DNA of 64,000 bases from the NCBI RefSeq assembly GCF_900182605.1, contig NZ_FXTB01000001.1, positions 620,001 to 684,000 on the forward strand. The letters run 5' to 3'. The notes under the pieces were generated by a model that did no database searches, was not told the origin of the DNA, and saw only the letters and a program-made list of their open reading frames with translations. Origin of the DNA: Saccharicrinis carchari (GTDB lineage Bacteria > Bacteroidota > Bacteroidia > Bacteroidales > Marinilabiliaceae). This document shows, one piece after another, positions 1-64,000 of this stretch; position 1 is the first letter of the stretch; the number at the start of each line of letters is the position of its first letter. A program made the translations under genes and the position numbers.

Positions 1-908
1 TTACGGATGACTTTGAAGCATGCAACCAATGCGAGTCGTGCAATTCATTTGCCGAAAACCGCTCGTACAATATTCATGAGCTGGATGGAGCCTCCAACAA
101 CTCCGTTGAAGATATTCGAAGCCTCATTGATAAGGTGCGTGTTCCGCCGCAGATTGGCACATACAGTGTTTACATTATCGATGAGGTGCACATGTTATCG
201 GCTTCGGCGTTTAACGCTTTTTTAAAAACACTGGAAGAGCCACCGAAGCATGCCATTTTTATTTTGGCCACTACTGAAAAGCACAAGATACTCCCTACCA
301 TTTTGTCGCGTTGCCAAATTTACGATTTCAACCGTATCACAATTGAAGATGCGGTAGAACATCTGAAATATGTAGCCAAAAGCGAAAACATTGAAGTGGA
401 GGAAGAAGGACTTTCTGTTATCGCCCAAAAGGCGGACGGTGCCATGCGCGACGCCCTTTCTATCTTCGATCAGATCGTAGCTTTCTCGGGTAAACGCATT
501 ACCTACCAACAGATAATTGATAACCTGAATGTATTAGATTACGATTATTATTTTAATTTGGTAGATGCTTTTTTAGCAGAAGATACTACACAAAGCCTGC
601 TTATATTCGATGAGATATTAAAAAGAGGTTTTGATGCCCATCATTTCATCTCCGGATTGAGTTCGCACCTGCGCGATTTGTTGGTTTGCAAGGATACAGC
701 TACAGTACAGCTGATGGATGTAGGTGTTAAGGCAAAAGAAAAATATGCTTCGCAAGCACAAAAAAGCAGCATGGATTTTTTATTAGACGCGCTGCAAATA
801 ACCAACGACTGCGACCTGCAATACCGCATGGCCAAAAACAAGCGATTACATGTTGAGTTTGCCCTGCTAAAGCTGGCGCGTGTATTGGACGAGCAAAGAA
901 AAAAGTAG
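1..908 (+). CDS. dnaX: DNA polymerase III subunit gamma/tau, zero-frame part (5' end outside window)
   Basis: Clamp-loader ATPase subunit of the replicative polymerase. The reading frame is open from base 3 and begins inside the zinc-binding motif (CNQCESC), followed by HELDGASNNSVEDIR, the Walker B/DEVH box (IIDEVHML), TLEEPP and the sensor-1 segment LATTEKHKI...SRC, all diagnostic of DnaX domains I-II. Domain III (clamp-loader collar) runs to about residue 300 of the visible part. The frame ends at TAG 906-908, immediately after A AAA AAG. The P-loop lies outside the window. Ending here gives a gamma-like short protein; the tau C-terminal region continues in the -1 frame (905-1546). Confidence 0.93.
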   Translation, partial: TDDFEACNQCESCNSFAENRSYNIHELDGASNNSVEDIRSLIDKVRVPPQIGTYSVYIIDEVHMLSASAFNAFLKTLEEPPKHAIFILATTEKHKILPTILSRCQIYDFNRITIEDAVEHLKYVAKSENIEVEEEGLSVIAQKADGAMRDALSIFDQIVAFSGKRITYQQIIDNLNVLDYDYYFNLVDAFLAEDTTQSLLIFDEILKRGFDAHHFISGLSSHLRDLLVCKDTATVQLMDVGVKAKEKYASQAQKSSMDFLLDALQITNDCDLQYRMAKNKRLHVEFALLKLARVLDEQRKK

Positions 909-978
909 CCAAAAAGGCGAAGCAACAAAGCGGTTCCGGAGGGAGTGATAAAAAAGTAAGTTCAACCGGTGCTTCGCC
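899..978 (+). other. Putative programmed -1 frameshift signal in dnaX
   Basis: Zero-frame codons read AGA AAA AAG TAG, so A AAA AAG (899-905) is in the canonical X XXY YYZ phase for simultaneous tRNA slippage, with the stop codon directly behind it. Ten bases after the heptamer, GGCGAAGC (916-923) is perfectly complementary to GCTTCGCC (971-978), and inside it CGGTT (931-935) pairs with AACCG (964-968). This could form an interrupted stem as a stimulatory structure. The same heptamer drives frameshifting in E. coli dnaX. Recoding here is inferred, not shown. Confidence 0.7.
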
Positions 979-1546
979 AGCAGATCAAACCAGACCTGCT
1001 AATCCCGCAGCTAAAAGTAATATTAAAAAAAATGGCGGAGCCCCAAAGAAACCGTTAAAAACCATTTCGCTCAAGGCGGTTTTAAACGGAGGAGAAAATC
1101 TATTGTCAGATAAAAAAACATCGTATCCGGATAACAAACAAGATAAAGGTACTGCAATTGAGGTGGATGCCGAATGGAAAGATCCGGTAGATGAGCAAGA
1201 ACTAAAAAAAGCCTGGTTGCTTTATGCCAAAAAAGTGGAGAAAAAAAATCCACGTTTATCCAGCATCTTAAACAACCATCCGCCCCAGTTGCATTCGGGA
1301 ACCCTTGTGCATGTGCGGCTTAAAAACAAAACACAAGACAACGAGCTGCAAGAGCAAAAGTCAAGTATATTTCCGTTTTTACGGCGGGAGCTTAAAAATG
1401 CCGATTTAGAGCTGGAAACGCTGGTGGTTACAGACGGACAAAAAACAACAAGAGCATTTACAGCAAGCGAAAAAGCCAAGTTGATGGCCCAAAAAAACCC
1501 GGCTCTTCTGTTGCTTACAAAAAAATTTGATCTGGATATTGAATAA
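905..1546 (+). CDS. dnaX: DnaX tau C-terminal extension (-1 frame)
   Basis: The -1 frame entered by slipping at A AAA AAG is open without interruption from 905 to TAA 1544-1546, about 213 codons. It first encodes a Lys/Ala/Ser/Pro-rich linker, then a compact charged domain from about 1103 (DAEWKDPVDEQELKKAWLLY...), which resembles the tau C-terminal domain found in Bacteroidota. The first in-frame ATG or other obvious start is unsupported by a ribosome-binding site, and the linker is better explained as a continuation of gamma. In tau this region binds the polymerase alpha subunit and DnaB; that role is inferred from family knowledge. The alternative is an ordinary frameshift mutation or assembly error. 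Confidence 0.75.
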   Translation, partial: VAKKAKQQSGSGGSDKKVSSTGASPADQTRPANPAAKSNIKKNGGAPKKPLKTISLKAVLNGGENLLSDKKTSYPDNKQDKGTAIEVDAEWKDPVDEQELKKAWLLYAKKVEKKNPRLSSILNNHPPQLHSGTLVHVRLKNKTQDNELQEQKSSIFPFLRRELKNADLELETLVVTDGQKTTRAFTASEKAKLMAQKNPALLLLTKKFDLDIE

Positions 1547-1712
1547 AGGATGTTTGAACCAGTTTGATAGATGATTGTTTAGGCAATAGTTCTTTCATAT
1601 GTACAGACATTAGTCATAAAGCGTAAAACGCAAATTACATTGTATAATAAAATCAAAATGAATGGGAGTAATACTAAAATAAATACAGTCAAATCCCCTC
1701 CGTTGTAATTTA

Positions 1713-1763
1713 ATCAGGCGAGCAGCTTCTTACATCAAAAGAAGCGAAACGCGCACGCCTGAT
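1713..1763. repeat. Nested inverted repeat ahead of the isocitrate dehydrogenase gene
   Basis: ATCAGGCG (1713-1720) pairs with CGCCTGAT (1756-1763), and inside it GCTTCT (1725-1730) pairs with AGAAGC (1740-1745). It lies 48 bases before the start codon at 1811 and about 170 bases after the dnaX stop. It could be a leader structure of the dehydrogenase mRNA. There is no U-tract, so a terminator is less likely. Nothing else is recognisable in 1547-1810. Confidence 0.4.
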
Positions 1764-1804
1764 AACCCTTATTTAATCTAATGATCTATTCATCTCATAA
1801 TTAA

Positions 1805-4036
<2,232 letters not shown>

Positions 4037-4075
4037 AAGGGATAGTTAATATATAAGGATAAATCGATTTGATAC

Positions 4076-4110
4076 TAAAAAGGCATACTGCACGCAGTAT
4101 GCCTTTTTTT
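4076..4110 (+). terminator. Rho-independent terminator after isocitrate dehydrogenase
   Basis: AGGCATACTGC (4081-4091) and GCAGTATGCCT (4094-4104) form a near-perfect hairpin followed by seven T, 40 bases past the stop codon. A-run before the stem means it could also work from the opposite strand. Confidence 0.9.
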
Positions 4111-4233
4111 AGTTTATGTAGAATTCTTCCAGTTTTGGGCAAATAAAAAGTTTAACTATTATTAAATTATGCGCCTTAATTGGTTTATTAAGAGTATAGG
4201 TACTAACACTTTCGCCCGGCACCTATTTACTGT

Positions 4234-4344
4234 CTACGCTTCCCCATTCCAGTTGAAAATATAAGGATTCCTTTCATGGGAGCGAATGCCATAATCGCTC
4301 AGGAATTCATCTACGTTCAGCAACAATGATGTTTTTATTGGGAA
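4234..4344 (-). pseudogene. Possible remnant of a glycoside hydrolase C-terminus
   Basis: In the otherwise gene-free stretch 4111-4670, the minus strand has a 36-codon open frame without a start codon. It contains LLLNVDEFLSDYGIRS followed by RNPYIFNWNGEA and a stop. The FLSxYGIRSL-like motif resembles the region before the active-site lid of GH63/GGH-type six-hairpin glucosidases, so this may be a decayed gene end. Identification rests on one short motif and could be chance. The remaining bases (4345-4670) show no gene I recognise. Confidence 0.25.
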
Positions 4345-4670
4345 TTATGAGATAAGCATAGGCGGCGTTTATAGGGATGCGTTTTTTGAGAAATTTAGCC
4401 ATACATTGTAAATGTATTGGGATGAGCCATGGCAAAACACCTTTAGTAGGATAGTCCGGGATAAAACTGTCCAAAACAAATAAGTGACATTATAAAGTAA
4501 TAACTCGGATATAGATAACTGCACGCAGGCAGTCTACCCAAAAATGGCAAAGACTATCAGGGCAACAAGGAACAGGGAGGAACGAATTTTGAAAACAACC
4601 GGATCATTACGCATACGACTGAGAATCATTTGCCCCTGAGTACGCATAAGAACCCAGTTGTTGTATCCCG

Positions 4671-5792
4671 TCACCGGATTTTTTTATAGCCCCAAACCGT
4701 TATAACATTTAATACAAAGGCATAGCCGGCAATAATTGACAACTGCCTTGCAATATCCCAAAAACCGGAGCCTTTTAGCATCACCATACGGATAATTTCT
4801 ACAAAATAACGGATCGGGTTTAGATAAGTGATTTTTTGTGCCCAACCCGGCATACTTTCGATAGGCGTAAAAAGACCGCTGAGCAATATAAATATCACCA
4901 CGAAGAACCAGGCGATAAACATGGCTTGCTGTTGGCTGTCGGTATAATTGGAAAACAACAAGCCCATGCCCAATATCAACAGCAAATAAATGGCGGTAAA
5001 AAGATATAACAAAGCCACGCTGCCCACTATGGGCACCTGAAATACCAGTTTGGCGAGGATAAGCCCAACAGTTAACAGCACCAGACCCAACACCCAAAAA
5101 GGAAACAGTTTACCGATGATGAACTGGTGCTTTTTGATGGGCGTTACGTTTATCTGTTCCAGGGTGCCCGTCTCTTTTTCGCGCACAATGTTCATTGCCG
5201 AGAGAAAAAGTGTGATCATAGTGACCAACAGCACCAATATACCGGGCACCATAAAAGTTTTATAATCCAATTCCTTGTTGTACCAAAATGCGGGCACGCT
5301 CATTACATTGGCAGAATTGGAAGGTTGCCGGTCGGTGGTTAAAAATTCCAATTGCACCTGTTTACTGAAACCTTGCACCACCTGGTTTACATAAACGTTT
5401 TCGATGCCCGCCTTTGCGCCATCGATGGCATCTATATAAACCCCCAGCATGCTACCTTTCCCCAGGCTCAGTTCTTTTTCAAAATCGGAGGGGATTTCCA
5501 GTATCACATCCACATACCCTTCCTCCATGTCCTCATAAGCTTTAGCGTGCGAAGGCTCCCTGCTGAGCACTTTAAAGTAATCGGAAGCATCAAAGGCCTT
5601 GATCAGTGCCCTGGAAGTGGAAGTTCTGTCGTGATCCACGTAGGATAGCCGGATATTCTTGATATCGAAGGTTGCCGCATTGGAAAGAATGAGCAATTGC
5701 ATAATAGGCATGATGAAGATAATGGGCAGCATGGCCCTGTTCCTAAAAATCTGCCTAAATTCCTTTTGTATGATGTAGCCTATCGTCTTCAT
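4671..5792 (-). CDS. ABC-2 type transporter permease, second subunit
   Basis: Inner-membrane subunit of a multidrug-type ABC exporter, 373 residues. One N-terminal membrane helix (about 18-38, MLPIIFIMPIMQLLILSNAA) is followed by a large periplasmic domain (about 45-170), then five helices in the C-terminal half, with the family signature NIVREKETGTLEQINVTPI (about 202-220). This is the YbhR/YhhJ arrangement of the ABC2_membrane_3 family. The start ATG overlaps by one base the stop of the upstream permease (5792), so the two are translationally coupled. Last gene of the TetR-led operon. The paired permease is a homolog rather than a copy, suggesting a heterodimeric channel. Substrate unknown. 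Confidence 0.92.
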   Translation of the reverse strand: MKTIGYIIQKEFRQIFRNRAMLPIIFIMPIMQLLILSNAATFDIKNIRLSYVDHDRTSTSRALIKAFDASDYFKVLSREPSHAKAYEDMEEGYVDVILEIPSDFEKELSLGKGSMLGVYIDAIDGAKAGIENVYVNQVVQGFSKQVQLEFLTTDRQPSNSANVMSVPAFWYNKELDYKTFMVPGILVLLVTMITLFLSAMNIVREKETGTLEQINVTPIKKHQFIIGKLFPFWVLGLVLLTVGLILAKLVFQVPIVGSVALLYLFTAIYLLLILGMGLLFSNYTDSQQQAMFIAWFFVVIFILLSGLFTPIESMPGWAQKITYLNPIRYFVEIIRMVMLKGSGFWDIARQLSIIAGYAFVLNVITVWGYKKIR

Positions 5793-6937
5793 TATTCTAA
5801 GCGGATTTTATATTTTTTGATACTTAAAACGATAAAAAACACGGTCATCCCCAACAGGATAAGCGTCTCTTTCCAAAGGAACTCAAGCCCCACACCTTTA
5901 ATCATCACCCCTTTTAAAATCAGGTTAAACCATTTGGCCGGAATTATATTACTGATGGCCTGCAACGGCCAGGGCATGCTGGCAATGGGAAAAATAAAAT
6001 CACTTAAAAGAATGATGGGGAGCATCAACCCCATAAGCGAAATCATCATGGCGGCTTGCTGCGTTTTAGAAATAGTGGATATAAAAATACCCAGCGATAG
6101 GGCACAAAGGATAAACAAAACGGTTTCCAGGGCCAGCAAAAAATAACTGCCCTGCACAGGCATCCCAAATACAATAAAACCCAACAATAATATAACGATG
6201 GCGTTGATAATGGATAAAAATATATAGGGGAACACCTTGCCAATAATAACCTGAAAGGGTTTTAAAGGCGAAACCAATAGCACTTCCATAGTGCCCTGCT
6301 CCTTTTCGCGGGCTATGGAGATGGAGGTCATCATGGCCGACACCAGCATGAGGATTACCGTCATTACGCCGGGGAGGAAGTTGAAAACGCCTTTCAGTTC
6401 CGGGTTAAAAAACATCCGCGAACGCACTTCTATCGGCACAGTGGCCGTTGCGCCCTGATTAATTTCGCGTTGATAATCCTGCAAAATGGACTGGACGTAA
6501 TTGGTGATGGTGTTGGCCATATTGGGGTCGGTGGCATCGCTGATGATCTGCACATGGGTCCGATTCATGGATTGTAGATTTTTTGCGAAATCTTTTTCAA
6601 ATACCAACACAGCCTTCACTTCGCCCTTTTTAAAAATAGATTCTATTTGCTGCTCGCTGCTTACGATATTTTTTATATCGAAATAGGGCGAAGCACTTAT
6701 TCTGTTTATGATATGGATGGTTTCCGGATCTTTGGATTTATCCAGGATGCCCATGTTTACATTTTTGATTTCGTTGGTAATGGCAAAACCAAAAAGCAGG
6801 ATTTGGGCAATGGGCATACCAAACAGGATAAACATAGAGCGTTTGTCCCTGAATATATGATAAGCTTCTTTTTTCACGAATCCCTTAAACCGTTTAAAGT
6901 TTGTGCCGGAGAATTTTATTTTAAAATTATTCAACAT
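5792..6937 (-). CDS. ABC-2 type transporter permease, first subunit
   Basis: Inner-membrane ABC exporter subunit. I chose ATG at 6937 (MLNNFKIKF...) because it overlaps the ATPase stop as ATGTTGAATAA, while the longer frame to 6982 runs 55 bases into the ATPase gene. About 381 residues: an N-terminal cytoplasmic stretch with KKEAYHIFRDKRSM, one helix (MFILFGMPIAQILLFGFAI), an extracytoplasmic domain, then a C-terminal helix bundle preceded by SIAREKEQGTMEVLLVSPL, the typical coupling segment of ABC2_membrane_3 proteins such as YbhS. It pairs with the next permease and the two ATPases. Confidence 0.92.
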   Translation of the reverse strand: MLNNFKIKFSGTNFKRFKGFVKKEAYHIFRDKRSMFILFGMPIAQILLFGFAITNEIKNVNMGILDKSKDPETIHIINRISASPYFDIKNIVSSEQQIESIFKKGEVKAVLVFEKDFAKNLQSMNRTHVQIISDATDPNMANTITNYVQSILQDYQREINQGATATVPIEVRSRMFFNPELKGVFNFLPGVMTVILMLVSAMMTSISIAREKEQGTMEVLLVSPLKPFQVIIGKVFPYIFLSIINAIVILLLGFIVFGMPVQGSYFLLALETVLFILCALSLGIFISTISKTQQAAMMISLMGLMLPIILLSDFIFPIASMPWPLQAISNIIPAKWFNLILKGVMIKGVGLEFLWKETLILLGMTVFFIVLSIKKYKIRLE

Positions 6938-7664
6938 TTCGTGCCAGTTTTTGGAATACCCCGTCCATGGAGGACGTATCAAATTGCTTCTTTAAATTTT
7001 TTGGAGAGTCCAGGGCTTCAATCCTTCCCTCCACCATAATGGATACGCGATCGCAATATTCCGCTTCGTCCATATAATGGGTGGTTACAAAAATGGTGGT
7101 TCCTTTATTGGCCTCGGCATAAATCATCTCCCAAAACTGCCGCCGGGTGATGGGATCCACACCACCTGTGGGTTCATCCAGAAAAACCACTTTGGGCTCG
7201 TGCAACAAGGCCACCGAAAAGGCCAGCTTTTGTTTCCATCCCTGCGGCAGCGAACCCACCTGCTTTTTGGCCACCCCTTGCAGACCAAGTTTTTCTATTA
7301 CCGCCTCTCCCCTTTCCTTAATCTCCTTTCGCGACAAACCATAAATTCCCCCAAAAAAGGTGATGTTTTCCATGATATTGAGGTCGTTGTACATCGAAAA
7401 TTTTTGACTCATATAGCCGATGGTCTTTTTTACTTTCTCGGCTTGTGTATTCACGTCGAAACCGTTTACGCTGGCCTTGCCGGAGGTGGGCTTTGATATG
7501 CCTATCAGCATTTTCATGGCGGTGGTCTTGCCGGCCCCGTTGGCTCCCAGGAAACCGAATATTTCCCCTTTCCCGGTCTCGAAACTAATGCGGTCCACCG
7601 CGGTAAAACTCCCGAATTTTTTAGTGAGTTCTTTTACTACGATTGCTTTTTCTATCTCTCTCAT
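6927..7664 (-). CDS. ABC exporter ATP-binding protein, second ATPase
   Basis: Cytoplasmic ATPase, 245 residues. Walker A is GANGAGKTT (about 39-47), Walker B VVFLDEPTGGVDP (about 160-172) and the H-loop is VTTHYMDEAEYCDR. The ABC signature is the variant LPQGWKQKLAF in place of LSGGQ; this LPxGWxQ form is typical of the second ATPase half of YbhF-type exporters. Its start overlaps the upstream ATPase stop by four bases (7661-7664). In E. coli YbhF the two ATPases are fused in one chain, here they are separate genes. Confidence 0.93.
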   Translation of the reverse strand: MREIEKAIVVKELTKKFGSFTAVDRISFETGKGEIFGFLGANGAGKTTAMKMLIGISKPTSGKASVNGFDVNTQAEKVKKTIGYMSQKFSMYNDLNIMENITFFGGIYGLSRKEIKERGEAVIEKLGLQGVAKKQVGSLPQGWKQKLAFSVALLHEPKVVFLDEPTGGVDPITRRQFWEMIYAEANKGTTIFVTTHYMDEAEYCDRVSIMVEGRIEALDSPKNLKKQFDTSSMDGVFQKLARNVE

Positions 7665-8581
7665 TCTTCTGCCTCCTTTTGTTCCGACAGCGCCATAAAT
7701 ACATCCTCAATCCCGGCCTCGGTTTGTGCTATTTTTATCTCCTCGTGCCCTTTTTCTTCCAGGTATTCCCGTAATCTTTTTTCCGAAAAAATAGGGCTGG
7801 AATGGGTATAATGAATGAATTCGCCAAAAGCATACACGCTCTTATTTCCTTTAAAACCTTTTAAATCGCCAATGAGCTGATAGATGTTTTGGGCAGCTAC
7901 CTTGTACAGCGGGTCTTTATGCTTCGCAACAATATTTTCAGGTGTATCCACCCCAAGGATTTCGCCATCCTGTATCAAAGCTATCCTGTCGCACAGTGCA
8001 GCCTCGTCCATGTAAGGCGTAGATACCAATACCGTAATACCTCTATCGTTGAGGCGTTTGAGCATGTCCCAAAATTCTTTGCGCGAAACAGGATCCACAC
8101 CGGTGGTGGGTTCATCTAAGAAAAGCACTTCGGGTTTGTGAATCAGAGCGCAGGAGAGCGCCAATTTTTGTTTCATGCCCCCTGAAAGATCCCCGGCACG
8201 TCGCTTTTTAAAAGGCTCTATTTGAATATAAATGTCTTTTATCAAATCGTAATTCTCCGCCACCGTAGTGCCAAAAATTGTAGCAAAAAAATCCAGGTTC
8301 TCCTCTACGCTCAAATCCTGATACAGCGAAAACCGCCCCGGCATATAGCCCACGGCCTTGCGTATGTCGCGGTAATCTTTCACCACATCCCTACCGGCTA
8401 CACTTGCCGTTCCTTCATCGGCAAAAAGCAGGGTAGTGAGAATACGGAACAGGGTAGTTTTACCCGCGCCATCGGGGCCAATCAAACCAAACAGCTCGCC
8501 GGGTTTAACCTCAAAGGTAATATCGCGCACTGCTTGCACCGCTTCGTACGACTTGCTGATATGTTGTATTTTTATGCCCAT
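7661..8581 (-). CDS. ABC exporter ATP-binding protein, first ATPase
   Basis: Cytoplasmic ATPase, 306 residues. Walker A GPDGAGKTT (about 35-43), canonical signature LSGGMKQKLALSCAL, Walker B VLFLDEPTTGVDP and H-loop VSTPYMDEAALCDR, where the switch histidine of the usual TTHYM is replaced by Pro (STPYM). That form is common in the first ATPase of YbhF-like pairs. A C-terminal extension of about 80 residues (KHKDPLYKVAA... to AEE) follows the nucleotide-binding domain. The two ATPases likely form a heterodimer driving the two downstream permeases. Between this gene and the adaptor are 209 bases holding short repeats. Confidence 0.93.
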   Translation of the reverse strand: MGIKIQHISKSYEAVQAVRDITFEVKPGELFGLIGPDGAGKTTLFRILTTLLFADEGTASVAGRDVVKDYRDIRKAVGYMPGRFSLYQDLSVEENLDFFATIFGTTVAENYDLIKDIYIQIEPFKKRRAGDLSGGMKQKLALSCALIHKPEVLFLDEPTTGVDPVSRKEFWDMLKRLNDRGITVLVSTPYMDEAALCDRIALIQDGEILGVDTPENIVAKHKDPLYKVAAQNIYQLIGDLKGFKGNKSVYAFGEFIHYTHSSPIFSEKRLREYLEEKGHEEIKIAQTEAGIEDVFMALSEQKEAEE

Positions 8582-8586
8582 AATTA

Positions 8587-8756
8587 TTATTCAGTGATCA
8601 GTATTCAGTGATCGGTATTCGGTAAACAGTTTGTCCTTTCATAATAGAGATTGACAAGATTTTGTAGCAATTTTAACTTGGAGGCAGCTCTTCCCTCTCC
8701 CATTTTTGGGAGGGAGGGGGAAGTACTACTACGCAGTAGTAGGGATGGGGGTTAAT
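8587..8756. repeat. Short direct repeats and one copy of a dispersed hairpin repeat
   Basis: 8587-8625 holds imperfect repeats of CAGTGATCRGTATTC. 8697-8756 contains, on the minus strand, the dispersed element ATCCCTACTACTGC...GCAGTAGTACTTCCCC also seen near 22564, 62114 and 62477. It is part of the intergenic spacer inside the exporter operon, between adaptor and first ATPase gene. Confidence 0.55.
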
Positions 8757-8790
8757 AAATCTACTGAATTTAAGCTCCGTGCCCTTCACC

Positions 8791-9672
8791 CTATTTAAAA
8801 TAAACCTCCCCGGGCATACCTATTTTCAGACTACCGTCGTTTTTTACTTTGATGTCCATGGCGTACACCAGGTTCACTCGCTCCTCCTTGGTCTGTATTA
8901 TTTTGGGGGTAAATTCGGCCGCAGACGAAATCCAGCTTATCTTTCCCTCATAGCTTTTTGTATCCTTTCCAAAGTCTATACTTACGTTCACCTTTTCGCC
9001 TATTTCAATTTGCGACAGCTGCGTTTGGTTAATGTACACCCGCAGGGTCATTTGTTCCAGGTTGGCAATTTTATACAGGGGTTTGCCAAAAGCGCTTATC
9101 TCTCCGGACTCGGCATATTGGTTTAGTACGGTGCCCTTTATGGGATTGGTGATTTTGCTTTCGTCAATCTGATGCGCTATTTGTGCTATCCGGGCTTCTA
9201 TACTAAGCACCTCATTCATTATGGGTGCATTTTGCGATTTCACGTTATCCATCTTTTTCTGCAGCACCTCCACTTCGCTCGTGGCCCGATCGAGCTGTCG
9301 GCTGGTGGCTGCCTCCTCATCGAACATATTTTGCACCCTGTCCAGTTCCGATTCGGCCGTTTTTAACTGCGATTGTAGCACCGCCATCTGCGACCATACA
9401 TTCCCGGATTTCGACCGCACCACCTCTTTTTGCGCCATAAGTTGCATCTTATTCAAATATAAAGTCATGGTGTCTATGAGTCCCACCACGGTTTTCTCTT
9501 GCAAAAGGCTGCCTTCCTCCAGGTTTAAATACTTTATTTCGCCCCGGGCTTTTGCCGAAACTGTTATCTCGGTGGCCTCAAAATTCCCGTATGCATCGGC
9601 CGTAGGTTCTTGCTTGCAGCCTGTGAATAAAGCGGCAATCAAAATGATAAAAATTAATGTGGGTCGTTTCAT
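8791..9672 (-). CDS. HlyD-family periplasmic adaptor lipoprotein
   Basis: Periplasmic adaptor linking the ABC exporter to the TolC partner, 294 residues from ATG 9672 (MKRPTLIF...). The longer frame to 9720 lacks a sensible N-terminus, while this start gives a signal peptide with a lipobox (LFTGC, Cys about 20). Biotinyl-lipoyl half-motif EATEITVSAKARGEI at about 31-45, a long coiled-coil hairpin (about 75-170) and the second half KGTVLNQYAESGEISAFGKPLYKI follow, then a beta-barrel domain. The order matches YbhG/HlyD adaptors. Confidence 0.9.
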   Translation of the reverse strand: MKRPTLIFIILIAALFTGCKQEPTADAYGNFEATEITVSAKARGEIKYLNLEEGSLLQEKTVVGLIDTMTLYLNKMQLMAQKEVVRSKSGNVWSQMAVLQSQLKTAESELDRVQNMFDEEAATSRQLDRATSEVEVLQKKMDNVKSQNAPIMNEVLSIEARIAQIAHQIDESKITNPIKGTVLNQYAESGEISAFGKPLYKIANLEQMTLRVYINQTQLSQIEIGEKVNVSIDFGKDTKSYEGKISWISSAAEFTPKIIQTKEERVNLVYAMDIKVKNDGSLKIGMPGEVYFK

Positions 9673-9804
9673 ATTTTTGAAATTAGGTAATAGACTATGA
9701 ACACAGGGACACGGAGACACCGAGTTTTTTCTTTTAAAAATCCTTTTTTGTGTTTATTTCCCCATAATCATGGGTGTTTCATGTTTTTGAAATTAGCATC
9801 AACA

Positions 9805-9996
9805 GTTGAACCCCGTTAGGGTTCTATTTATTACTTTCACATACCACGGGTTTTACCCGTGGTTATTCATATTAAATCCTTTCAGGATTTTATTAGCATA
9901 TATTGTAAAGGAACTATGAAATAGTTCAATGTAAATAGCCACGGGTGAAACCCGTGGTACATTCACACAATAGAACAGAACCCCGAAGGGGTTCAA
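9805..9996. repeat. 192-base palindromic intergenic element
   Basis: GTTGAACCCC (9805-9814) is the reverse complement of GGGGTTCAAC (9987-9996). Inside, CCACGGGTTTTACCCGTGG (9844-9862) and a similar CCACGGGTGAAACCCGTGG near 9938-9956 are each palindromes. The whole spacer between adaptor and TolC genes (9673-10064) is thus a folded non-coding repeat. The layout resembles REP/BIME-type elements of Bacteroidota; no transposase is nearby. A related smaller motif lies at 59690. Confidence 0.65.
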
Positions 9997-10064
9997 CTCT
10001 TATTTGGCATTATAAGTCCGACTTTCAGCCCATTTCATATGTTTCAAAACTAATGTATCTCCTA

Positions 10065-11330
10065 TTATTCCTTATATCCCTGTACTATCCTGTAATTAGC
10101 CTTGGCGAGCTCCAACTGCAGCTGGTGTAATTTCTGATTTATGCGGGCACTGTATAATTTGTTAAATTCCGTAAGAAATTCCGAAGCGGTAATGACCCCG
10201 TTCTTTAGTTGTGATTGGCTGCTGGATACAATGGATTGCCTTAGCGCCACAATTTTCCGGTCGGCTTGCAAAAGGGTGCGGTATTTATCTATTTCGTTCA
10301 TGGCCAGTTGCAGTGCCGTGTTGTTGTTCAGTACAAAGGTTTCTTTTTCCGTGGTCATTATTTCCTTCGCAATTTCCAGGGCTTGTTTCTTATCCCTGGT
10401 TCTACCCCAGTCAAAAAAGCGCCACCTTAGCCGGGCACCCACAATATAAAAATCTTCAAAATTATTGTTCAGCATATTCAGTCCGGGATTACCATAACCG
10501 GCTTGTGCAAATCCCAAAAGCCTGGGATAATTCTCGACGCCCATCAATTTCTGACGTTGGGTAAGTTCTTCACTTTTCAAGTCGTAAAACCTCAATTCGG
10601 GACGTTGCAAACCCTTAGCCTGTATAATAGATATGTCCGGTTTTAATAACCTTACGGCCGAATCAATTTCCGCAGATATCAGGGCCGAAAGTTGGTTTAA
10701 AGCGGTTTCCTTGTCCTTTTTTACCCGGATTTTTTCCTGGTGAACCATTAAAAACTCGGCATGTAAAACATTTTTTTCCGATGGCAATACCGTCCCAAAT
10801 TTCACGGCAGAGGCTAACTCACCCAATCGGGCTTCCAATTGCTTTTGCTTAGCCTCCAGCATATCGCTTTGTTCCTGAAGCAACAAGGCATTGAAAAAAT
10901 ATTGGTTTACCCGATTTTTAAGTCCGTACAATGTGACTTCTACCTGTTGCTGCTCGGCTTTTAGTTCGGCCTCTTTCAGGGCAGCGCGCTTGGCAATACT
11001 GTTGCCGTTATAAATAAGTTGCTCTACATCTACGGTTGCCCGATATTGATCCTTGTTGGGAGGGTTAATATTTGTACCGGGCATTTCCAAGGGGATTTTA
11101 ATCACCTCCGACTGCCAGGTGGCACTGCCGTTCAAGCTTAGCTGGGGCAAAGCAGTCTTTCTAATTTCCGATTGTTCGTAATCTGATTTTTCCCCGAGCA
11201 AAGCACTTTGCCGCGACAGGGGATATGCCTTTTCGGCCAGGATGTAACACGCTTCCAAGCTAAGCGGTTCCTGAGCAAAAGCTCCTAAATTCCACATTAT
11301 TATTATCAGTAAAAAAGCCTGTTTCATCAT
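10065..11330 (-). CDS. TolC-family outer-membrane factor of the ABC exporter
   Basis: Outer-membrane exit duct, 421 residues, with signal peptide (MMKQAFLLIIIMWNLGAFAQ). Two internally homologous OEP repeats are visible: the first about 20-215, the second about 225-420, each with long helices (ELKAEQQQVEVTLYGLKNRVNQYFFNALL; ...MTTEKETFVLNNNTALQLAMNEIDKY). It begins four bases inside the upstream TetR gene (11327-11330), so it belongs to the same transcript. Unlike the two OMFs of the RND modules further on, it has no substrate-binding domain. Confidence 0.92.
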   Translation of the reverse strand: MMKQAFLLIIIMWNLGAFAQEPLSLEACYILAEKAYPLSRQSALLGEKSDYEQSEIRKTALPQLSLNGSATWQSEVIKIPLEMPGTNINPPNKDQYRATVDVEQLIYNGNSIAKRAALKEAELKAEQQQVEVTLYGLKNRVNQYFFNALLLQEQSDMLEAKQKQLEARLGELASAVKFGTVLPSEKNVLHAEFLMVHQEKIRVKKDKETALNQLSALISAEIDSAVRLLKPDISIIQAKGLQRPELRFYDLKSEELTQRQKLMGVENYPRLLGFAQAGYGNPGLNMLNNNFEDFYIVGARLRWRFFDWGRTRDKKQALEIAKEIMTTEKETFVLNNNTALQLAMNEIDKYRTLLQADRKIVALRQSIVSSSQSQLKNGVITASEFLTEFNKLYSARINQKLHQLQLELAKANYRIVQGYKE

Positions 11331-11938
11331 TTGTATTTTATCGAGTTGATGATAATTTCTGCCACTTCCGCTTTACGTTGCTCCATGAGTTGCTGAAAGT
11401 CATTTTCGTCGATATGTAGAAAAGCTTTTAACAATGGCTTTGCCAAAAACGGAAAAACATTCAACGACAGAACATTGACAAATAATTTCTCCACCGTGAA
11501 GGATTTTATCTTTTCATCAGGAATTACATCTTCAAGTTGGGCTTTAAATTTCTTAAGGTCGGGGAAAAAGCTGCGAAACTTTAAAATAAAATCGGGACTT
11601 CGGTTAATCTCCTGGATAATAAAATTGGGCAAATACGGATGGTCGGCAATAAATGAAATATAGTTGGAGGTAAAATTCCTAATTTTTTCCTCCAATGATG
11701 AATCATCGTTCAAGGCCTTGTTTAGCTGAAGAGTCAGCAAGGTAAATAATTGGGTAAAAACGGCCTCAAAAAGCTGCTGCTTGCTGCGGTAATAATAATG
11801 TAACATAGCCTTATTGATGCCGGCCTCATCGGCTATTTCCTGCATCCGTGCCCCCTCCATCCCCTTGCTCTGAAACACTTTTTTGGCAGCTATCAAAATC
11901 CGGCCTTCTACATCTTTATCTTTCACTTTTATCGGCAT
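11327..11938 (-). CDS. TetR-family transcriptional regulator of the ABC exporter operon
   Basis: 203-residue repressor. N-terminal helix-turn-helix at about 10-55 (RILIAAKKVFQSKGMEGARMQEIADEAGINKAMLHYYYRSKQQLFEAVF) is typical of TetR/AcrR; the C-terminal ligand domain is unclassified. First gene of a seven-gene minus-strand operon (TetR, OMF, adaptor, two ATPases, two permeases). A perfect palindrome sits 17 bases upstream, over the likely transcription start, so it probably represses its own operon until a ligand, perhaps a pump substrate, binds. Confidence 0.93.
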   Translation of the reverse strand: MPIKVKDKDVEGRILIAAKKVFQSKGMEGARMQEIADEAGINKAMLHYYYRSKQQLFEAVFTQLFTLLTLQLNKALNDDSSLEEKIRNFTSNYISFIADHPYLPNFIIQEINRSPDFILKFRSFFPDLKKFKAQLEDVIPDEKIKSFTVEKLFVNVLSLNVFPFLAKPLLKAFLHIDENDFQQLMEQRKAEVAEIIINSIKYK

Positions 11939-11954
11939 TGTTCAACTATTTGGT

Positions 11955-12001
11955 TTAACCATATGGTTAACAAATATAATGAATTATCTCGTTATTGCAA
12001 G
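11955..12001 (-). promoter_or_regulatory. Promoter and TetR operator of the ABC exporter operon
   Basis: TTAACCATATGGTTAA (11955-11970) is a perfect 16-base palindrome. Directly upstream on the minus strand lies TATATTTG (11971-11978), matching the Bacteroidota -7 consensus TAnnTTTG, with CTTG (11998-12001) as a -33-like element 19 bases further. The palindrome would cover the transcription start. The rest of 12002-12223 shows no gene. Confidence 0.7.
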
Positions 12002-12223
12002 AAGCAACTCACTAATGCTACATAGGGTACAGGATATCGCTTAAGCCACCGCTATTTTAATTTTGTACTAAAGAAATGTCTGGCCATAGATACCATCACC
12101 ATCTTCCATCGGTACACATTGAACATTTGGTAATTATTAAAGTATTCTCCCAAAACCCTCCTTTACCGTCCTATTGCAGCAATCTTTGTTTTCTGACAGG
12201 GAATTACCGAGCATAACAAGCAG

Positions 12224-15200
12224 TTATTCAGCATTTTTCATCGGCTGCCTCACCTTAAACATCAATTTATACATAAGCGGTACAAACACCAGGGTGATAA
12301 CGGTGGCAAACAGTAAACCAAAAATAATGCCTATGGCCATGGGCTTCCACATATCGCCTCCCCCCAGCCATAACGGGATCAATCCCAGCGAAGTGGTAAA
12401 GGTGGTGAGCAGTATGGGTCGGAAACGCTCATTGGCCGCCGTAACGATGGCTTCATAGGGTTGGCGTTTTAGCTCTTCTATTTCCATTTGTATTCGGTCG
12501 ATTAATACAATGGCATTGTTGATGACGATGCCGGCAAGAGATATGATACCCAGAAATCCGGTAAAACTCATGGTGGCTCCGGTGATAAGCAGGCCACCCA
12601 CCACACCTATGAAACCCAGGGGAATGGTGCTGACGACGATAAATGTTTTGCGCATGGAGTTAAATTGCAACACCAGCAAAAATAAAATGATAAACATAGA
12701 CAGGGGCAGTTTGTCGGCTACGGCACTCATGGCTTTTGCGCTTCCTTCCGATTCGCCACCATACGCATAGGTATAGCCCATCTTCCAGCTTTCGCTCTCC
12801 TTTTTCATAAAAGGTCTGAGTTTTGCCATTACCTCGGTTGCCGTTGCCCCTTGCGCCAGTTGCGAGGTGACGGTAAGGGTGCGGGTGAGGTCGCGACGGA
12901 GTATCTTGGCAAACTCCCACTGCGGAACGATAGTGGCCACCTGTGCCAACGGAACATTTTTACCGCTGTTCTGCCCAAAAATATTCAGGCTTTCAATTTG
13001 CAGATAATCCATCTCCTCGCCTCCTTCGGCACGCATGATAATGGGTATGGTGCTGTCTTCCAGGCGGAATTCGCCCACATGGTAACCCGTCAGCACCGTA
13101 TTGAGCGACACGGCAATATCCTGATTGGTGAGCCCCGACTGGCTAAGGCGCGCCTGGTCTATTTCTATAAAAAACTTTTTTATTTTTGGTCCCCAACTGT
13201 CCGACACATTACTTGACTGGGGTATTTGATGTAAAAAATCTTTCACTTCGGAAGCAATCCTAAAAAGTTCGCCGGGGCTGCTGCCCGATAGTCGAACTTC
13301 AATGGGTGTAGCTGCACCACCGCCCGAACCTAATTTTTTCACTACTACCTCGGCATTGGGCAAGTTAAAAAAACTGTAACGCTCAAGTGCGGCAATAACC
13401 ATTTCGTTATCATCGCCCGATGTGGTGTTGATGAGCATGTGGGCGTAACCCGAATTGGCCTCGCCGGGAAAATAACCCAGGTCGTAGGATTTTGGGCCTT
13501 TACCGATGAACGACGACCAGCCCGTAACGCCTTTAGCGCCCTCCTCGCCTACCAGTAGGCTGTCGCGCAGGAAATCTTCTATCTGTGCAATTTTACTTTC
13601 GGTGGTTTTGATGTGCGTCCCCAGGGGCAGGTTCAAATCCAGGGTAATGAGGTTACGCTCGCTGTCGGGCATAAAAACAAAAGGTAAAAAAGTAAATCCC
13701 ACCAGGGAGAGGATCAACAAGACACCTGTAGTAATCAGTATTAACGATGGCCGCTTTAACGAGAAGGTCAACAGCCCGTTATAATGCCTGTTAAGCCGAT
13801 CGAAAATGGACGACTTCTCTTGTTTTTTCTTTTTTATGCGAATAAATGCCACCGCCAATAGAGGTATGATTGTGAGGGTCATGATCCACGAAGATAGCAG
13901 GGCCAGGGTGATGACCGAGAAAAGTTGCCCCATTATTTCGCCCATGACAGAGGCGGCCAGGAAGAACGAAAGGAAAGCGGCGGCGGTGGTCAACGAAGAT
14001 ATGAGCAAGGGAATCATCAGCTCCTTGCTGGAGGCCAATGCCGCATCAACGGCCTTTTCCCCTTTCTCCATCTTTACTATCATCGATTCGGCCATCACAA
14101 TGGCATTGTCAACCAACATACCTAGCGCCATAATCAAAGCGGCCAGGGAAACCTGGTTGAGGCCCACACCAAACTGGTTCATCATAAGCAAGGTTAGAAC
14201 AATGGCAAAGGGGATGAGAGAAGCCACCACAAGGCCCGTGCGCAGACCAAGGAAAAGAAGCATTACAAGCAGCACGATAACAATACTTTGCGTTACGTTG
14301 CTCATAAAGTCGCTGATACTATTTTGCACATCCACATCTTGCGATGCTATGCGCGTAATCTCTAAGCCCACCGGCAGGTTCCGGCTGAACTGCCGCACAG
14401 CTTCGTTTACATCACTGCCCAAATCTACGATATTGGCACCGTCCTTTAACGAGATAGACAAAACCAGCGCCTCCGAGCCATTAATCTTAACCATGGATTG
14501 ACGTGGAGAAGCATAAGCCCGCTCCACTTCCGTGATATCCCCCAGCATAACTGTTCCGCCCTTATTGCCTATGGGTATAAGCATTTTCCGTATGTCCTCA
14601 ACGGACTCAAAACTACCCGATGGCTCCAGTATCAGGCGTTCGTCCTCATAATTTACTTCTCCGGCAGGTATAATAATATTGGTTGATGAAATAATGTTGC
14701 GTAGCTGGCTGCTGGTCAGGCCCAGCTGGGCAAGCCTGGCATTGTCGAACCGGATGAAAACGGGCTTCTCCTGCACACCAACAATTTCTACCTTGGCCGA
14801 GTTTTCGAGCTTTATGAGGGTGTCGCGTAAGCTTTCGGCGTAATCCTTCAGTTCGGTGTACTCGAAGCCATCGTTGCTAAGGCCCAGTTGGATGCCATAG
14901 ACCACCCCGAGATCCTCATCGTTAACCGTGGGGCCGTGAATGCCTGCGGGAAAATCGCCCCTGATGGTTTCAATTTTTCGTCGCAAACGATCCCATATAG
15001 GCTGCAGGTCCCTGGCAGGGGTACTTTCTTTAAGCGATACCGAAACCACGGAGAGGCCGGTACGCGATTCGCTGGCAATGTAATCCACCTCGGGAATCTC
15101 CTGCGCCACCTTTTCAATCTTATCGCTGATCAGCATCTCTATCCGCTCCGGACTGGCTCCCGGAAATGCCGTAACCACAGTAGCCACCCGCACCGTATAG

Positions 15201-15316
15201 GGCGGCATGCTGTTGCGCGGCAAGTCGTTGTAACTCGCAATGCCCAGAGCGATAATTAAAAAAAGAAGCGTATAGGTTATCCTGTTTTTTTTTATGGCTA
15301 CACCTGTAATGTTCAT
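12224..15316 (-). CDS. RND efflux permease (module A)
   Basis: Inner-membrane proton-driven efflux transporter, 1030 residues, full length for the HAE/AcrB-like family. N-terminal helix (TYTLLFLIIALGIASY), first porter domain with PPYTVRVATVVTAFPGAS, TM2-6, second porter domain and TM8-12 can all be traced. TM4 reads ALGMLVDNAIVMAESM (about 395-412): the first relay Asp is present and the second is Asn, as in many acriflavin-resistance relatives. TM10 has GIVINNAIVLID where AcrB has the relay Lys. Last gene of module A, 226 bases downstream of its adaptor. Substrate unknown. Confidence 0.94.
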   Translation of the reverse strand: MNITGVAIKKNRITYTLLFLIIALGIASYNDLPRNSMPPYTVRVATVVTAFPGASPERIEMLISDKIEKVAQEIPEVDYIASESRTGLSVVSVSLKESTPARDLQPIWDRLRRKIETIRGDFPAGIHGPTVNDEDLGVVYGIQLGLSNDGFEYTELKDYAESLRDTLIKLENSAKVEIVGVQEKPVFIRFDNARLAQLGLTSSQLRNIISSTNIIIPAGEVNYEDERLILEPSGSFESVEDIRKMLIPIGNKGGTVMLGDITEVERAYASPRQSMVKINGSEALVLSISLKDGANIVDLGSDVNEAVRQFSRNLPVGLEITRIASQDVDVQNSISDFMSNVTQSIVIVLLVMLLFLGLRTGLVVASLIPFAIVLTLLMMNQFGVGLNQVSLAALIMALGMLVDNAIVMAESMIVKMEKGEKAVDAALASSKELMIPLLISSLTTAAAFLSFFLAASVMGEIMGQLFSVITLALLSSWIMTLTIIPLLAVAFIRIKKKKQEKSSIFDRLNRHYNGLLTFSLKRPSLILITTGVLLILSLVGFTFLPFVFMPDSERNLITLDLNLPLGTHIKTTESKIAQIEDFLRDSLLVGEEGAKGVTGWSSFIGKGPKSYDLGYFPGEANSGYAHMLINTTSGDDNEMVIAALERYSFFNLPNAEVVVKKLGSGGGAATPIEVRLSGSSPGELFRIASEVKDFLHQIPQSSNVSDSWGPKIKKFFIEIDQARLSQSGLTNQDIAVSLNTVLTGYHVGEFRLEDSTIPIIMRAEGGEEMDYLQIESLNIFGQNSGKNVPLAQVATIVPQWEFAKILRRDLTRTLTVTSQLAQGATATEVMAKLRPFMKKESESWKMGYTYAYGGESEGSAKAMSAVADKLPLSMFIILFLLVLQFNSMRKTFIVVSTIPLGFIGVVGGLLITGATMSFTGFLGIISLAGIVINNAIVLIDRIQMEIEELKRQPYEAIVTAANERFRPILLTTFTTSLGLIPLWLGGGDMWKPMAIGIIFGLLFATVITLVFVPLMYKLMFKVRQPMKNAE

Positions 15317-15542
15317 CCTGTATCGGTTATCAGTAATCGGTTATCATTAATCAGCCCGTCCGGCTATTGACGGTTAAACGGTAAAACGCCCGGGAAGGAA
15401 CGGTTCTGTATGGCTGTTTTTAGAATCAGAACCGTTTCTTTAATTTCTGGCAAGCCATTACAGAACGGTTCTGATTTGCAGCTTTCCTATACAAAACCGT
15501 TCCCGAAACGCCTCGCTAATCCTTAATCAACTATAAACTTAT

Positions 15543-16640
15543 CTACTTTAGCAACATCACCTTACGCCCGTCGTACAGGGAGTTTACGCCGGCAACGGCT
15601 ACCACGTCGCCTTCGTTGAGTCCGGATAGGGCATGGAAACCGCCCGAAAAAAGAGCACCTGTTTCAACGATGGTTTTTTTGGCCACGTAATGGTCGCCCT
15701 CTGCCTTGAGCACAAACACAAAGTTTCCCTGAAAATCCTCTGATACGGCCTTAAAAGGAACCGTGAGTAAAGTTTTGTTGGTTTTATCGCCAAAACTAAA
15801 AGTTACATTGGCCGGCATACCCGGCCGAATATCGTCCGAAGGATTGGAGAGTTTAACCACAACGGGATAGGTAAGCGATTCGCCGATGGAATACCCCACT
15901 TCGGAGATGATGCCCTCAAACGATTTATTTTGTATGGATCTAAAAGTTACCGAAACGCTTTCGCCCTGTACTATTTGTGCAATATACACCTCGGGCACCC
16001 CCACGTTAATTTCAATATCATCAATACGCGAACTAATGACCACAACGGGGGTTCCGGCCTGCACAAACTCGTTCACTTCAGCATTTACCGCTGTTACAAT
16101 GCCGTTGGCAGGTGCAATAATACGGGTGTATCGGAGTTGAGCCCCTTGCAGATCCAGGGTCTTTTGAGCTGTTTGAAAATTGGAACGGGCACTCGAAAAT
16201 GCGCCTTTGGCCTGTTCGTAATCGCTTAGCGAGGCATTGCTGGTGGCGTAAAGCTGTTTGGCCCGCTCCAGGCCCGAGGCGGCGGTCTGCAATTGTATCC
16301 TGGCATTATCCAAACCCGCCCTGGCTTGCTCGTAGGCAATTTGCGTATCCTTAGCGTCGATACTCGCGATGAGCTGCCCTTTTTTTACTTCGTCGCCAGC
16401 CCTCACGCCCATGGCAAGTATAAGGCCGCTTGTCCTAAAGCTGAGTTTTGCCTCAGAGCCCGATTGCGATACTCCAATAAAAGTACGTTCCTGAATGCCC
16501 CCGGTCATTTCGACCCTGGCATATTTTACCGGTTTAAGTTGTTCATCCTCCTGCTTGTCCTTGCTGCCGCATCCCGACAAAAAAATTGCGGCCAGCAAAA
16601 GTGTATAGAGGGAATGTGGAAATGAGCTATTTTTTTTCAT
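15543..16640 (-). CDS. RND periplasmic adaptor lipoprotein (module A)
   Basis: 365-residue MFP subunit. Signal peptide with lipobox FLSGC (Cys about 24), then the lipoyl half-motif SEAKLSFRTSGLILAMGVRAGDEVKKGQLIASID (about 57-90), a coiled-coil hairpin about 95-150 (QARAGLDNARIQLQTAASGLERAKQLY), the second lipoyl half APANGIVTAVNAEVNEFV, beta-barrel and membrane-proximal domains to the end (GDVVAVAGVNSLYDGRKVML). It lies between the fused OMF and the permease. Intergenic 15317-15542 has degenerate CGGTTATCAGTAAT-type repeats and a GAACGGTTCTG inverted pair. Confidence 0.93.
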   Translation of the reverse strand: MKKNSSFPHSLYTLLLAAIFLSGCGSKDKQEDEQLKPVKYARVEMTGGIQERTFIGVSQSGSEAKLSFRTSGLILAMGVRAGDEVKKGQLIASIDAKDTQIAYEQARAGLDNARIQLQTAASGLERAKQLYATSNASLSDYEQAKGAFSSARSNFQTAQKTLDLQGAQLRYTRIIAPANGIVTAVNAEVNEFVQAGTPVVVISSRIDDIEINVGVPEVYIAQIVQGESVSVTFRSIQNKSFEGIISEVGYSIGESLTYPVVVKLSNPSDDIRPGMPANVTFSFGDKTNKTLLTVPFKAVSEDFQGNFVFVLKAEGDHYVAKKTIVETGALFSGGFHALSGLNEGDVVAVAGVNSLYDGRKVMLLK

Positions 16641-16862
16641 ATGTTAGATAATAGATTGTTAGACATTAGACTGTTAGATAATACTTTCAGCCGACAGGTT
16701 GGGACTACTAACACAACTTGTTCCGCCTAAGCGAAAGAGGCACTATGACGCAGAGCTTTTTCCTTATAATTATCTCCTTGTGTGTCTACCCCAACAGATC
16801 ATTAATTATTTAATAAGATGAAGCCAAGCTACGCATCCTAGTTCGCACCACTCGCAGTGGTA

Positions 16863-19232
16863 CTATTCGTTCTGCACGTCATATTGTTCTATCATAGATT
16901 GGTTAAACCGTTGGTTGAGTTGGAATATGGCTTCCGGTGATTGCAACAAACTGAAAAATCCGATGGCATGTTCCATTTGGATATGTGCCACCAATAACTT
17001 GTATATGGAAAAGGCATAGGCCTGCTTGGTTTGCAAGGCTGCTTTTTGTGCATCGATAAGCTGAGTAATGGATACCGTTCCCTGCTTGTAATTTTCCTGA
17101 ACCAGTTCAAAGTTTTGTTGCGCATTTTTCGACGACAGTTGCGAAAAATGTAAATTGGTATGCGCAACGGTTAGGCGAAGGGCTTTTTCGCGAACATTCA
17201 GTGCCAAGTCGTTGTTCAGGCGTTCTTCCTGCATCTCAATCTGCTCGCGGTCGATGATGGATTTTTTTAGGTTGATACGCCTCCGGTTACCACTAAACAG
17301 TGGGTACGAAACGCTAAGGCCTATGTTCCACGACAGATAGTTAAAGGAAGATCCCGGCGGTGCCGAAGATGCCTTGCCGCCGCGCCACCAAACATCGTCG
17401 GCTTGCGATTGGATGGCCACCGTGGGAGTATAAAACTTCCGTTGGCTGATGCTCCGTTGCCGTTCTATAACATCCATACTGGCTTCAATCTGCTTTTTGG
17501 CAGGATGGTTTTGCTGGGCTTCGCCGATCAAAAATTGCGTTACCATCTTTAATCTTTCGGGCGTATTAAAATACTCCTCCCCAAAATTACTCACATGTTT
17601 TTTGTAAAACTCGCCCCTAATGGACATATCCTCAATTTTAAAATCCTCCGCCAGCGTATTGTTCAACAAATTATTAAGGTTTAAGTGGGCCAGCATTTCG
17701 TTGCTACTTGCTTGTATAAGTGTTTGGTTGGCATTGGCTACTTCACTTTTCCAACGGAAAACATCGGCATTACTGCTCGAACCTACGTTTACCCTAATTT
17801 GTGCCAGCTCCAGGTTTTGCTTCGACGATTGATAATTCTCCTTTTGGATGAGCACGTTGGCCTTGGCCTCCAAAATATTGAAGTACGCCACAAAAACATC
17901 TAAAATCACATTGTTTATTTCTTGCTGGCTGGCATACTGTTGGGCCTCGCTAAGGTATTTTTGTATTTTAATGTTGGCGATAGCCTCGTCCGAATAAACC
18001 AGCTGGCGCAAACTTGCCGTACCCGAAACGCTTTGTTCCGATTGCCCTATCGCTGCCATGGCTCTTTCCTGGTTTATTTGCATGGCCGTGGCCGATAGGT
18101 TTATGTCGGGCAAATATTGCGATCGGGCGGCTTTTATTTCCTGGGCGGCATATTCATCATCCTTTTTGCTGATGCTTATATTCAGGTTGGTGGAGATGGC
18201 TTTTTCGATTACCTCTTCGATGCTGTATTCTTTCCGTCCATTCGCTAACCCATCTTCCAAAAGCTCGGCCGAAAACAGCACATCAAAAGAAGGTGAGAAC
18301 CCGATTTTTTTTGCCGTGGACAGGTTCAGATAAATCTGTTCCCGGGTGTTCAGCGCCACGGGCATATTAGCCATATCCTCGCCCCGCAGCACCCCATCTA
18401 CCATTACAGCCGTTTTCTTTAGTAACTGATCCATACCCGTATTGCCCGATATGGAAGCCATAAGCCCTTCGTTCACTTGCCATTTGGTCATCGTAAAAGA
18501 GGGAAGGTTCCTTTCTATCAGGTAATCGGCAATTTGCTGTATCTCATCGCCCGGAAACTTGTAGGGCATGGCAATATAGACCCCTTGCGTTTGTGCGGGC
18601 ATCTTATTTAACGAGTTGTGAATATCGTTGAGCAAAACAGGGCTAATGTTTACTTTCAAACCTTCATCTTCCATAAGCAATTCAACCTCTTCGGAAGTCT
18701 TGTTATCGGCGATGGCGTTGTGGGTTGCACTATCGAAAAGTATGGTGATGTTATCGATACGGGCCAAATTTTTAAAAGCAACCAGCTCCTCCCTAATGTT
18801 TTGCGAGGCCAGCAAATAGCTAAAGTTGGAGATGCCGGACGTTCCTGTCAGCGAATGAGGAACACCTTGCACGTCAGGATCGATAACGCCCAAAACAAGA
18901 GTGGGTACGGGATAGTTTTTGATTTGCAAAATGCCGTTGAGGCTCACGGCCCCCATCACAAGTATGATGTTACAACGGGGGGTAAGTTTTTGGTACGATT
19001 GCACAACAGCTTCGGGTGTGCGCTGAGCCATAAAAAGGTTGTCGTCCTCTAACTGGATGCTGTATGCACTGCCCACCGTTTTTTGAATCTGACCGATTAA
19101 TTCGGTGTGCAGAAAATCCGACATGACACCGGCCATCTCAAAATCAGATACCACCCCTATCTTAACCGTAGTTTGCGAGTGCGTAAAAATAGGAAACAAT
19201 AATAGGAGGGTGGTCGTGAAAATTAACTTCAT
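16863..19232 (-). CDS. Fused periplasmic substrate-binding domain and TolC-type outer-membrane factor (module A)
   Basis: 789 residues, almost double a normal OMF. A signal peptide (MKLIFTTTLLLLFPIFTHSQ) is followed by a domain of about 300 residues (about 22-325) resembling the ABC_sub_bind (PF04392) periplasmic-binding fold: VKIGVVSDF, NIILVMGAVSLNGIL, PTLVLGVIDP, GTSGISNFSYL, NITILFDSA, AYIAMPYKF-like GVYIAMPYKFPGDEI and LPSFTMTKWQVNEGLMAS. From about 335 the chain is a two-repeat TolC-type OEP (EEVIEKAISTNLNISISKKDDEY...; second repeat from about 590). First gene of module A. No cognate ABC permease is present. Binding-domain ligand and function are unknown; a role in substrate capture or sensing at the duct is inference. 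Confidence 0.85.
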   Translation of the reverse strand: MKLIFTTTLLLLFPIFTHSQTTVKIGVVSDFEMAGVMSDFLHTELIGQIQKTVGSAYSIQLEDDNLFMAQRTPEAVVQSYQKLTPRCNIILVMGAVSLNGILQIKNYPVPTLVLGVIDPDVQGVPHSLTGTSGISNFSYLLASQNIREELVAFKNLARIDNITILFDSATHNAIADNKTSEEVELLMEDEGLKVNISPVLLNDIHNSLNKMPAQTQGVYIAMPYKFPGDEIQQIADYLIERNLPSFTMTKWQVNEGLMASISGNTGMDQLLKKTAVMVDGVLRGEDMANMPVALNTREQIYLNLSTAKKIGFSPSFDVLFSAELLEDGLANGRKEYSIEEVIEKAISTNLNISISKKDDEYAAQEIKAARSQYLPDINLSATAMQINQERAMAAIGQSEQSVSGTASLRQLVYSDEAIANIKIQKYLSEAQQYASQQEINNVILDVFVAYFNILEAKANVLIQKENYQSSKQNLELAQIRVNVGSSSNADVFRWKSEVANANQTLIQASSNEMLAHLNLNNLLNNTLAEDFKIEDMSIRGEFYKKHVSNFGEEYFNTPERLKMVTQFLIGEAQQNHPAKKQIEASMDVIERQRSISQRKFYTPTVAIQSQADDVWWRGGKASSAPPGSSFNYLSWNIGLSVSYPLFSGNRRRINLKKSIIDREQIEMQEERLNNDLALNVREKALRLTVAHTNLHFSQLSSKNAQQNFELVQENYKQGTVSITQLIDAQKAALQTKQAYAFSIYKLLVAHIQMEHAIGFFSLLQSPEAIFQLNQRFNQSMIEQYDVQNE

Positions 19233-19284
19233 AGAAAGATGGATGACAGGTGCGATAGAAAGATAGTAGAATTTAATTTACGTT

Positions 19285-19314
19285 CAAATAATTTGTTGTT
19301 TTTATTATGTCAAA
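19285..19314 (-). promoter_or_regulatory. Probable promoter of RND module A
   Basis: On the minus strand TTTG (19311-19314) is followed after 18 bases by ATTATTTG (19285-19292), close to the Bacteroidota TTTG / TAnnTTTG pair. It is about 50 bases upstream of the fused OMF start at 19232. Confidence 0.5.
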
Positions 19315-19511
19315 GTTGAAAGCACCATGAAAAAATAACAGAAAATAATTGTGCCCGGGTTTAGTATAACATTGCCTAATCAGTCCCAGATATTCTTCAC
19401 TTCCGAGTTCTCCATTGACGACTCCATTTTTTCATCCGCTCAAATTACAGTTTACTAACGATACGTAGCATTATTTTCGCCCGTGAATGGACTCTCCTGT
19501 TTGTGAACAGA

Positions 19512-19579
19512 CAAACTGCCACCCGAAATGCGTTCGGGACGACCTGTCCGGCCATATTTCGGGAACTTGTGGCAGACAA
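19512..19579. repeat. Long inverted repeat between module A and the flavin-binding gene
   Basis: CTGCCAC (19516-19522) pairs with GTGGCAG (19569-19575) and, stacked on it, CCCGAAAT (19522-19529) pairs with ATTTCGGG (19556-19563), separated by CGTTCGGGACGACCTGTCCGG. The ACGACCTGTCC word recurs at 30763, so it belongs to the dispersed palindromic repeats. The remainder of 19315-19789 shows no gene. Confidence 0.55.
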
Positions 19580-19789
19580 AACATCCGCTGAATAAAACAG
19601 AGGAAAGCCCTTGGTTTATCAAGGATAGTTTGTATTTTTAAAGCTCTGCAACAGTTTCCTACATTGAAACAGTTTTCCGATATTGTACTTTACTAATGAA
19701 GTAGGTCAGAACAGCTGCAACTGATGGTAATACTCGCTAAAAATGAAAATAATATCTTAAAATATTTTGAATAATTAATAATCTCAGCT

Positions 19790-20188
19790 ATGTCGCAACT
19801 TACAAAAGAAATGAAAGAAATGATTGAATCTCAGCAATGCTTCCATGCTACAATTAGCAAAGATGGGATTCCTAATAACGCACCAAAGCGTTCTACTCGT
19901 GTATTCAATGATACCACGTTAATTTTTACGGAAGGGATTGGCGGTAGGACATATCAGAACATTCTGGATGGTTCAAAAATTGCGGTAGCAGTTGTTAACC
20001 GTGAAAACATGGATGGATACAGGTTTATTGGAACACCTGAAGTATTGACCAGCGGAGAGATTTACGACAAAACAGCAGAAATGTCTCTTCAGGCGGGAAT
20101 GCCAAAACCCAAGGCCGCAATTTTAATAACAATTGACGAAATTCATAGCCTGAAACCCGGGCCAATGGCAGGCAAGATAATAGGCTAA
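19790..20188 (+). CDS. Pyridoxamine 5'-phosphate oxidase-family flavin-binding protein
   Basis: 132 residues, the size of single-domain split-barrel FMN proteins. N-terminal MTKEMKEMIESQQCFHATISKDGIPNNAPK-like stretch and central EGIGGRTYQNILDGSKIAVAVVNRENMDGYRFIGTPEVLTSGEIYD match the PPOX-class pattern (beta strands with the GYR/FxG motif). It is likely a cytoplasmic FMN- or F420-like cofactor-binding oxidoreductase of unknown substrate; not the PLP pathway PdxH, which is longer. Single gene, start ATG at 19790 preceded by AT-rich leader. Confidence 0.8.
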   Translation: MSQLTKEMKEMIESQQCFHATISKDGIPNNAPKRSTRVFNDTTLIFTEGIGGRTYQNILDGSKIAVAVVNRENMDGYRFIGTPEVLTSGEIYDKTAEMSLQAGMPKPKAAILITIDEIHSLKPGPMAGKIIG

Positions 20189-20344
20189 CAAATTCCTAAT
20201 TTGTACGAAATACGGTTTTTATGGAGCTTCCTTTTAATAACGGAACCCAGTTGAAAGGACTCCTAAAAGCGAGCATAATCTTAATCATAAATTAAAAGAC
20301 TAATCAGAATTAATAAACCTTGATAAGTCAAAACAGACAGTAAA

Positions 20345-20833
20345 ATGAGACAGATACTTTTAATCACATTGACCTTTGGGCTTTTTGCCTGTAACCAGCA
20401 GACAGACAACACAAAAATTTTGCAAAACCGTATTGACAGTTTGGAAATAAAACTTGCAGACACGTACAAACCCGGCTTCGGAGATTTTATGAGTAGCATA
20501 CAAGCACACCACTCTAAATTATGGTTTGCAGGACAAAACGAAAATTGGAAACTTGCCGACTTTGAAGTAGTTGAAATAATGGAATACTTTGAAGCCATTC
20601 AGAAATTTCAATCTGAACGAAAGGAAACCCAAGTGATAGGAATGATAATTCCTCCCTTAGATAGTGTCAATATTGCTATTCAACAAAAAAATCCCGCTTT
20701 ATTCAAAAGTAGCTATATCTCATTGACAAATGCTTGCAACAAGTGTCATCAAGCTGTGGAATTTGGATTTAACGTAGTAAAAATACCCGATAGTTCACCT
20801 TTCAGTAATCAGGACTTTAGACCGGTTGAATAA
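20345..20833 (+). CDS. Small lipoprotein with a c-type heme motif
   Basis: 162 residues. Signal peptide ending in a lipobox (LFGLFAC, Cys about 16), a short coiled segment (NTKILQNRIDSLEIKLAD, about 22-40), a helical domain, and one CXXCH heme-attachment motif (CNKCH, about residues 131-135). The late CXXCH after a helical bundle resembles cytochrome c'-like or related mono-heme periplasmic proteins. Acts in the periplasm on a membrane anchor; electron partner unknown. It lies between unrelated genes. The stretch 20834-21203 after it holds nothing I can recognise. Confidence 0.72.
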   Translation: MRQILLITLTFGLFACNQQTDNTKILQNRIDSLEIKLADTYKPGFGDFMSSIQAHHSKLWFAGQNENWKLADFEVVEIMEYFEAIQKFQSERKETQVIGMIIPPLDSVNIAIQQKNPALFKSSYISLTNACNKCHQAVEFGFNVVKIPDSSPFSNQDFRPVE

Positions 20834-21203
20834 AAGATGAGTCCTTTCATGATATCATTTCAATATTAAGCCTAAAGAAAAGAGTACATACACCTAATCG
20901 AATTATAATTTAAATGCGTCTCTCAAAAAAGCGTAAGAAGTAAGCCCTCATTGGTGATGTAATTAACAAATTGCAGAGCCTAATACTAGTCAAGCCGGGG
21001 CTGCCACTTTGCACCATAGCAGAGATGGATAAAAATAGCCTTAAAGCTGTTACCAGACTTATTATAATCCTTTGATGGCAGAATAAAATAAGCTATATTT
21101 AATCCAGAATCCTAGGTCGCTTACACAAATTATTGAAAGATACCACTCCAAAATAAGATAGGATTAAAGCGAATAATAAGGATTTAAAAGAAAGGATGAT
21201 AAA

Positions 21204-22010
21204 GTGAAGAAATATAAATTAGCCATTGTAGGTAGTGGATCGCTGGGTAGCATTATTGGAAAAGTTATTTCGCAGGATTTGGATGATAAATATAACCTAT
21301 TAGGAGTATTAAGCGGAAAAATAGAAAATGCAAAGAAGTTGGCATATGAGCTGGGTTGTAAGGCATATGGTACTTTAAATGAAACAATTGACGACAGACC
21401 AGATTATGTTATCGAAGCTGCCTTTCCGGATGTGCTCAAAGATATAGGGGTTAAAATATTAGCACATGGTATTAGTATCATACCATTGTCCGTAGGAGCT
21501 CTTGCCGACAAGGAATTTTATAATAAGGTTAAAGAAACAGCATTGGAAAATAATAGTCGCGTTCACATACCATCTGGAGCAGTAGGTGGTTTTGATGTTT
21601 TACGTGGATCCATGCTAATGGAAGATGCCGAAGTAAGTATTACCACAGAAAAATCACCAAGATCATTAAATGGGGCGCCATTATTAAAGGGCAGAAAGCT
21701 TTCTGAAGAAAAAGCCGAAGAAATATTCAGTGGCTCAGCGAAGGAAGCCATAGAACATTTCCCCGAAAATGTTAATGTTGCAGTAACCACTGCCATAGCA
21801 ACAACCGGTGTTGATAATACCAAAGTATCTGTTAACAGTATTCCCGGATTTAAAAGCAACAAGCATACGGTAAAACTATCAGGAGAAACAATAAATGTTA
21901 ATATAACAATAGAGACTACACCGTCTGAGGACAATCCTAAATCAAGTTCACTGGCTGCTTATAGTGTAATTAGCTTACTTAAAAACTTAGTATCACCCAT
22001 CACTTTTTAA
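21204..22010 (+). CDS. nadX: L-aspartate dehydrogenase-like oxidoreductase
   Basis: 268 residues, NAD(P)-dependent oxidation of L-aspartate to iminoaspartate, a possible first step in NAD synthesis. N-terminal Rossmann motif VGSGSLGSIIG (about 9-19), VIEAAFPDVLKDIGVKIL, SGAVGGFDVLRGS (about 122-134), and the family motif FPENVNVAVTTAIAT (about 193-207), with SNKHTVKLSG later. Start is GTG at 21204; AAAGAAAGG at 21188-21196 fits a ribosome-binding site, and the nearby ATG at 21196 is out of frame. No nadA or nadC is adjacent, so an amino-acid role independent of NAD synthesis is possible. Confidence 0.8.
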   Translation: MKKYKLAIVGSGSLGSIIGKVISQDLDDKYNLLGVLSGKIENAKKLAYELGCKAYGTLNETIDDRPDYVIEAAFPDVLKDIGVKILAHGISIIPLSVGALADKEFYNKVKETALENNSRVHIPSGAVGGFDVLRGSMLMEDAEVSITTEKSPRSLNGAPLLKGRKLSEEKAEEIFSGSAKEAIEHFPENVNVAVTTAIATTGVDNTKVSVNSIPGFKSNKHTVKLSGETINVNITIETTPSEDNPKSSSLAAYSVISLLKNLVSPITF

Positions 22011-22114
22011 TATTTTATAGCCAATATATTTATACAGTCCACCATAAAATAAGGGAAAAACATTAAGCCGGGTATAGAAACTTTTGTGTTTTCATATTTA
22101 TCAAAGTTCTGGGT

Positions 22115-22504
22115 TTATTTCCTCCGCCTGTTAATGGTAAAAAATGCAACAGCGGTAAACATGAGCGTTACACCTATCCTAAACGCCATTGCCCCAACTG
22201 TTTTAACTTCGTACAGCCCCCCGGATTTGATGTGTGCAAACAAGCCGGCGTAGGCCACCATAAGAATAACAGCAGAAGCACCCAGCACCTTGGCAGTCCA
22301 TTTTTCTTGTTTAACAAACCCGTAGGCCGAACTTAAATAGAGGATACTGCTAATAAAATTTGCCCACACCACAAACGGTACAAAATTGCCTTTCATCTCC
22401 CTAATCCCAAATAAATCGAGAATAATCGATGTGCTTAAAAACAGGGTAAGCAAACCAAAAATGGCCAGCACGGTAACGGAGGAATAAAGAATTATTTTTT
22501 TCAT
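22115..22504 (-). CDS. Four-helix membrane protein of unknown function
   Basis: 129 residues with four predicted membrane helices: about 5-29 (ILYSSVTVLAIFGLLTLFLSTSIIL), 45-64, 73-92 and 100-122. The C-terminus is basic (INRRRK), placing it in the cytoplasm. No domain recognised; the pattern resembles DUF-type small integral membrane proteins of Bacteroidota. Convergent with the aspartate dehydrogenase gene and followed upstream by dispersed repeats. Confidence 0.75.
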   Translation of the reverse strand: MKKIILYSSVTVLAIFGLLTLFLSTSIILDLFGIREMKGNFVPFVVWANFISSILYLSSAYGFVKQEKWTAKVLGASAVILMVAYAGLFAHIKSGGLYEVKTVGAMAFRIGVTLMFTAVAFFTINRRRK

Positions 22505-22559
22505 TTTGTGTATAAATTAGTAAGTTTTTCGCATCCGAGAAGCCATCGCCATAACGCAT

Positions 22560-22740
22560 TCACCCCCATCCCTACCGCTGCGCGGCAGTACTTCCCCCTC
22601 CCATCAAAAGGGATGGGGAAGAGCCGCCGTTGGTGTTATTTTATCCATAAAACAAATCTAAGCATCTTGTCATTCCCCTCATTTTTCAAGGAGGGGTGGA
22701 TGACATGAGGTACGAAATGTCAGACGGAGTGGTTATTAGG
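22560..22740. repeat. Two dispersed palindromic repeat elements
   Basis: 22564-22620 carries CCCCATCCCTACCGC...GCGGCAGTACTTCCCC and ends in GGGGAAGAGCC, a hairpin element repeated near 62114 and 62477. 22673-22740 carries CATTCCCCTCATTTTTCAAGGAGGGGTGGATGA...CAGACGGAGTGGTT, repeated at 62362 and 62686. No gene lies here; short frames running through it are repeat sequence. Confidence 0.65.
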
Positions 22741-22762
22741 GAACAATCCGAAAGTATCCTAT

Positions 22763-23329
22763 CTATAAAACCCTAAGCGTTTGTAATTCCCGAATCATCT
22801 CATTGATAAGGTGCTCATCCTCAACAAACGAACGAAAACTTAATATTATGCTATTAACCAACAACTGGGTCGACTGCTTCGTTTTGAATCGCTTTTCCCG
22901 TTTTCCTTCATCAATTATCTTCGATAGGTAATACTCCACGCTATCCCTTATGCGCATAAAGGTTTTAGCTATATTTTTATTTTTTCTATACAGGCTATCA
23001 TCAAAAATAATGGATCGATAATGGGGATTTTTCTCAAATATAAAATACAAACGCCTAAAGAACAGTTGCAGCTCTATGTCGGGCGACTGGTTTTCATGGC
23101 TCAACTCCCGGGTTAGCTTAATGAAATTAGCTTCCAGGTCGAGAAGAAGCAACAGAAAAACATCATCATCCTTAGTAATAAAAGGAAGCAAATCATTTTC
23201 ACCCACATCCAATTCACGGGCCAGTCTCACAACCGAAAGTCCCTTTGTTCCATGCCTTCCTACAATCTCCCTTGCTTTTTCTATTATTGTGTTGTTATCT
23301 ATTCTCATCATGCTTTCATTTTTTGCCAT
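22763..23329 (-). CDS. TetR-family regulator downstream of RND module B
   Basis: 188 residues. N-terminal HTH about 10-55 (NNTIIEKAREIVGRHGTKGLSVVRLARELDVGENDLLPFITKDDDVF) is recognisably TetR-like but the recognition helix is atypical (GENDLLPFI in place of the usual SxxxLYxHF). The C-terminal ligand domain is helical. It lies 84 bases downstream of the module B permease on the same strand, suggesting it is the last gene of that transcript and may regulate it. The start could be either of the adjacent Met residues 7/8. Confidence 0.82.
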   Translation of the reverse strand: MAKNESMMRIDNNTIIEKAREIVGRHGTKGLSVVRLARELDVGENDLLPFITKDDDVFLLLLLDLEANFIKLTRELSHENQSPDIELQLFFRRLYFIFEKNPHYRSIIFDDSLYRKNKNIAKTFMRIRDSVEYYLSKIIDEGKREKRFKTKQSTQLLVNSIILSFRSFVEDEHLINEMIRELQTLRVL

Positions 23330-23413
23330 CTACCATTAGACTATACAATTGATTGAAATTGAAATAGATCCGGGCGTTTACCTGCTAATTCCCATTATAA
23401 TCTATATTCATTT

Positions 23414-26400
23414 TCAAGCCTCTAACATTTCTCGTTTAAATTCATACGCCTTAAATTTCACCTTATAAAACAGACTATAAATAACGGGCACAAAAAACAG
23501 CGTGATAATGGTGGCAAACAACAGTCCCGATATGATGGCCAGCGTAAGGGGTTCCCACAGCAATCCGCCACCAAAATACAGTGGCAACATACCCAATGAG
23601 GTGGTGAAAGTAGTAAGCAGCACCGGGCGGAAACGATTATGTACGGCCAACATAATAGCATCGCGGCGATCCACGTCAGGGTTCTCGGCGATCTCCACAT
23701 CAATGCGGTCGATGAGTATAATAGCATTGTTCACCACAATGCCGGCCAGGGCAATAACGCCCAGTATGCCAAAGAAGCTCACGAACGATCCGCCGATAAA
23801 CCAACCCGCCACCACACCTATCATGCCCAGAGGTATGGCCAACAAAATAATGGTCGTCTTGCGTAAGGAGTTAAACTGCATCACTAGCAACATTACGATT
23901 AGGAAAAATGCCAGTGGCAAATTTGAGAAGATAGCGCCCAGATTTTCGTTGGTATCTTCATCTTCACCCCCAAATTCATATCCGTAGCCATTGGGCCACG
24001 TGGCCTTTTGTTCTTTCATCCATGGCCCGATGGCTTCAAAAATGTCGTCGGCATTGTATCCCGGTTGCAGGTAAGCACCCACCGTCATGGTTCGTTTTAA
24101 ATCTTTACGTATGACCTTGGCAAACTGCCAATCAACCTTTACATCGGCCACCTGAGCAAGCGCTACGTTTTGGCCGGTTGCAGCCGAGTAGATATTAAAT
24201 GCCTTGATGGTAGCAATGTCGTGTTCGGCGCTGTTCCTGTCCTTCATATAAATGGGAATGCGTTCGTCTGTATCGCGGAAATCATCAATTTTAATACCTG
24301 ACAATCCCGTGTTCAATGCCATAGCAATCTCCATATTGGTAAGTCCGGCACGTTGCGCTTTGTCAGGATCTATCTGCACCATCAGTTTTTGTATTTTCGG
24401 CCCCCAGTCATCGGTAATATTTCTGGTTCCTTTGATGGTCACCAGTTTACTTTTCACTTTATCGGAAATGAAAGCCAGCTGCTCGGGATTACGGCCCGAA
24501 ATACGTATTTCGACGGGCGTGCCCGATGCGCCTGCACCCGTAAGGCGGTTCACGCGGATATCGGCATCAGGAATATGGTTAAAACAGAAACTATCTACCT
24601 TCGCAATGATGTAATCGTTATCGGTATCGCCGGTGGTGTTAAGCAGCATGTGTGCATAATGCGATACAGCTTCATTTTTAAAATAGCCCAAATCATAGGG
24701 TTCCGGGCCTTCGCCAATGAATGACGAAAAGTCGAGCACGCCGCGCTTGCCTTTATGTTTTTCGGGTTTTACCAGCAACGAATCCAAGATATAAGCACCG
24801 ATGGCATCTACTGCTTGCTCGGTATATTCAATCTGCGTGCCTTCGGGGAATATGATATCCACCGTTACCAGGTTACGGTCACTATCAGGCACCAGCTTAA
24901 ACGGAAGCAATGGCATAAGCGACAAGGCTACTACGAATAGTGCCACAATAATTCCAACAAATAAAAGCGGTTTTTTTAAAACCCGATAGAGCACACCATT
25001 GTACCATAAGTTTACTTTGCGCATATTCCGGTCGACGGCATTCTCCTTTTTTGTACCACCGGATTTATTTGTTTTTATAAGTACCAGCGCCAGCAGCGGG
25101 ATAAAGGTGAAAGCCATAAACCATGAACTAAGCAAGGTAACGCTGACCACCCAAAACAGAGGCGACGATATTTCGCCCATGGGTGTTTCGGCCAATGCAA
25201 AAGGCAAAAATGCCGACGAGGTGGTCAGGGTTGAGCTAAGCAGCGGTACGATCAACACCTTGCAAGAGTGTACACCCGCCTGAAAGGTGCTCATCCCCTT
25301 GCCCATGGCCACCATCATGGATTCGGACATAACAATCCCGTTATCCACCAATAGTCCCAGCGATATGATGAGGGCCGCCAGCGATACTTTGTTGAATCCC
25401 AAATTGAGCACGCCCAAAAAGAAAAAAGCGGAGAGGATGACCATGGGTAACAAAGCGGCCACCAATGAACCCAGCCGGAAACCCATGAAAAACAACATGA
25501 CGGCCAGCACAATAAGCACACTTTGCAGCAGGTTGATCAAAAAATCGTTTACCTGACCTTCAACTACCTTATCCTGAGAGGCTGACCTCACCACCTCCAC
25601 CCCTAAGGGTAGTTTAGCGTTGATGCGGGGCAGCGCCTTGTCCACATCTTCACCCAGGCGCACAATATTAGCCCCGTCTTTAAGTGAAATAAAAAGTGCG
25701 ATGGCCGGCTTACCGTTGATACCCACAATTTTTTGGCGCGGCGATACATAATCGCGATAGATGCGCGTGGTAATGTCTTCTAAAAAAACGGTAGCTCCTG
25801 TGGATGTGGGTATCAATATTTTTTTCAGGTCGTTCAGGGAATTAAAATTACCCGAGGGCATAAGCGAAATACGTTTGCGCCCCATATTTATCTCACCGCC
25901 GGGATAAAGTATGTTGGTGGCCGAGATGATATTCCGCAATTTTGCGGCATTCAAGCCGTAACGCGACAATTGTTTATCATCGAACTCAATAAAAATACGT
26001 TCGTCCTGCACGCCACCGAACTTTATTTTGGAGGCATCGGGTAGCAGCAACAGTTCCTCACGTACCTCTTTGGCATAGCCTTCGAGTTGGTTATAAGGCA
26101 CCCCGTCGCCGGTAACACCTAGGATGATGCCGAACACCGTACCTATATCTTCCGTTTTTATCATCGGCCCCATAATACCCTGTGGCAGCAGCGGCTTAAG
26201 GTCTTCCACATTATTCCGCAGATGATCCCAAACGGACTGGAGTTGATTTTGGTTTACCTGAACCTTCAGCTCTACGGTAATGACCGATATTCCATCGCGC
26301 GATTCGCTCCCGATGGTTTTTACTTCGGCTATCTCGCGTATCACCTCTTCCAGGGGGTCGGTCACCAGCGCCTCTACCTGGCGGGCATCGGCACCCGGAA

Positions 26401-26551
26401 ATTTTGTGACCACCGTACCAATGCGTATGGTATAAGGTGGCATACTGTCGCGCTCCAGTTTAAAATAATTGGCAACACCGATAATGGCCAATATTAAAAA
26501 AACAATGAGCGTAAAGCGCGTATTTTTTAAGGCGATATTTGTTAAGTTCAT
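23414..26551 (-). CDS. RND efflux permease (module B)
   Basis: 1045 residues, homologous to the module A permease along its length but divergent. N-terminal helix FTLIVFLILAIIGVANYF, porter domain PPYTIRIGTVVTKFPGADARQVE, TM4 SLGLLVDNGIVMSESM (about 400) with Asp followed by Asn, and TM10 GIVVNNAIILID. Large loop with GKRGVLDFSSFIGEGPEPYDLGYF, shared almost word for word with module A (SFIGKGPKSYDLGYF). Full length. Upstream is a 403-base spacer with a composite inverted repeat before the adaptor gene. Confidence 0.94.
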   Translation of the reverse strand: MNLTNIALKNTRFTLIVFLILAIIGVANYFKLERDSMPPYTIRIGTVVTKFPGADARQVEALVTDPLEEVIREIAEVKTIGSESRDGISVITVELKVQVNQNQLQSVWDHLRNNVEDLKPLLPQGIMGPMIKTEDIGTVFGIILGVTGDGVPYNQLEGYAKEVREELLLLPDASKIKFGGVQDERIFIEFDDKQLSRYGLNAAKLRNIISATNILYPGGEINMGRKRISLMPSGNFNSLNDLKKILIPTSTGATVFLEDITTRIYRDYVSPRQKIVGINGKPAIALFISLKDGANIVRLGEDVDKALPRINAKLPLGVEVVRSASQDKVVEGQVNDFLINLLQSVLIVLAVMLFFMGFRLGSLVAALLPMVILSAFFFLGVLNLGFNKVSLAALIISLGLLVDNGIVMSESMMVAMGKGMSTFQAGVHSCKVLIVPLLSSTLTTSSAFLPFALAETPMGEISSPLFWVVSVTLLSSWFMAFTFIPLLALVLIKTNKSGGTKKENAVDRNMRKVNLWYNGVLYRVLKKPLLFVGIIVALFVVALSLMPLLPFKLVPDSDRNLVTVDIIFPEGTQIEYTEQAVDAIGAYILDSLLVKPEKHKGKRGVLDFSSFIGEGPEPYDLGYFKNEAVSHYAHMLLNTTGDTDNDYIIAKVDSFCFNHIPDADIRVNRLTGAGASGTPVEIRISGRNPEQLAFISDKVKSKLVTIKGTRNITDDWGPKIQKLMVQIDPDKAQRAGLTNMEIAMALNTGLSGIKIDDFRDTDERIPIYMKDRNSAEHDIATIKAFNIYSAATGQNVALAQVADVKVDWQFAKVIRKDLKRTMTVGAYLQPGYNADDIFEAIGPWMKEQKATWPNGYGYEFGGEDEDTNENLGAIFSNLPLAFFLIVMLLVMQFNSLRKTTIILLAIPLGMIGVVAGWFIGGSFVSFFGILGVIALAGIVVNNAIILIDRIDVEIAENPDVDRRDAIMLAVHNRFRPVLLTTFTTSLGMLPLYFGGGLLWEPLTLAIISGLLFATIITLFFVPVIYSLFYKVKFKAYEFKREMLEA

Positions 26552-26639
26552 AACTATACAGATTTATGAAATAGTTCAGTCTTTATTTTTAAATAAAGCA
26601 TATTAGATATCTATTATTTAAACTTCTCTACTCTCCTAA

Positions 26640-26801
26640 AGACGGAGGGGCTTTTACTTTTTTTCTACAGCCAAAAAAAGTAAACAAAAAAGCCCGCCGA
26701 CCGCACCACTCGCTTACCCACTAATGTTTTGACGATGGAACAGAAAGAACTCGTTGCACTCAAACAGCTTTCTGTTCTTTCATCGTCTTCAACAAGTGGG
26801 T
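26640..26801. repeat. Composite inverted repeat between adaptor and permease of module B
   Basis: GACGATGGAACAGAAAG (26731-26747) pairs with CTTTCTGTTC...CATCGTC (26768-26787), flanked by ACCCACT (26716-26722) and AGTGGGT (26795-26801). A second palindrome (GGGGCTTTTACTTTTTTT / AAAAAAAGTAAAC...AGCCC, about 26647-26693) precedes it. It could attenuate read-through into the permease or act as an mRNA processing hairpin. Confidence 0.55.
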
Positions 26802-26954
26802 CCCAAGCTACGTTGCTGATGTCGGTGACCAGCCTTGGAGGGTGACTTAAAGATTCTTGAGCATAACAAAAACATGAAGTGAATTATCCTCAACATGTTA
26901 ACATTAGTTGGTTTTTAAGAGCTTAATTAAAACAACTTGTGTCATTTACACTAA

Positions 26955-28040
26955 TCATTCATTATCATCGATAAGCTTCACCTTCCGCCCTTCGTACAAA
27001 GCGCTAAGGCCGGCCGTAATCACAATGTCGCCTGTTGAAAGGCCTTCCAGAATACCGTATCCATCAGGAGTCAGCTCTCCGGTGATAACATCCTGCCTGG
27101 CGACCATATACCCATCTGATGCTGCATCCTTTCGAGCCAGATAAACAAAATCTTTGTCATCGGAATGGCTCACCGCATCGGTAGGTATTATCACGGTTCT
27201 CTTGCTGTTAGTTTGTGTATCCAAAGGGATATGGACCGTTCCTGTCATGCCCGGAAGCAGTTGATCCGTCGGCTCCGAAAGTCTGACTATTACCGGATAA
27301 GTGGAAGCCATGCCTGTACCTGTGCCTACCTCCGACACAGTTCCGTTAAACACCCTGTCGGCCAATGTGCCAAAGCTTACTGTCACCCCCTGTCCGCTTT
27401 TCACCTGCCCGATTACATTTTCGGGCACGGCCGTCCTCACCTCCATATGATTTGTGGAAGAAAACGCCACAACAGGATGCCCGGCTCCGGTCATCTCGTT
27501 TTCACCGGCCATGATGGCCGTTATGGAACCATCGTAAGGCGCTAAGAGAATAGTGTAATCCAGCTGGTTCTTGGCGGCACGTACCTGCGCATCGGCTGTG
27601 CTGGCCATGGCCACCGCCGACTCGTACTGTGCCTTGGCCCTTTCGTAATCGCTGAGCGAAGCATTATTACCGACATACAGGTTCTCAATCCTTTGGTATG
27701 CCGACCTGGCCGCTATCAGTTGCACTTGCGCATTTTTTTGCGACATAACGGCTTTGCTATAATTAATATGGTAGTCAGTGCTGTCCAAACGCGCAATCAC
27801 CTGGCCTTTTTTTACACTGTCGCCCAGTTCAACGGCTATCGCTTCGATGTTGCCCCCTACCCTAAAGCTCAGTTTTGCTTGCTTGCTGGCTTGCGAAATA
27901 CCGGCAAAGGAACGTACCTCGTTTACCGAACCCTTTCCGACAACCTGATAAAAAACCGGGCGTATCTGTTCCTCAGTTTCTTGTTTACCTCCGCAAGCCG
28001 TTAGTAGCAGAGCGCATAAAATGATAAGATATGTTTTCAT
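26955..28040 (-). CDS. RND periplasmic adaptor lipoprotein (module B)
   Basis: 361 residues. Lipobox LLTAC (Cys about 16). Lipoyl half-motif SKQAKLSFRVGGNIEAIAVELGDSVKKGQVIARLD (about 52-86), coiled-coil hairpin about 90-150 (SQKNAQVQLIAARSAYQRIENLY), second half LAPYDGSITAIMAGENEMTG, beta-barrel domain, C-terminus GDIVITAGLSALYEGRKVKL. About the same size as module A's adaptor and clearly paralogous (identical LSDYE turn). Connects the fused OMF to the permease. Confidence 0.93.
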   Translation of the reverse strand: MKTYLIILCALLLTACGGKQETEEQIRPVFYQVVGKGSVNEVRSFAGISQASKQAKLSFRVGGNIEAIAVELGDSVKKGQVIARLDSTDYHINYSKAVMSQKNAQVQLIAARSAYQRIENLYVGNNASLSDYERAKAQYESAVAMASTADAQVRAAKNQLDYTILLAPYDGSITAIMAGENEMTGAGHPVVAFSSTNHMEVRTAVPENVIGQVKSGQGVTVSFGTLADRVFNGTVSEVGTGTGMASTYPVIVRLSEPTDQLLPGMTGTVHIPLDTQTNSKRTVIIPTDAVSHSDDKDFVYLARKDAASDGYMVARQDVITGELTPDGYGILEGLSTGDIVITAGLSALYEGRKVKLIDDNE

Positions 28041-28049
28041 TTTTTTAGA

Positions 28050-28098
28050 TTATTAGATAAGAAATTAGAGGTTAGAGGTTAGAGGTTAGAGATAAAAA
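28050..28098. repeat. TTAGAGG short tandem repeat
   Basis: ATTAGAGGTTAGAGGTTAGAGG with flanking TTAGAT/TTAGAG words, 8 bases upstream of the module B adaptor. Similar TTAGAT runs occur at 16644-16685 (before module A adaptor) and 36527-36560. Period is about 7, without spacers. Confidence 0.5.
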
Positions 28099-28163
28099 AT
28101 TAACAGTTACTATTCGCAAGCCTGGATAGGCACAAACAGAGGGCTTGATTTACAACTCACTAA

Positions 28164-30578
28164 TCATCGTAACTGCTTCTTTCTCTCCCCCTTTGGGGGA
28201 GCCGGAGAGCCTGCTCCGATGATTTCGGAGGGGCTTTTTTCTCTCAATTCCTGCACATAAGCATTTTGTTCTTCCTCATCTTCCAAAAATATAAAACGCC
28301 CGTATAAACGTTGGGTATGGATATGATCCAGTACATACTGATAATAGGAGCTCTGTGCCATAAGCTGTGTTTTTACCATCATATTTTGTGCATCGATAAG
28401 CTGCACTACGGTCGCCATTCCTTGCGAATAGGCATCGCGCACCACCTGCAGGTTATCCGCAGCTGCCTGTGCAGCATTTTGCGAGAGGTCCAATTCGCGG
28501 TACGAAGCTTTGAGCAATTGCACATTGGCTCGTATGCCCTGTTCCAGGGTACCGAGCAACTCCTCCTTTTGCCAGGTAATTTTGTCCTGTTCAATGGCGG
28601 AGCGTTTGACCTCGGTGCTTTTACGGCCTCCCGTAAATATGGGCAGACTCAGGCGTAGCCCTATGTTCCAGGTGATATCGTCGGGCGGCGGAGGAATGGG
28701 GAGCTGCGGGTTGCTGATGGTTCCATCGCGTACAAAAGCCTGATCGGCGCCACCAAATAATGCCAATTCGGGGATGAACATTTGCCGAATGTTCATGGCT
28801 CTTTTTCTATCCACCATACTACCCGCCGTGTGCAGCTGTTGTAACTCGGGCGACCAGTTTTGCATGCCTTCAATCAAAAAATCAGCATACTTTTCCGTGA
28901 GTTCCGGGCTCTCGAAAAACAGGGACAGCAAATCGTGGTCGGGCACCACCGTTCCATCCACATTGATTGAATCGGCGGTGGCAATGTTGTTGGCAATGGG
29001 ATAATTCAGCAATTGATTAAGCTGATACATGGCCGCCCTGTATTTAGCCTGTGCATCGTTCAGCGTCATTTTATTTAAATTAAGCTCACTGGTCCATCTA
29101 TTTACATCCGATATACCCCCTTCGCCGCTCTTCTCCTTTGCTTTGGCCATCTCAAGATTTTGCAGAGTAGCATATACATTGTCGTTGCTTATTTGCAACT
29201 TACTTTTGGCAAACAGCAGCGAAATATAGGCCTTGGATACGTCGGACACGATATTGAGCATGGTTTGCCTATTGTACTGGCGTGCTGTTTCGGCAGCCAG
29301 TTTTTTAATGGCAATATTAGCAAAGGCGGCCTCCGACCAGATCACCTGCTTAAGCGATGCCGAGCCGGTGATGGTGAACTCGCCCCTTTGCCCCATGGAG
29401 GCTTCCACCAGATTCCGGCTCAGTTGAACACCGCTACCCGAAACCTCTATTTGAGGCAATACATTGGAACGGGCGATGCGTACATCTTTTTGCGCTATCA
29501 ACAAATCCTGATCAGCTATTTTACCTTGCAGGTTGTTCTCCAATGCCCGGGCAATGGCCTGCCGCAAGCTCAGCTCTTCACCGGGCATCTCTGCCACGTT
29601 CATCACTATGGCATTGGCCATGGCCCACCATTGGAGAAATTTGTTCATCTGCCTGAGACTCTGCATATTTATAACCGGAGTACGTGCTACTTTGTCATTC
29701 ATACCATCCATCGCCACCGGTATATCCATCAAATTAGTGCCTTCGCTTACCTTTAATACGCACAAGGCTACCTGCCGTGCCATTTGCTGAAAGCTTAAAT
29801 GTGGGGTAAGGGTAAGGGTGGCTCCCTGCTCCAGATAGTCGGTTCCGGCCAATGCCAGCGACGGAATACCGCTTTGGTTCAATTCGGTAAAAAAAGCTTG
29901 AATCTCTTTCCGCTTGTGCTGAACCAAAGGAAATAACATGGCCGCATCGGTATTTTCAGGCATCTTGGAAAAAGGGTCGCCCCCTTCCTCTGCCGTAACA
30001 AACGATAGTTCAAAAGGCAAAGCATCTTCGGTCAGGAAGCCCTTGATATCCTTAAACTCTTCATACAATGGCTTTGGCACCACAACGGTCAGATGGCTGA
30101 TCTGGAACATCCGGGCAAATTCCAACATATCACTTTTAAAACGTACCCACGATTCGATATAACTAAAGTTGGAAATACCACTGCTATTATCCGGCTGCAA
30201 GGGCAAAGCCTGAAAAGTACGGTCGAGGATAGTGCCCGCAATAACGGGTTTACGGTAATCGTTCAAACGGGCGGCTGCCTCTGAGGATAGCAGACCAAGG
30301 GTAAGCACGATGTCTACCTCGGCATCATTTAAAAAAGCCTGTATATTCTCATCCACCTTGCCGGGTTTCCATTGCGCATTGAGCTCCTTAAAACGCACCC
30401 CATCCCGGGCGGAGAGCAAGGCTTCAATTTCTGATTTCACCTCGTTGCTGAGCGCTTCAAACTCATTACCGGAGGCATCCTTCACAATACCCACCGTAAA
30501 CGGTTTTTGCGCCAAGACAGCAATGGGAACAGTTAGTGAAACTGTTATCACAATTAATATGGTACGAATTGTTTTCAT
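28164..30578 (-). CDS. Fused periplasmic substrate-binding domain and TolC-type outer-membrane factor (module B)
   Basis: 804 residues with the same two-part design as the module A protein. Signal peptide (MKTIRTILIVITVSLTVPIAVLAQ), then an ABC_sub_bind-like domain about 27-320: TVGIVKDASGNEFEAL, IVLTLGLLSSEAA, KPVIAGTILD, SSGISNFSYIESW, LTVVVPKPLYEEFK, LFPLVQHKRKEI, IPSLALAGTDYLEQGA. TolC-type OEP from about 345 (ELSLRQAIARALENNLQGKIADQDLL...) with a second repeat from about 575. The last 24 residues (KSPSEIIGAGSPAPPKGERK...) are encoded by a dispersed hairpin repeat, not by the OMF domain. Starts module B. Confidence 0.85.
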   Translation of the reverse strand: MKTIRTILIVITVSLTVPIAVLAQKPFTVGIVKDASGNEFEALSNEVKSEIEALLSARDGVRFKELNAQWKPGKVDENIQAFLNDAEVDIVLTLGLLSSEAAARLNDYRKPVIAGTILDRTFQALPLQPDNSSGISNFSYIESWVRFKSDMLEFARMFQISHLTVVVPKPLYEEFKDIKGFLTEDALPFELSFVTAEEGGDPFSKMPENTDAAMLFPLVQHKRKEIQAFFTELNQSGIPSLALAGTDYLEQGATLTLTPHLSFQQMARQVALCVLKVSEGTNLMDIPVAMDGMNDKVARTPVINMQSLRQMNKFLQWWAMANAIVMNVAEMPGEELSLRQAIARALENNLQGKIADQDLLIAQKDVRIARSNVLPQIEVSGSGVQLSRNLVEASMGQRGEFTITGSASLKQVIWSEAAFANIAIKKLAAETARQYNRQTMLNIVSDVSKAYISLLFAKSKLQISNDNVYATLQNLEMAKAKEKSGEGGISDVNRWTSELNLNKMTLNDAQAKYRAAMYQLNQLLNYPIANNIATADSINVDGTVVPDHDLLSLFFESPELTEKYADFLIEGMQNWSPELQQLHTAGSMVDRKRAMNIRQMFIPELALFGGADQAFVRDGTISNPQLPIPPPPDDITWNIGLRLSLPIFTGGRKSTEVKRSAIEQDKITWQKEELLGTLEQGIRANVQLLKASYRELDLSQNAAQAAADNLQVVRDAYSQGMATVVQLIDAQNMMVKTQLMAQSSYYQYVLDHIHTQRLYGRFIFLEDEEEQNAYVQELREKSPSEIIGAGSPAPPKGERKKQLR
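28183..28237. repeat. Dispersed hairpin repeat forming the 3' end of a coding sequence
   Basis: CCCCCTTTGGGGG (28187-28199) and CTCCGATGATTTCGGAG (28214-28230) are consecutive hairpins coding for PSEIIGAGSPAPPKGERK. It lies inside the end of the module B OMF gene. Confidence 0.6.
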
Positions 30579-30614
30579 TATTTTTGAATTTAAAGTTCCC
30601 GCCTAATTAAATTT

Positions 30615-30830
30615 TAAGTGGCGAGATGCCACTTCATGCCTGCGGCAGGCATGCGTTCCATTTGAGTTCAGGTTTGCCCTTTTAAATCGTTTAAGTTTGC
30701 GTTTATTAATCCCCATCCCCGCACCTGTGGTGCGGTACTTTCCTTCCGAAATAAATTCGGAACGACCTGTCCCGCAGACTTGCGGGAGGCTCTCCTTCAG
30801 TATAATGTGAGAGGGAAGAGCCTTCTCAGA
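30615..30830. repeat. Dispersed palindromic repeats upstream of module B
   Basis: ATGCCTGCGGCAGGCAT hairpin at about 30637-30653, then TAATCCCCATCCCCGCACC...GGTGCGGTACTTTCCTTCC at 30709-30750, a member of the GTACTTCCCC hairpin family, then CGGAACGACCTGTCCCGC and CGCAGACTTGCG. A minus-strand frame across it is not a gene. Confidence 0.55.
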
Positions 30831-30861
30831 GTAAAAAAACTCCATAAGTTAATTTTACTGC

Positions 30862-31341
30862 CTACTGATTATCTCTCTGGAGCTCGACAGACGGATTACT
30901 TTTTTTCCATGTAACTGTTTTTGAAAAAAACAACTTAGAAGCCTCTGCTATGGCGGCCGTATCACTTACCGATTTCACCTTCAGGTTCACCGTTATTCCC
31001 TTTTCGGGTGCGTACATGCTGCCATCGGTCCATTGTGCGATGGTAGAATTGTATTGCAAACCTTTAACAATTACTTTACCCAGGAGTTGCTTATGCCGCT
31101 CTCCCCTATCCGGATTATTCTCATCTTTAATTTGTCCTTTTTCAAAATTATTGAGCGCTACGATTTTACCTTCATACACTTTCATCCCTTCCGAATCGGT
31201 TTTGGGATAGATTTCAATTTCGAGCTGATTGGGCAAGCGGTAACGGCCAAGTAGGTCATCGCCTTGCTTTTGACTGTTAACTCTCATTTGTAGCAGAAAT
31301 AGCAGCATCAAAATTGTTACAGATGTTTTATTGATTTGCAT
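30862..31341 (-). CDS. Secreted DUF2147-family protein
   Basis: I take ATG 31341 (MQINKTSVTILMLLFLLQMRVNSQ) as start because it gives a signal peptide; the frame runs upstream to 31389, through the likely operator. About 159 residues. The mature part has the DUF2147 pattern: LLGRYRLPNQLEIEIYP near the N-terminus, EGKIVALN, DENNPDRGERHKQLLGKVIVKGL and QWTDGSMYAPEKGITVNLKVK. DUF2147 members are periplasmic or secreted proteins of unknown role, often near cell-envelope genes. It sits between the TetR gene and the module B fused OMF on the same strand. Confidence 0.82.
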   Translation of the reverse strand: MQINKTSVTILMLLFLLQMRVNSQKQGDDLLGRYRLPNQLEIEIYPKTDSEGMKVYEGKIVALNNFEKGQIKDENNPDRGERHKQLLGKVIVKGLQYNSTIAQWTDGSMYAPEKGITVNLKVKSVSDTAAIAEASKLFFSKTVTWKKSNPSVELQRDNQ

Positions 31342-31375
31342 GCTTTTAAATTTTGCGATAGTTAGAATTACAAAA

Positions 31376-31393
31376 TAGTGAATACTCACTAAC
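31376..31393. promoter_or_regulatory. Probable TetR operator upstream of the DUF2147 gene
   Basis: TAGTGAATACTCACTA (31376-31391) has two perfect 6-base arms, TAGTGA and TCACTA. It is 35 bases before the chosen start. On the minus strand it reads GTTAGTGAGTATTCACTA, sharing GTTAGTG with the site at the TetR gene start (32092-32111). Confidence 0.55.
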
Positions 31394-31505
31394 TTTTGGT
31401 TTGTATTTTATTTACTCCTTTAGTTTACTCCTTTCATTATTTATATGATTCCTATTTTAGACTATGTAAATTGACTACTAGTTCTTTAAAAATAAACTTG
31501 TAGGT

Positions 31506-32081
31506 TTAGCTTAGCATCTTCAAAATCGTATGTATCAGCGTTTTTCCTTTATCGGCCAAATCAAAATCGTAATTACCCATCTTCCATTTGCGCACCAAAA
31601 GCCTCACTGAACCAAACAGCAAGGTGGTAAGTAGTTCCGGATCCGTACTTTTTAATTTATGGTTGAGCGCAACACTTTTAAGCATTGCCATTATTATTTT
31701 TTCATTGTCCTCCTGTATCTCAAGTACTTTTTCAGTAAGCGCTGGTTCGTTTTGAAATATTTCCTCGGCAAAAATTACCGAAACCAAAGCAGGGTTTAAA
31801 CTAAACATCATAAACACCATACTAAAAAACTCCATTATTTGCTCTTCCGCCGAAACAGTTTCCTCTTTTTGTTTCCGTTGATGATATGCATTCATACCCT
31901 GCTTAAAAGTATCCAGTATCGTGCTCAATATCATTACCTTGCTGTCGAAGTGACGATAGATGCCGGGCTCCGATATACCAATTTCTTTTGATAAGTTTTT
32001 AATGGTAAATCCCTGTATGCCTTTTTGATCGATAAGTTCAATGGAGGCTTCTATGATTTGTTGCTGTCTATCTGTGAGCAT
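31506..32081 (-). CDS. TetR-family regulator upstream of RND module B
   Basis: 191 residues. Clear N-terminal HTH (about 5-55): RQQQIIEASIELIDQKGIQGFTIKNLSKEIGISEPGIYRHFDSKVMILSTIL. The C-terminal ligand domain has the common TetR_C layout. It heads a same-strand series TetR, DUF2147, fused OMF, adaptor, permease, TetR. A near-palindromic site overlaps its own promoter region and a similar one precedes the DUF2147 gene, so autoregulation plus control of the neighbours is likely. Divergent from the SDR gene at 32324. Confidence 0.92.
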   Translation of the reverse strand: MLTDRQQQIIEASIELIDQKGIQGFTIKNLSKEIGISEPGIYRHFDSKVMILSTILDTFKQGMNAYHQRKQKEETVSAEEQIMEFFSMVFMMFSLNPALVSVIFAEEIFQNEPALTEKVLEIQEDNEKIIMAMLKSVALNHKLKSTDPELLTTLLFGSVRLLVRKWKMGNYDFDLADKGKTLIHTILKMLS

Positions 32082-32091
32082 ACTGCCAAAT

Positions 32092-32111
32092 GTTAGTTAG
32101 TGTTCGCTAAC
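32092..32111. promoter_or_regulatory. Probable TetR operator at the TetR gene start
   Basis: GTTAGTTAGTGTTCGCTAAC ends with the imperfect palindrome TTAGTG-TT-CGCTAA (32097-32110). It lies 10 bases upstream of the TetR start codon at 32081, in the spacer shared with the divergent SDR gene. Confidence 0.5.
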
Positions 32112-32323
32112 AAATTAAGGACATTATTTTCAATTTTGCAAATATCCATTAAAAAAATATCTGGTGGAATAAAAAAAACCTTCAATTTACCTTGCCCTTA
32201 AATATTCCGGTTGAGCTTGATACTTGTGGGAATTCAACTTTTTTGTACATTTGGTACACTTTAATAGAAAACACGAACACTTTCTACAAAAATTTTAAAC
32301 TTGCAACTAGTAAATCCTATCGA

Positions 32324-33382
32324 ATGACGCATATAGATAAATCCAAACCGGTAATGATAACAGGGGCAACGGGATATGTGGCCGGTTGGCTGCTCAAAAA
32401 ATTGCTTAAAAAGGGTATCACTGTCCATGCAGCAGTCCGGAATCCGGAAGACGAGGAAAAACTGGTTTTTTTAAATGAACTGGCCGTAAATTCGCCCGGT
32501 AAAATAAAATATTTTAAATCGGATTTATTAAATTATGGCTCTTATGCCCAAGCTATGGAAGGGTGCGAATTGGTATTTCACACGGCTTCCCCTTTTGCGT
32601 TGGACGTAAATGATCCGGTAAAAGATTTGATTGAACCGGCACAGCTGGGTACCCGGAATGTATTGGAACAAGCCAATAACACCCTCTCTGTAAAGCGGGT
32701 AGTGCTAACCAGCAGTTGTGCTGCTATTTTTGGCGATAATGCTGATCTGATGCAAACGCCCAATCATATTTTTACCGAAGAAATTTGGAACACGAGCTCA
32801 ACACCAAAGCATAATCCCTACTCCTATTCAAAAACATTGGCCGAAAAAGAAGCCTGGCACATCCACGATAAGCAGTCACGTTGGGATCTGGTAGTTATCA
32901 ACCCGTCCCTTGTATTGGGGCCGGCCGTAAACCCGCTGGTCAATTCCTCGGAAAGCTTTAAGATTATCAAGCAATTCGGCGACGGAACTTTTAAAACAGG
33001 AGTGCCTAAACTGGGTTTTGGTATTGTTGATGTTCGCGATTTGGCTTTTGCCCATTATCAGGCAGGTTTTGTGCCCGAGGCCAAGGGACGACACATCGTA
33101 TCAGGCCATAACACCTTCTTTTTAGCGATGGCCAAAACCTTGCTACCCAGATACGGCAACAAATATCCCATCCCCCAAAAGGAAGTTTCCAAATGGTTGA
33201 TTTGGTTCATAGGCCCAATGCTAAACAAAGCCTTGACTCGTAAATTTATATCCCGCAACGTGGGATATCCCTGGATAGGAGACAATAGTAAAAGTAAAAC
33301 GGCTCTTGGTGTAAGTTATCGTCCGCTGGTAGAAACCATGACGGATACTTTTCAGCAGCTCATTGATAATAAAATATTGTAA
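32324..33382 (+). CDS. NAD(P)-dependent SDR reductase, dihydroflavonol-reductase-like
   Basis: 352 residues from ATG 32324 (MTHIDKSKPVMITGATGYVAG). The frame extends to 32192 but the extra 44 residues do not fit the family and lie over the divergent promoter region. Extended SDR: cofactor motif TGATGYVAGWLL (about 14-25), AAVRNPEDEEK, HTASPFALDVNDPVKD, LTSSCAAIFG, and catalytic YSYSK (YxxxK, about 162-166). NAD(P)-dependent reduction of a ketone or aldehyde; substrate unknown. Typical single gene for detoxification or fatty-aldehyde type reduction. Confidence 0.88.
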   Translation: MTHIDKSKPVMITGATGYVAGWLLKKLLKKGITVHAAVRNPEDEEKLVFLNELAVNSPGKIKYFKSDLLNYGSYAQAMEGCELVFHTASPFALDVNDPVKDLIEPAQLGTRNVLEQANNTLSVKRVVLTSSCAAIFGDNADLMQTPNHIFTEEIWNTSSTPKHNPYSYSKTLAEKEAWHIHDKQSRWDLVVINPSLVLGPAVNPLVNSSESFKIIKQFGDGTFKTGVPKLGFGIVDVRDLAFAHYQAGFVPEAKGRHIVSGHNTFFLAMAKTLLPRYGNKYPIPQKEVSKWLIWFIGPMLNKALTRKFISRNVGYPWIGDNSKSKTALGVSYRPLVETMTDTFQQLIDNKIL

Positions 33383-33481
33383 GAACCTCGTTCCACCCTT
33401 CAAAAAAAGGCCTTTGGGTATGCATACTATTTTTAAAACCAGTCAAAAAGTACATTCGAATACACGGTGCTTTTTTTATAC

Positions 33482-34063
33482 TTAATTTTCGGCGTTTAAA
33501 ATATGGGCCACATGTTCCGATAAGGCAGGCAACACCTCCTTGTTAAACCATGGATTTTTCTTTTGCCATCGGTTGTTCAATGGCGACGGGTGAGGCAAAG
33601 GAAAATATTGGGGCAAATAGTGTTTGTATTGCTTTACGGTTTCGGTTAGGTTTTTAGCTGTGTTTTCTTTTAAATAATATTTTTGCGCATACTGGCCTAC
33701 CAGTAGTACTAATTTTACATTTTTCATATACCTAAACAACTGTTCGTGCCATTGAGGGGCACATTCCTTCCGGGGTGGTAAATCACCGCTTTTTCCTTTG
33801 CCGGGATAACAAAAACCCATGGGTATGATGGCAAAAAGACGGGTATCGTAAAATTGCTCTTCACTTACCTTTAACCACTTTCGCAGGTTATCGCCACTTT
33901 TATCGGCCCATGGAATACCCGACTCATGCACTTTAATACCTGGCGCCTGCCCCACTATCACAATTTTACTATCGCGATGAGCTGTTAAAATTGGCTTACA
34001 ACCGAGTGGAAGGTAATCCTTACATATACAGCATTTTTTTATTTGTTGTAATAGATTTTCCAT
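33482..34063 (-). CDS. Uracil-DNA glycosylase superfamily protein
   Basis: 194 residues from ATG 34063 (MENLLQQIKKCCICKDYLPLG), preferred over the longer frame to 34150 because the first 29 residues are unlike the family. Motif A is VIVGQAPGIKVHESGIPWADKSGDNLRKWL, typical of family 4-like UDGs; motif B is HPSPLNN near residue 157. Cys residues at about 11, 12, 15 and 22 may partly match the iron-sulfur ligands of family 4. Excises uracil from DNA by family knowledge, but a proven active site Asp/Glu is not evident, so an uncharacterised UDG-superfamily member is equally possible. Confidence 0.82.
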   Translation of the reverse strand: MENLLQQIKKCCICKDYLPLGCKPILTAHRDSKIVIVGQAPGIKVHESGIPWADKSGDNLRKWLKVSEEQFYDTRLFAIIPMGFCYPGKGKSGDLPPRKECAPQWHEQLFRYMKNVKLVLLVGQYAQKYYLKENTAKNLTETVKQYKHYLPQYFPLPHPSPLNNRWQKKNPWFNKEVLPALSEHVAHILNAEN

Positions 34064-34167
34064 GTTAAAAACAAATTCAAAATTGTAATTACTCAGCCAG
34101 CACCGCTTCTCGATAATCAAGGGATATATAGTTCCTAGCTTTATGCGCACAAAGTGGTAAAAAAAGT

Positions 34168-34248
34168 AACCACAAAGGGCACAAGGTATGCACAGCGGAC
34201 ACTAAAAAACATGGTGAACATTGTGTTGCGTTTGTGTACATTGTGGTT
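34168..34248. repeat. Inverted repeat AACCACAA / TTGTGGTT
   Basis: AACCACAA (34168-34175) pairs with TTGTGGTT (34241-34248) around a CACAAAGGGCACAAGG word. It lies between the glycosylase and receptor genes. I see no cobalamin riboswitch in 34150-34439. Confidence 0.4.
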
Positions 34249-34398
34249 GAAAATTACAAACAATTAATGACAAATTACACATTTATCAAAAGAACCTCAG
34301 CTGTAACCAAAAATTAACAGTAAAGATAATACTACTTAGGGATTGATTTTATTTACTAATATCCGCCAAGCTGCCCGCAACATTTTACTCAATTTTGT

Positions 34399-34406
34399 TA
34401 GTTTTG
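34399..34406 (+). promoter_or_regulatory. Putative -7 element for the TonB-dependent receptor
   Basis: TAGTTTTG (34399-34406) is a perfect TAnnTTTG match 34 bases before the start codon at 34440. A convincing -33 TTTG at the usual distance is not visible. Confidence 0.45.
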
Positions 34407-34439
34407 TGGCTCATTTAATAATCATAAAATAATAACAAG

Positions 34440-36512
34440 ATGAAAATTATGAATTACATTACCAATGAAAGCGTAATGCTGTTTAAAAAATGGCAGGGAA
34501 CCAATTATGCCATATTTAATTCCTTAAACCGATATGTACGGATAGGTATGCTGTCGGCGATATACTTTACCTTTTTAGGATATGGACAAACCTTTGCACA
34601 GACCGACACCGCCTCTGTTAGCAAAAAAATAAAGTTGGAAGAGGTAAAAGTGTCCGCCCGCAGGGTACCGGCACTTTATTCCGAAATAGGGAGGGTTGTC
34701 ACGGTCATCACCAAAAAGGACATTGACGCGCTTCCCGTGCAAAGCATCGACCAGTTGTTGGAGTACGTTGCCCATGTGGATGTACGCCAACGTGGAGTTT
34801 TAGGGGTGCAATCGGATGTGAGCGTTCGAGGCGGGTCTTTTGACCAGGTGATGATTTTGCTCAACGGCATCAACATTACCGATCCGCAAACGGGACATCA
34901 CAATTTGAATCTGCCGGTCGATTTTCAGAGCATCGAAAGGGTTGAAATACTCGAGGGCCCCGGAGCACGCATTTTTGGATCCAATGCTTTTAGTGGAGCC
35001 ATCAACTTTATTACAGGTAGCAATAAAGACTCCCAGATTAATGCCAACATAATGGCAGGTGAGCATGGCTTGTATAAACTGGGGGCCAGTGGCACTATAG
35101 CTCACGGTAAAACCAAAAGCTTTTTGGCTGTTAACAAAAGTGCCACCGATGGATATATAGCTAATACCGACTTTGAAATTTACAACCTTTTTTATCATGG
35201 TCAGCTCCATACAGACAGCGAGCACTTAGAGTTGCAGCTCGGATACACCGATAAAGGCTTTGGTGCCAATTCATTTTATACTGCCCGCTACCCTAATCAG
35301 TACGAGCAAACCAAAACTACCTTTGCCAGCTTAAGCTTTGCATCAAAAACAAAAAATCCCATAAAATCATCCGTTTACTGGCGCCGTCATCACGACCGCT
35401 TCGAATTGTTCCGGGGAAACCAGGGAGCCGCCACATGGTACACGCACCACAACTACCATTTAACCGATGTGCTTGGAGCCAACCTCAATACCGTAGTTTC
35501 CTCTGCGATTGGCAAAACTGCTATGGGTGCCGATATACGCTCAGAAAGTATATGGAGCAATGTACTGGGCTTTGATATGAAGGATACCTTAAAAACCCCG
35601 GGCGAAAAAGATGGCTTTTTTACAAAAAAACACAACCGAACCAATACCTCTTTCTTTTTAGAACACAGCTATACCCTTAACCGCCTATCGGTATCGGCCG
35701 GTTTAATGAGCAATTTAAATTCCGATTTGGGATGGAGTTTTGATATATTTCCGGGGTTCGACATCAGTTATTGGCTCAATAACAACTTAAAAATATATGG
35801 TAGCATCAACAAATCGCTGCGCATGCCCACCTATACCGACCTATTTTATTCAAGCTCCACCATTATAGGGAATCCGGATTTAAAACCCGAAGAAGCCACC
35901 ACCTACGAGGGCGGAATTAAATTTAAAAACAATGGGGGTATAAGTGCCAATATTTCGGCGTTTAGCCGCCGAGGTAAAAACATGATTGATTGGGGTAAAC
36001 CTTCCGATGCACCCGATGGAACCAAATGGACCACTTCTAATATTAATGATATAAACACCTTTGGCTTGGAAGCCGTAATCAATGCCAACTTACAGGAAAT
36101 GATAAAAGGACAACATTTTTTGCAGGGTATAAACCTCTCCTACTCCTGGTTAAACCAAGATAAATCCTTGCCAAGCGGGTATGATTCGCGCTATGTATTT
36201 GACTATCTCAAGCATAAATTCTCGGGGAGTCTGCAACATGCATTGTTTTGGGACATGCATGCATCCTGGGCTGTTCAGTATCAGGATAGGATGGGTAGCT
36301 ATGGCGAATATGATATTAGTTCGGGTACCGAAATAACGAAGGACTACGAAGCATTTTGCACCTTGGATTTAAAGTTGACCTGGCAAAAACCCCGATACAC
36401 TCTTTATGCCGAGGCCACTAACCTACTGGATAAAAAATATACGGATATCGGTCAGTTATATCAGCCGGGCCGATGGGTAAAGATGGGGGTAAAAATACAC
36501 CTATCTCTGTAA
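34440..36512 (+). CDS. TonB-dependent outer-membrane receptor
   Basis: 690 residues. The N-terminus carries an unusually long lead (MKIMNYITNESV...) before a signal-like segment (RIGMLSAIYFTFLGYGQTFAQ, about 33-54). Plug domain about 65-175: LEEVKVSARRVPALYSEIGRVVTVITKKDIDALPVQSIDQLL, VQSDVSVRGGSFDQVMILLNGI, VEILEGPGARIFGSNAFSGAINFIT. The beta-barrel fills the rest and ends in a C-terminal hydrophobic strand (WVKMGVKIHLSL). No CarboxypepD_reg domain or SusD partner; looks like a cobalamin, siderophore or other small-ligand receptor of BtuB type. No riboswitch or Fur box visible, so the ligand is unknown. Confidence 0.9.
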   Translation: MKIMNYITNESVMLFKKWQGTNYAIFNSLNRYVRIGMLSAIYFTFLGYGQTFAQTDTASVSKKIKLEEVKVSARRVPALYSEIGRVVTVITKKDIDALPVQSIDQLLEYVAHVDVRQRGVLGVQSDVSVRGGSFDQVMILLNGINITDPQTGHHNLNLPVDFQSIERVEILEGPGARIFGSNAFSGAINFITGSNKDSQINANIMAGEHGLYKLGASGTIAHGKTKSFLAVNKSATDGYIANTDFEIYNLFYHGQLHTDSEHLELQLGYTDKGFGANSFYTARYPNQYEQTKTTFASLSFASKTKNPIKSSVYWRRHHDRFELFRGNQGAATWYTHHNYHLTDVLGANLNTVVSSAIGKTAMGADIRSESIWSNVLGFDMKDTLKTPGEKDGFFTKKHNRTNTSFFLEHSYTLNRLSVSAGLMSNLNSDLGWSFDIFPGFDISYWLNNNLKIYGSINKSLRMPTYTDLFYSSSTIIGNPDLKPEEATTYEGGIKFKNNGGISANISAFSRRGKNMIDWGKPSDAPDGTKWTTSNINDINTFGLEAVINANLQEMIKGQHFLQGINLSYSWLNQDKSLPSGYDSRYVFDYLKHKFSGSLQHALFWDMHASWAVQYQDRMGSYGEYDISSGTEITKDYEAFCTLDLKLTWQKPRYTLYAEATNLLDKKYTDIGQLYQPGRWVKMGVKIHLSL

Positions 36513-36659
36513 AAGCAATAGAATGTTAGATATTAGAGGTTAGATATTAGAGATTAGACTTATTTACAAACACGATATTAATAAGGTGTTAGAAAAAAAA
36601 TCATAACTCAGCATAAGCTCTACTATTCATATACTTACAAAAACACAACGAGGTGTTGT

Positions 36660-36694
36660 AAAAAAAATGGCATCCGGGTTTGTACCGGATGCCA
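36660..36694 (-). terminator. Rho-independent terminator after cysN
   Basis: ATGGCATCCGG (36666-36676) and CCGGATGCCAT (36684-36694) are perfect complements around GTTTGTA; on the minus strand the stem is followed by six T. It lies 33 bases beyond the cysN stop. Confidence 0.9.
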
Positions 36695-36726
36695 TATATC
36701 ATTCAACTCTGCAAAAAAAAATTCGA

Positions 36727-38001
36727 TTATATGATCATACCTGCTGCTACTGTTTCATTGGTTCCTTCGTCCACTAAAATAATGCTGCCCGTAAAACGGT
36801 TTCTAAAATAAGGATCTACATGTAAGGGCTTGGTAACACGCAGGGTAATTTTAGCTATATCATTCATTCCTATATTCAGATCATCGGTATCCTTTTCCAG
36901 GGTATTGATGTTCATCTTGTGCTGAACACCTGTTACCATGCAACGTGCTTCGGCTGAGGTGTGTCGAATAACATATTTTCCTCTTGGAACAAGGTTACGC
37001 TCGTTAAACCAGCAAATCATTAACTCCAAGTCCTGCGTTGTGTTGGGCAAATCGTCCGACTTCACCAACATATCGCCGCGGCTGATGTCTATATCATCTT
37101 CTAAGGTTATGGTTACCGATTGTGGAGCAAATGCTTCGTTCATGGTATCGGTAAACAAATCGATAGTCTTTACTTTTGAGGTAAAGCCCGAAGGCAGCAC
37201 AGTAATCGGATCTCCCACTTTAACGGCTCCACTCATTATACGGCCACCGTAGCCCCGGTAGTCCGGAAAATCAGGCGATTGCGGGCGTACAACATATTGT
37301 ACCGGGAAACGGAAATTAGTACGGTTTACATCGCTGCTAATATGGATATTCTCCAATAGGTGTAGCAGGGTTGGCCCCTTGTACCAATCATCCATCTTCT
37401 CCGAGCGATCCACTACATTATCGCCCTTGAGGGCACTGATAGGCACAAAACGAATGTCTTTAACACTAAGTTTTGATGTAAATCCGTCAATATCGCTCCT
37501 TATCTTTTCAAATGTTTCTTGCTTATAATCCACCAGATCCATTTTGTTCACACAAAATATCACGTGAGGAATTTGTAGTTGGGAAGCAATATAAGCATGC
37601 CTTAGGGTTTGCTCTAACACTCCCCGGCGCGCATCCACCAATATAATGGCCACATTGGCTGTACTTGCACCTGTAACCATATTACGGGTGTACTGAATAT
37701 GACCGGGAGTATCGGCAATAATAAACTTACGCTTAGGGGTAGCAAAATAACGATAGGCCACATCAATGGTTATACCCTGCTCACGCTCGGCTCGCAAGCC
37801 ATCCGTCAGCAATGCCAGATTTACCTCCTCGTTGCCCACGCGCTCACTGGCTTTTTCTATAGCCTCCATCTGGTCTTCAAAAATAGCTTTACTATCGTAC
37901 AGCAATCTTCCTATCAAAGTACTTTTACCGTCATCTACACTACCTGCTGTGGTGAAGCGTAAAAGCTCCATATTTAAATATCCTGAATTTTTATCGCTCA
38001 T
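36727..38001 (-). CDS. cysN: Sulfate adenylyltransferase subunit 1 (GTPase)
   Basis: 424 residues. The GTPase subunit that drives ATP + sulfate to APS in assimilatory sulfate activation. EF-Tu-like: G1 GSVDDGKSTL (about 16-25), G3 DTPGHIQYTRNMVTGAS (about 92-108), G4 NKMDLV (about 150), then beta-barrel domains II and III. It lacks the C-terminal APS kinase (CysC) domain found in bifunctional NodQ-type proteins, and ends at the size of plain CysN. Lies 24 bases downstream of cysD and is co-transcribed with it. Confidence 0.95.
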   Translation of the reverse strand: MSDKNSGYLNMELLRFTTAGSVDDGKSTLIGRLLYDSKAIFEDQMEAIEKASERVGNEEVNLALLTDGLRAEREQGITIDVAYRYFATPKRKFIIADTPGHIQYTRNMVTGASTANVAIILVDARRGVLEQTLRHAYIASQLQIPHVIFCVNKMDLVDYKQETFEKIRSDIDGFTSKLSVKDIRFVPISALKGDNVVDRSEKMDDWYKGPTLLHLLENIHISSDVNRTNFRFPVQYVVRPQSPDFPDYRGYGGRIMSGAVKVGDPITVLPSGFTSKVKTIDLFTDTMNEAFAPQSVTITLEDDIDISRGDMLVKSDDLPNTTQDLELMICWFNERNLVPRGKYVIRHTSAEARCMVTGVQHKMNINTLEKDTDDLNIGMNDIAKITLRVTKPLHVDPYFRNRFTGSIILVDEGTNETVAAGMII

Positions 38002-38025
38002 ATCAAATTGATGCTTAAAATAGTT

Positions 38026-38931
38026 TTAAAAGTACCCTTCTTTTTTACGGTCTTCCATCGCCGATTCCGATCGTTTGTCGTCGGCTCTACCACCGCGTTC
38101 TGTTGTTCTGGTAGCGGCTACTTCCTGTATGATGTCTTCAATGTCGTCGGCCTTTGAAAGGGTTAAGCCGGTACAAGTGATGTCGCCGATGGTTCTGCAG
38201 CGCACATCCAGCTCAACCAGTTCTTCGTCGGGTTTAAGTTGCATAAAAGGTGCTTTAAACATCCATACGCCATCCCGGTTAAAAACCTTACGTTTATGGG
38301 TAAAATACAAATTAGGTAAGTCGATGTTTTCCATGTAGATATATTGCCAAACATCCATTTCGGTCCAGTTACTGATAGGAAAAACACGAAAGTGCTCGCC
38401 CATGTTTTTACGTCCGTTAAAGATGTTCCACAATTCGGGGCGCTGGTTTTTAGGATCCCACTGTCCAAACTCATCTCTATGCGAGAAAAAACGTTCTTTG
38501 GCACGGGCTTTCTCTTCATCACGGCGTCCGCCCCCCATTGCTGCATCTGTTTTAAGCTCTTCTAATGCATCAAGCAGGGTTATGGTTTGCAGCTTGTTGC
38601 GCGAGGCACTTACGCCTTTTTCTTCAACAGCTTTGCCCTTATCTATCGAATCCTGCACATATCTGACAATGCATTTTGCACCGGTCTTTTTCATCAAATC
38701 GTCGCGATAATCCAATGTTTCCTGAAAGTTATGCCCGGTATCGATATGTAAAAGTGCAAAAGGTACTTTTGCCGGATAGAAGGCTTTGCGAGCCAGATGA
38801 AACATCACAATCGAATCTTTCCCTCCGGAAAAAAGCATCACCGGTTTTTCAAACTGGGCGGCTACTTCGCGAATCACGAAGATGGATTCGGCCTCGAGTT
38901 CCCTCAGGTGATTAATTTGGTATTTATCCAT
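38026..38931 (-). CDS. cysD: Sulfate adenylyltransferase subunit 2
   Basis: 301 residues, catalytic PP-loop ATPase subunit of the same enzyme. SGGKDS pyrophosphate-binding motif (about 35-40), LHIDTGHNF, conserved AAMGGGRRDEEKARAKER (about 132-150), WTEMDVWQYI and a charged C-terminus (GRADDKRSESAMEDRKKEGYF) that all CysD proteins share. First gene of the cysD-cysN pair. TAACTTTG at 38969-38976 (minus) fits a -7 element. Confidence 0.95.
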   Translation of the reverse strand: MDKYQINHLRELEAESIFVIREVAAQFEKPVMLFSGGKDSIVMFHLARKAFYPAKVPFALLHIDTGHNFQETLDYRDDLMKKTGAKCIVRYVQDSIDKGKAVEEKGVSASRNKLQTITLLDALEELKTDAAMGGGRRDEEKARAKERFFSHRDEFGQWDPKNQRPELWNIFNGRKNMGEHFRVFPISNWTEMDVWQYIYMENIDLPNLYFTHKRKVFNRDGVWMFKAPFMQLKPDEELVELDVRCRTIGDITCTGLTLSKADDIEDIIQEVAATRTTERGGRADDKRSESAMEDRKKEGYF

Positions 38932-38968
38932 AATTGTACAATGATTTTAAACTTACTAAAAACGCTGC

Positions 38969-38976
38969 CAAAGTTA
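38969..38976 (-). promoter_or_regulatory. Putative -7 element for cysD
   Basis: Minus-strand TAACTTTG matches TAnnTTTG 38 bases upstream of the cysD start. The -33 part is weak (no clean TTTG). Confidence 0.45.
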
Positions 38977-39015
38977 ATGTTTTTAATGATACTTTAAAAT
39001 TATACTTAAACCCCC

Positions 39016-39045
39016 AAAAACAAAAATCCCGCCTTTGAGGCAGGA
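39016..39045 (-). terminator. Rho-independent terminator after fabI
   Basis: On the minus strand TCCTGCC / GGCGGGA (39027-39045, one G-T pair) with loop TCAAA, followed by TTTTTG TTTTT. It is 55 bases past the fabI stop. Confidence 0.8.
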
Positions 39046-39099
39046 CTTTTAAAAGATATTTAAATAGATATTAAATCAACTGATTAAGATTAATAAAAA

Positions 39100-39945
39100 C
39101 TAATCGAGTGATTCAATATCATCGGTATCAAAGCTTTTGTTGTACTGTGTCATGGCTCTTAAGCTCATACCCACGTTGGAAAACCCACCATCGTGGAAGA
39201 GGTTTTGCATGGTCACTTTCCGGGTCAAATCGCTGAACATAGCTATACAATATCCGGCACATTCCTCGGCCGTGGCATTACCCAATGGCGACATACGCTC
39301 CGAGAAATCCATCAGTCCGTCGAAACCTTTTACGCCACTACCTGCAGTGGTTAAAGTGGGCGATTGCGAAATGGTGTTGATTCTCACCTTTTTCTCGCGC
39401 CCGTAAATGTAACCGAAACTACGCGCTATGGACTCTAAAAGTGCTTTAGCATCGGCCATATCGTTGTACCCGTAAAACGAACGCTGGGCGGCAACATACG
39501 ACAAGCCCACTACGGACCCCCACTCATTAATGGCATTCATTTTAAAAGCCACTTGCAACATTTTATGAAATGAGATAGCGGAAATATCCAGTGTTTTATT
39601 CAGGTAATTATAATCCAAATCGTGATATACTCTTTTTTTACGAACATTGAGCGACATACCGATGGAATGCAAAACGAAATCAATTTTACCGCCAAGCAAT
39701 TCGGTAGATTTGGCAAATACTTCTTTCAGGTCGTCAACGCTTGTAGCGTCGGCAGGAATTACCGGGGCATTACACTTTTCTGATAGTTCGTTTAATGTTC
39801 CCATTCTACAAGCTACCGGAGTGTTGGTAAGCGTAAAAACAGCACCTTGTTCGTGAGCCATTTCCGCCACTTTCCATGCAATAGACATATCGTTTAATGC
39901 ACCAAAAATAATCCCTCTTTTTCCTTTTAGTAAATTATATTCCAT
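39100..39945 (-). CDS. fabI: Enoyl-ACP reductase
   Basis: 281 residues, last reduction step of each fatty-acid elongation round, NAD(P)H dependent. N-terminal GKRGIIFGALNDMSIAWKVAE (cofactor loop with the ENR-type ND/ SIAW motif), VLHSIGMS (about 91-98), catalytic region YVAAQRSFYGYNDMADAKALLES, where Tyr-x6-Lys of FabI is seen as YGYNDMADAK, and NTISQSPTLTTAGSGVKGFD. The protein is the usual length and has a C-terminal acidic tail. Single gene with its own promoter and terminator. Confidence 0.95.
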   Translation of the reverse strand: MEYNLLKGKRGIIFGALNDMSIAWKVAEMAHEQGAVFTLTNTPVACRMGTLNELSEKCNAPVIPADATSVDDLKEVFAKSTELLGGKIDFVLHSIGMSLNVRKKRVYHDLDYNYLNKTLDISAISFHKMLQVAFKMNAINEWGSVVGLSYVAAQRSFYGYNDMADAKALLESIARSFGYIYGREKKVRINTISQSPTLTTAGSGVKGFDGLMDFSERMSPLGNATAEECAGYCIAMFSDLTRKVTMQNLFHDGGFSNVGMSLRAMTQYNKSFDTDDIESLD

Positions 39946-39968
39946 TTTAATTTTCTGTTTTGAGGGTA

Positions 39969-39999
39969 CAAATATACACCATTAAGCCATTCGGCGAAA
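39969..39999 (-). promoter_or_regulatory. fabI promoter
   Basis: Minus-strand TATATTTG (39969-39976), a perfect TAnnTTTG, with TTTC (39996-39999) 19 bases upstream as the -33-like element. It lies 24 bases before the fabI start. Confidence 0.6.
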
Positions 40000-40397
40000 C
40001 TATCGTATTCAAATTATTAAGAAATAAATGAGATAAGTATTTTTTAACAACCGAAAAAAGAGAATGCACCATATCGCAATCACCTGATACGGTGCAATTT
40101 ACACTCTTAGCAATACTCATAACACTTAAATAAGACAATATTTTTTTATTCTTACTAAATTTAAATATCCCATACAAAGTGCCATTCAATTGAAAAAATC
40201 TTCAATTTAAACTTTAAAATTACTGAAAACTTAAGATGTTACGCAACGATTAATAATTGACGATACATTTATGCCTTGCATTGTGCTTATAAGGGTGAAC
40301 CGGGCTATCAACGGACTTGTGTTGTGCATACGCCGCGCACTACATCACAAAATAAAAAGGTATACGAAAAAGTTTCCGGGAATGCACCTTGAAGACA

Positions 40398-40440
40398 AAA
40401 AAAACGGCACCCGGATAATAGTTCCGAATGCCGCTTTTTT
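40398..40440 (-). terminator. Terminator after the glycine-betaine operon
   Basis: CGGCAT.TCGGA and TCCGG.GTGCCG (about 40405-40433) form a hairpin, followed on the minus strand by eight T. It lies 40-80 bases downstream of the substrate-binding protein gene. In 40000-40397 I see no gene. Confidence 0.8.
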
Positions 40441-40481
40441 AATTAAGATAATGACCAGTGCTAATCAATCTGATAAAAGCA

Positions 40482-41333
40482 TTACTCAAACCAACTGTCA
40501 ACCAAATCCTTGTGCTCCATGTACCATTCTTTGGCTGCTGCCGTTTCGTTACCTGAGTTCTCTTCTATTTTAATCATTAACGAACCCAAAAGCTCATCAT
40601 TCATTTTAAAATTTCTAAAGAAAGTAGCCAACTCCGGGTTTTTTTCCGACCAACCTTTGGTGGCGATCACCGAAATGGTTTCGACAGCACCCATCGTTCC
40701 CTTAGGATCGTCTAATATTTTAAGGTCGAAACGGGCAAATTTAGTGTGTGGTTTCCAGCCGGTTACGGCAATCCACTCCTTTTTGTCGTAAGCCTTTTTT
40801 AAAGCTGCCAACATACCTGCTTCACTCGATTGTACCAATTCAAAATCCAGCTCATAATCTTTAATTACACTTTCTGTAATACCCATGATTCCGGCACCCG
40901 GGTTTATTCCTGTAATTTTGCCATCAAATTTTTCTTTATGAGCCTGAAGCTCATCAATTGAATTTATATCCACATAATGTGGCACTACAATTCCCAGTTG
41001 GCCATTATCGTAAACGGAACCTAGGTCTTCCACTTTACTTCCGTACTTCTCGAGGTACGATTTATGGGTAATTGGTTCCCATACCTCCATAAACACATCG
41101 GCATCGCCGGTGGCTACGGCCGAAAAAACAAGCGCTACTTCGGCATTAATCAAGTTGACGTTATACCCTCTTTCCTCGAGCACTGCTTTGGTTAAATGGG
41201 CATTGGCTATACATTCAATCCAATTCACCATGGCCAGATTTAACTCTTTGGCATCATCGGCTTTTTTGCTTGTATTACATGCGCTAAAGAGCACTACAAA
41301 AAGGGTAATAATAAATAATAATGTTTTTTTCAT
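40482..41333 (-). CDS. Glycine-betaine ABC transporter substrate-binding lipoprotein
   Basis: 283 residues, OpuAC/ProX family. Lipobox LFSAC (Cys about 19). Aromatic residues of the betaine cage appear in VNWIECIAN, MEVWEPITHKSY and VTGWKPHTKFARF, matching the Trp-rich pocket of ProX/OpuAC proteins; FSAVATGDADVFMEVW is a family signature. Lipid-anchored in the periplasm, it hands compatible solutes to ProW-like permease. Last gene of the operon; 232 bases separate it from the permease gene, more than elsewhere in this cluster. Confidence 0.92.
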   Translation of the reverse strand: MKKTLLFIITLFVVLFSACNTSKKADDAKELNLAMVNWIECIANAHLTKAVLEERGYNVNLINAEVALVFSAVATGDADVFMEVWEPITHKSYLEKYGSKVEDLGSVYDNGQLGIVVPHYVDINSIDELQAHKEKFDGKITGINPGAGIMGITESVIKDYELDFELVQSSEAGMLAALKKAYDKKEWIAVTGWKPHTKFARFDLKILDDPKGTMGAVETISVIATKGWSEKNPELATFFRNFKMNDELLGSLMIKIEENSGNETAAAKEWYMEHKDLVDSWFE

Positions 41334-41565
41334 CTCTTTAAAATTATTTGTTGATATATGGTGTTTTCCTTATTAACGATTAATTATTTATAGCATTCGA
41401 AAGAGCTTCGTTTCGATAAAACCCGCCAGAAAATACTTAACACCTCCGTTATACGGTACAGGTTATATCAGCAGCTTTTCTTATAGCTTGCCGCCTTGTT
41501 CGGGGGATCGTTTTATCATTTCTAATGCTATTGTATAAGTGTATAAAACTTTACCTATGGCTGTA

Positions 41566-42381
41566 TCAGCCATTTTTCTTACCCAGGCTTTGGGTAATCC
41601 TGTCCAGAATAATGGCCAACAGCACCACAGCCAAACCACTTTCAAAACCTAAACCAATTTTTAGCTGGCTAATACCTTGCAGCACTATCACTCCCAATCC
41701 TTTGGCTCCAATCATACTGGCAATAACCACCATAGAAAGAGCCATCATTATGGTTTGGTTTATACCCGCCAATATAGTAGGCATAGCTAGGGGTATCTGT
41801 ACTTTAAACAACAATTGACTTGGGGTAGCGCCAAAAGCGGTAGTAGCCTCCACAATATCCTCAGGAACTTGCAATATACCGAGTGTTGTAAGGCGTACTA
41901 CAGGTGGCATGGCAAAAATAATAGTGGCAAAAGCTCCCGGAACGGTACCCAAACCAAAAAACAACACGGCGGGGATTAAATACACAAAGGCCGGCATGGT
42001 CTGCATAAAATCCAACACCGGGCGTACAATGCTATTAACCGCTTTATTTTTCGCACTCCATATTCCCAGGGGTATACCCATTGCCAACGCCATTATCGCC
42101 GATGCCAGCACCAAAGCCAAGGTTTGCATGGTCTCGTCCCAGAAACCCGCAAAATAAATGTACACAAGTCCCAACAAGGTAAATAAGGCTGTTGATCTGC
42201 CGGCTTTCCAATAGGCCAGTACGGTAAACAGTGCTATAACAATATAAAAGGGTGTCCACAGCCAAAATGCCTCAATACCACTTACCAGTGCCGATACAAA
42301 ATCGCTTATACCCTCAAACACTCCCGAAAAGTTCTCCGTGAGCCAATTGATAGCGTCTTCAATATATTCTCCTAAAATCAT
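41566..42381 (-). CDS. Glycine-betaine ABC transporter permease
   Basis: 271 residues, BPD_transp_1 permease of ProW/OpuAB type. About six membrane helices, with the EAA loop at DIVEATTAFGATPSQLLFKVQIPLAMPTILAGI (about 180-212), and ASMIGAKGLG near the end. Start ATG overlaps the stop of the ATPase gene by four bases (42378-42381), showing translational coupling. No fused substrate-binding domain, since that is a separate gene here. Confidence 0.93.
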   Translation of the reverse strand: MILGEYIEDAINWLTENFSGVFEGISDFVSALVSGIEAFWLWTPFYIVIALFTVLAYWKAGRSTALFTLLGLVYIYFAGFWDETMQTLALVLASAIMALAMGIPLGIWSAKNKAVNSIVRPVLDFMQTMPAFVYLIPAVLFFGLGTVPGAFATIIFAMPPVVRLTTLGILQVPEDIVEATTAFGATPSQLLFKVQIPLAMPTILAGINQTIMMALSMVVIASMIGAKGLGVIVLQGISQLKIGLGFESGLAVVLLAIILDRITQSLGKKNG

Positions 42382-43610
42382 AATTCTATTGCCTTTTGAA
42401 TGATACTGTTAATTTCTCCTTTATCTTTCCCGGTGGTTTCGGCAATCAGCGAGGTAAGACTCACCACACCCATTAGATAGTTCGATTCGTCCACAACCGG
42501 TATGGCATGGTTGGTTTTACTTAATAAAGGTAACATATCCTGAATAAGCGTATCGGGCGAAACACACATCACCGTTTCCTTAACAGCGGTCTCAATACTT
42601 TTTGCGCCCTCATTTTTTAACTTCAGTACATCCTCAATATGGATAAAGCCTAAAAAAGTCCTGTTGGTTCTAACCACGGGTAGAATGTTGGTACCGTTCT
42701 CGCGCATGGTTTTTAATACCAGCGAGGGACCGTCCTTTTTAAGTCGTGCCAATTTGGGTTTTGAGAACATGATCGAGCTTGCGGTGGTAATTTTGGTACG
42801 ATCCACATTTTCAACAAACGACTTCACATAATCATCCGCCGGGTTGGTAACAATTTCCTCTGGTGTACCTATCTGAACCACCTCGCCATCTTTCATTATT
42901 GCAATTTTGTCGCCCAACTTAATGGCCTCTTCGAGGTCGTGTGTAATAAAAACAATAGTTTTTTTCATTGTTTCCTGCAATAGAAGCAGTTCGTCCTGCA
43001 TCTGTGCCCTTATCAATGGATCCAATGCCGAAAACGCCTCATCCATAAGCAATACCTTAGGGTCATTAGCCAGCCCACGGGCCAGCCCAACCCTTTGCTG
43101 CATGCCTCCTGAGAGCTCACTCACTTTTAAATCTTCGTAGCCTTTTAGGCCCACCATCTCAATGGTATCGCGGGCATGTTTTTCTCTTTGTTCCTTAGGC
43201 TGTCCCTGCAGTTCTAAGCCAAAAGCTACATTACTCATCACTGAGCGGTGGGGCAAAAGTCCGAAATGCTGAAATACCATGGCCAGCTCTTTTCTTCTTG
43301 CATTAAGGAGTTCCTTGCTGTCCATTTTGGTTATTTCCTTATCATCTACAAACACTTTACCCATAGTGGGTTCTATCAACCTATTGATACACCGGAGGAG
43401 GGTGGATTTTCCGCTACCGGAAAGTCCCATCACCACATATATCTCGCCTTGTGCTATCGAAAGATTGGCATTTCGAACGGCCACGTTACATCCCGTTTTA
43501 CTAAGTATCTCGCTTTTGCTTTTGCCCTCTTCAATCATTTTGGTGGCCCTGGCCTTGTTTTTGCCAAAAATGAGCGAGAGGTTTTCTATAGTAATTTTAT
43601 TACTCATCAC
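42378..43610 (-). CDS. Glycine-betaine/proline ABC transporter ATP-binding protein
   Basis: 410 residues, ProV/OpuAA family. Walker A GLSGSGKST (about 58-66), signature LSGGMQQRVGLARGLA (about 159-174), Walker B VLLMDEAFSALDP and the H-loop ITHDLEEA. The C-terminal third contains a tandem CBS pair (about 285-405; VVRTNRTFLGFIHIEDVL, IPVVDESNYLMGVVSL), which in OpuA senses ionic strength or nucleotides. It lies 54 bases downstream of the porin gene. Confidence 0.93.
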   Translation of the reverse strand: MMSNKITIENLSLIFGKNKARATKMIEEGKSKSEILSKTGCNVAVRNANLSIAQGEIYVVMGLSGSGKSTLLRCINRLIEPTMGKVFVDDKEITKMDSKELLNARRKELAMVFQHFGLLPHRSVMSNVAFGLELQGQPKEQREKHARDTIEMVGLKGYEDLKVSELSGGMQQRVGLARGLANDPKVLLMDEAFSALDPLIRAQMQDELLLLQETMKKTIVFITHDLEEAIKLGDKIAIMKDGEVVQIGTPEEIVTNPADDYVKSFVENVDRTKITTASSIMFSKPKLARLKKDGPSLVLKTMRENGTNILPVVRTNRTFLGFIHIEDVLKLKNEGAKSIETAVKETVMCVSPDTLIQDMLPLLSKTNHAIPVVDESNYLMGVVSLTSLIAETTGKDKGEINSIIQKAIEL

Positions 43611-43663
43611 ATTATTTTTTTGTTGAATTTAGACACGAAAAATATCGTGTAAGTTTCAACACA

Positions 43664-44857
43664 TTAAAAATAATAACCTATATTAACATTAAAACGCTTG
43701 TTCCATTCCGCATTCGGATCGCCTGCACCCAAGCCCTTGCCAAAACTTGAATTTAACCAAGGCTGATTTTTACCCATCGCATAGTCAACATAGGTATAAA
43801 CAGGTCCTGCCGATATCAAAACACCGGGCACTAAATGCTGCATATCTTCAAAGTCGGCCTTTGTTTTATCAACATAGGTGTAATCTACATAAAACTGCAG
43901 ACTTTTTATGGGTCCAAAGTCAGTTTTAACCGTTTTTGCAATTCCGGCAGCATAAGTATTGGCTTTAGCCATAACGCCGTACGACGATCCGTAAGCACCC
44001 ATAGGAACAATGTCTAGCACTCGTCCGTCATCGGCTTTTGCTTTGTAGTTATGGCTTATCCATGAGCCTTTAAAGTTCCATCCTTTACCCCAGTCAGCCA
44101 CAAGGTGCGCAGCAACAGCTGTACTCCACTCCGATTCATTGTGTATTGAGTTGTAAATGCCACCCACTTGCGCCGATGCCCCAACTTCTAGGGCTTGGCT
44201 TAAATGATACGCGGCACGTAAATTAAACTGGTTTAACTCTCGGATACTTGCCTGAACCGTTTCGCCATCTATCATTACGGATCCCGGCGTTATATCGTAG
44301 GAATATCTTCCTGCGCCGGCATTCCCATAAGTTACCCCTCCGGCAGAAGGTCCCTCGGGTTCGGCCTGACGAAAGTAAGCAAAGTTTAAATCCAGTTTAT
44401 CAATACCGGCGTAATCAAATTTAATACCCATATCGTAGTCGTCTTCCAATCCAAAATAGTATTGGCCTTGAAACCACCAGGAATGCGATGCGAATTTACT
44501 GATACCAAAAGGCACCTGCACCACCCCTAATTTCATATATAAGTCATCACTTAATCCATAGCCCAGATAACCGTGATGAATAAAATGCGTGTCAAACGTA
44601 GGGTAAAAACGATATTCAAAACTAAAATCGATACCTCCCTGGCTACCATCTACATTGAGCCGCCAGGTATCCCAGGTCATTTCGGGCTGTGTTTTGTTTT
44701 CTACCCAGCTTTTATTCATCAGGTTAAAGCGAACCGCTCCTCCTATTTTAAATGAATTTTCGCTTTGTTGAGCGTTGGAGGTATTTACCATTACAAACAG
44801 ACCCAATAGCATTGTTAAACACTTAACCATTGGTTTGGTTAGTTCTTTTTTTTGCAT
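43664..44857 (-). CDS. Outer-membrane porin of the glycine-betaine operon
   Basis: 397 residues. N-terminal cleavable signal peptide ending MVNTSNAQQ (about 33), then a continuous series of amphipathic beta-strands (FKIGGAVRFNLM, DFSFEYRFYPTF, LYMKLGVVQVPFG, YYFGLEDDYDMGIKFDY) and a C-terminal strand FNVNIGYYF with terminal Phe, typical of OM porins of the OprO/P-like type. It is first in the transcript with ATPase, permease and binding protein genes, so it likely lets solutes pass the outer membrane to that importer. Substrate selectivity is inferred from context only. Confidence 0.82.
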   Translation of the reverse strand: MQKKELTKPMVKCLTMLLGLFVMVNTSNAQQSENSFKIGGAVRFNLMNKSWVENKTQPEMTWDTWRLNVDGSQGGIDFSFEYRFYPTFDTHFIHHGYLGYGLSDDLYMKLGVVQVPFGISKFASHSWWFQGQYYFGLEDDYDMGIKFDYAGIDKLDLNFAYFRQAEPEGPSAGGVTYGNAGAGRYSYDITPGSVMIDGETVQASIRELNQFNLRAAYHLSQALEVGASAQVGGIYNSIHNESEWSTAVAAHLVADWGKGWNFKGSWISHNYKAKADDGRVLDIVPMGAYGSSYGVMAKANTYAAGIAKTVKTDFGPIKSLQFYVDYTYVDKTKADFEDMQHLVPGVLISAGPVYTYVDYAMGKNQPWLNSSFGKGLGAGDPNAEWNKRFNVNIGYYF

Positions 44858-45418
44858 AAAAAATTCTTGATATATATTAAAAAATTGAAAAGATTACGGC
44901 AAGAAGTAATTATTGTTTCTATGCGACAAAATAAGAAAAAATAAATGGAACGACCAAATAGTCTATTCTATTGAATCACTCCAATAGCTTGACTTTAAAG
45001 GATTTTTAAGAATATTTTTTTTACTTATTTTGCAATTCTTGCTACAGATATAGTTGTGTAGAATAGGTCAAGGAAGTAAGCGATTAGGTGCTAAAAAAGA
45101 AACCAGGGCCAATGGCTTCAAAAAGTCGGTATTTCTTGTCGTTTAACAGTACGGTAAGCTAATTACGAGAGTCAACAGCTATCGCATCAGGAGATATTAT
45201 TAGAAAAAACACCTGGCTTTTAAGGTTTCCACACCACCGGCTCCTTTTAAACCGGCAGAAAACCAATCCGCTTTGGTTTTGATTTTATTCCGTGTAAAAA
45301 ACAACATTACACCCTTACGCCACATTCATATCCGGCTGTAATTAAAAATATAAACTGCTCAAAATGCCTGTTTTATCAATGATTTTATCGAAAGATGCAA
45401 AGAAATGCAGTTACGTAT

Positions 45419-45448
45419 TTTGAAATTTTCACAAAACAACTACATTTG
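45419..45448 (+). promoter_or_regulatory. Promoter of the TPR protein gene
   Basis: TTTG (45419-45422), 18 bases, then TACATTTG (45441-45448), a clean Bacteroidota -33/-7 pair 25 bases before the start codon. The rest of 44858-45418 shows no gene. Confidence 0.7.
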
Positions 45449-45472
45449 CGTTGCAATATTAAATAATAATTC

Positions 45473-46165
45473 ATGTCGAATAAGAAAAAGGATTATGCTA
45501 CGGAGTCTAGCATGGAAAACGTTGAGCAAGCGTTAAGTAAAACAGAACAGTTTATTGAGGACAATCAAAAACTTCTGACTATTGTTATGTTTGCCGTTAT
45601 TGTTGTAATTGGCGGATACTGGGCAGCAAAAAAATTATATTTTGCCCCACGTGCCCAACAGGCTCAGGTGGATATGTTCCCCGCACAAAATTATTTTGAA
45701 AAAGACAGTTTTAATTTAGCTTTAAATGGCGACGGTATGAACATGGGCTTTTTGGACATAGCCGATGAGTACGGCATGACAAAACCCGGAAAACTGGCTA
45801 AGTATTATGCGGGTGTATCGTTTCTGAACCTGGGGCAGTATGAGGATGCCATCGAGTATTTAAACAGCTTTTCGAGCTCGGATGAATTACTCGACGCAAC
45901 GGCCAAAGGTGCGCTTGGCGATGCCTACCTCGAAAACGGCGATGTGGACGCAGCCATAAGTAACTACAAGAGCGCTTCTGGTATTGATAATTCAATTATA
46001 GCGCCTACCTATTTATTAAAATTGGGTTTGCTGTACGAAGAGCAGAATAAATATAGCGATGCGCTAAAGGCCTACCAAAAAATTAAAGACGATTACTCAT
46101 CGTCCATGGAAGCACGCAGCATAGATAAATACATTACCCGTGCCAACATTTTGGCCAGCAAATAA
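45473..46165 (+). CDS. Membrane-anchored tetratricopeptide-repeat protein
   Basis: 230 residues. N-terminal cytoplasmic segment, one membrane helix (about 36-53, LLTIVMFAVIVVIGGYWAA), then TPR-like repeats on the periplasmic side: KLAKYYAGVSFLNLGQYEDAIEYLN, AKGALGDAYLENGDVDAAISNYKSA, TYLLKLGLLYEEQNKYSDALKAYQKI. This is the YfgM/YtfN-like layout of small envelope TPR proteins in Bacteroidota, thought to aid protein folding. Start ATG 45473 follows a clear promoter. It is followed by a terminator and then ribH. Confidence 0.85.
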   Translation: MSNKKKDYATESSMENVEQALSKTEQFIEDNQKLLTIVMFAVIVVIGGYWAAKKLYFAPRAQQAQVDMFPAQNYFEKDSFNLALNGDGMNMGFLDIADEYGMTKPGKLAKYYAGVSFLNLGQYEDAIEYLNSFSSSDELLDATAKGALGDAYLENGDVDAAISNYKSASGIDNSIIAPTYLLKLGLLYEEQNKYSDALKAYQKIKDDYSSSMEARSIDKYITRANILASK

Positions 46166-46192
46166 TCAATAAAATAAAAAACTCCATAGAAA

Positions 46193-46217
46193 GGGTTGCC
46201 AGTATTGGCAACCTTTT
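46193..46217 (+). terminator. Terminator between the TPR gene and ribH
   Basis: GGTTGCCA / TGGCAACC (46194-46212) around GTAT with six T after the stem. It lies 30 bases past the TPR protein stop; ribH may be partly read through or have its own promoter. Confidence 0.85.
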
Positions 46218-46244
46218 TTAATTTTATATCCAAAATTTAATTTT

Positions 46245-46739
46245 ATGGCAACCAATTTAAAAAACCTTTCGGATTACAACAAAAGCAATGTGCCATCGGC
46301 AGCCAATATGAAATTTGGTATTGTAGTATCTGAGTGGAACGAAGAAATAACCGAAGCACTGTACCAGGGTGCTTATAATACCTTAGTGCTAAACGGTGCC
46401 AACCCCAACAATATTATTAAAAAATATGTTCCTGGCAGCTTTGAGCTTACCAAGGGGAGCAAATACATGGCCGAATGCACCGATGTGGACGCGGTTATTT
46501 GCTTAGGATGCGTTATTCAGGGCGAAACACCACATTTTGATTTTGTGTGCAACGGTGTTACACAGGGTATCACCCAATTAAATTTAGATTATAATGTACC
46601 ATTTATTTTTGGCCTGCTTACCACGCTCGACCAACAGCAAGCCTTAGACAGGGCCGGTGGCAAACACGGCAATAAGGGCGATGAGGCCGCTGTAACCGCC
46701 ATTAAAATGGTACAAATGGGGCGTAGCCTAAACAGATAA
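46245..46739 (+). CDS. ribH: 6,7-dimethyl-8-ribityllumazine synthase
   Basis: 164 residues, penultimate riboflavin biosynthesis enzyme forming the lumazine from the 5-amino-6-ribitylamino precursor and a four-carbon phosphate. Motifs: [16 protein letters not shown] (about 24-39), [16 protein letters not shown] (about 66-81), [21 protein letters not shown] (conserved GxxIxGETxHxxxV) and the catalytic His in GETPHFD. C-terminus GRSLNR. The rest of the riboflavin pathway is not in this window. Confidence 0.95.
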
Positions 46740-46845
46740 TCCGTTTTTTATCAACATCAGGAGATCACAAAGTGCTTATGCACAAGCTACTTTAATTCCG
46801 CTGCTTAGCGGCGGACTCCGCTCTCCTCCTTACTGCCGACATACC

Positions 46846-47463
46846 ATGAAATTAAAAAAGCTAATACCGGAACTGGTTTCCGGAATCATCAATGCCGGTT
46901 TCGACAAGGCGCCCAGAGCAATTCAGGAACAAGCGATACCTAAAATTAAATCAGGGGCCGATCTGCTCCTCCTCTCCCCCGCCGGATCTGGCAAAAGCAC
47001 TGCGCTGGTCATGGGTACCATCCAGCAGTTGAAAAAACCATTTGAAGAGGCACCCCGCGCTATTATCATCACCTCAAGCAAGGAAAAAGCATTTGAAATG
47101 GAAGCGCAATTTGCTACCCTGGGCAAGGAATGCCAACTGCGCACTTTTGTGGCATTCGACAAAGGCATCATCCAATACCAAAAAGACGAAGTGTACGATG
47201 GACTGGACGTGCTGATATGTACGCTGAAAAGATTAACTGAATTGATTAACATCAACGGCGTACCCATGACCAAAATTAACCTGATTGTGCTAGACGATGC
47301 CGACAGCCTGATAACCAACCGCTACCATGCCATCATTTATCGCATTGCCGATGGCGTTAAAAAAGCTCAAATAGTGGTTGCGGCAGACCGTTGGCACCAT
47401 AAATTAAACGATTTATCAGACAGGATAATGAAGACCCCACAAATAGTTGATTTGGGCGCCTAA
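46846..47463 (+). CDS. Single-domain DEAD-box-like RNA helicase relative
   Basis: 205 residues, only the first RecA-like domain. Q-motif-like APRAIQEQAIP (about 25-35), Walker A SPAGSGKST (about 44-52), motif Ia-like PRAIIITSSKEKA, and DDAD in place of DEAD (VLDDADSLI, about 148-156). The second domain (motifs IV-VI) needed for duplex unwinding is absent; the frame ends at TAA 47461-47463 and the 590 bases downstream do not contain it. The DEAD-box variant and missing helicase C domain suggest an ATP-dependent switch or a truncated enzyme. Function unknown. Confidence 0.75.
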   Translation: MKLKKLIPELVSGIINAGFDKAPRAIQEQAIPKIKSGADLLLLSPAGSGKSTALVMGTIQQLKKPFEEAPRAIIITSSKEKAFEMEAQFATLGKECQLRTFVAFDKGIIQYQKDEVYDGLDVLICTLKRLTELININGVPMTKINLIVLDDADSLITNRYHAIIYRIADGVKKAQIVVAADRWHHKLNDLSDRIMKTPQIVDLGA

Positions 47464-48056
47464 ACCCATAAAGCGCAATTGGAATAAAAAACATAAAAGC
47501 TTCCTTCGGATATATTGCAGCACAACAACCTATACCTAACCAATGCGGTATTGCCGACTATTGTTTTTTATGGCCAGCACCAAACAATACCCCAATATTT
47601 AAAGTTATTCGGACGTTTCCCTGCGAGCCGGGCTATCCGCTCTATCTTTTTTAAGCTTATATGCACCTATTCCCAGACGAATATATCTGGTATAGCTTAT
47701 AACTATGCGAAGCGGAAAATTTTCCGTACCACCGTTCTCCAACTCGTTGATGTCGGTATCCCCAATTGGCCAGCTTGTGCTACCGGTTCGGAGTGCTATA
47801 TTTCTTTAAAATCCCCGGCACGGCATCCCTACATTTACTGGCCTGCTCACAAAGCAACTTGTAATAGGCATAAATAATGAAAAACAAACTTTATTTCTTT
47901 TAACAACAATTTTAAGCTATAATTACCACGATCGAACAACTTATGCTTCCCATACAAAATTTTGTTTTAAACGCTATAAACACTTATTTTGGAAACGAAA
48001 TGCTTTTAATTTAGAACTGAAACGAAGTACATTATTTTTTACCAATATTCTTCAGT
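47464..48056. other. Non-coding stretch before the GH20 gene
   Basis: A plus-strand open frame at 47515-47877 (120 residues) is rich in Tyr, Ile and His, has no recognisable motif, no ribosome-binding site and no plausible domain. I do not accept it as a gene. No RNA gene or terminator is seen. The last ~70 bases are an AT-rich leader for the hexosaminidase gene. Confidence 0.4.
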
Positions 48057-50132
48057 ATGAAAAATCTTACTTACCTATTAAAAATCAAGCTGTATTTACT
48101 GCTAGTATTTATTTCTTCACCTAATTTATTTGGGCAGGTAACTGCACTAAAAGTAATCCCCGAGGTGCAACAGTTTGTTGCCAAAAACGGAAACTACACC
48201 TTACCTGGTTCTATACAAATAAAGGTTCATACCGGTAAAAACGACAGCTTGATGCTCATTGCCACACAGTTAAAGGAGGAGTTGCAAAGTATGTTACAAA
48301 TTAATGCCAGCATATCCGCTACATCTGCCCTAAAAGCCGCGTCAAAAAATGAAATTCTCATCAGCTACAGCCACACAGCACTTAAAAATACAGAAGCCTA
48401 TACGCTGGAACTGGATACCAATACCGGTATCACCATTCAGGGCGCTTCCCGAAACGGTGTATTTTGGGCAACACGTACCCTGTTACAACTAGCCAAAAAC
48501 CATGAAAAAACTATCCCCTGCGGCATTATTACAGACTATCCTGATTTTCCGAATCGTGGATTTATGTTAGATGTTGGCCGGAAATTTTTTACGATAGATT
48601 ATTTAAGAGACTATGTAAAAATTCTGTCGTATTATAAGATGAATGAATTTCATGTTCACTTAAACGACAATGGTTTTAAAGCCTACTACGATAACGACTG
48701 GTCGAAAACCTATGCAGCCTTCCGCCTGCAAAGTGATACTTACCCCGGTTTGGCAGCAAAAGACGGGCATTATACAAAAGAAGAATTTCGCGACCTGCAA
48801 CGCCTGGGCATGCAATACGGTGTTAATGTAATTCCCGAAATTGATATTCCTGCCCACTCCCTGGCGTTTACACGTTATAATCCTGATCTGAAAGCCTCGG
48901 CACCTTATGCTGATGATCATTTGGCTATACTTGATGATGAAAAACTGCCCCATATCTATCGTTTTTTCAATCAGCTTTTTGACGAATATATTAAGGGTGA
49001 TAATCCTGTTTTTATAGGTCCCGATGTGCACATTGGTACTGATGAGTATATAAAAGAAGGCAAAGGCCGAGATGTGGATAATAACCAGGCAAAGCGCTTT
49101 CGTGAATTTACCAATTATTATATCAATTACATTGCCAATTCAGGTAAAACGCCACGACTCTGGGGCGGATTAGAGTGGCTCAAAGACAAGCCATTAACCG
49201 AAGTTAAACCTGCCGGGAATGCAGTGATGAATGCCTGGAGTAAAGATTGGGTGAATGCCGAAAAAATGCTTGCAGATGGTTTCAGAATAATATCTACACC
49301 CGACACCTGGTTGTATATAGTGCCAGCGGCGGGTTACTATAGAGATTTCTTAGATACGCAATGGCTTTATACCAATTACAGACCCGAAAAAGTGAATAGC
49401 GTGGTCACCTTACCCAACTTTCAACCGGGACTATTGGGCTCAACTTTTGCCGTGTGGAATGACATTTGTGAAAATGGAATTTCTCAATTAGACGTTCATT
49501 ACCGCACTATGCCTGCCATAAAAGTAATGGGATCGAAAAATTGGAAAGTAGCACCTGCCAAATCCTTTGAAGCATACCAACTATTGGCTCATAATTCTTC
49601 CGACGGCCCTGATGTAAATTTAAGCGGTATTTATAGCCAGCATGAGCTACAGGCTATTGCCGCCAAATTAGGCAATAAGGCAATAAGTTTTAATGGTAAG
49701 AAAGAGGTGATCCTTGGAGGAACAGATTTAGGATACAATTATGACCTGTCGTTTGATATTAAACCCAAAAACAACAACAAAAATAATGCGATCCTTTTTC
49801 AGAGTAGCTATGGAACTTTGAGCGTTAACACCAATGGTTCGGAGAAATTAGGATTTTCGCGCGATGGTTATACCTATACCTTTAATTTTATACCCAATAA
49901 CAACCGTTGGCAAACCATCCGATTGGTTGGCGATTATAAAAGTGTTACGCTTTATGTAGATGGAAAAAAAACAGATCATTTAACGGCCTACAAAAAAACC
50001 GAAGGCCTGCCCAAGGGGTTCAATTTTCAGCAAACTCTCACCTTCCCTTTAGAGAAAATAGGGGATGCTAAAAATGGATTTATAGGTGAGATTAGAAACT
50101 TACAGTTAAGCTATATCAAGGCGCAAATGTAA
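48057..50132 (+). CDS. Beta-N-acetylhexosaminidase, GH20
   Basis: 691 residues, hydrolyses terminal N-acetylglucosamine or N-acetylgalactosamine from glycans. Signal peptide (LYLLLVFISSPNLFGQV). An N-terminal Glyco_hydro_20b domain (about 25-160), then the catalytic barrel with NRGFMLDVGRKFF, MNEFHVHLNDNGFKA, VIPEIDIPAHSLAF and the conserved HIGTDEY (His-x-Gly-x-Asp-Glu, about 322-328), where Asp-Glu is the substrate-assisted catalytic pair. WNDICENG and a C-terminal concanavalin-like domain (about 560-690). Secreted or periplasmic; likely from chitin or host-glycan use. Confidence 0.93.
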   Translation: MKNLTYLLKIKLYLLLVFISSPNLFGQVTALKVIPEVQQFVAKNGNYTLPGSIQIKVHTGKNDSLMLIATQLKEELQSMLQINASISATSALKAASKNEILISYSHTALKNTEAYTLELDTNTGITIQGASRNGVFWATRTLLQLAKNHEKTIPCGIITDYPDFPNRGFMLDVGRKFFTIDYLRDYVKILSYYKMNEFHVHLNDNGFKAYYDNDWSKTYAAFRLQSDTYPGLAAKDGHYTKEEFRDLQRLGMQYGVNVIPEIDIPAHSLAFTRYNPDLKASAPYADDHLAILDDEKLPHIYRFFNQLFDEYIKGDNPVFIGPDVHIGTDEYIKEGKGRDVDNNQAKRFREFTNYYINYIANSGKTPRLWGGLEWLKDKPLTEVKPAGNAVMNAWSKDWVNAEKMLADGFRIISTPDTWLYIVPAAGYYRDFLDTQWLYTNYRPEKVNSVVTLPNFQPGLLGSTFAVWNDICENGISQLDVHYRTMPAIKVMGSKNWKVAPAKSFEAYQLLAHNSSDGPDVNLSGIYSQHELQAIAAKLGNKAISFNGKKEVILGGTDLGYNYDLSFDIKPKNNNKNNAILFQSSYGTLSVNTNGSEKLGFSRDGYTYTFNFIPNNNRWQTIRLVGDYKSVTLYVDGKKTDHLTAYKKTEGLPKGFNFQQTLTFPLEKIGDAKNGFIGEIRNLQLSYIKAQM

Positions 50133-50253
50133 TATAATTTAACCTTAGCTCATTTTTAAAAGTATGATATATAAGGGATTGACATGTGTCATAGTATTCT
50201 AATATAATAGTGACGTAATTTAATGTGGTTAAACCATTAATATAAGCGCTGCT

Positions 50254-52461
50254 ATGAAAACTATTTTTTTTCCTTTGCTACTCTCTTGTTTGGTTATGTT
50301 TGCACTTGCCTGTAATAAGGATAATGAACCAAGTGCGCTTTCTCCGGAAGAATACCAAGTTAGCGGTAGAGTTGAAAAAGGACCATTTGTTAAAGGTTCG
50401 CAAATAAATGTGTACGAATTAACTGCCGACCTTAGTCCTACAGGTCGTAGCTTTACGGCCAGTATTACCGACAATAGCGGGAGCTTTAATTTAGGACAAA
50501 TAGAACTGGCATCACCTTTTATAGAGTTGGTGGCACAGGGTTATTTTTATAATGAATTCAGTGGTGAGTTATCTGATTCGCAAATTACATTACGATCGGT
50601 GGTGGATTTAAGAAATAAATCCTCGGTAAATGTAAATATCATAACTCACTTAATGAGAGACAGAATTATAGCACTTTTTGCGAAAGGGAAGTCCTTTTCG
50701 GATGCCTACGTGCAAGCGCAAATGGAGGTAATGAAAGCCTTTGCCTTACAACAATTCAGTGATAAGGACGCAATAACTTTTTCCGTGGTATCTGGCACGG
50801 ATCAAGCGGCTGCATTAATTGTTGTTTCGGCAACATTGCTCAAAGATAGAGCGGAAGGTAGCTTCACCGAATACATGGCAGAACTGCAGGCACAACTTAA
50901 AGTGGACGGTGCTTTTTCCGAGAAAAACAAGCAGGAGCTATGGTCCAACGCTAGTAGTCTTAAGTTGGATGCTATCGCAAAAAATCTTGTCAATCGTTAT
51001 ACCTCAATTGGAGAGCAGATAACTGTTAAAGATTTAAACTACTTTGTAGATTGGGATGGTGATGGTATTGCCGGCAACGAAATGGGCAATCCCAATGAAG
51101 AAAAACATCTTGCGTTCGAAACAGACACTTTAAGAATTGGCAAAGAGGGTGGAGACTTTTCTGTGAAGATCAGGGCAAATTTGCGCTATAATTTTAAGGG
51201 ACCCCAAAATCAAGAAGAGTCTTTAGTGCTTATTGAGCCCAGCACTTTTAAGATGGGGATAGGCACAAAAGACATGAATCTTACCAGAACACTCAATATT
51301 GAGGATAACACACTGAATATTAAGATTGAACCGGCATCGAGCGCTTTTATGAATGATTCATCCATCACCGTCTACAGTAGCAATGGTCTGTTTTCTTCAA
51401 CTCTTGTGTTAAGGCAGGAGGGAGATATGGATAAATTTGAGGTGACCGAAACGGTAAAACAACATAGTCATGGCTTACTGTTATCTCTGCGCAAAGCCAC
51501 CGACAACCTTTATGCCATGGAGGCATTTTATAGCAGAAGCTACCCAGAGCCCGGTTACCATCTTTTCTATCCTTTTTACAACCATTCCAATGTGATTGGC
51601 ACAAGTGTACTTCAAACCGCTTGGGGTCGCAGTTATGCAGCCATCAATCAAATTAATACATTCATCCGTATAATCGGTAACGAACATTACTCACCTGTTT
51701 ATAAAACTATTTTTGGTAATTTAAGAGCAATGATTTACTACCAGCTGGCTATCCTCTGGGGCAATGTTCCTTATGTTGATCGTGTTGTTAATATGGATGA
51801 GGCATTCAACATCCCCCAATTGAGCGAGACGGAAATTTTGGATAAACTTGAAAATGAGCTTTCAGAAGCGTATAAGCTGTTTCCTGCACAAAGCGCCGAC
51901 AAACACATATATCCCTCGCGCGATGTTCCTGCAGCACTATTGGCTAAAATACATATGCAACGAGGAGCATATCATAAGGCATTACAATATATTAATTACA
52001 TTATAGATAGCGCCAATTATGCCCTTAATACAAATGCTTCGGATACCAAAAGTGAGCTGAGTACCGAGCTTATTTATGCTTTTGACATGAGACAAAGCAA
52101 CAATTTGTATGTTAATTATGTAGAGAATATTGATTTCCTTCCAATTTCGCGATACAGCGAAATATTACTTTTGGCTGCGGAATGTAACTACCGCATAAAC
52201 GATAAGCAGCAGGGGCTTGCATACCTCAATATGATTAGAAAACGAAATAAAATGGCTAATGCAACAATCAGCAATTTTGAATTGTTACTTAAACAGACCT
52301 GGAAAGTAGAATTGAAAGGTGAATTTTCGTATTTTGCATTCCTTAAACGTAATAACATAAGTCAACAAGAGTTAGGTATTGAGCCCTATCAGGAATTATT
52401 TCCTTTGCCCCAATCCGAGATTTATGCAAACCCGAATTTACACCAAAATCCGGGATATTAA
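50254..52461 (+). CDS. Hybrid surface lipoprotein with SusD-like C-terminal domain
   Basis: 735 residues. Lipobox LALAC (Cys about 20). Regions in order: an Ig-like/regulatory domain (about 33-115, SGRVEKGPFVKGSQINVYEL), a helical stretch, a calcium-binding-like DWDGDGIAGNE (about 268-278), a BACON-like beta domain (about 287-390, ending SSTLVLRQEG), and a RagB/SusD-type domain (about 395-735) with LWGNVPYVDRVV, RYSEILLLAAECNYRI and the family C-terminus FPLPQSEIYANPNLHQNPGY. The N-terminal half of a classical SusD is replaced by other domains. No SusC-type receptor is adjacent. It probably binds glycan or peptide on the cell surface; ligand unknown. Confidence 0.72.
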   Translation: MKTIFFPLLLSCLVMFALACNKDNEPSALSPEEYQVSGRVEKGPFVKGSQINVYELTADLSPTGRSFTASITDNSGSFNLGQIELASPFIELVAQGYFYNEFSGELSDSQITLRSVVDLRNKSSVNVNIITHLMRDRIIALFAKGKSFSDAYVQAQMEVMKAFALQQFSDKDAITFSVVSGTDQAAALIVVSATLLKDRAEGSFTEYMAELQAQLKVDGAFSEKNKQELWSNASSLKLDAIAKNLVNRYTSIGEQITVKDLNYFVDWDGDGIAGNEMGNPNEEKHLAFETDTLRIGKEGGDFSVKIRANLRYNFKGPQNQEESLVLIEPSTFKMGIGTKDMNLTRTLNIEDNTLNIKIEPASSAFMNDSSITVYSSNGLFSSTLVLRQEGDMDKFEVTETVKQHSHGLLLSLRKATDNLYAMEAFYSRSYPEPGYHLFYPFYNHSNVIGTSVLQTAWGRSYAAINQINTFIRIIGNEHYSPVYKTIFGNLRAMIYYQLAILWGNVPYVDRVVNMDEAFNIPQLSETEILDKLENELSEAYKLFPAQSADKHIYPSRDVPAALLAKIHMQRGAYHKALQYINYIIDSANYALNTNASDTKSELSTELIYAFDMRQSNNLYVNYVENIDFLPISRYSEILLLAAECNYRINDKQQGLAYLNMIRKRNKMANATISNFELLLKQTWKVELKGEFSYFAFLKRNNISQQELGIEPYQELFPLPQSEIYANPNLHQNPGY

Positions 52462-52547
52462 TAGGTCTTCGTTTGCTGGACTTTCATCAGCTTGAACCTT
52501 TAAGCTTGATAGCAGGTAATCATCGGACCATTTAAAATATAAACCAT

Positions 52548-53345
52548 ATGAAACGAGCCCTCTCCTACTTTTTATTGCTTCTGCTGGTGTTGCCGGCTTA
52601 CGCGCAAGACCTGCAAAAACCCATCATAGGCTTATCTTCTACTTCGGGGGGTGGCACCTCTACATCGGTGCCCCTCACCTATGTTCAGGCGGTGATCAGG
52701 GCAGGCGGTGTACCCATGATACTTCCCATCACCCACGACCACGAATTGCTTAAGCGGATGCTCGATAACATAGATGCCCTTATCCTTACAGGAGGAGAAG
52801 ACGTGGATCCTTTAAAATGGTACGGCGAAGAGCCACTGCCCGCATTGGGTGGCATCGCTCCGCGGCGCGATTCGTTTGATGTAGCTCTGGCTCGCTTGGC
52901 AGTGGAACGTAATATCCCGCTTTTAGGTATATGCAGAGGTCATCAGGTAATTAACGTGGCCTTTGGTGGAACGCTGTATCAGGATATCCCCTCACAGGTA
53001 AAAGATGCGCGGGTTAAACATAGGCAAAATGCAGCTGCCAATTATGGAACACACAGCATCCGTATAGAGCAAAACTCCTTGCTCCATCAGCAAATTGGCA
53101 CACAACACATTGCTGTCAATTCCTTTCATCATCAAGCCGTTAAAGATGTAGCACCCGGGTTTAAGGTAACGGCCACATCCGTTGATGGCGTGGTGGAGGC
53201 CATGGAAAAAACAGATTCCGACCAGGTATATAGCGTTCAGTTTCATCCCGAAGGTTTTATCGCTAATGACATAAATACCTTTTTGGGTATTTTTGAATAT
53301 CTGGTAAAAAAGGCGGAGCAACATGAAAGGAAGAAAAAGCAATAG
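52548..53345 (+). CDS. Secreted PuuD-like gamma-glutamyl amidohydrolase (peptidase C26)
   Basis: 265 residues, class I glutamine-amidotransferase fold. A signal peptide (MKRALSYFLLLLLVLPAYAQ) precedes the domain, unusual for a family typically cytoplasmic. Nucleophile elbow LGICRGHQV (Cys about 129) and the catalytic His/Glu in VQFHPEGF (about 226-233) are intact; GGEDVDP (about 82-88) is the PuuD-type oxyanion region. Family members hydrolyse gamma-glutamyl-GABA or related gamma-glutamyl peptides. Here it may cut gamma-glutamyl peptides in the periplasm; that is an inference. It is separated by 87 bases from the SusD-like gene and may be co-transcribed. Confidence 0.85.
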   Translation: MKRALSYFLLLLLVLPAYAQDLQKPIIGLSSTSGGGTSTSVPLTYVQAVIRAGGVPMILPITHDHELLKRMLDNIDALILTGGEDVDPLKWYGEEPLPALGGIAPRRDSFDVALARLAVERNIPLLGICRGHQVINVAFGGTLYQDIPSQVKDARVKHRQNAAANYGTHSIRIEQNSLLHQQIGTQHIAVNSFHHQAVKDVAPGFKVTATSVDGVVEAMEKTDSDQVYSVQFHPEGFIANDINTFLGIFEYLVKKAEQHERKKKQ

Positions 53346-53451
53346 CTACTCATTATTAGGCAACTACAAGGTTATAACAATAAAAGCACGCGAAGCTTCG
53401 CTTAGGATGCTACTAATTTTTTAAAAAACAACCCATCTACATATCTAATTA

Positions 53452-53483
53452 TTTGCATATATCAATTATTGAATTTATATTTG
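53452..53483 (+). promoter_or_regulatory. Promoter of the third RND module
   Basis: TTTG (53452-53455), 20 bases, TATATTTG (53476-53483), a perfect TAnnTTTG, 38 bases before the OMF start. Confidence 0.65.
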
Positions 53484-53520
53484 TCCCATCAAATCATATA
53501 AACAAACAGTAAATCTGAGT

Positions 53521-54861
53521 ATGACTATGCAAATAAAAGGAATTCTATTAGCCACCCTTATCTTTTATCTGGGAGCGCTACCACCAACAAAGGCGCAAAA
53601 GGGTGACACGAGCCATGTTTTTACACTCGACCAAATATTAACTATGGCCAACAATAATAACAGTGAGATACTAAAGAGCATGGCCGATTTAAAAAGCGCC
53701 CGGGCCGATAACCAGCAGGCCAATGCCATGTATCTGCCTTCGGTTGAACTATCCAACACCTATTATGCTACCACTGATCCGCTTAACGCATTCGGTTTTA
53801 AGTTGCAGCAAGCCACGGTAACGCAGGCCGATTTTAATCCTGCTCTGTTAAACGATCCGGGCACCATAAACAACTTTCATACGCAAATAAAAGTGGAGCA
53901 ACCATTAATAAACGTGGATGCCTGGATGGGTAAAAGCGCCGCTGCCAAAAAAGTAAAAGCCATGGAGCTGAAAAGTGAATACACCCAGGCACACATCCAT
54001 TTTATTATTAAACAAACCTATTATGCGCTGCAATTGGCCAAAGCGCGAAAAGCAGTAGTAAAAAAAGCATTGAAAGCATCGGACGCGTATTTACGTATAG
54101 GTGAGGACAATTTGGAGCAAGGCTATATGAAAGAGGCCGATTTGTTGGCTATTAAAGTGAGGAAGCTGGAGCTGGATGCGGAAATGAAAGCGACCGAAAA
54201 TCAAGAGAAATCAATACAAGAAACACTCAACTTTTTAATTGGAAGGGATATTAACCTCCCCTTAGAGGTGACCGATTCCATCGAACAAGTTAGTTTTTCA
54301 CTGGCAGGAATGGATAATGTAAGTAACCGGGCCGATGTGCTGGCCATGCAATATGGCATGCAAGCGCGCCATATGATGAAAAAAAGTGGTGCTTTTAGCT
54401 TTGCCCCGCGCATCAATGCTTTTGGCATGTATAATATGTACGATGCCGATTTTGGCGGATTCGATGCCGACAGTTGGATGGTAGGCATCAACCTCACCTG
54501 GAAACTCTTCAACGGTGGTCGTAATCTGGGTAAATTCAATAAATCAAAAGCCGAATTTATCCGATCCGAAATTGAATACCACGAGTACCTGAACAAAGGT
54601 AACATGGAACTGATGCAGGCCAAACGCGACATAACCGTAAACCAAAGCCAACTACTTACGTACCGGACAGCAGTAAAACAGGCACAGGAATCCTTGCGTA
54701 TCCGCACAAATCGTTATAAGGAAGGTATGGAACGCACCTCGGATCTTTTAATGGCCGAAGCCAAAACCGCCGAGAACGAACTGAAACATCTGAACGCCAT
54801 TTACAATTATAACGTATCCGTTTTTAAGTACGAGTTGCTTTCCTCAGAGGCCAATAAGTAG
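53521..54861 (+). CDS. TolC-family outer-membrane factor (third RND module)
   Basis: 446 residues (start ATG 53521, or 53527). Signal peptide (GILLATLIFYLGALPPTKAQ). Two OEP repeats: about 35-230 (LTMANNNNSEILKSMADLKSARADNQQANAMYLPSVELSN) and about 245-446, with HMMKKSGAFSFAPRINAFGMYNMYDADFGG. It has no substrate-binding domain, in contrast to modules A and B. First gene of a plus-strand operon with adaptor and permease. Confidence 0.92.
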   Translation: MTMQIKGILLATLIFYLGALPPTKAQKGDTSHVFTLDQILTMANNNNSEILKSMADLKSARADNQQANAMYLPSVELSNTYYATTDPLNAFGFKLQQATVTQADFNPALLNDPGTINNFHTQIKVEQPLINVDAWMGKSAAAKKVKAMELKSEYTQAHIHFIIKQTYYALQLAKARKAVVKKALKASDAYLRIGEDNLEQGYMKEADLLAIKVRKLELDAEMKATENQEKSIQETLNFLIGRDINLPLEVTDSIEQVSFSLAGMDNVSNRADVLAMQYGMQARHMMKKSGAFSFAPRINAFGMYNMYDADFGGFDADSWMVGINLTWKLFNGGRNLGKFNKSKAEFIRSEIEYHEYLNKGNMELMQAKRDITVNQSQLLTYRTAVKQAQESLRIRTNRYKEGMERTSDLLMAEAKTAENELKHLNAIYNYNVSVFKYELLSSEANK

Positions 54862-54895
54862 TGGCTATGAGAAAACGGAACAATTCTCTTTTAAA

Positions 54896-54966
54896 TACCC
54901 TCTAGCTCCCTAAAGGGAGAACGATAACTCCCCGTGGAGAGCTAATTCCTCTTTAGGGCTTAGAGC
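54896..54966. repeat. Dispersed hairpin repeat
   Basis: CTCCCTAAAGGGAG (54905-54918) is palindromic and CCTCTTTAGGGCTTAGAG follows at 54948-54965. This is a common Bacteroidota intergenic repeat type. It lies in the spacer between OMF and adaptor. Confidence 0.45.
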
Positions 54967-55043
54967 CAACTAAAAAGTTTTCTTTCATACACTAAAAAGC
55001 GTACAACAATTTATTTCGTAAATAATAAAAACTCAAAATAACT

Positions 55044-56117
55044 ATGAATCTTTCAAACACATTCATGCTTTTAATAGCCGGGGCAATGCTCCTCCAAGGC
55101 TGTGGCAACGATAAAAAAGAAACCGACCGGGAAACAGGTGTTCCCGTGCGCACATCTCAGGTAGTGGCTTCGCCGGTTCCCAACACTTATCAGTATTCGG
55201 GAACGGTATCCTCACTTAAAAAATCAACCTTGAGTACCCGCATCATGGGGCAAATTGACAAGGTATATGTAAGTGAAGGCAACAAAGTAAAGAAAGGACA
55301 ATTATTACTGTCGATCCGCAGCAACGATATCATGGCCAAAAAAAGCCAGGTAGAAGCCAACATTGTTGAGGTAAGCGCCGGACTCAAAAATGCAGAGGCG
55401 GATTACAACAGGATAAGTGCACTCTACGAAACCAAGAGTGCCACAAAAAAAGAACTGGACGATATTACCACCCACCTGGATATGATGCAAGCCAGACTCA
55501 ATGCGGCACAAAAGGCCAGGGCCGAGGTGGAAGAAATGATGACTTATGCCAATATACGTGCACCCTATACAGGTGTGGTAACCAACTTATTTGTTGATGC
55601 CGGCGACATGGCCAACCCGGGAATGCCACTCATTGCTGTGGAGGGACCCGGAACATTTGAGGTGATTACAAGAATACCGGAATCGGAAATTGACCTGATT
55701 GCAACAAACGATACCGTGTACGTAAATGTAAAAAATGTGGAACAGCTTATACAGGGAGTTGTAAGCGCGGTGAGCACCTCCAGCAGGCTATCGGGTGCCC
55801 AATTCGAAACCAAGATACTGCTTATGCCCAATGCGCGGCAGTTAAAAGAGTTACGGAGCGGAATGTTTGCCCAGGTTACATTGTCCAAAGGCGACACAAA
55901 AAAAATAATGGTACCTAAAGCATTAATTGTACACCGCGGACAGTTAACAGGTATATGGACCGTTAGCGAATCTAATACAGCATTGCTCCGCTGGGTGCGA
56001 CTGGGCAAAAGCATCGACCAAAGGATAGAAATCCTATCGGGCTTATCCGTGGGCGACCGATTAATACTAAATAGCGAGGTGCGATTGCACGACGGAATGC
56101 GCCTGGAGCTTAAATAA
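55044..56117 (+). CDS. RND periplasmic adaptor lipoprotein (third RND module)
   Basis: 357 residues. Lipobox MLLQGC (Cys about 20). Lipoyl half-motif KKSTLSTRIMGQIDKVYVSEGNKVKKGQLLLSI (about 55-87), coiled coil about 95-150, second half IRAPYTGVVTNLFVDAGDMA, then beta-barrel and membrane-proximal domains. Plus-strand operon member. The spacer 56118-56303 holds an inverted repeat (ATCAAGAT 56184-56191 / ATCTTGAT 56252-56259, inner TTTCGCTTTAGCGAAA at 56220-56235). Confidence 0.93.
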   Translation: MNLSNTFMLLIAGAMLLQGCGNDKKETDRETGVPVRTSQVVASPVPNTYQYSGTVSSLKKSTLSTRIMGQIDKVYVSEGNKVKKGQLLLSIRSNDIMAKKSQVEANIVEVSAGLKNAEADYNRISALYETKSATKKELDDITTHLDMMQARLNAAQKARAEVEEMMTYANIRAPYTGVVTNLFVDAGDMANPGMPLIAVEGPGTFEVITRIPESEIDLIATNDTVYVNVKNVEQLIQGVVSAVSTSSRLSGAQFETKILLMPNARQLKELRSGMFAQVTLSKGDTKKIMVPKALIVHRGQLTGIWTVSESNTALLRWVRLGKSIDQRIEILSGLSVGDRLILNSEVRLHDGMRLELK

Positions 56118-56303
56118 TAAAGTAGCAGGTAGCAGGATATGAGTATCAAATATAAATAATCAAGAACACATAATAATGAAACTATCAAGATAAAGCACAT
56201 ACCTATCAATTGGATGTCCTTTCGCTTTAGCGAAATAAAAAATATCCATCCATCTTGATACTTGACGCTTACGTGTTGATACTAATTTCATAATTTCAAC
56301 TAT

Positions 56304-59300
56304 ATGAAAACAGGATTTGCAGGGTCTTTGGCCCGAATGTTTATAAACTCGAAGCTGACCCCCTTGTTAATGGTCGCGTTCGTGATAATAGGTATGTACA
56401 GTTCGTACCTTACCCCCCGCGAGGAAGAACCGCAGATAGATGTGCCTATAGCCGATATATTTGTGGGCTATCCCGGTGCAAGCCCCGAAGAGGTAGAATC
56501 GAAAATAGTAAAGCCGATAGAAAAAATTATCTCTAACGTAACTGGCGTGGAGTATGTTTATTCGCAGGCCATGCCCGAGCAGGCCATGCTAATCGTGCAG
56601 TTTTACGTGGGCGAAGATGTAGAGCGCAGCTTGGTGAAACTATACAACGAGCTGATGAAAAATATGGATCGTATGCCGGCCGGTATCACGCTCCCGCTGA
56701 TTAAAACAAGGTCTATCGACGATGTTCCGGTAGTGGGGCTAACCCTGTGGAGTGAGAATTACAGCGACTTCCAGTTAAAACGGGTAGCACAGGAACTAAA
56801 CTCGGAGATAGAAAAAATAACCGACATAGCTGAAACCAAAATATTGGGCGGAAGAAACCGTGAGATACAGGTTATCCTGAACAGAGACAAAATGACCGCT
56901 TACCAGGTAGACCCCCTGATGATAGCCCAACAGTTAGAGGTATCCAACACCCAGTTTTCGTCGGGATCCTTTAACCAAAACAACAATGAGTATGCGGTAA
57001 GCACCGGCAAATTTTTACAAACTGCCGAGGAAGTGAGCAACCTGGTGATAGGTGTAAACCAAAACAGTCCTATTTATTTACATCAGGTGGCCACTGTGGA
57101 GGACGGCCCATCCATACCTGATTCCTACGTTTCCTTCGGATACGGTCAAGCCAGCGAAAACAAGGAAATTCATCCCGGCGAATACGGTGCGGTAACCATA
57201 TCGATAGCCAAACGAAGAGGTGCCGATGCCATGCGCCTGGCCGAACTGATTGAGGATAAAATAGAGATACTGCAAGGCGAACTGTTGCCCGCCGACATAC
57301 ATGTTGAGGTAACCCGCAACTACGGCGAAACGGCTTCGGAAAAAGTATCGGAATTGCTGATGCACCTTTTGGGCGCTATTATAGCGGTAACCATAGTGGT
57401 GATGCTGGCCATGGGATGGCGGGGCGGATTGGTGGTGTTTATCTCGGTGCCCATTACCTTTGCCCTCACCATGTTCAGTTATTACTTTTTAGATTACACC
57501 CTGAACCGCATTACCCTATTTGCACTGGTGTTTGTAACCGGTATCGTAGTGGACGACTCCATTATTATTGCCGAAAACATGCACCGCCACTTTAAAATGA
57601 GGCAATTACCCTTTTTTCAGGCAGCACTTAAATCCATCGACGAGGTAGGCAACCCTACCATACTGGCCACGTTTACGGTGATAGCTGCGGTTATACCCAT
57701 GATATTTGTTTCGGGTATGATGGGACCCTACATGAGTCCCATGCCTATTGGCGCCTCCATTGCCATGATATTCTCGCTACTGGTGGCACTAATGATAACG
57801 CCTTGGTTGGCCTATCGTTTGTTAAAACATGATGATTCCAATGATAGCCAAAAAAACTACTCCCTGGAAGATTCACTGATCTACAAACTTTATAACAAAA
57901 CCATGCGCCCCATGATTGACAATGCCATGAAACGATGGGTGTTCATTATAGGTGTTACGCTATTGTTATTTGGTTCGGTAAGCTTGTTTATGTTTAAAGT
58001 GGTAACCGTAAAAATATTGCCCTTCGACAATAAAAATGAGTTTCAGGTGGTAATTGACATGCCCGAGGGCACAACCCTGGAGCAAACGGCCAATGTTACC
58101 AAGGAACTGGCGACTTACCTGCGCGAACATGAGCTGGTTACCAACTATCAAACCTATGTGGGCACCTCGGCACCCATCAACTTTAACGGCCTGGTGCGTC
58201 ATTACGACCTGCGCAGGGGTTCCAATGTAGCCGATATACAAGTGAATCTGGTTTCCAAAAACGAAAGGAGCCTGCAAAGTCACGACATAGCCAAACAACT
58301 GCGACCGGGATTGCAGGAAATTGGTAAAAAATTTAATGCCAATGTAAAAGTGGTTGAAGTACCGCCCGGTCCGCCGGTAATGTCAACTATGGTAGCGGAA
58401 ATTTACGGTCCCGATTACGAAGCACAAAAAGATATTGCCCGTCAGGTCAAGGAGTTGTTTAAAACAACCGAGAGTGTGGTGGATGTAGACTGGATGATGG
58501 AAAGCGATCAGGAGGAATACCGTTTTGATGTGGACAAGGAAAAAGCCATGCTGGCAGGCATTGCCCCTCAACAAATCGTACATGCCATCAGCATGAACCT
58601 GAGAGGTGCCACGGCAACGCATCTATACGCCGAAAACGACCACGACCAGGTGGGCATCACCCTGCGCATGGCAGAGGAAGACCGTACCGGCATCCAGGAT
58701 TTAAAAAAGATAAATCTGATGTCGCAAAACGGAAATATGGTGGCTATAGGCGATTTGGTAAACATTAAAAAAACCATCAAAGCAAAAAGCATATACCGTA
58801 AAAACCAAAAGCAAGTAGTGTTTGTTACCGCCGACGTGGCCGGAACACTGGAAAGTCCTGTGTATGCCATCATGGACATCTCGGACCGCATGGACGAGAT
58901 ACAATTGCCCAAAGGTTACGAGATAAGTGAATACTATAGCGCACAGCCTTTTTCGGAAAGCGAGTTTGGTTTAAAATGGGATGGCGAATGGCAAATTACC
59001 TACGAGGTATTCCGCGATTTGGGAACGGCCTTTGCCGTGGTGCTCCTTATCATTTACATGTTAATAGTGGGCTGGTTCCAAAACCTGAAAGTACCCTTTG
59101 TGATGATGATTTCCATTCCCCTGTCGCTGGTAGGTATCCTGATAGGACATTGGATGTTGAACGCCTTTTTTACCGCCACCTCCATGATAGGTATGATTGC
59201 ACTGGCGGGTATTATGGTACGTAACGCCATACTGCTCATCGATTTTGTGAACATACGGCTGGCCGAGGGAGCACCCCTTAAGGAAGCTGTTATTGAGGCC

Positions 59301-59558
59301 GGTGCCGTTCGTACAACCCCTATCCTATTAACTGCGGGTACGGTGGTGATAGGCGCAGTAGTTATTTTGTTCGACCCCATTTTCCAGGGCCTGGCTATTT
59401 CACTGATGGGCGGAAGTATAGCATCCACCTTTTTAACCCTACTGATTGTTCCGCTGGTTTATTATATGGTAGAGAACAAGGCTGCTAAAAATAAAGAGGC
59501 GGCAAAAGTAATGGTAAAAACAGAAACAGAAACAACAGAACCTGATACAAAAGATTAA
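56304..59558 (+). CDS. RND efflux permease (third RND module)
   Basis: 1084 residues, inner-membrane RND transporter, more AcrB/Mux-like than the A and B permeases. N-terminal LTPLLMVAFVIIGMYSS and TPREEEPQIDVPIADIFVGYPGASPEEVE. TM4 has the paired Asp GIVVDDSIIIAENMHRH (about 420-437), as in classical proton-driven HAE pumps; TM10 reads GIMVRNAILLID with Arg in the relay-Lys position. The C-terminus is a charged tail (KTETETTEPDTKD). Full length. Its substrate is unknown. Confidence 0.95.
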   Translation: MKTGFAGSLARMFINSKLTPLLMVAFVIIGMYSSYLTPREEEPQIDVPIADIFVGYPGASPEEVESKIVKPIEKIISNVTGVEYVYSQAMPEQAMLIVQFYVGEDVERSLVKLYNELMKNMDRMPAGITLPLIKTRSIDDVPVVGLTLWSENYSDFQLKRVAQELNSEIEKITDIAETKILGGRNREIQVILNRDKMTAYQVDPLMIAQQLEVSNTQFSSGSFNQNNNEYAVSTGKFLQTAEEVSNLVIGVNQNSPIYLHQVATVEDGPSIPDSYVSFGYGQASENKEIHPGEYGAVTISIAKRRGADAMRLAELIEDKIEILQGELLPADIHVEVTRNYGETASEKVSELLMHLLGAIIAVTIVVMLAMGWRGGLVVFISVPITFALTMFSYYFLDYTLNRITLFALVFVTGIVVDDSIIIAENMHRHFKMRQLPFFQAALKSIDEVGNPTILATFTVIAAVIPMIFVSGMMGPYMSPMPIGASIAMIFSLLVALMITPWLAYRLLKHDDSNDSQKNYSLEDSLIYKLYNKTMRPMIDNAMKRWVFIIGVTLLLFGSVSLFMFKVVTVKILPFDNKNEFQVVIDMPEGTTLEQTANVTKELATYLREHELVTNYQTYVGTSAPINFNGLVRHYDLRRGSNVADIQVNLVSKNERSLQSHDIAKQLRPGLQEIGKKFNANVKVVEVPPGPPVMSTMVAEIYGPDYEAQKDIARQVKELFKTTESVVDVDWMMESDQEEYRFDVDKEKAMLAGIAPQQIVHAISMNLRGATATHLYAENDHDQVGITLRMAEEDRTGIQDLKKINLMSQNGNMVAIGDLVNIKKTIKAKSIYRKNQKQVVFVTADVAGTLESPVYAIMDISDRMDEIQLPKGYEISEYYSAQPFSESEFGLKWDGEWQITYEVFRDLGTAFAVVLLIIYMLIVGWFQNLKVPFVMMISIPLSLVGILIGHWMLNAFFTATSMIGMIALAGIMVRNAILLIDFVNIRLAEGAPLKEAVIEAGAVRTTPILLTAGTVVIGAVVILFDPIFQGLAISLMGGSIASTFLTLLIVPLVYYMVENKAAKNKEAAKVMVKTETETTEPDTKD

Positions 59559-59580
59559 TTTGAGTACGAGTGAGTTTTAC

Positions 59581-59629
59581 CCTTCCCATTAGCTTCGGCT
59601 TTGGGAAGGGGTTTTAACCCCTCTTTTTT
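59581..59629 (+). terminator. Terminator after the third RND module
   Basis: CCTTCCC (59581-59587) / GGGAAGG (59603-59609), then GGGGTTTTAACCCC (59608-59621) followed by TCTTTTTT. Two stacked hairpins about 25-60 bases past the permease stop. Confidence 0.8.
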
Positions 59630-59689
59630 AGCTCAGCCCAATAAATATAAGGTTGGGTTAAAGCCCGATGTAAATGTAATTTAGGTACC

Positions 59690-59712
59690 CCGGGATAAAT
59701 CCCGAGGCTAGT
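59690..59712. repeat. Small palindrome related to the 9805-9996 element
   Basis: CCCCGGGATAAATCCCGAGG resembles the CCACGGGTTTTACCCGTGG units of the exporter-operon element. It sits in the gap between the pump terminator and the small ferredoxin-fold gene; nothing else is recognisable in 59630-59838. Confidence 0.4.
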
Positions 59713-59838
59713 TATAATTAGCTTTTTTATAAAAATCCTATGACTCGCTTTAATAGTGATATGAATGTAGGTATTTATCTACTGACCTATAAAACTTTAA
59801 ACTTTGTACTTGCAACTTAATTTTAAATCTCAAAAAAA

Positions 59839-60144
59839 ATGAAACTATTAGTAGCTATCGCAGTAGCGGAATATCGCGAAAGGCTGGAGCAGTTTTTCAG
59901 CCATCAAAATGTAAAATCATACAATATGTTTGACGTAACTGGTGTTATCAAACCGGATAAAGCGCCTCACCGTGCCGGTAACTGGTTTGGCAGTAATGCC
60001 CCCACCATACAAAACGTAGCCTTCTTTACAGTGGTAAGCGAAGAACAGGCCAAAAACATCCTGAAAGAGCTGGACCATTGCAAACAAGAAATGCCCGACT
60101 GTAATATCAATGCGCACATCCTGAACATTGAGGATATGCTTTAG
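59839..60144 (+). CDS. Small PII-like/ferredoxin-fold protein next to an RND pump
   Basis: 101 residues. The pattern beta-alpha-beta-beta-alpha-beta (KLLVAIAVAEYRERLEQFFSHQNVKSYNMFDVTGV, NVAFFTVVSEEQAKNILKELDHCKQ, NINAHILNIEDML) suits a ferredoxin-like PII-type fold, as in the small regulators that flank heavy-metal RND pumps in other phyla. No T-loop, nucleotide motif or metal site is obvious. It follows the pump by 280 bases with a terminator in between, so it may have its own promoter. Function unknown. Confidence 0.6.
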   Translation: MKLLVAIAVAEYRERLEQFFSHQNVKSYNMFDVTGVIKPDKAPHRAGNWFGSNAPTIQNVAFFTVVSEEQAKNILKELDHCKQEMPDCNINAHILNIEDML

Positions 60145-60230
60145 TAAGTTGCTCAGTTTTATTATTAAGGAGTAATACGTACGGTTAGGTACACCATATG
60201 GATAAAAAAAATCATTAAAACCATAAAATT

Positions 60231-60416
60231 ATGCAAGAAAGAGTAGTAAGAGCTGTAGCCGGTATTTTTATATTGGCCAGCATTGTTTTAACCATTTATG
60301 TAAATATCAACTGGCTGTTCCTGACCGGATTTGTAGGCCTCAACCTGTTACAATCGTCCATAACCAAGTGGTGTTTGCTGAATCAAATACTAACTAAACT
60401 GGGGGTGCCTAAATAA
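60231..60416 (+). CDS. Small membrane protein, DUF2892-like
   Basis: 61 residues, two membrane helices (about 8-24 and 30-46: VVRAVAGIFILASIVLTIYVN, WLFLTGFVGLNLLQS) with the end motif TKWCLLNQILTKLGVPK. This matches the YgaP-like DUF2892 pattern (inner-membrane, function unknown; CPL or CPM motif seen in longer relatives). It follows the ferredoxin-fold gene by 86 bases, so the pair may be co-transcribed. Confidence 0.8.
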   Translation: MQERVVRAVAGIFILASIVLTIYVNINWLFLTGFVGLNLLQSSITKWCLLNQILTKLGVPK

Positions 60417-60516
60417 ATAAAGTAGATACAATAAAGGAACAAAGAATAATACCTCCATTATGCAGGATTATGGATGTTATTGACCGTGACATTTTTTTTA
60501 ATCCGTCATTAATTGT

Positions 60517-60524
60517 TATCTTTG
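60517..60524 (+). promoter_or_regulatory. Putative tmRNA -7 element
   Basis: TATCTTTG (60517-60524), a TAnnTTTG match 22 bases before the mature tmRNA 5' end. The -33 region is AT-rich without a clean TTTG. Confidence 0.45.
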
Positions 60525-60545
60525 TGCCCTTAACAATACTACCAT

Positions 60546-60942
60546 GGGGCTGACTTGGACTTGACAGCAGGCGAAAGTGGTATGTAAGCATGCAGAGCAC
60601 AGGAATTCCGGCTCTTTAATCCTGGGTTTCAACTTTTTAATTGGCGAAAATAACTACGCTCTTGCTGCGTAACCGAAGTATAGTAGGTTAAGCACTCGTC
60701 CGGTATAAGATGCCGGAACAAGACACCTCCCGAATGCTATCGTCCTGAGGCGGTTCGACATGGAGGTGCTGGAAAATCGGGAATCGGCCTTGGCTTGCTT
60801 CGCGTCAAGGTTTAAATAAAGAAGATAAGGTAGCGGTCGGTGGCTTTGATCCAGCCGTTGCTCGAAAATCAAGTCAGAGCTAAGCATGTAGAAAGCATAT
60901 GGCTTCCTTGACTGGACCAGGGTTCGAAACCCTGCAGCTCCA
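60546..60942 (+). ncRNA. ssrA: tmRNA (trans-translation RNA)
   Basis: The 5' end GGGGCTG (60546-60552) pairs with CAGCTCC (60935-60941) to form the acceptor stem, and GGACCAGGGTTCGAAACCCTG (T-arm, about 60914-60934) precedes it, giving the tRNA-like part; CCA is not encoded. A resume codon at 60643 starts the frame GGC GAA AAT AAC TAC GCT CTT GCT GCG TAA (60643-60672), i.e. tag GENNYALAA, a form typical of Bacteroidota. Pseudoknot regions lie between. It frees stalled ribosomes and tags the unfinished protein. Confidence 0.95.
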
Positions 60943-60943
60943 C

Positions 60944-60980
60944 AAAAAAACCACTCTTAAAATTAAGAGTGGTTTTTTTT
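60944..60980. terminator. Bidirectional terminator between tmRNA and sucD
   Basis: AACCACTCTTAA (60949-60960) and TTAAGAGTGGTT (60963-60974) with A-run before and T-run after. It ends tmRNA on the plus strand and lies directly beyond the sucD stop (60985) on the minus strand. Confidence 0.88.
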
Positions 60981-60984
60981 ATTT

Positions 60985-61866
60985 TTACACCGTTTGTTTT
61001 TCCAGTGCTCTTTTCATAGTAATGCCCAATTCTGCAGGTGATTCCACCACATGAATGCCACATTCCTTCATCACCTTCATCTTGGCAGCAGCGGTATCTT
61101 CTGCCCCACCGATGATGGCACCGGCATGTCCCATCCTACGTCCTTTGGGTGCCGTTTGACCGGCAATGAAACCTACCACCGGCTTAGTGCCATGTTCTTT
61201 AATCCATAAGGCAGCTTCGGTTTCCATACCACCGCCTATTTCGCCTATCATGATGATGCCCTCGGTACCCGGATCGTTCATCAACAGCTCAACGGCCTCC
61301 CTCGTGGTAGTGCCGATGATGGGGTCGCCGCCTATGCCTATGCAGGTGCTTTGTCCCAGCCCTTGTTTGGTAAGCTGATCCACCGCCTCGTAAGTCAAGG
61401 TACCCGAACGCGATACCACGCCTATTTTTCCTTTGGCATGGATAAATCCGGGCATAATACCCACCTTGGCCATTCCGGGCGAGATAACGCCGGGACAGTT
61501 GGGGCCCACCAAGCGGGTATTCTTATCCTTTAAATAATCTTTCACTTTTACCATATCGGCCGTTGGGATGCCCTCGGTAATGGCAATGGCCACTTTAATG
61601 CCCGCATCGGCCGCTTCCATAATGGCATCGGCAGCAAAGGCAGGCGGTACAAAAATAACCGATACGTCGGCATTTACCTTTTCTACGGCTTCCAGTACAG
61701 TATTAAAAACCGGAAGATCCAGGTGTTTTGTACCGCCTTTGCCAGGCGTAACGCCTCCCACTACACTGGTTCCGTATTCAATCATTTGTGAAGCATGAAA
61801 AGTGCCTTCACTCCCGGTAAATCCCTGGACTATCACATTCGATTTATCTGTAACTAATACGCTCAT
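60985..61866 (-). CDS. sucD: Succinyl-CoA ligase subunit alpha
   Basis: 293 residues. TCA-cycle enzyme converting succinyl-CoA to succinate with nucleotide triphosphate formation. CoA-binding N-terminus [58 protein letters not shown], and the phosphorylated His in [13 protein letters not shown] (His about 246). The partner sucC is not next to it in this window, though it may be elsewhere. It ends 5 bases before the shared terminator with tmRNA. Confidence 0.96.
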
Positions 61867-61986
61867 AAGTCATTTTTATCTTATAAAATTTTGCACAACA
61901 AAGTAGGAATATTTTAGATAACTGCCAAGGCAAAATAATGTTTATGCTTATAGGCCCTCATAAATCATTAGAGCAGGCTCTCCTAA

Positions 61987-62097
61987 CTCTCCGGCAACTG
62001 CCGGAAGAGCTAAAAACCGCTCTGTAAGCACTTCCGGCATGACGGTATCTACTCACGGGGTGATTATATAAATGCTGTAAATAATCACCCCATGAGT
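61987..62097. repeat. Two hairpin repeats upstream of sucD
   Basis: TCCGGCAACTGCCGGA (61990-62005) is palindromic. ACTCACGGGGTGATTAT (62051-62067) pairs with ATAATCACCCCATGAGT (62081-62097) with one C-A mismatch, loop of 13. Confidence 0.55.
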
Positions 62098-62111
62098 AAG
62101 ACAACACGTAT

Positions 62112-62225
62112 CAATCCCCATCCCTACCGCTATGCGGTAGTACTTCCTCCCGCAATTCTGCGGGACAGGCTTTTTTTGCCAAATAAAAAGGGGAAGAGCC
62201 GCGTTCCTTTAATAACTTCACCAAA
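62112..62225. repeat. Dispersed hairpin repeat, copy near mnmE
   Basis: ATCCCCATCCCTACCGC and TATGCGGTAGTACTTCC at 62114-62150, then CCGCAATTCTGCGG and GGGGAAGAGCCGCG. Same family as 22564 and 62477. Confidence 0.6.
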
Positions 62226-62361
62226 GACCTAAATTACACGCCATACAGGTTCTTTCCCGGTTACTGAAATACTACCGACAAGCTATTTCTCCAAAAGAAA
62301 AGCGAAGAACTGATTTACAGCGGGGGAATATTTGACTTATCAGACAAAATCCCACATGCAA

Positions 62362-62540
62362 CGATTCCCCACCTTTTTCAAGGAGGGGTGGATGATATTG
62401 AGGTACGAAATTTCAGACGGGGTGGTTGTGAGCCTTGCCGAATAAAGAGCCTCGCTCACAAAATACAAACTAAATAAATCCTCATCCCTGCAACTACGTT
62501 GCAGTACTTCCCCATTTTCCAAAAAAAAGGGGAAGAGCCG
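62362..62540. repeat. Tandem copies of two dispersed repeat elements
   Basis: 62362-62440: GATTCCCCACCTTTTTCAAGGAGGGGTGGATG...CAGACGGGGTGG. 62477-62540: AATCCTCATCCCTGC...GTTGCAGTACTTCCCC and GGGGAAGAGCC. Both also at 22560-22740 in the same order-reversed neighbourhood. Confidence 0.6.
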
Positions 62541-62664
62541 TCTCCGAGTGTAAACCGCTTCATTTTTTTAACGTGAAAAATGCACTCATTTTTCACTTCC
62601 GTACTATCCAACTCTAAGCCAAAAAAGGAAAGCATCTAATTTACAGCGGAGTAGGTTTCATATC

Positions 62665-62815
62665 ACATAAATTATTACACGCACCGATTCCCCACCTTTT
62701 AAAGGCGGGGTGGATGATATTGAGCCACGAAATATCAGACAGGGTGGTTGTAAACCTTGCCAAATAAAGAACCTCACGCACAAAATACAAACTAAATAAA
62801 TCCCCATCCCTACGG
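62665..62815. repeat. Third copy of the tandem element, second part truncated
   Basis: GATTCCCCACCTTTTAAAGGCGGGGTGGATGA at about 62688, repeated GGGTGG and the AACCTTGCCAAATAAAG word, then AAATCCCCATCCCTACGG ending abruptly at 62816. The 62543-62664 and 62816-62916 stretches hold no gene. Confidence 0.55.
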
Positions 62816-62916
62816 ATTTAAAATTATCCTTTCATGCTCTGTTTGTTAAAAACAAAACACTTTTACGCATAAACACATTTATTTTGCAAATAGTCCTTCT
62901 TAATCATTGTATTCTG

Positions 62917-62924
62917 TAAATTTG
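62917..62924 (+). promoter_or_regulatory. Putative -7 element for mnmE
   Basis: TAAATTTG (62917-62924), TAnnTTTG, 67 bases before the start; no good -33 at the normal distance. Confidence 0.35.
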
Positions 62925-62990
62925 CGGCTAATATAGAAATCCAATATTTAATTGAGGATTCTGAATATTTTCAAACATAAAGCTATCACT

Positions 62991-64000
62991 ATGATAAACC
63001 TCAAAGATACCATCGTAGCCATATCCACCGCCCAGGGGGCCGGCGCCATTGCCGTAATCCGCCTCACGGGCCCAGATAGCATTACTATTTGCGATAAGGT
63101 GTTTCAATCTATACGCCACGGGAAAAAGCTCATAGACCAAGCTGCCCATACCGTTCACTTTGGTTCGCTCATGGATGGCGACAAGGAGCTGGACGAGGTG
63201 CTGGTGAGTATTTTTAAAGCCCCCCATTCCTTCACGGGCGAGGACACTGTAGAAGTATCGTGCCATGGCGCACCCTTTATTCAACAGAAGGTGCTGGAGC
63301 TCTTTATCCAGAACGGTGCCCAACTGGCCGCGCCCGGTGAGTTTACCCAACGCGCCTTCCTCAATGGCAAGATGGACCTGTCGCAGGCCGAGGCCGTGGC
63401 CGACCTGATAGCCTCCAAAAGTGAAGCGGCCCGACGCGTGGCACTGCAACAGATGAAAGGGGGGTTCTCCAATGAGCTGGTGCACCTGCGCGAGCGACTG
63501 CTCAATTTTATTTCGCTGGTGGAGCTGGAGCTGGATTTTAGCGAAGAGGACGTGGAGTTTGCAGACCGCGCACAACTCATTGCCCTGGTGGACGAAGTGG
63601 AACAACTGCTCACCAAATTGATCAACTCCTTTTCGCTGGGCAACGCCATCAAAAATGGTATCCCCGTGGCCATCGTGGGCCATACCAATGCGGGCAAGTC
63701 CACACTGCTTAACACCATCCTGCAAGAGGATCGCGCCATCGTGTCCGACATCCACGGCACCACCCGCGATGCCATCGAAGACACCCTTAACATCAAAGGC
63801 ATCACCTTCCGCTTTATCGATACCGCCGGCATACGCAAAACCACCGACGCCATCGAAAACATCGGCATAAACCGTACGTACAGCAAAATGGGCTCTGCCT
63901 CCATCGTCATCCTGATGCTCGACATCAACGACCCCGACCCCAAGATTCATGAAGCCATAACAGAGGTGAAAGGAAAAATGAACCCCGACCAAAAATTGGT
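62991..64000 (+). CDS. mnmE: tRNA-modification GTPase MnmE (3' end outside window)
   Basis: 336 complete codons from ATG 62991 (MINLKDTIVAISTAQGAGAI). Together with MnmG it builds the cmnm5 group at U34 of certain tRNAs. The N-terminal folate-binding domain has GAIAVIRLTG and APGEFTQRAFLNGKMDLSQAEAVADLI (about 119-145). The helical domain follows, then the Ras-like G domain with G1 GHTNAGKST (about 227-235), G2 GTTRDAI and G3 DTAGI (about 275-280). The C-terminal CxGK motif lies outside the window. The large minus-strand frames over this gene are antisense shadows. Confidence 0.95.
   Translation, partial: MINLKDTIVAISTAQGAGAIAVIRLTGPDSITICDKVFQSIRHGKKLIDQAAHTVHFGSLMDGDKELDEVLVSIFKAPHSFTGEDTVEVSCHGAPFIQQKVLELFIQNGAQLAAPGEFTQRAFLNGKMDLSQAEAVADLIASKSEAARRVALQQMKGGFSNELVHLRERLLNFISLVELELDFSEEDVEFADRAQLIALVDEVEQLLTKLINSFSLGNAIKNGIPVAIVGHTNAGKSTLLNTILQEDRAIVSDIHGTTRDAIEDTLNIKGITFRFIDTAGIRKTTDAIENIGINRTYSKMGSASIVILMLDINDPDPKIHEAITEVKGKMNPDQKL

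Follow-up and report, generated by a model that had tools for sequence, protein, structure and literature searches.

Genes of the window and parts of the fusion protein

The window, that is, the whole 64-kb stretch of DNA analyzed here, contains two gene modules, which we refer to as modules A and B. Both encode, in the same order and on the minus strand, a substrate-binding domain (SBD) fused to an outer-membrane factor (OMF), a periplasmic adaptor (MFP), and an RND permease. In module A, the fusion gene (16863-19232) is the first gene on its strand. It is followed by the MFP gene (15543-16640), whose product matches RND_mfp TIGR01730 with 236 bits and carries a lipoprotein-like signal, and by the RND permease gene (ACR_tran; 12224-15316), which has the TM4 motif VDNA. 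The fusion gene thus leads an RND operon, as the earlier note had it. The intergenic gaps within this module are approximately 220 bp. Module B lies 9 kb from module A and comprises a paralogous fusion of 804 aa (28164-30578), with an architecture like that of the module A fusion and 26% identity to it over the full length, an MFP (26955-28040), and an RND permease (23414-26551) that is 48% identical to its module A counterpart.

TetR-family genes are located close to both modules. One (31506-32081, minus strand) lies upstream of module B, and another belongs to an ABC-2 exporter operon (4671-11938, minus strand) that encodes TetR, an ordinary OMF of 421 aa, HlyD, two ABC ATPases, and two ABC-2 permeases. 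Downstream of the module B RND gene there is also a weak TetR-like ORF (22763-23329, minus strand), which scores 13 bits and falls below the cut-off. The ABC-2 operon, with its own OMF (4671-11330), directly adjoins module A on the downstream side as a natural SBD-less neighbor, and the earlier statement that no ABC permease is nearby is accordingly inexact. The system is an ABC-2 type exporter, not a binding-protein-dependent importer. Throughout the fusion operon neighborhoods tabulated, including those of the window, importer permease and ATPase genes were absent and the partners were export machinery.

The ORF of the module A fusion is bounded exactly at 16863-19232 on the minus strand and encodes a single protein of 789 residues, assigned from the ORF together with Pfam, AlphaFold, and Foldseek. 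The protein begins with a signal peptide of approximately residues 1-19 (19176-19232), recognized in the sequence and devoid of a lipobox cysteine. Residues 20-325 (18258-19175) form a PF04392-like type-I periplasmic-binding domain. Next comes a linker (residues 326-337; 18222-18257), delimited using the full-length model and relatives, and the remainder is a TolC-type OMF with two OEP repeats (residues 338-789; 16866-18221). All four parts are encoded on the minus strand. The linker between SBD and OMF measures 11-13 residues in 90 of 90 relatives. Comparison with the PF04392 and PF02321 profiles detected both families in the module A protein: ABC_sub_bind (PF04392) at residues 69-321 with 42.3 bits (cut-off 25.9, E 7e-11), and, C-terminal to it, the two repeats of OEP (PF02321) with 145 bits. 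In module B and many relatives, PF04392 scores below the Pfam cut-off, yet the domain is matched by the family HMM.

Structure prediction supports the same assignment. The AlphaFold2 model of the N-domain, built from an alignment of 59 relatives, has a mean pLDDT of 90 and a pTM of 0.85. Its top PDB matches in Foldseek are 3LFT, 6HNI, and 3LKV (E 3e-15 to 4e-14, probability 1.0), above all other folds, so that the closest structures are PF04392 binding proteins rather than members of an unrelated fold. The full-length model, a monomer with a pLDDT of 85.6, a pTM of 0.70, and an uncertain linker, matches TolC structures best (E 1e-19) and PF04392 binding proteins next. When 90 fused domains were compared with importer domains at the HMM-HMM level, the match had a probability of 99.2 and an E-value of 1e-19. 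Because Pfam, the N-domain and full-length models, the structure matches, and the HMM-HMM comparison agree, the protein is a real fusion of a PF04392-type domain to a complete TolC-type OMF. Both the ABC_sub_bind-like N-terminus and the two-repeat OMF proposed in the earlier note are thereby confirmed.

The fusion resembles the TolC/OprM OMFs of RND pumps (PF02321, TC 1.B.17) in its two OEP repeats, in the TolC fold of the model, and in its MFP and RND neighbors. It differs from them by the addition of an N-terminal binding domain of 300 residues. As a TolC-type OMF, it would form a trimeric channel in the outer membrane. OMFs average approximately 472 aa (PMC4827864). We found no published description of an SBD-OMF fusion in searches of open-access full text, and the fusion section of a survey of outer-membrane pores does not list it (PMC4827864). 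Automatically compiled databases may already list the pairing of the two domains.

Distribution and descent

A scan of GTDB genome contigs yielded 80 loci that were kept. The fusion is encoded in all 80, with MFP and RND genes downstream in 77. It occupies a single reading frame in 79 of the 80 (at L090 it is cut by the contig end), and one copy is split by an in-frame TAG. The median intergenic gaps in 76 relatives are 14 and 18 nt, which indicates that SBD-OMF, MFP, and RND form an operon in most of them. An assembly or gene-calling artefact, for which we found no support, is refuted by the occurrence of the same one-frame fusion in independent genomes of several phyla, and we regard it as practically eliminated. 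This split copy (L082) had appeared to preserve an ancestral split of SBD and OMF into separate frames; this candidate was rejected, as a lone in-frame TAG between the two points to a broken fusion or an error.

Of 100 related genomes, 59 belong to the same family, and 8 of these carry the fusion, with scores of 242-294 bits. Ordinary OMFs come next at 56 bits, and across this gap from 242 to 56 bits no SBD-less relative of the fused OMFs was seen in the 100 genomes. The question of how often the fusion occurs in Bacteroidota can be answered from a sample of 297 genomes, of which 14 carry it (~5%, the window's own genome included). In a sample of Flavobacteriaceae, the family around Winogradskyella, the count is 31 of 201 (~15%); a 32nd match, consisting of scraps with stops, was left out, and a short frame of 413 aa holds one of the matches counted. 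In the class around Marinicella, the Gammaproteobacteria, it is 13 of 185 (~7%). Further occurrences are in Desulfuromonadales, Gemmatimonadota, Eisenbacteria, Hydrogenedentota, Campylobacterota, and, with some probability, Fusobacteriota. Overall, the fusion recurs far beyond chance.

Several individual loci deserve mention. On plasmids of Cetobacterium (Fusobacteriota), TolC-family proteins of approximately 725 aa head MFP-RND operons (L212:7446-9626 and L213:5278-7449). The N-domain of the L212 protein is shortened and divergent and is missed by both Pfam and the family HMM, while its sequence pattern is similar. In a gemmatimonadote (L068:6007-7884), the fusion gene lies 3' of a same-strand gene for a membrane glycerophosphodiester phosphodiesterase, with no same-strand MFP or RND gene nearby. 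Weak matches in the phylum sample were left uncounted, two of them (G295, G315) being permease-fused importers and one (G371) a TonB receptor. Three short gammaproteobacterial matches (L196-L198) were considered as a standalone SBD beside an OMF and rejected: none has an OMF in its vicinity, and one of them, L197, is an ordinary importer. In two Bacteroidota loci (L165:3212-6049 and L166:6034-9777), an ABC importer permease carries two or three fused PF04392 domains, with the ATPase gene adjacent.

In a tree that includes 22 ordinary OMFs, the OMF parts of 45 fusions group together in a single clade with a support of 100/100. This is consistent with a single fusion event among the OMFs sampled, a set from which ordinary OMFs of other phyla are absent. 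The RNDs partnered with fusions likewise form one clade but for one member, the third RND of the window genome, which is paired with an ordinary OMF. Mapping the partner labels on the RND tree requires 2 changes, compared with a mean of 19.6 when labels are shuffled. The TM4 motif VDN is present in 47 of 47 sampled RNDs linked to an SBD-OMF; other RNDs have VDD or VDN. Across 90 loci, the four parts (SBD, OMF, MFP, and RND) have pairwise distances that correlate at 0.90-0.96, with a permutation maximum of approximately 0.25, a sequence-level result that shows joint descent of the four parts and not contact between them. The SBD is the fastest-changing part, with a mean identity of 36% compared with 46, 49, and 61% for the others. 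Modules A and B fall in different old branches of the trees and are therefore not a recent duplication. In both the SBD-OMF and the RND trees, the copies from Marinicella and from an Alcanivoracaceae MAG (L053, L078, L040) nest inside Flavobacteriaceae, suggesting transfer of the whole module between phyla.

The binding site of the fused domain

The nearest characterized proteins are the TrpX-type PF04392 proteins S. pneumoniae SP1069 (3LFT), V. cholerae VC_1101 (3LKV), and C. difficile CD0873 (6HNI), with which the fused SBD shares its fold, its HMM family, and the N/G/N core. In contrast to these proteins, it is not secreted alone, has no importer partner, and has lost most equivalents of T108, D152, N233, and Y262. 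In TrpX relatives, Thr108, Thr129, Asp152, and Asn233 hold an aromatic amino acid, and Tyr262 or Gln sets the specificity (PMC6816091, PMC9382623). Across 90 fused domains, the position of Thr108 is taken by Val, Ile, or Leu (Thr in 5 of 90), that of Asp152 by Glu, Thr, or Ser, that of Asn233 by Phe in 60, and that of Tyr262 by Leu, Phe, or Ile in 71 (Tyr in 4). The equivalent of Thr129 is mostly Asn or Asp by HMM-HMM alignment, in an uncertain register one column off that of MAFFT, where it is hydrophobic. Thr108 and Tyr262 are kept in 9 of 9 importer-type controls. The PF04392 core residues N136, G256, and N303 are near invariant in the fused domains.

Since the amino-acid contacts of TrpX are mostly replaced, a free amino acid held in the TrpX fashion is probably not the ligand. 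The ligand would probably be less polar than an amino acid; the loss of contacts fits such a ligand and also a silent or dead pocket. The same substitutions bear on whether the SBD might retrieve a compound for uptake and have no export function at all. PF04392 proteins elsewhere do serve importers, including the permease-fused ones of the same phylum (L165, L166). With importer contact residues lost and, in the window and the other neighborhoods tabulated, export genes (RND plus MFP, or ABC-2 plus HlyD) in place of importer permeases, we consider a role in import highly improbable.

Exchange of the export motor and a possible role of the domain at the duct

The earlier note had raised the question of whether the fusion always accompanies RND genes. 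This holds for most loci, as described above, and fails for a defined set. In 6 of 12 further gammaproteobacterial fusion genomes (L202, L205-L209), no RND gene adjoins the fusion. Instead, a protein of ~910 aa with ATPase-ATPase-permease architecture and an ABC-2 permease precede it, along with HlyD where the stretch reaches; at L205 the gene order differs and the fusion comes first. L202, L205, and L209 were checked with Pfam; the assignment of L206-L208 relies on size, gene order, and N-terminal sequence. In Sulfuricurvum kujiense, plasmid pSULKU01 carries TetR, fusion, HlyD, rbbA, and permease in that order. An RbbA/YhhJ-type ABC exporter thus stands in place of RND at L202, L205-L209, and L211. 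ABC-2 exporters of the YhiI-RbbA-YhhJ type are the inner-membrane partner of the fusion in the six gammaproteobacterial loci and pSULKU01, whereas both fusions of the window pair with RND.

This swap of partner to HlyD and an RbbA-type exporter points to a conserved function on the OMF side. The SBD-OMF is the conserved unit and the motor the variable one, which is the strongest argument for a domain that acts on the duct. It also bears on substrate capture, in which the tethered SBD would bind an efflux substrate in the periplasm and concentrate it near the pump or pass it to the transporter. The fold of ABC-importer binding proteins and an RND partner that is nearly one clade and shares its descent with the SBD speak for capture. 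Against it stand the pairing with ABC-2 exporters and the short, fixed linker, which would place the SBD far from the RND entrance if the geometry follows TolC-AcrAB structures. We therefore regard capture as rather improbable. Of the roles suggested in the earlier note, loading substrate into the pump is weakened by the swap and the linker of 11-13 residues, and gating or sensing is preferred.

Docking of the adaptor is usually credited with controlling TolC-type ducts. As the reading we favor, though tentatively and with some reserve, we propose that the OMF-borne domain regulates or stabilizes the exit duct, probably in a ligand-dependent manner. In this reading, the exit duct of a tripartite exporter has permanently captured a PF04392-type domain at its periplasmic N-terminus. 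Judging from homology to TolC and OprM, an OMF trimer would carry three SBDs outside the duct near its equatorial belt, the level at which the N-terminus leaves the OMF. The 11-13-residue linker would hold them there, at a distance from the RND. Closure of the SBD on a small ligand could then bias duct opening or adaptor docking, so that engagement of the duct would await the ligand or a suitable state of the envelope, and the SBD would not primarily feed the RND. Both ligand binding and gating by the N-domain are inferred.

A periplasmic partner in this position is already known from E. coli: YbjP, a lipoprotein of the TolC pumps, docks 3:3 on the equatorial domain of TolC (PMC13095208, PMC13082787), the domain about which the TolC opening and entrance helices pivot (PMC13095208). 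Like the fused SBD, if our placement is right, YbjP is a separate periplasmic domain at the TolC equator that acts independently of the motor; unlike it, YbjP has the DUF3828 fold, is unfused and lipid-anchored, and is reported without an allosteric role (PMC13082787, PMC13095208). That an allosteric role of YbjP was reported as unsupported (PMC13082787) counts against duct regulation.

With YbjP as a near functional counterpart in the same position (PMC13082787), the SBD could be a structural collar that stabilizes or positions the OMF trimer, independently of ligand, at the equator or against peptidoglycan. In a non-lipidated OMF, it would stand in for the lipidated N-terminus of OprM or for YbjP on TolC. 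A convincing N-terminal lipobox is indeed absent from the fusion OMFs: at most 3 of 106 fusion proteins have lipobox-like matches, of which two resemble ordinary signal peptides and one lies in an unsure start region. Loss of the amino-acid contact set and a role independent of the inner-membrane motor also favor a collar, as does the reduced N-domain of Cetobacterium, which fits a structural role and counts against duct regulation. A collar would, however, need less than an intact, two-lobed binding fold of 300 residues maintained across great distances with near-invariant N136, G256, and N303, and ordinary OMFs of the same genomes manage without an SBD. On balance, we consider a purely structural role unlikely, though it retains appreciable weight.

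If the duct-regulating reading is correct, these pumps would receive direct periplasmic input through a conserved domain that is part of the duct, and the soluble SBD would offer a handle for finding the pump signal or substrate through ligand screening. More doubtful, yet conceivable, is the broader proposal of a class of tripartite exporters, with RND and ABC-2 motors and in several phyla, whose duct is ligand-gated by a captured nutrient-binding domain. One recurring fusion is combined with two unrelated kinds of export motor in several bacterial phyla, and this would provide a natural case for separating the role of the duct from that of the motor. Plasmid copies are annotated as "ABC transporter substrate binding protein" or "TolC family protein", a naming that hides the fusion.
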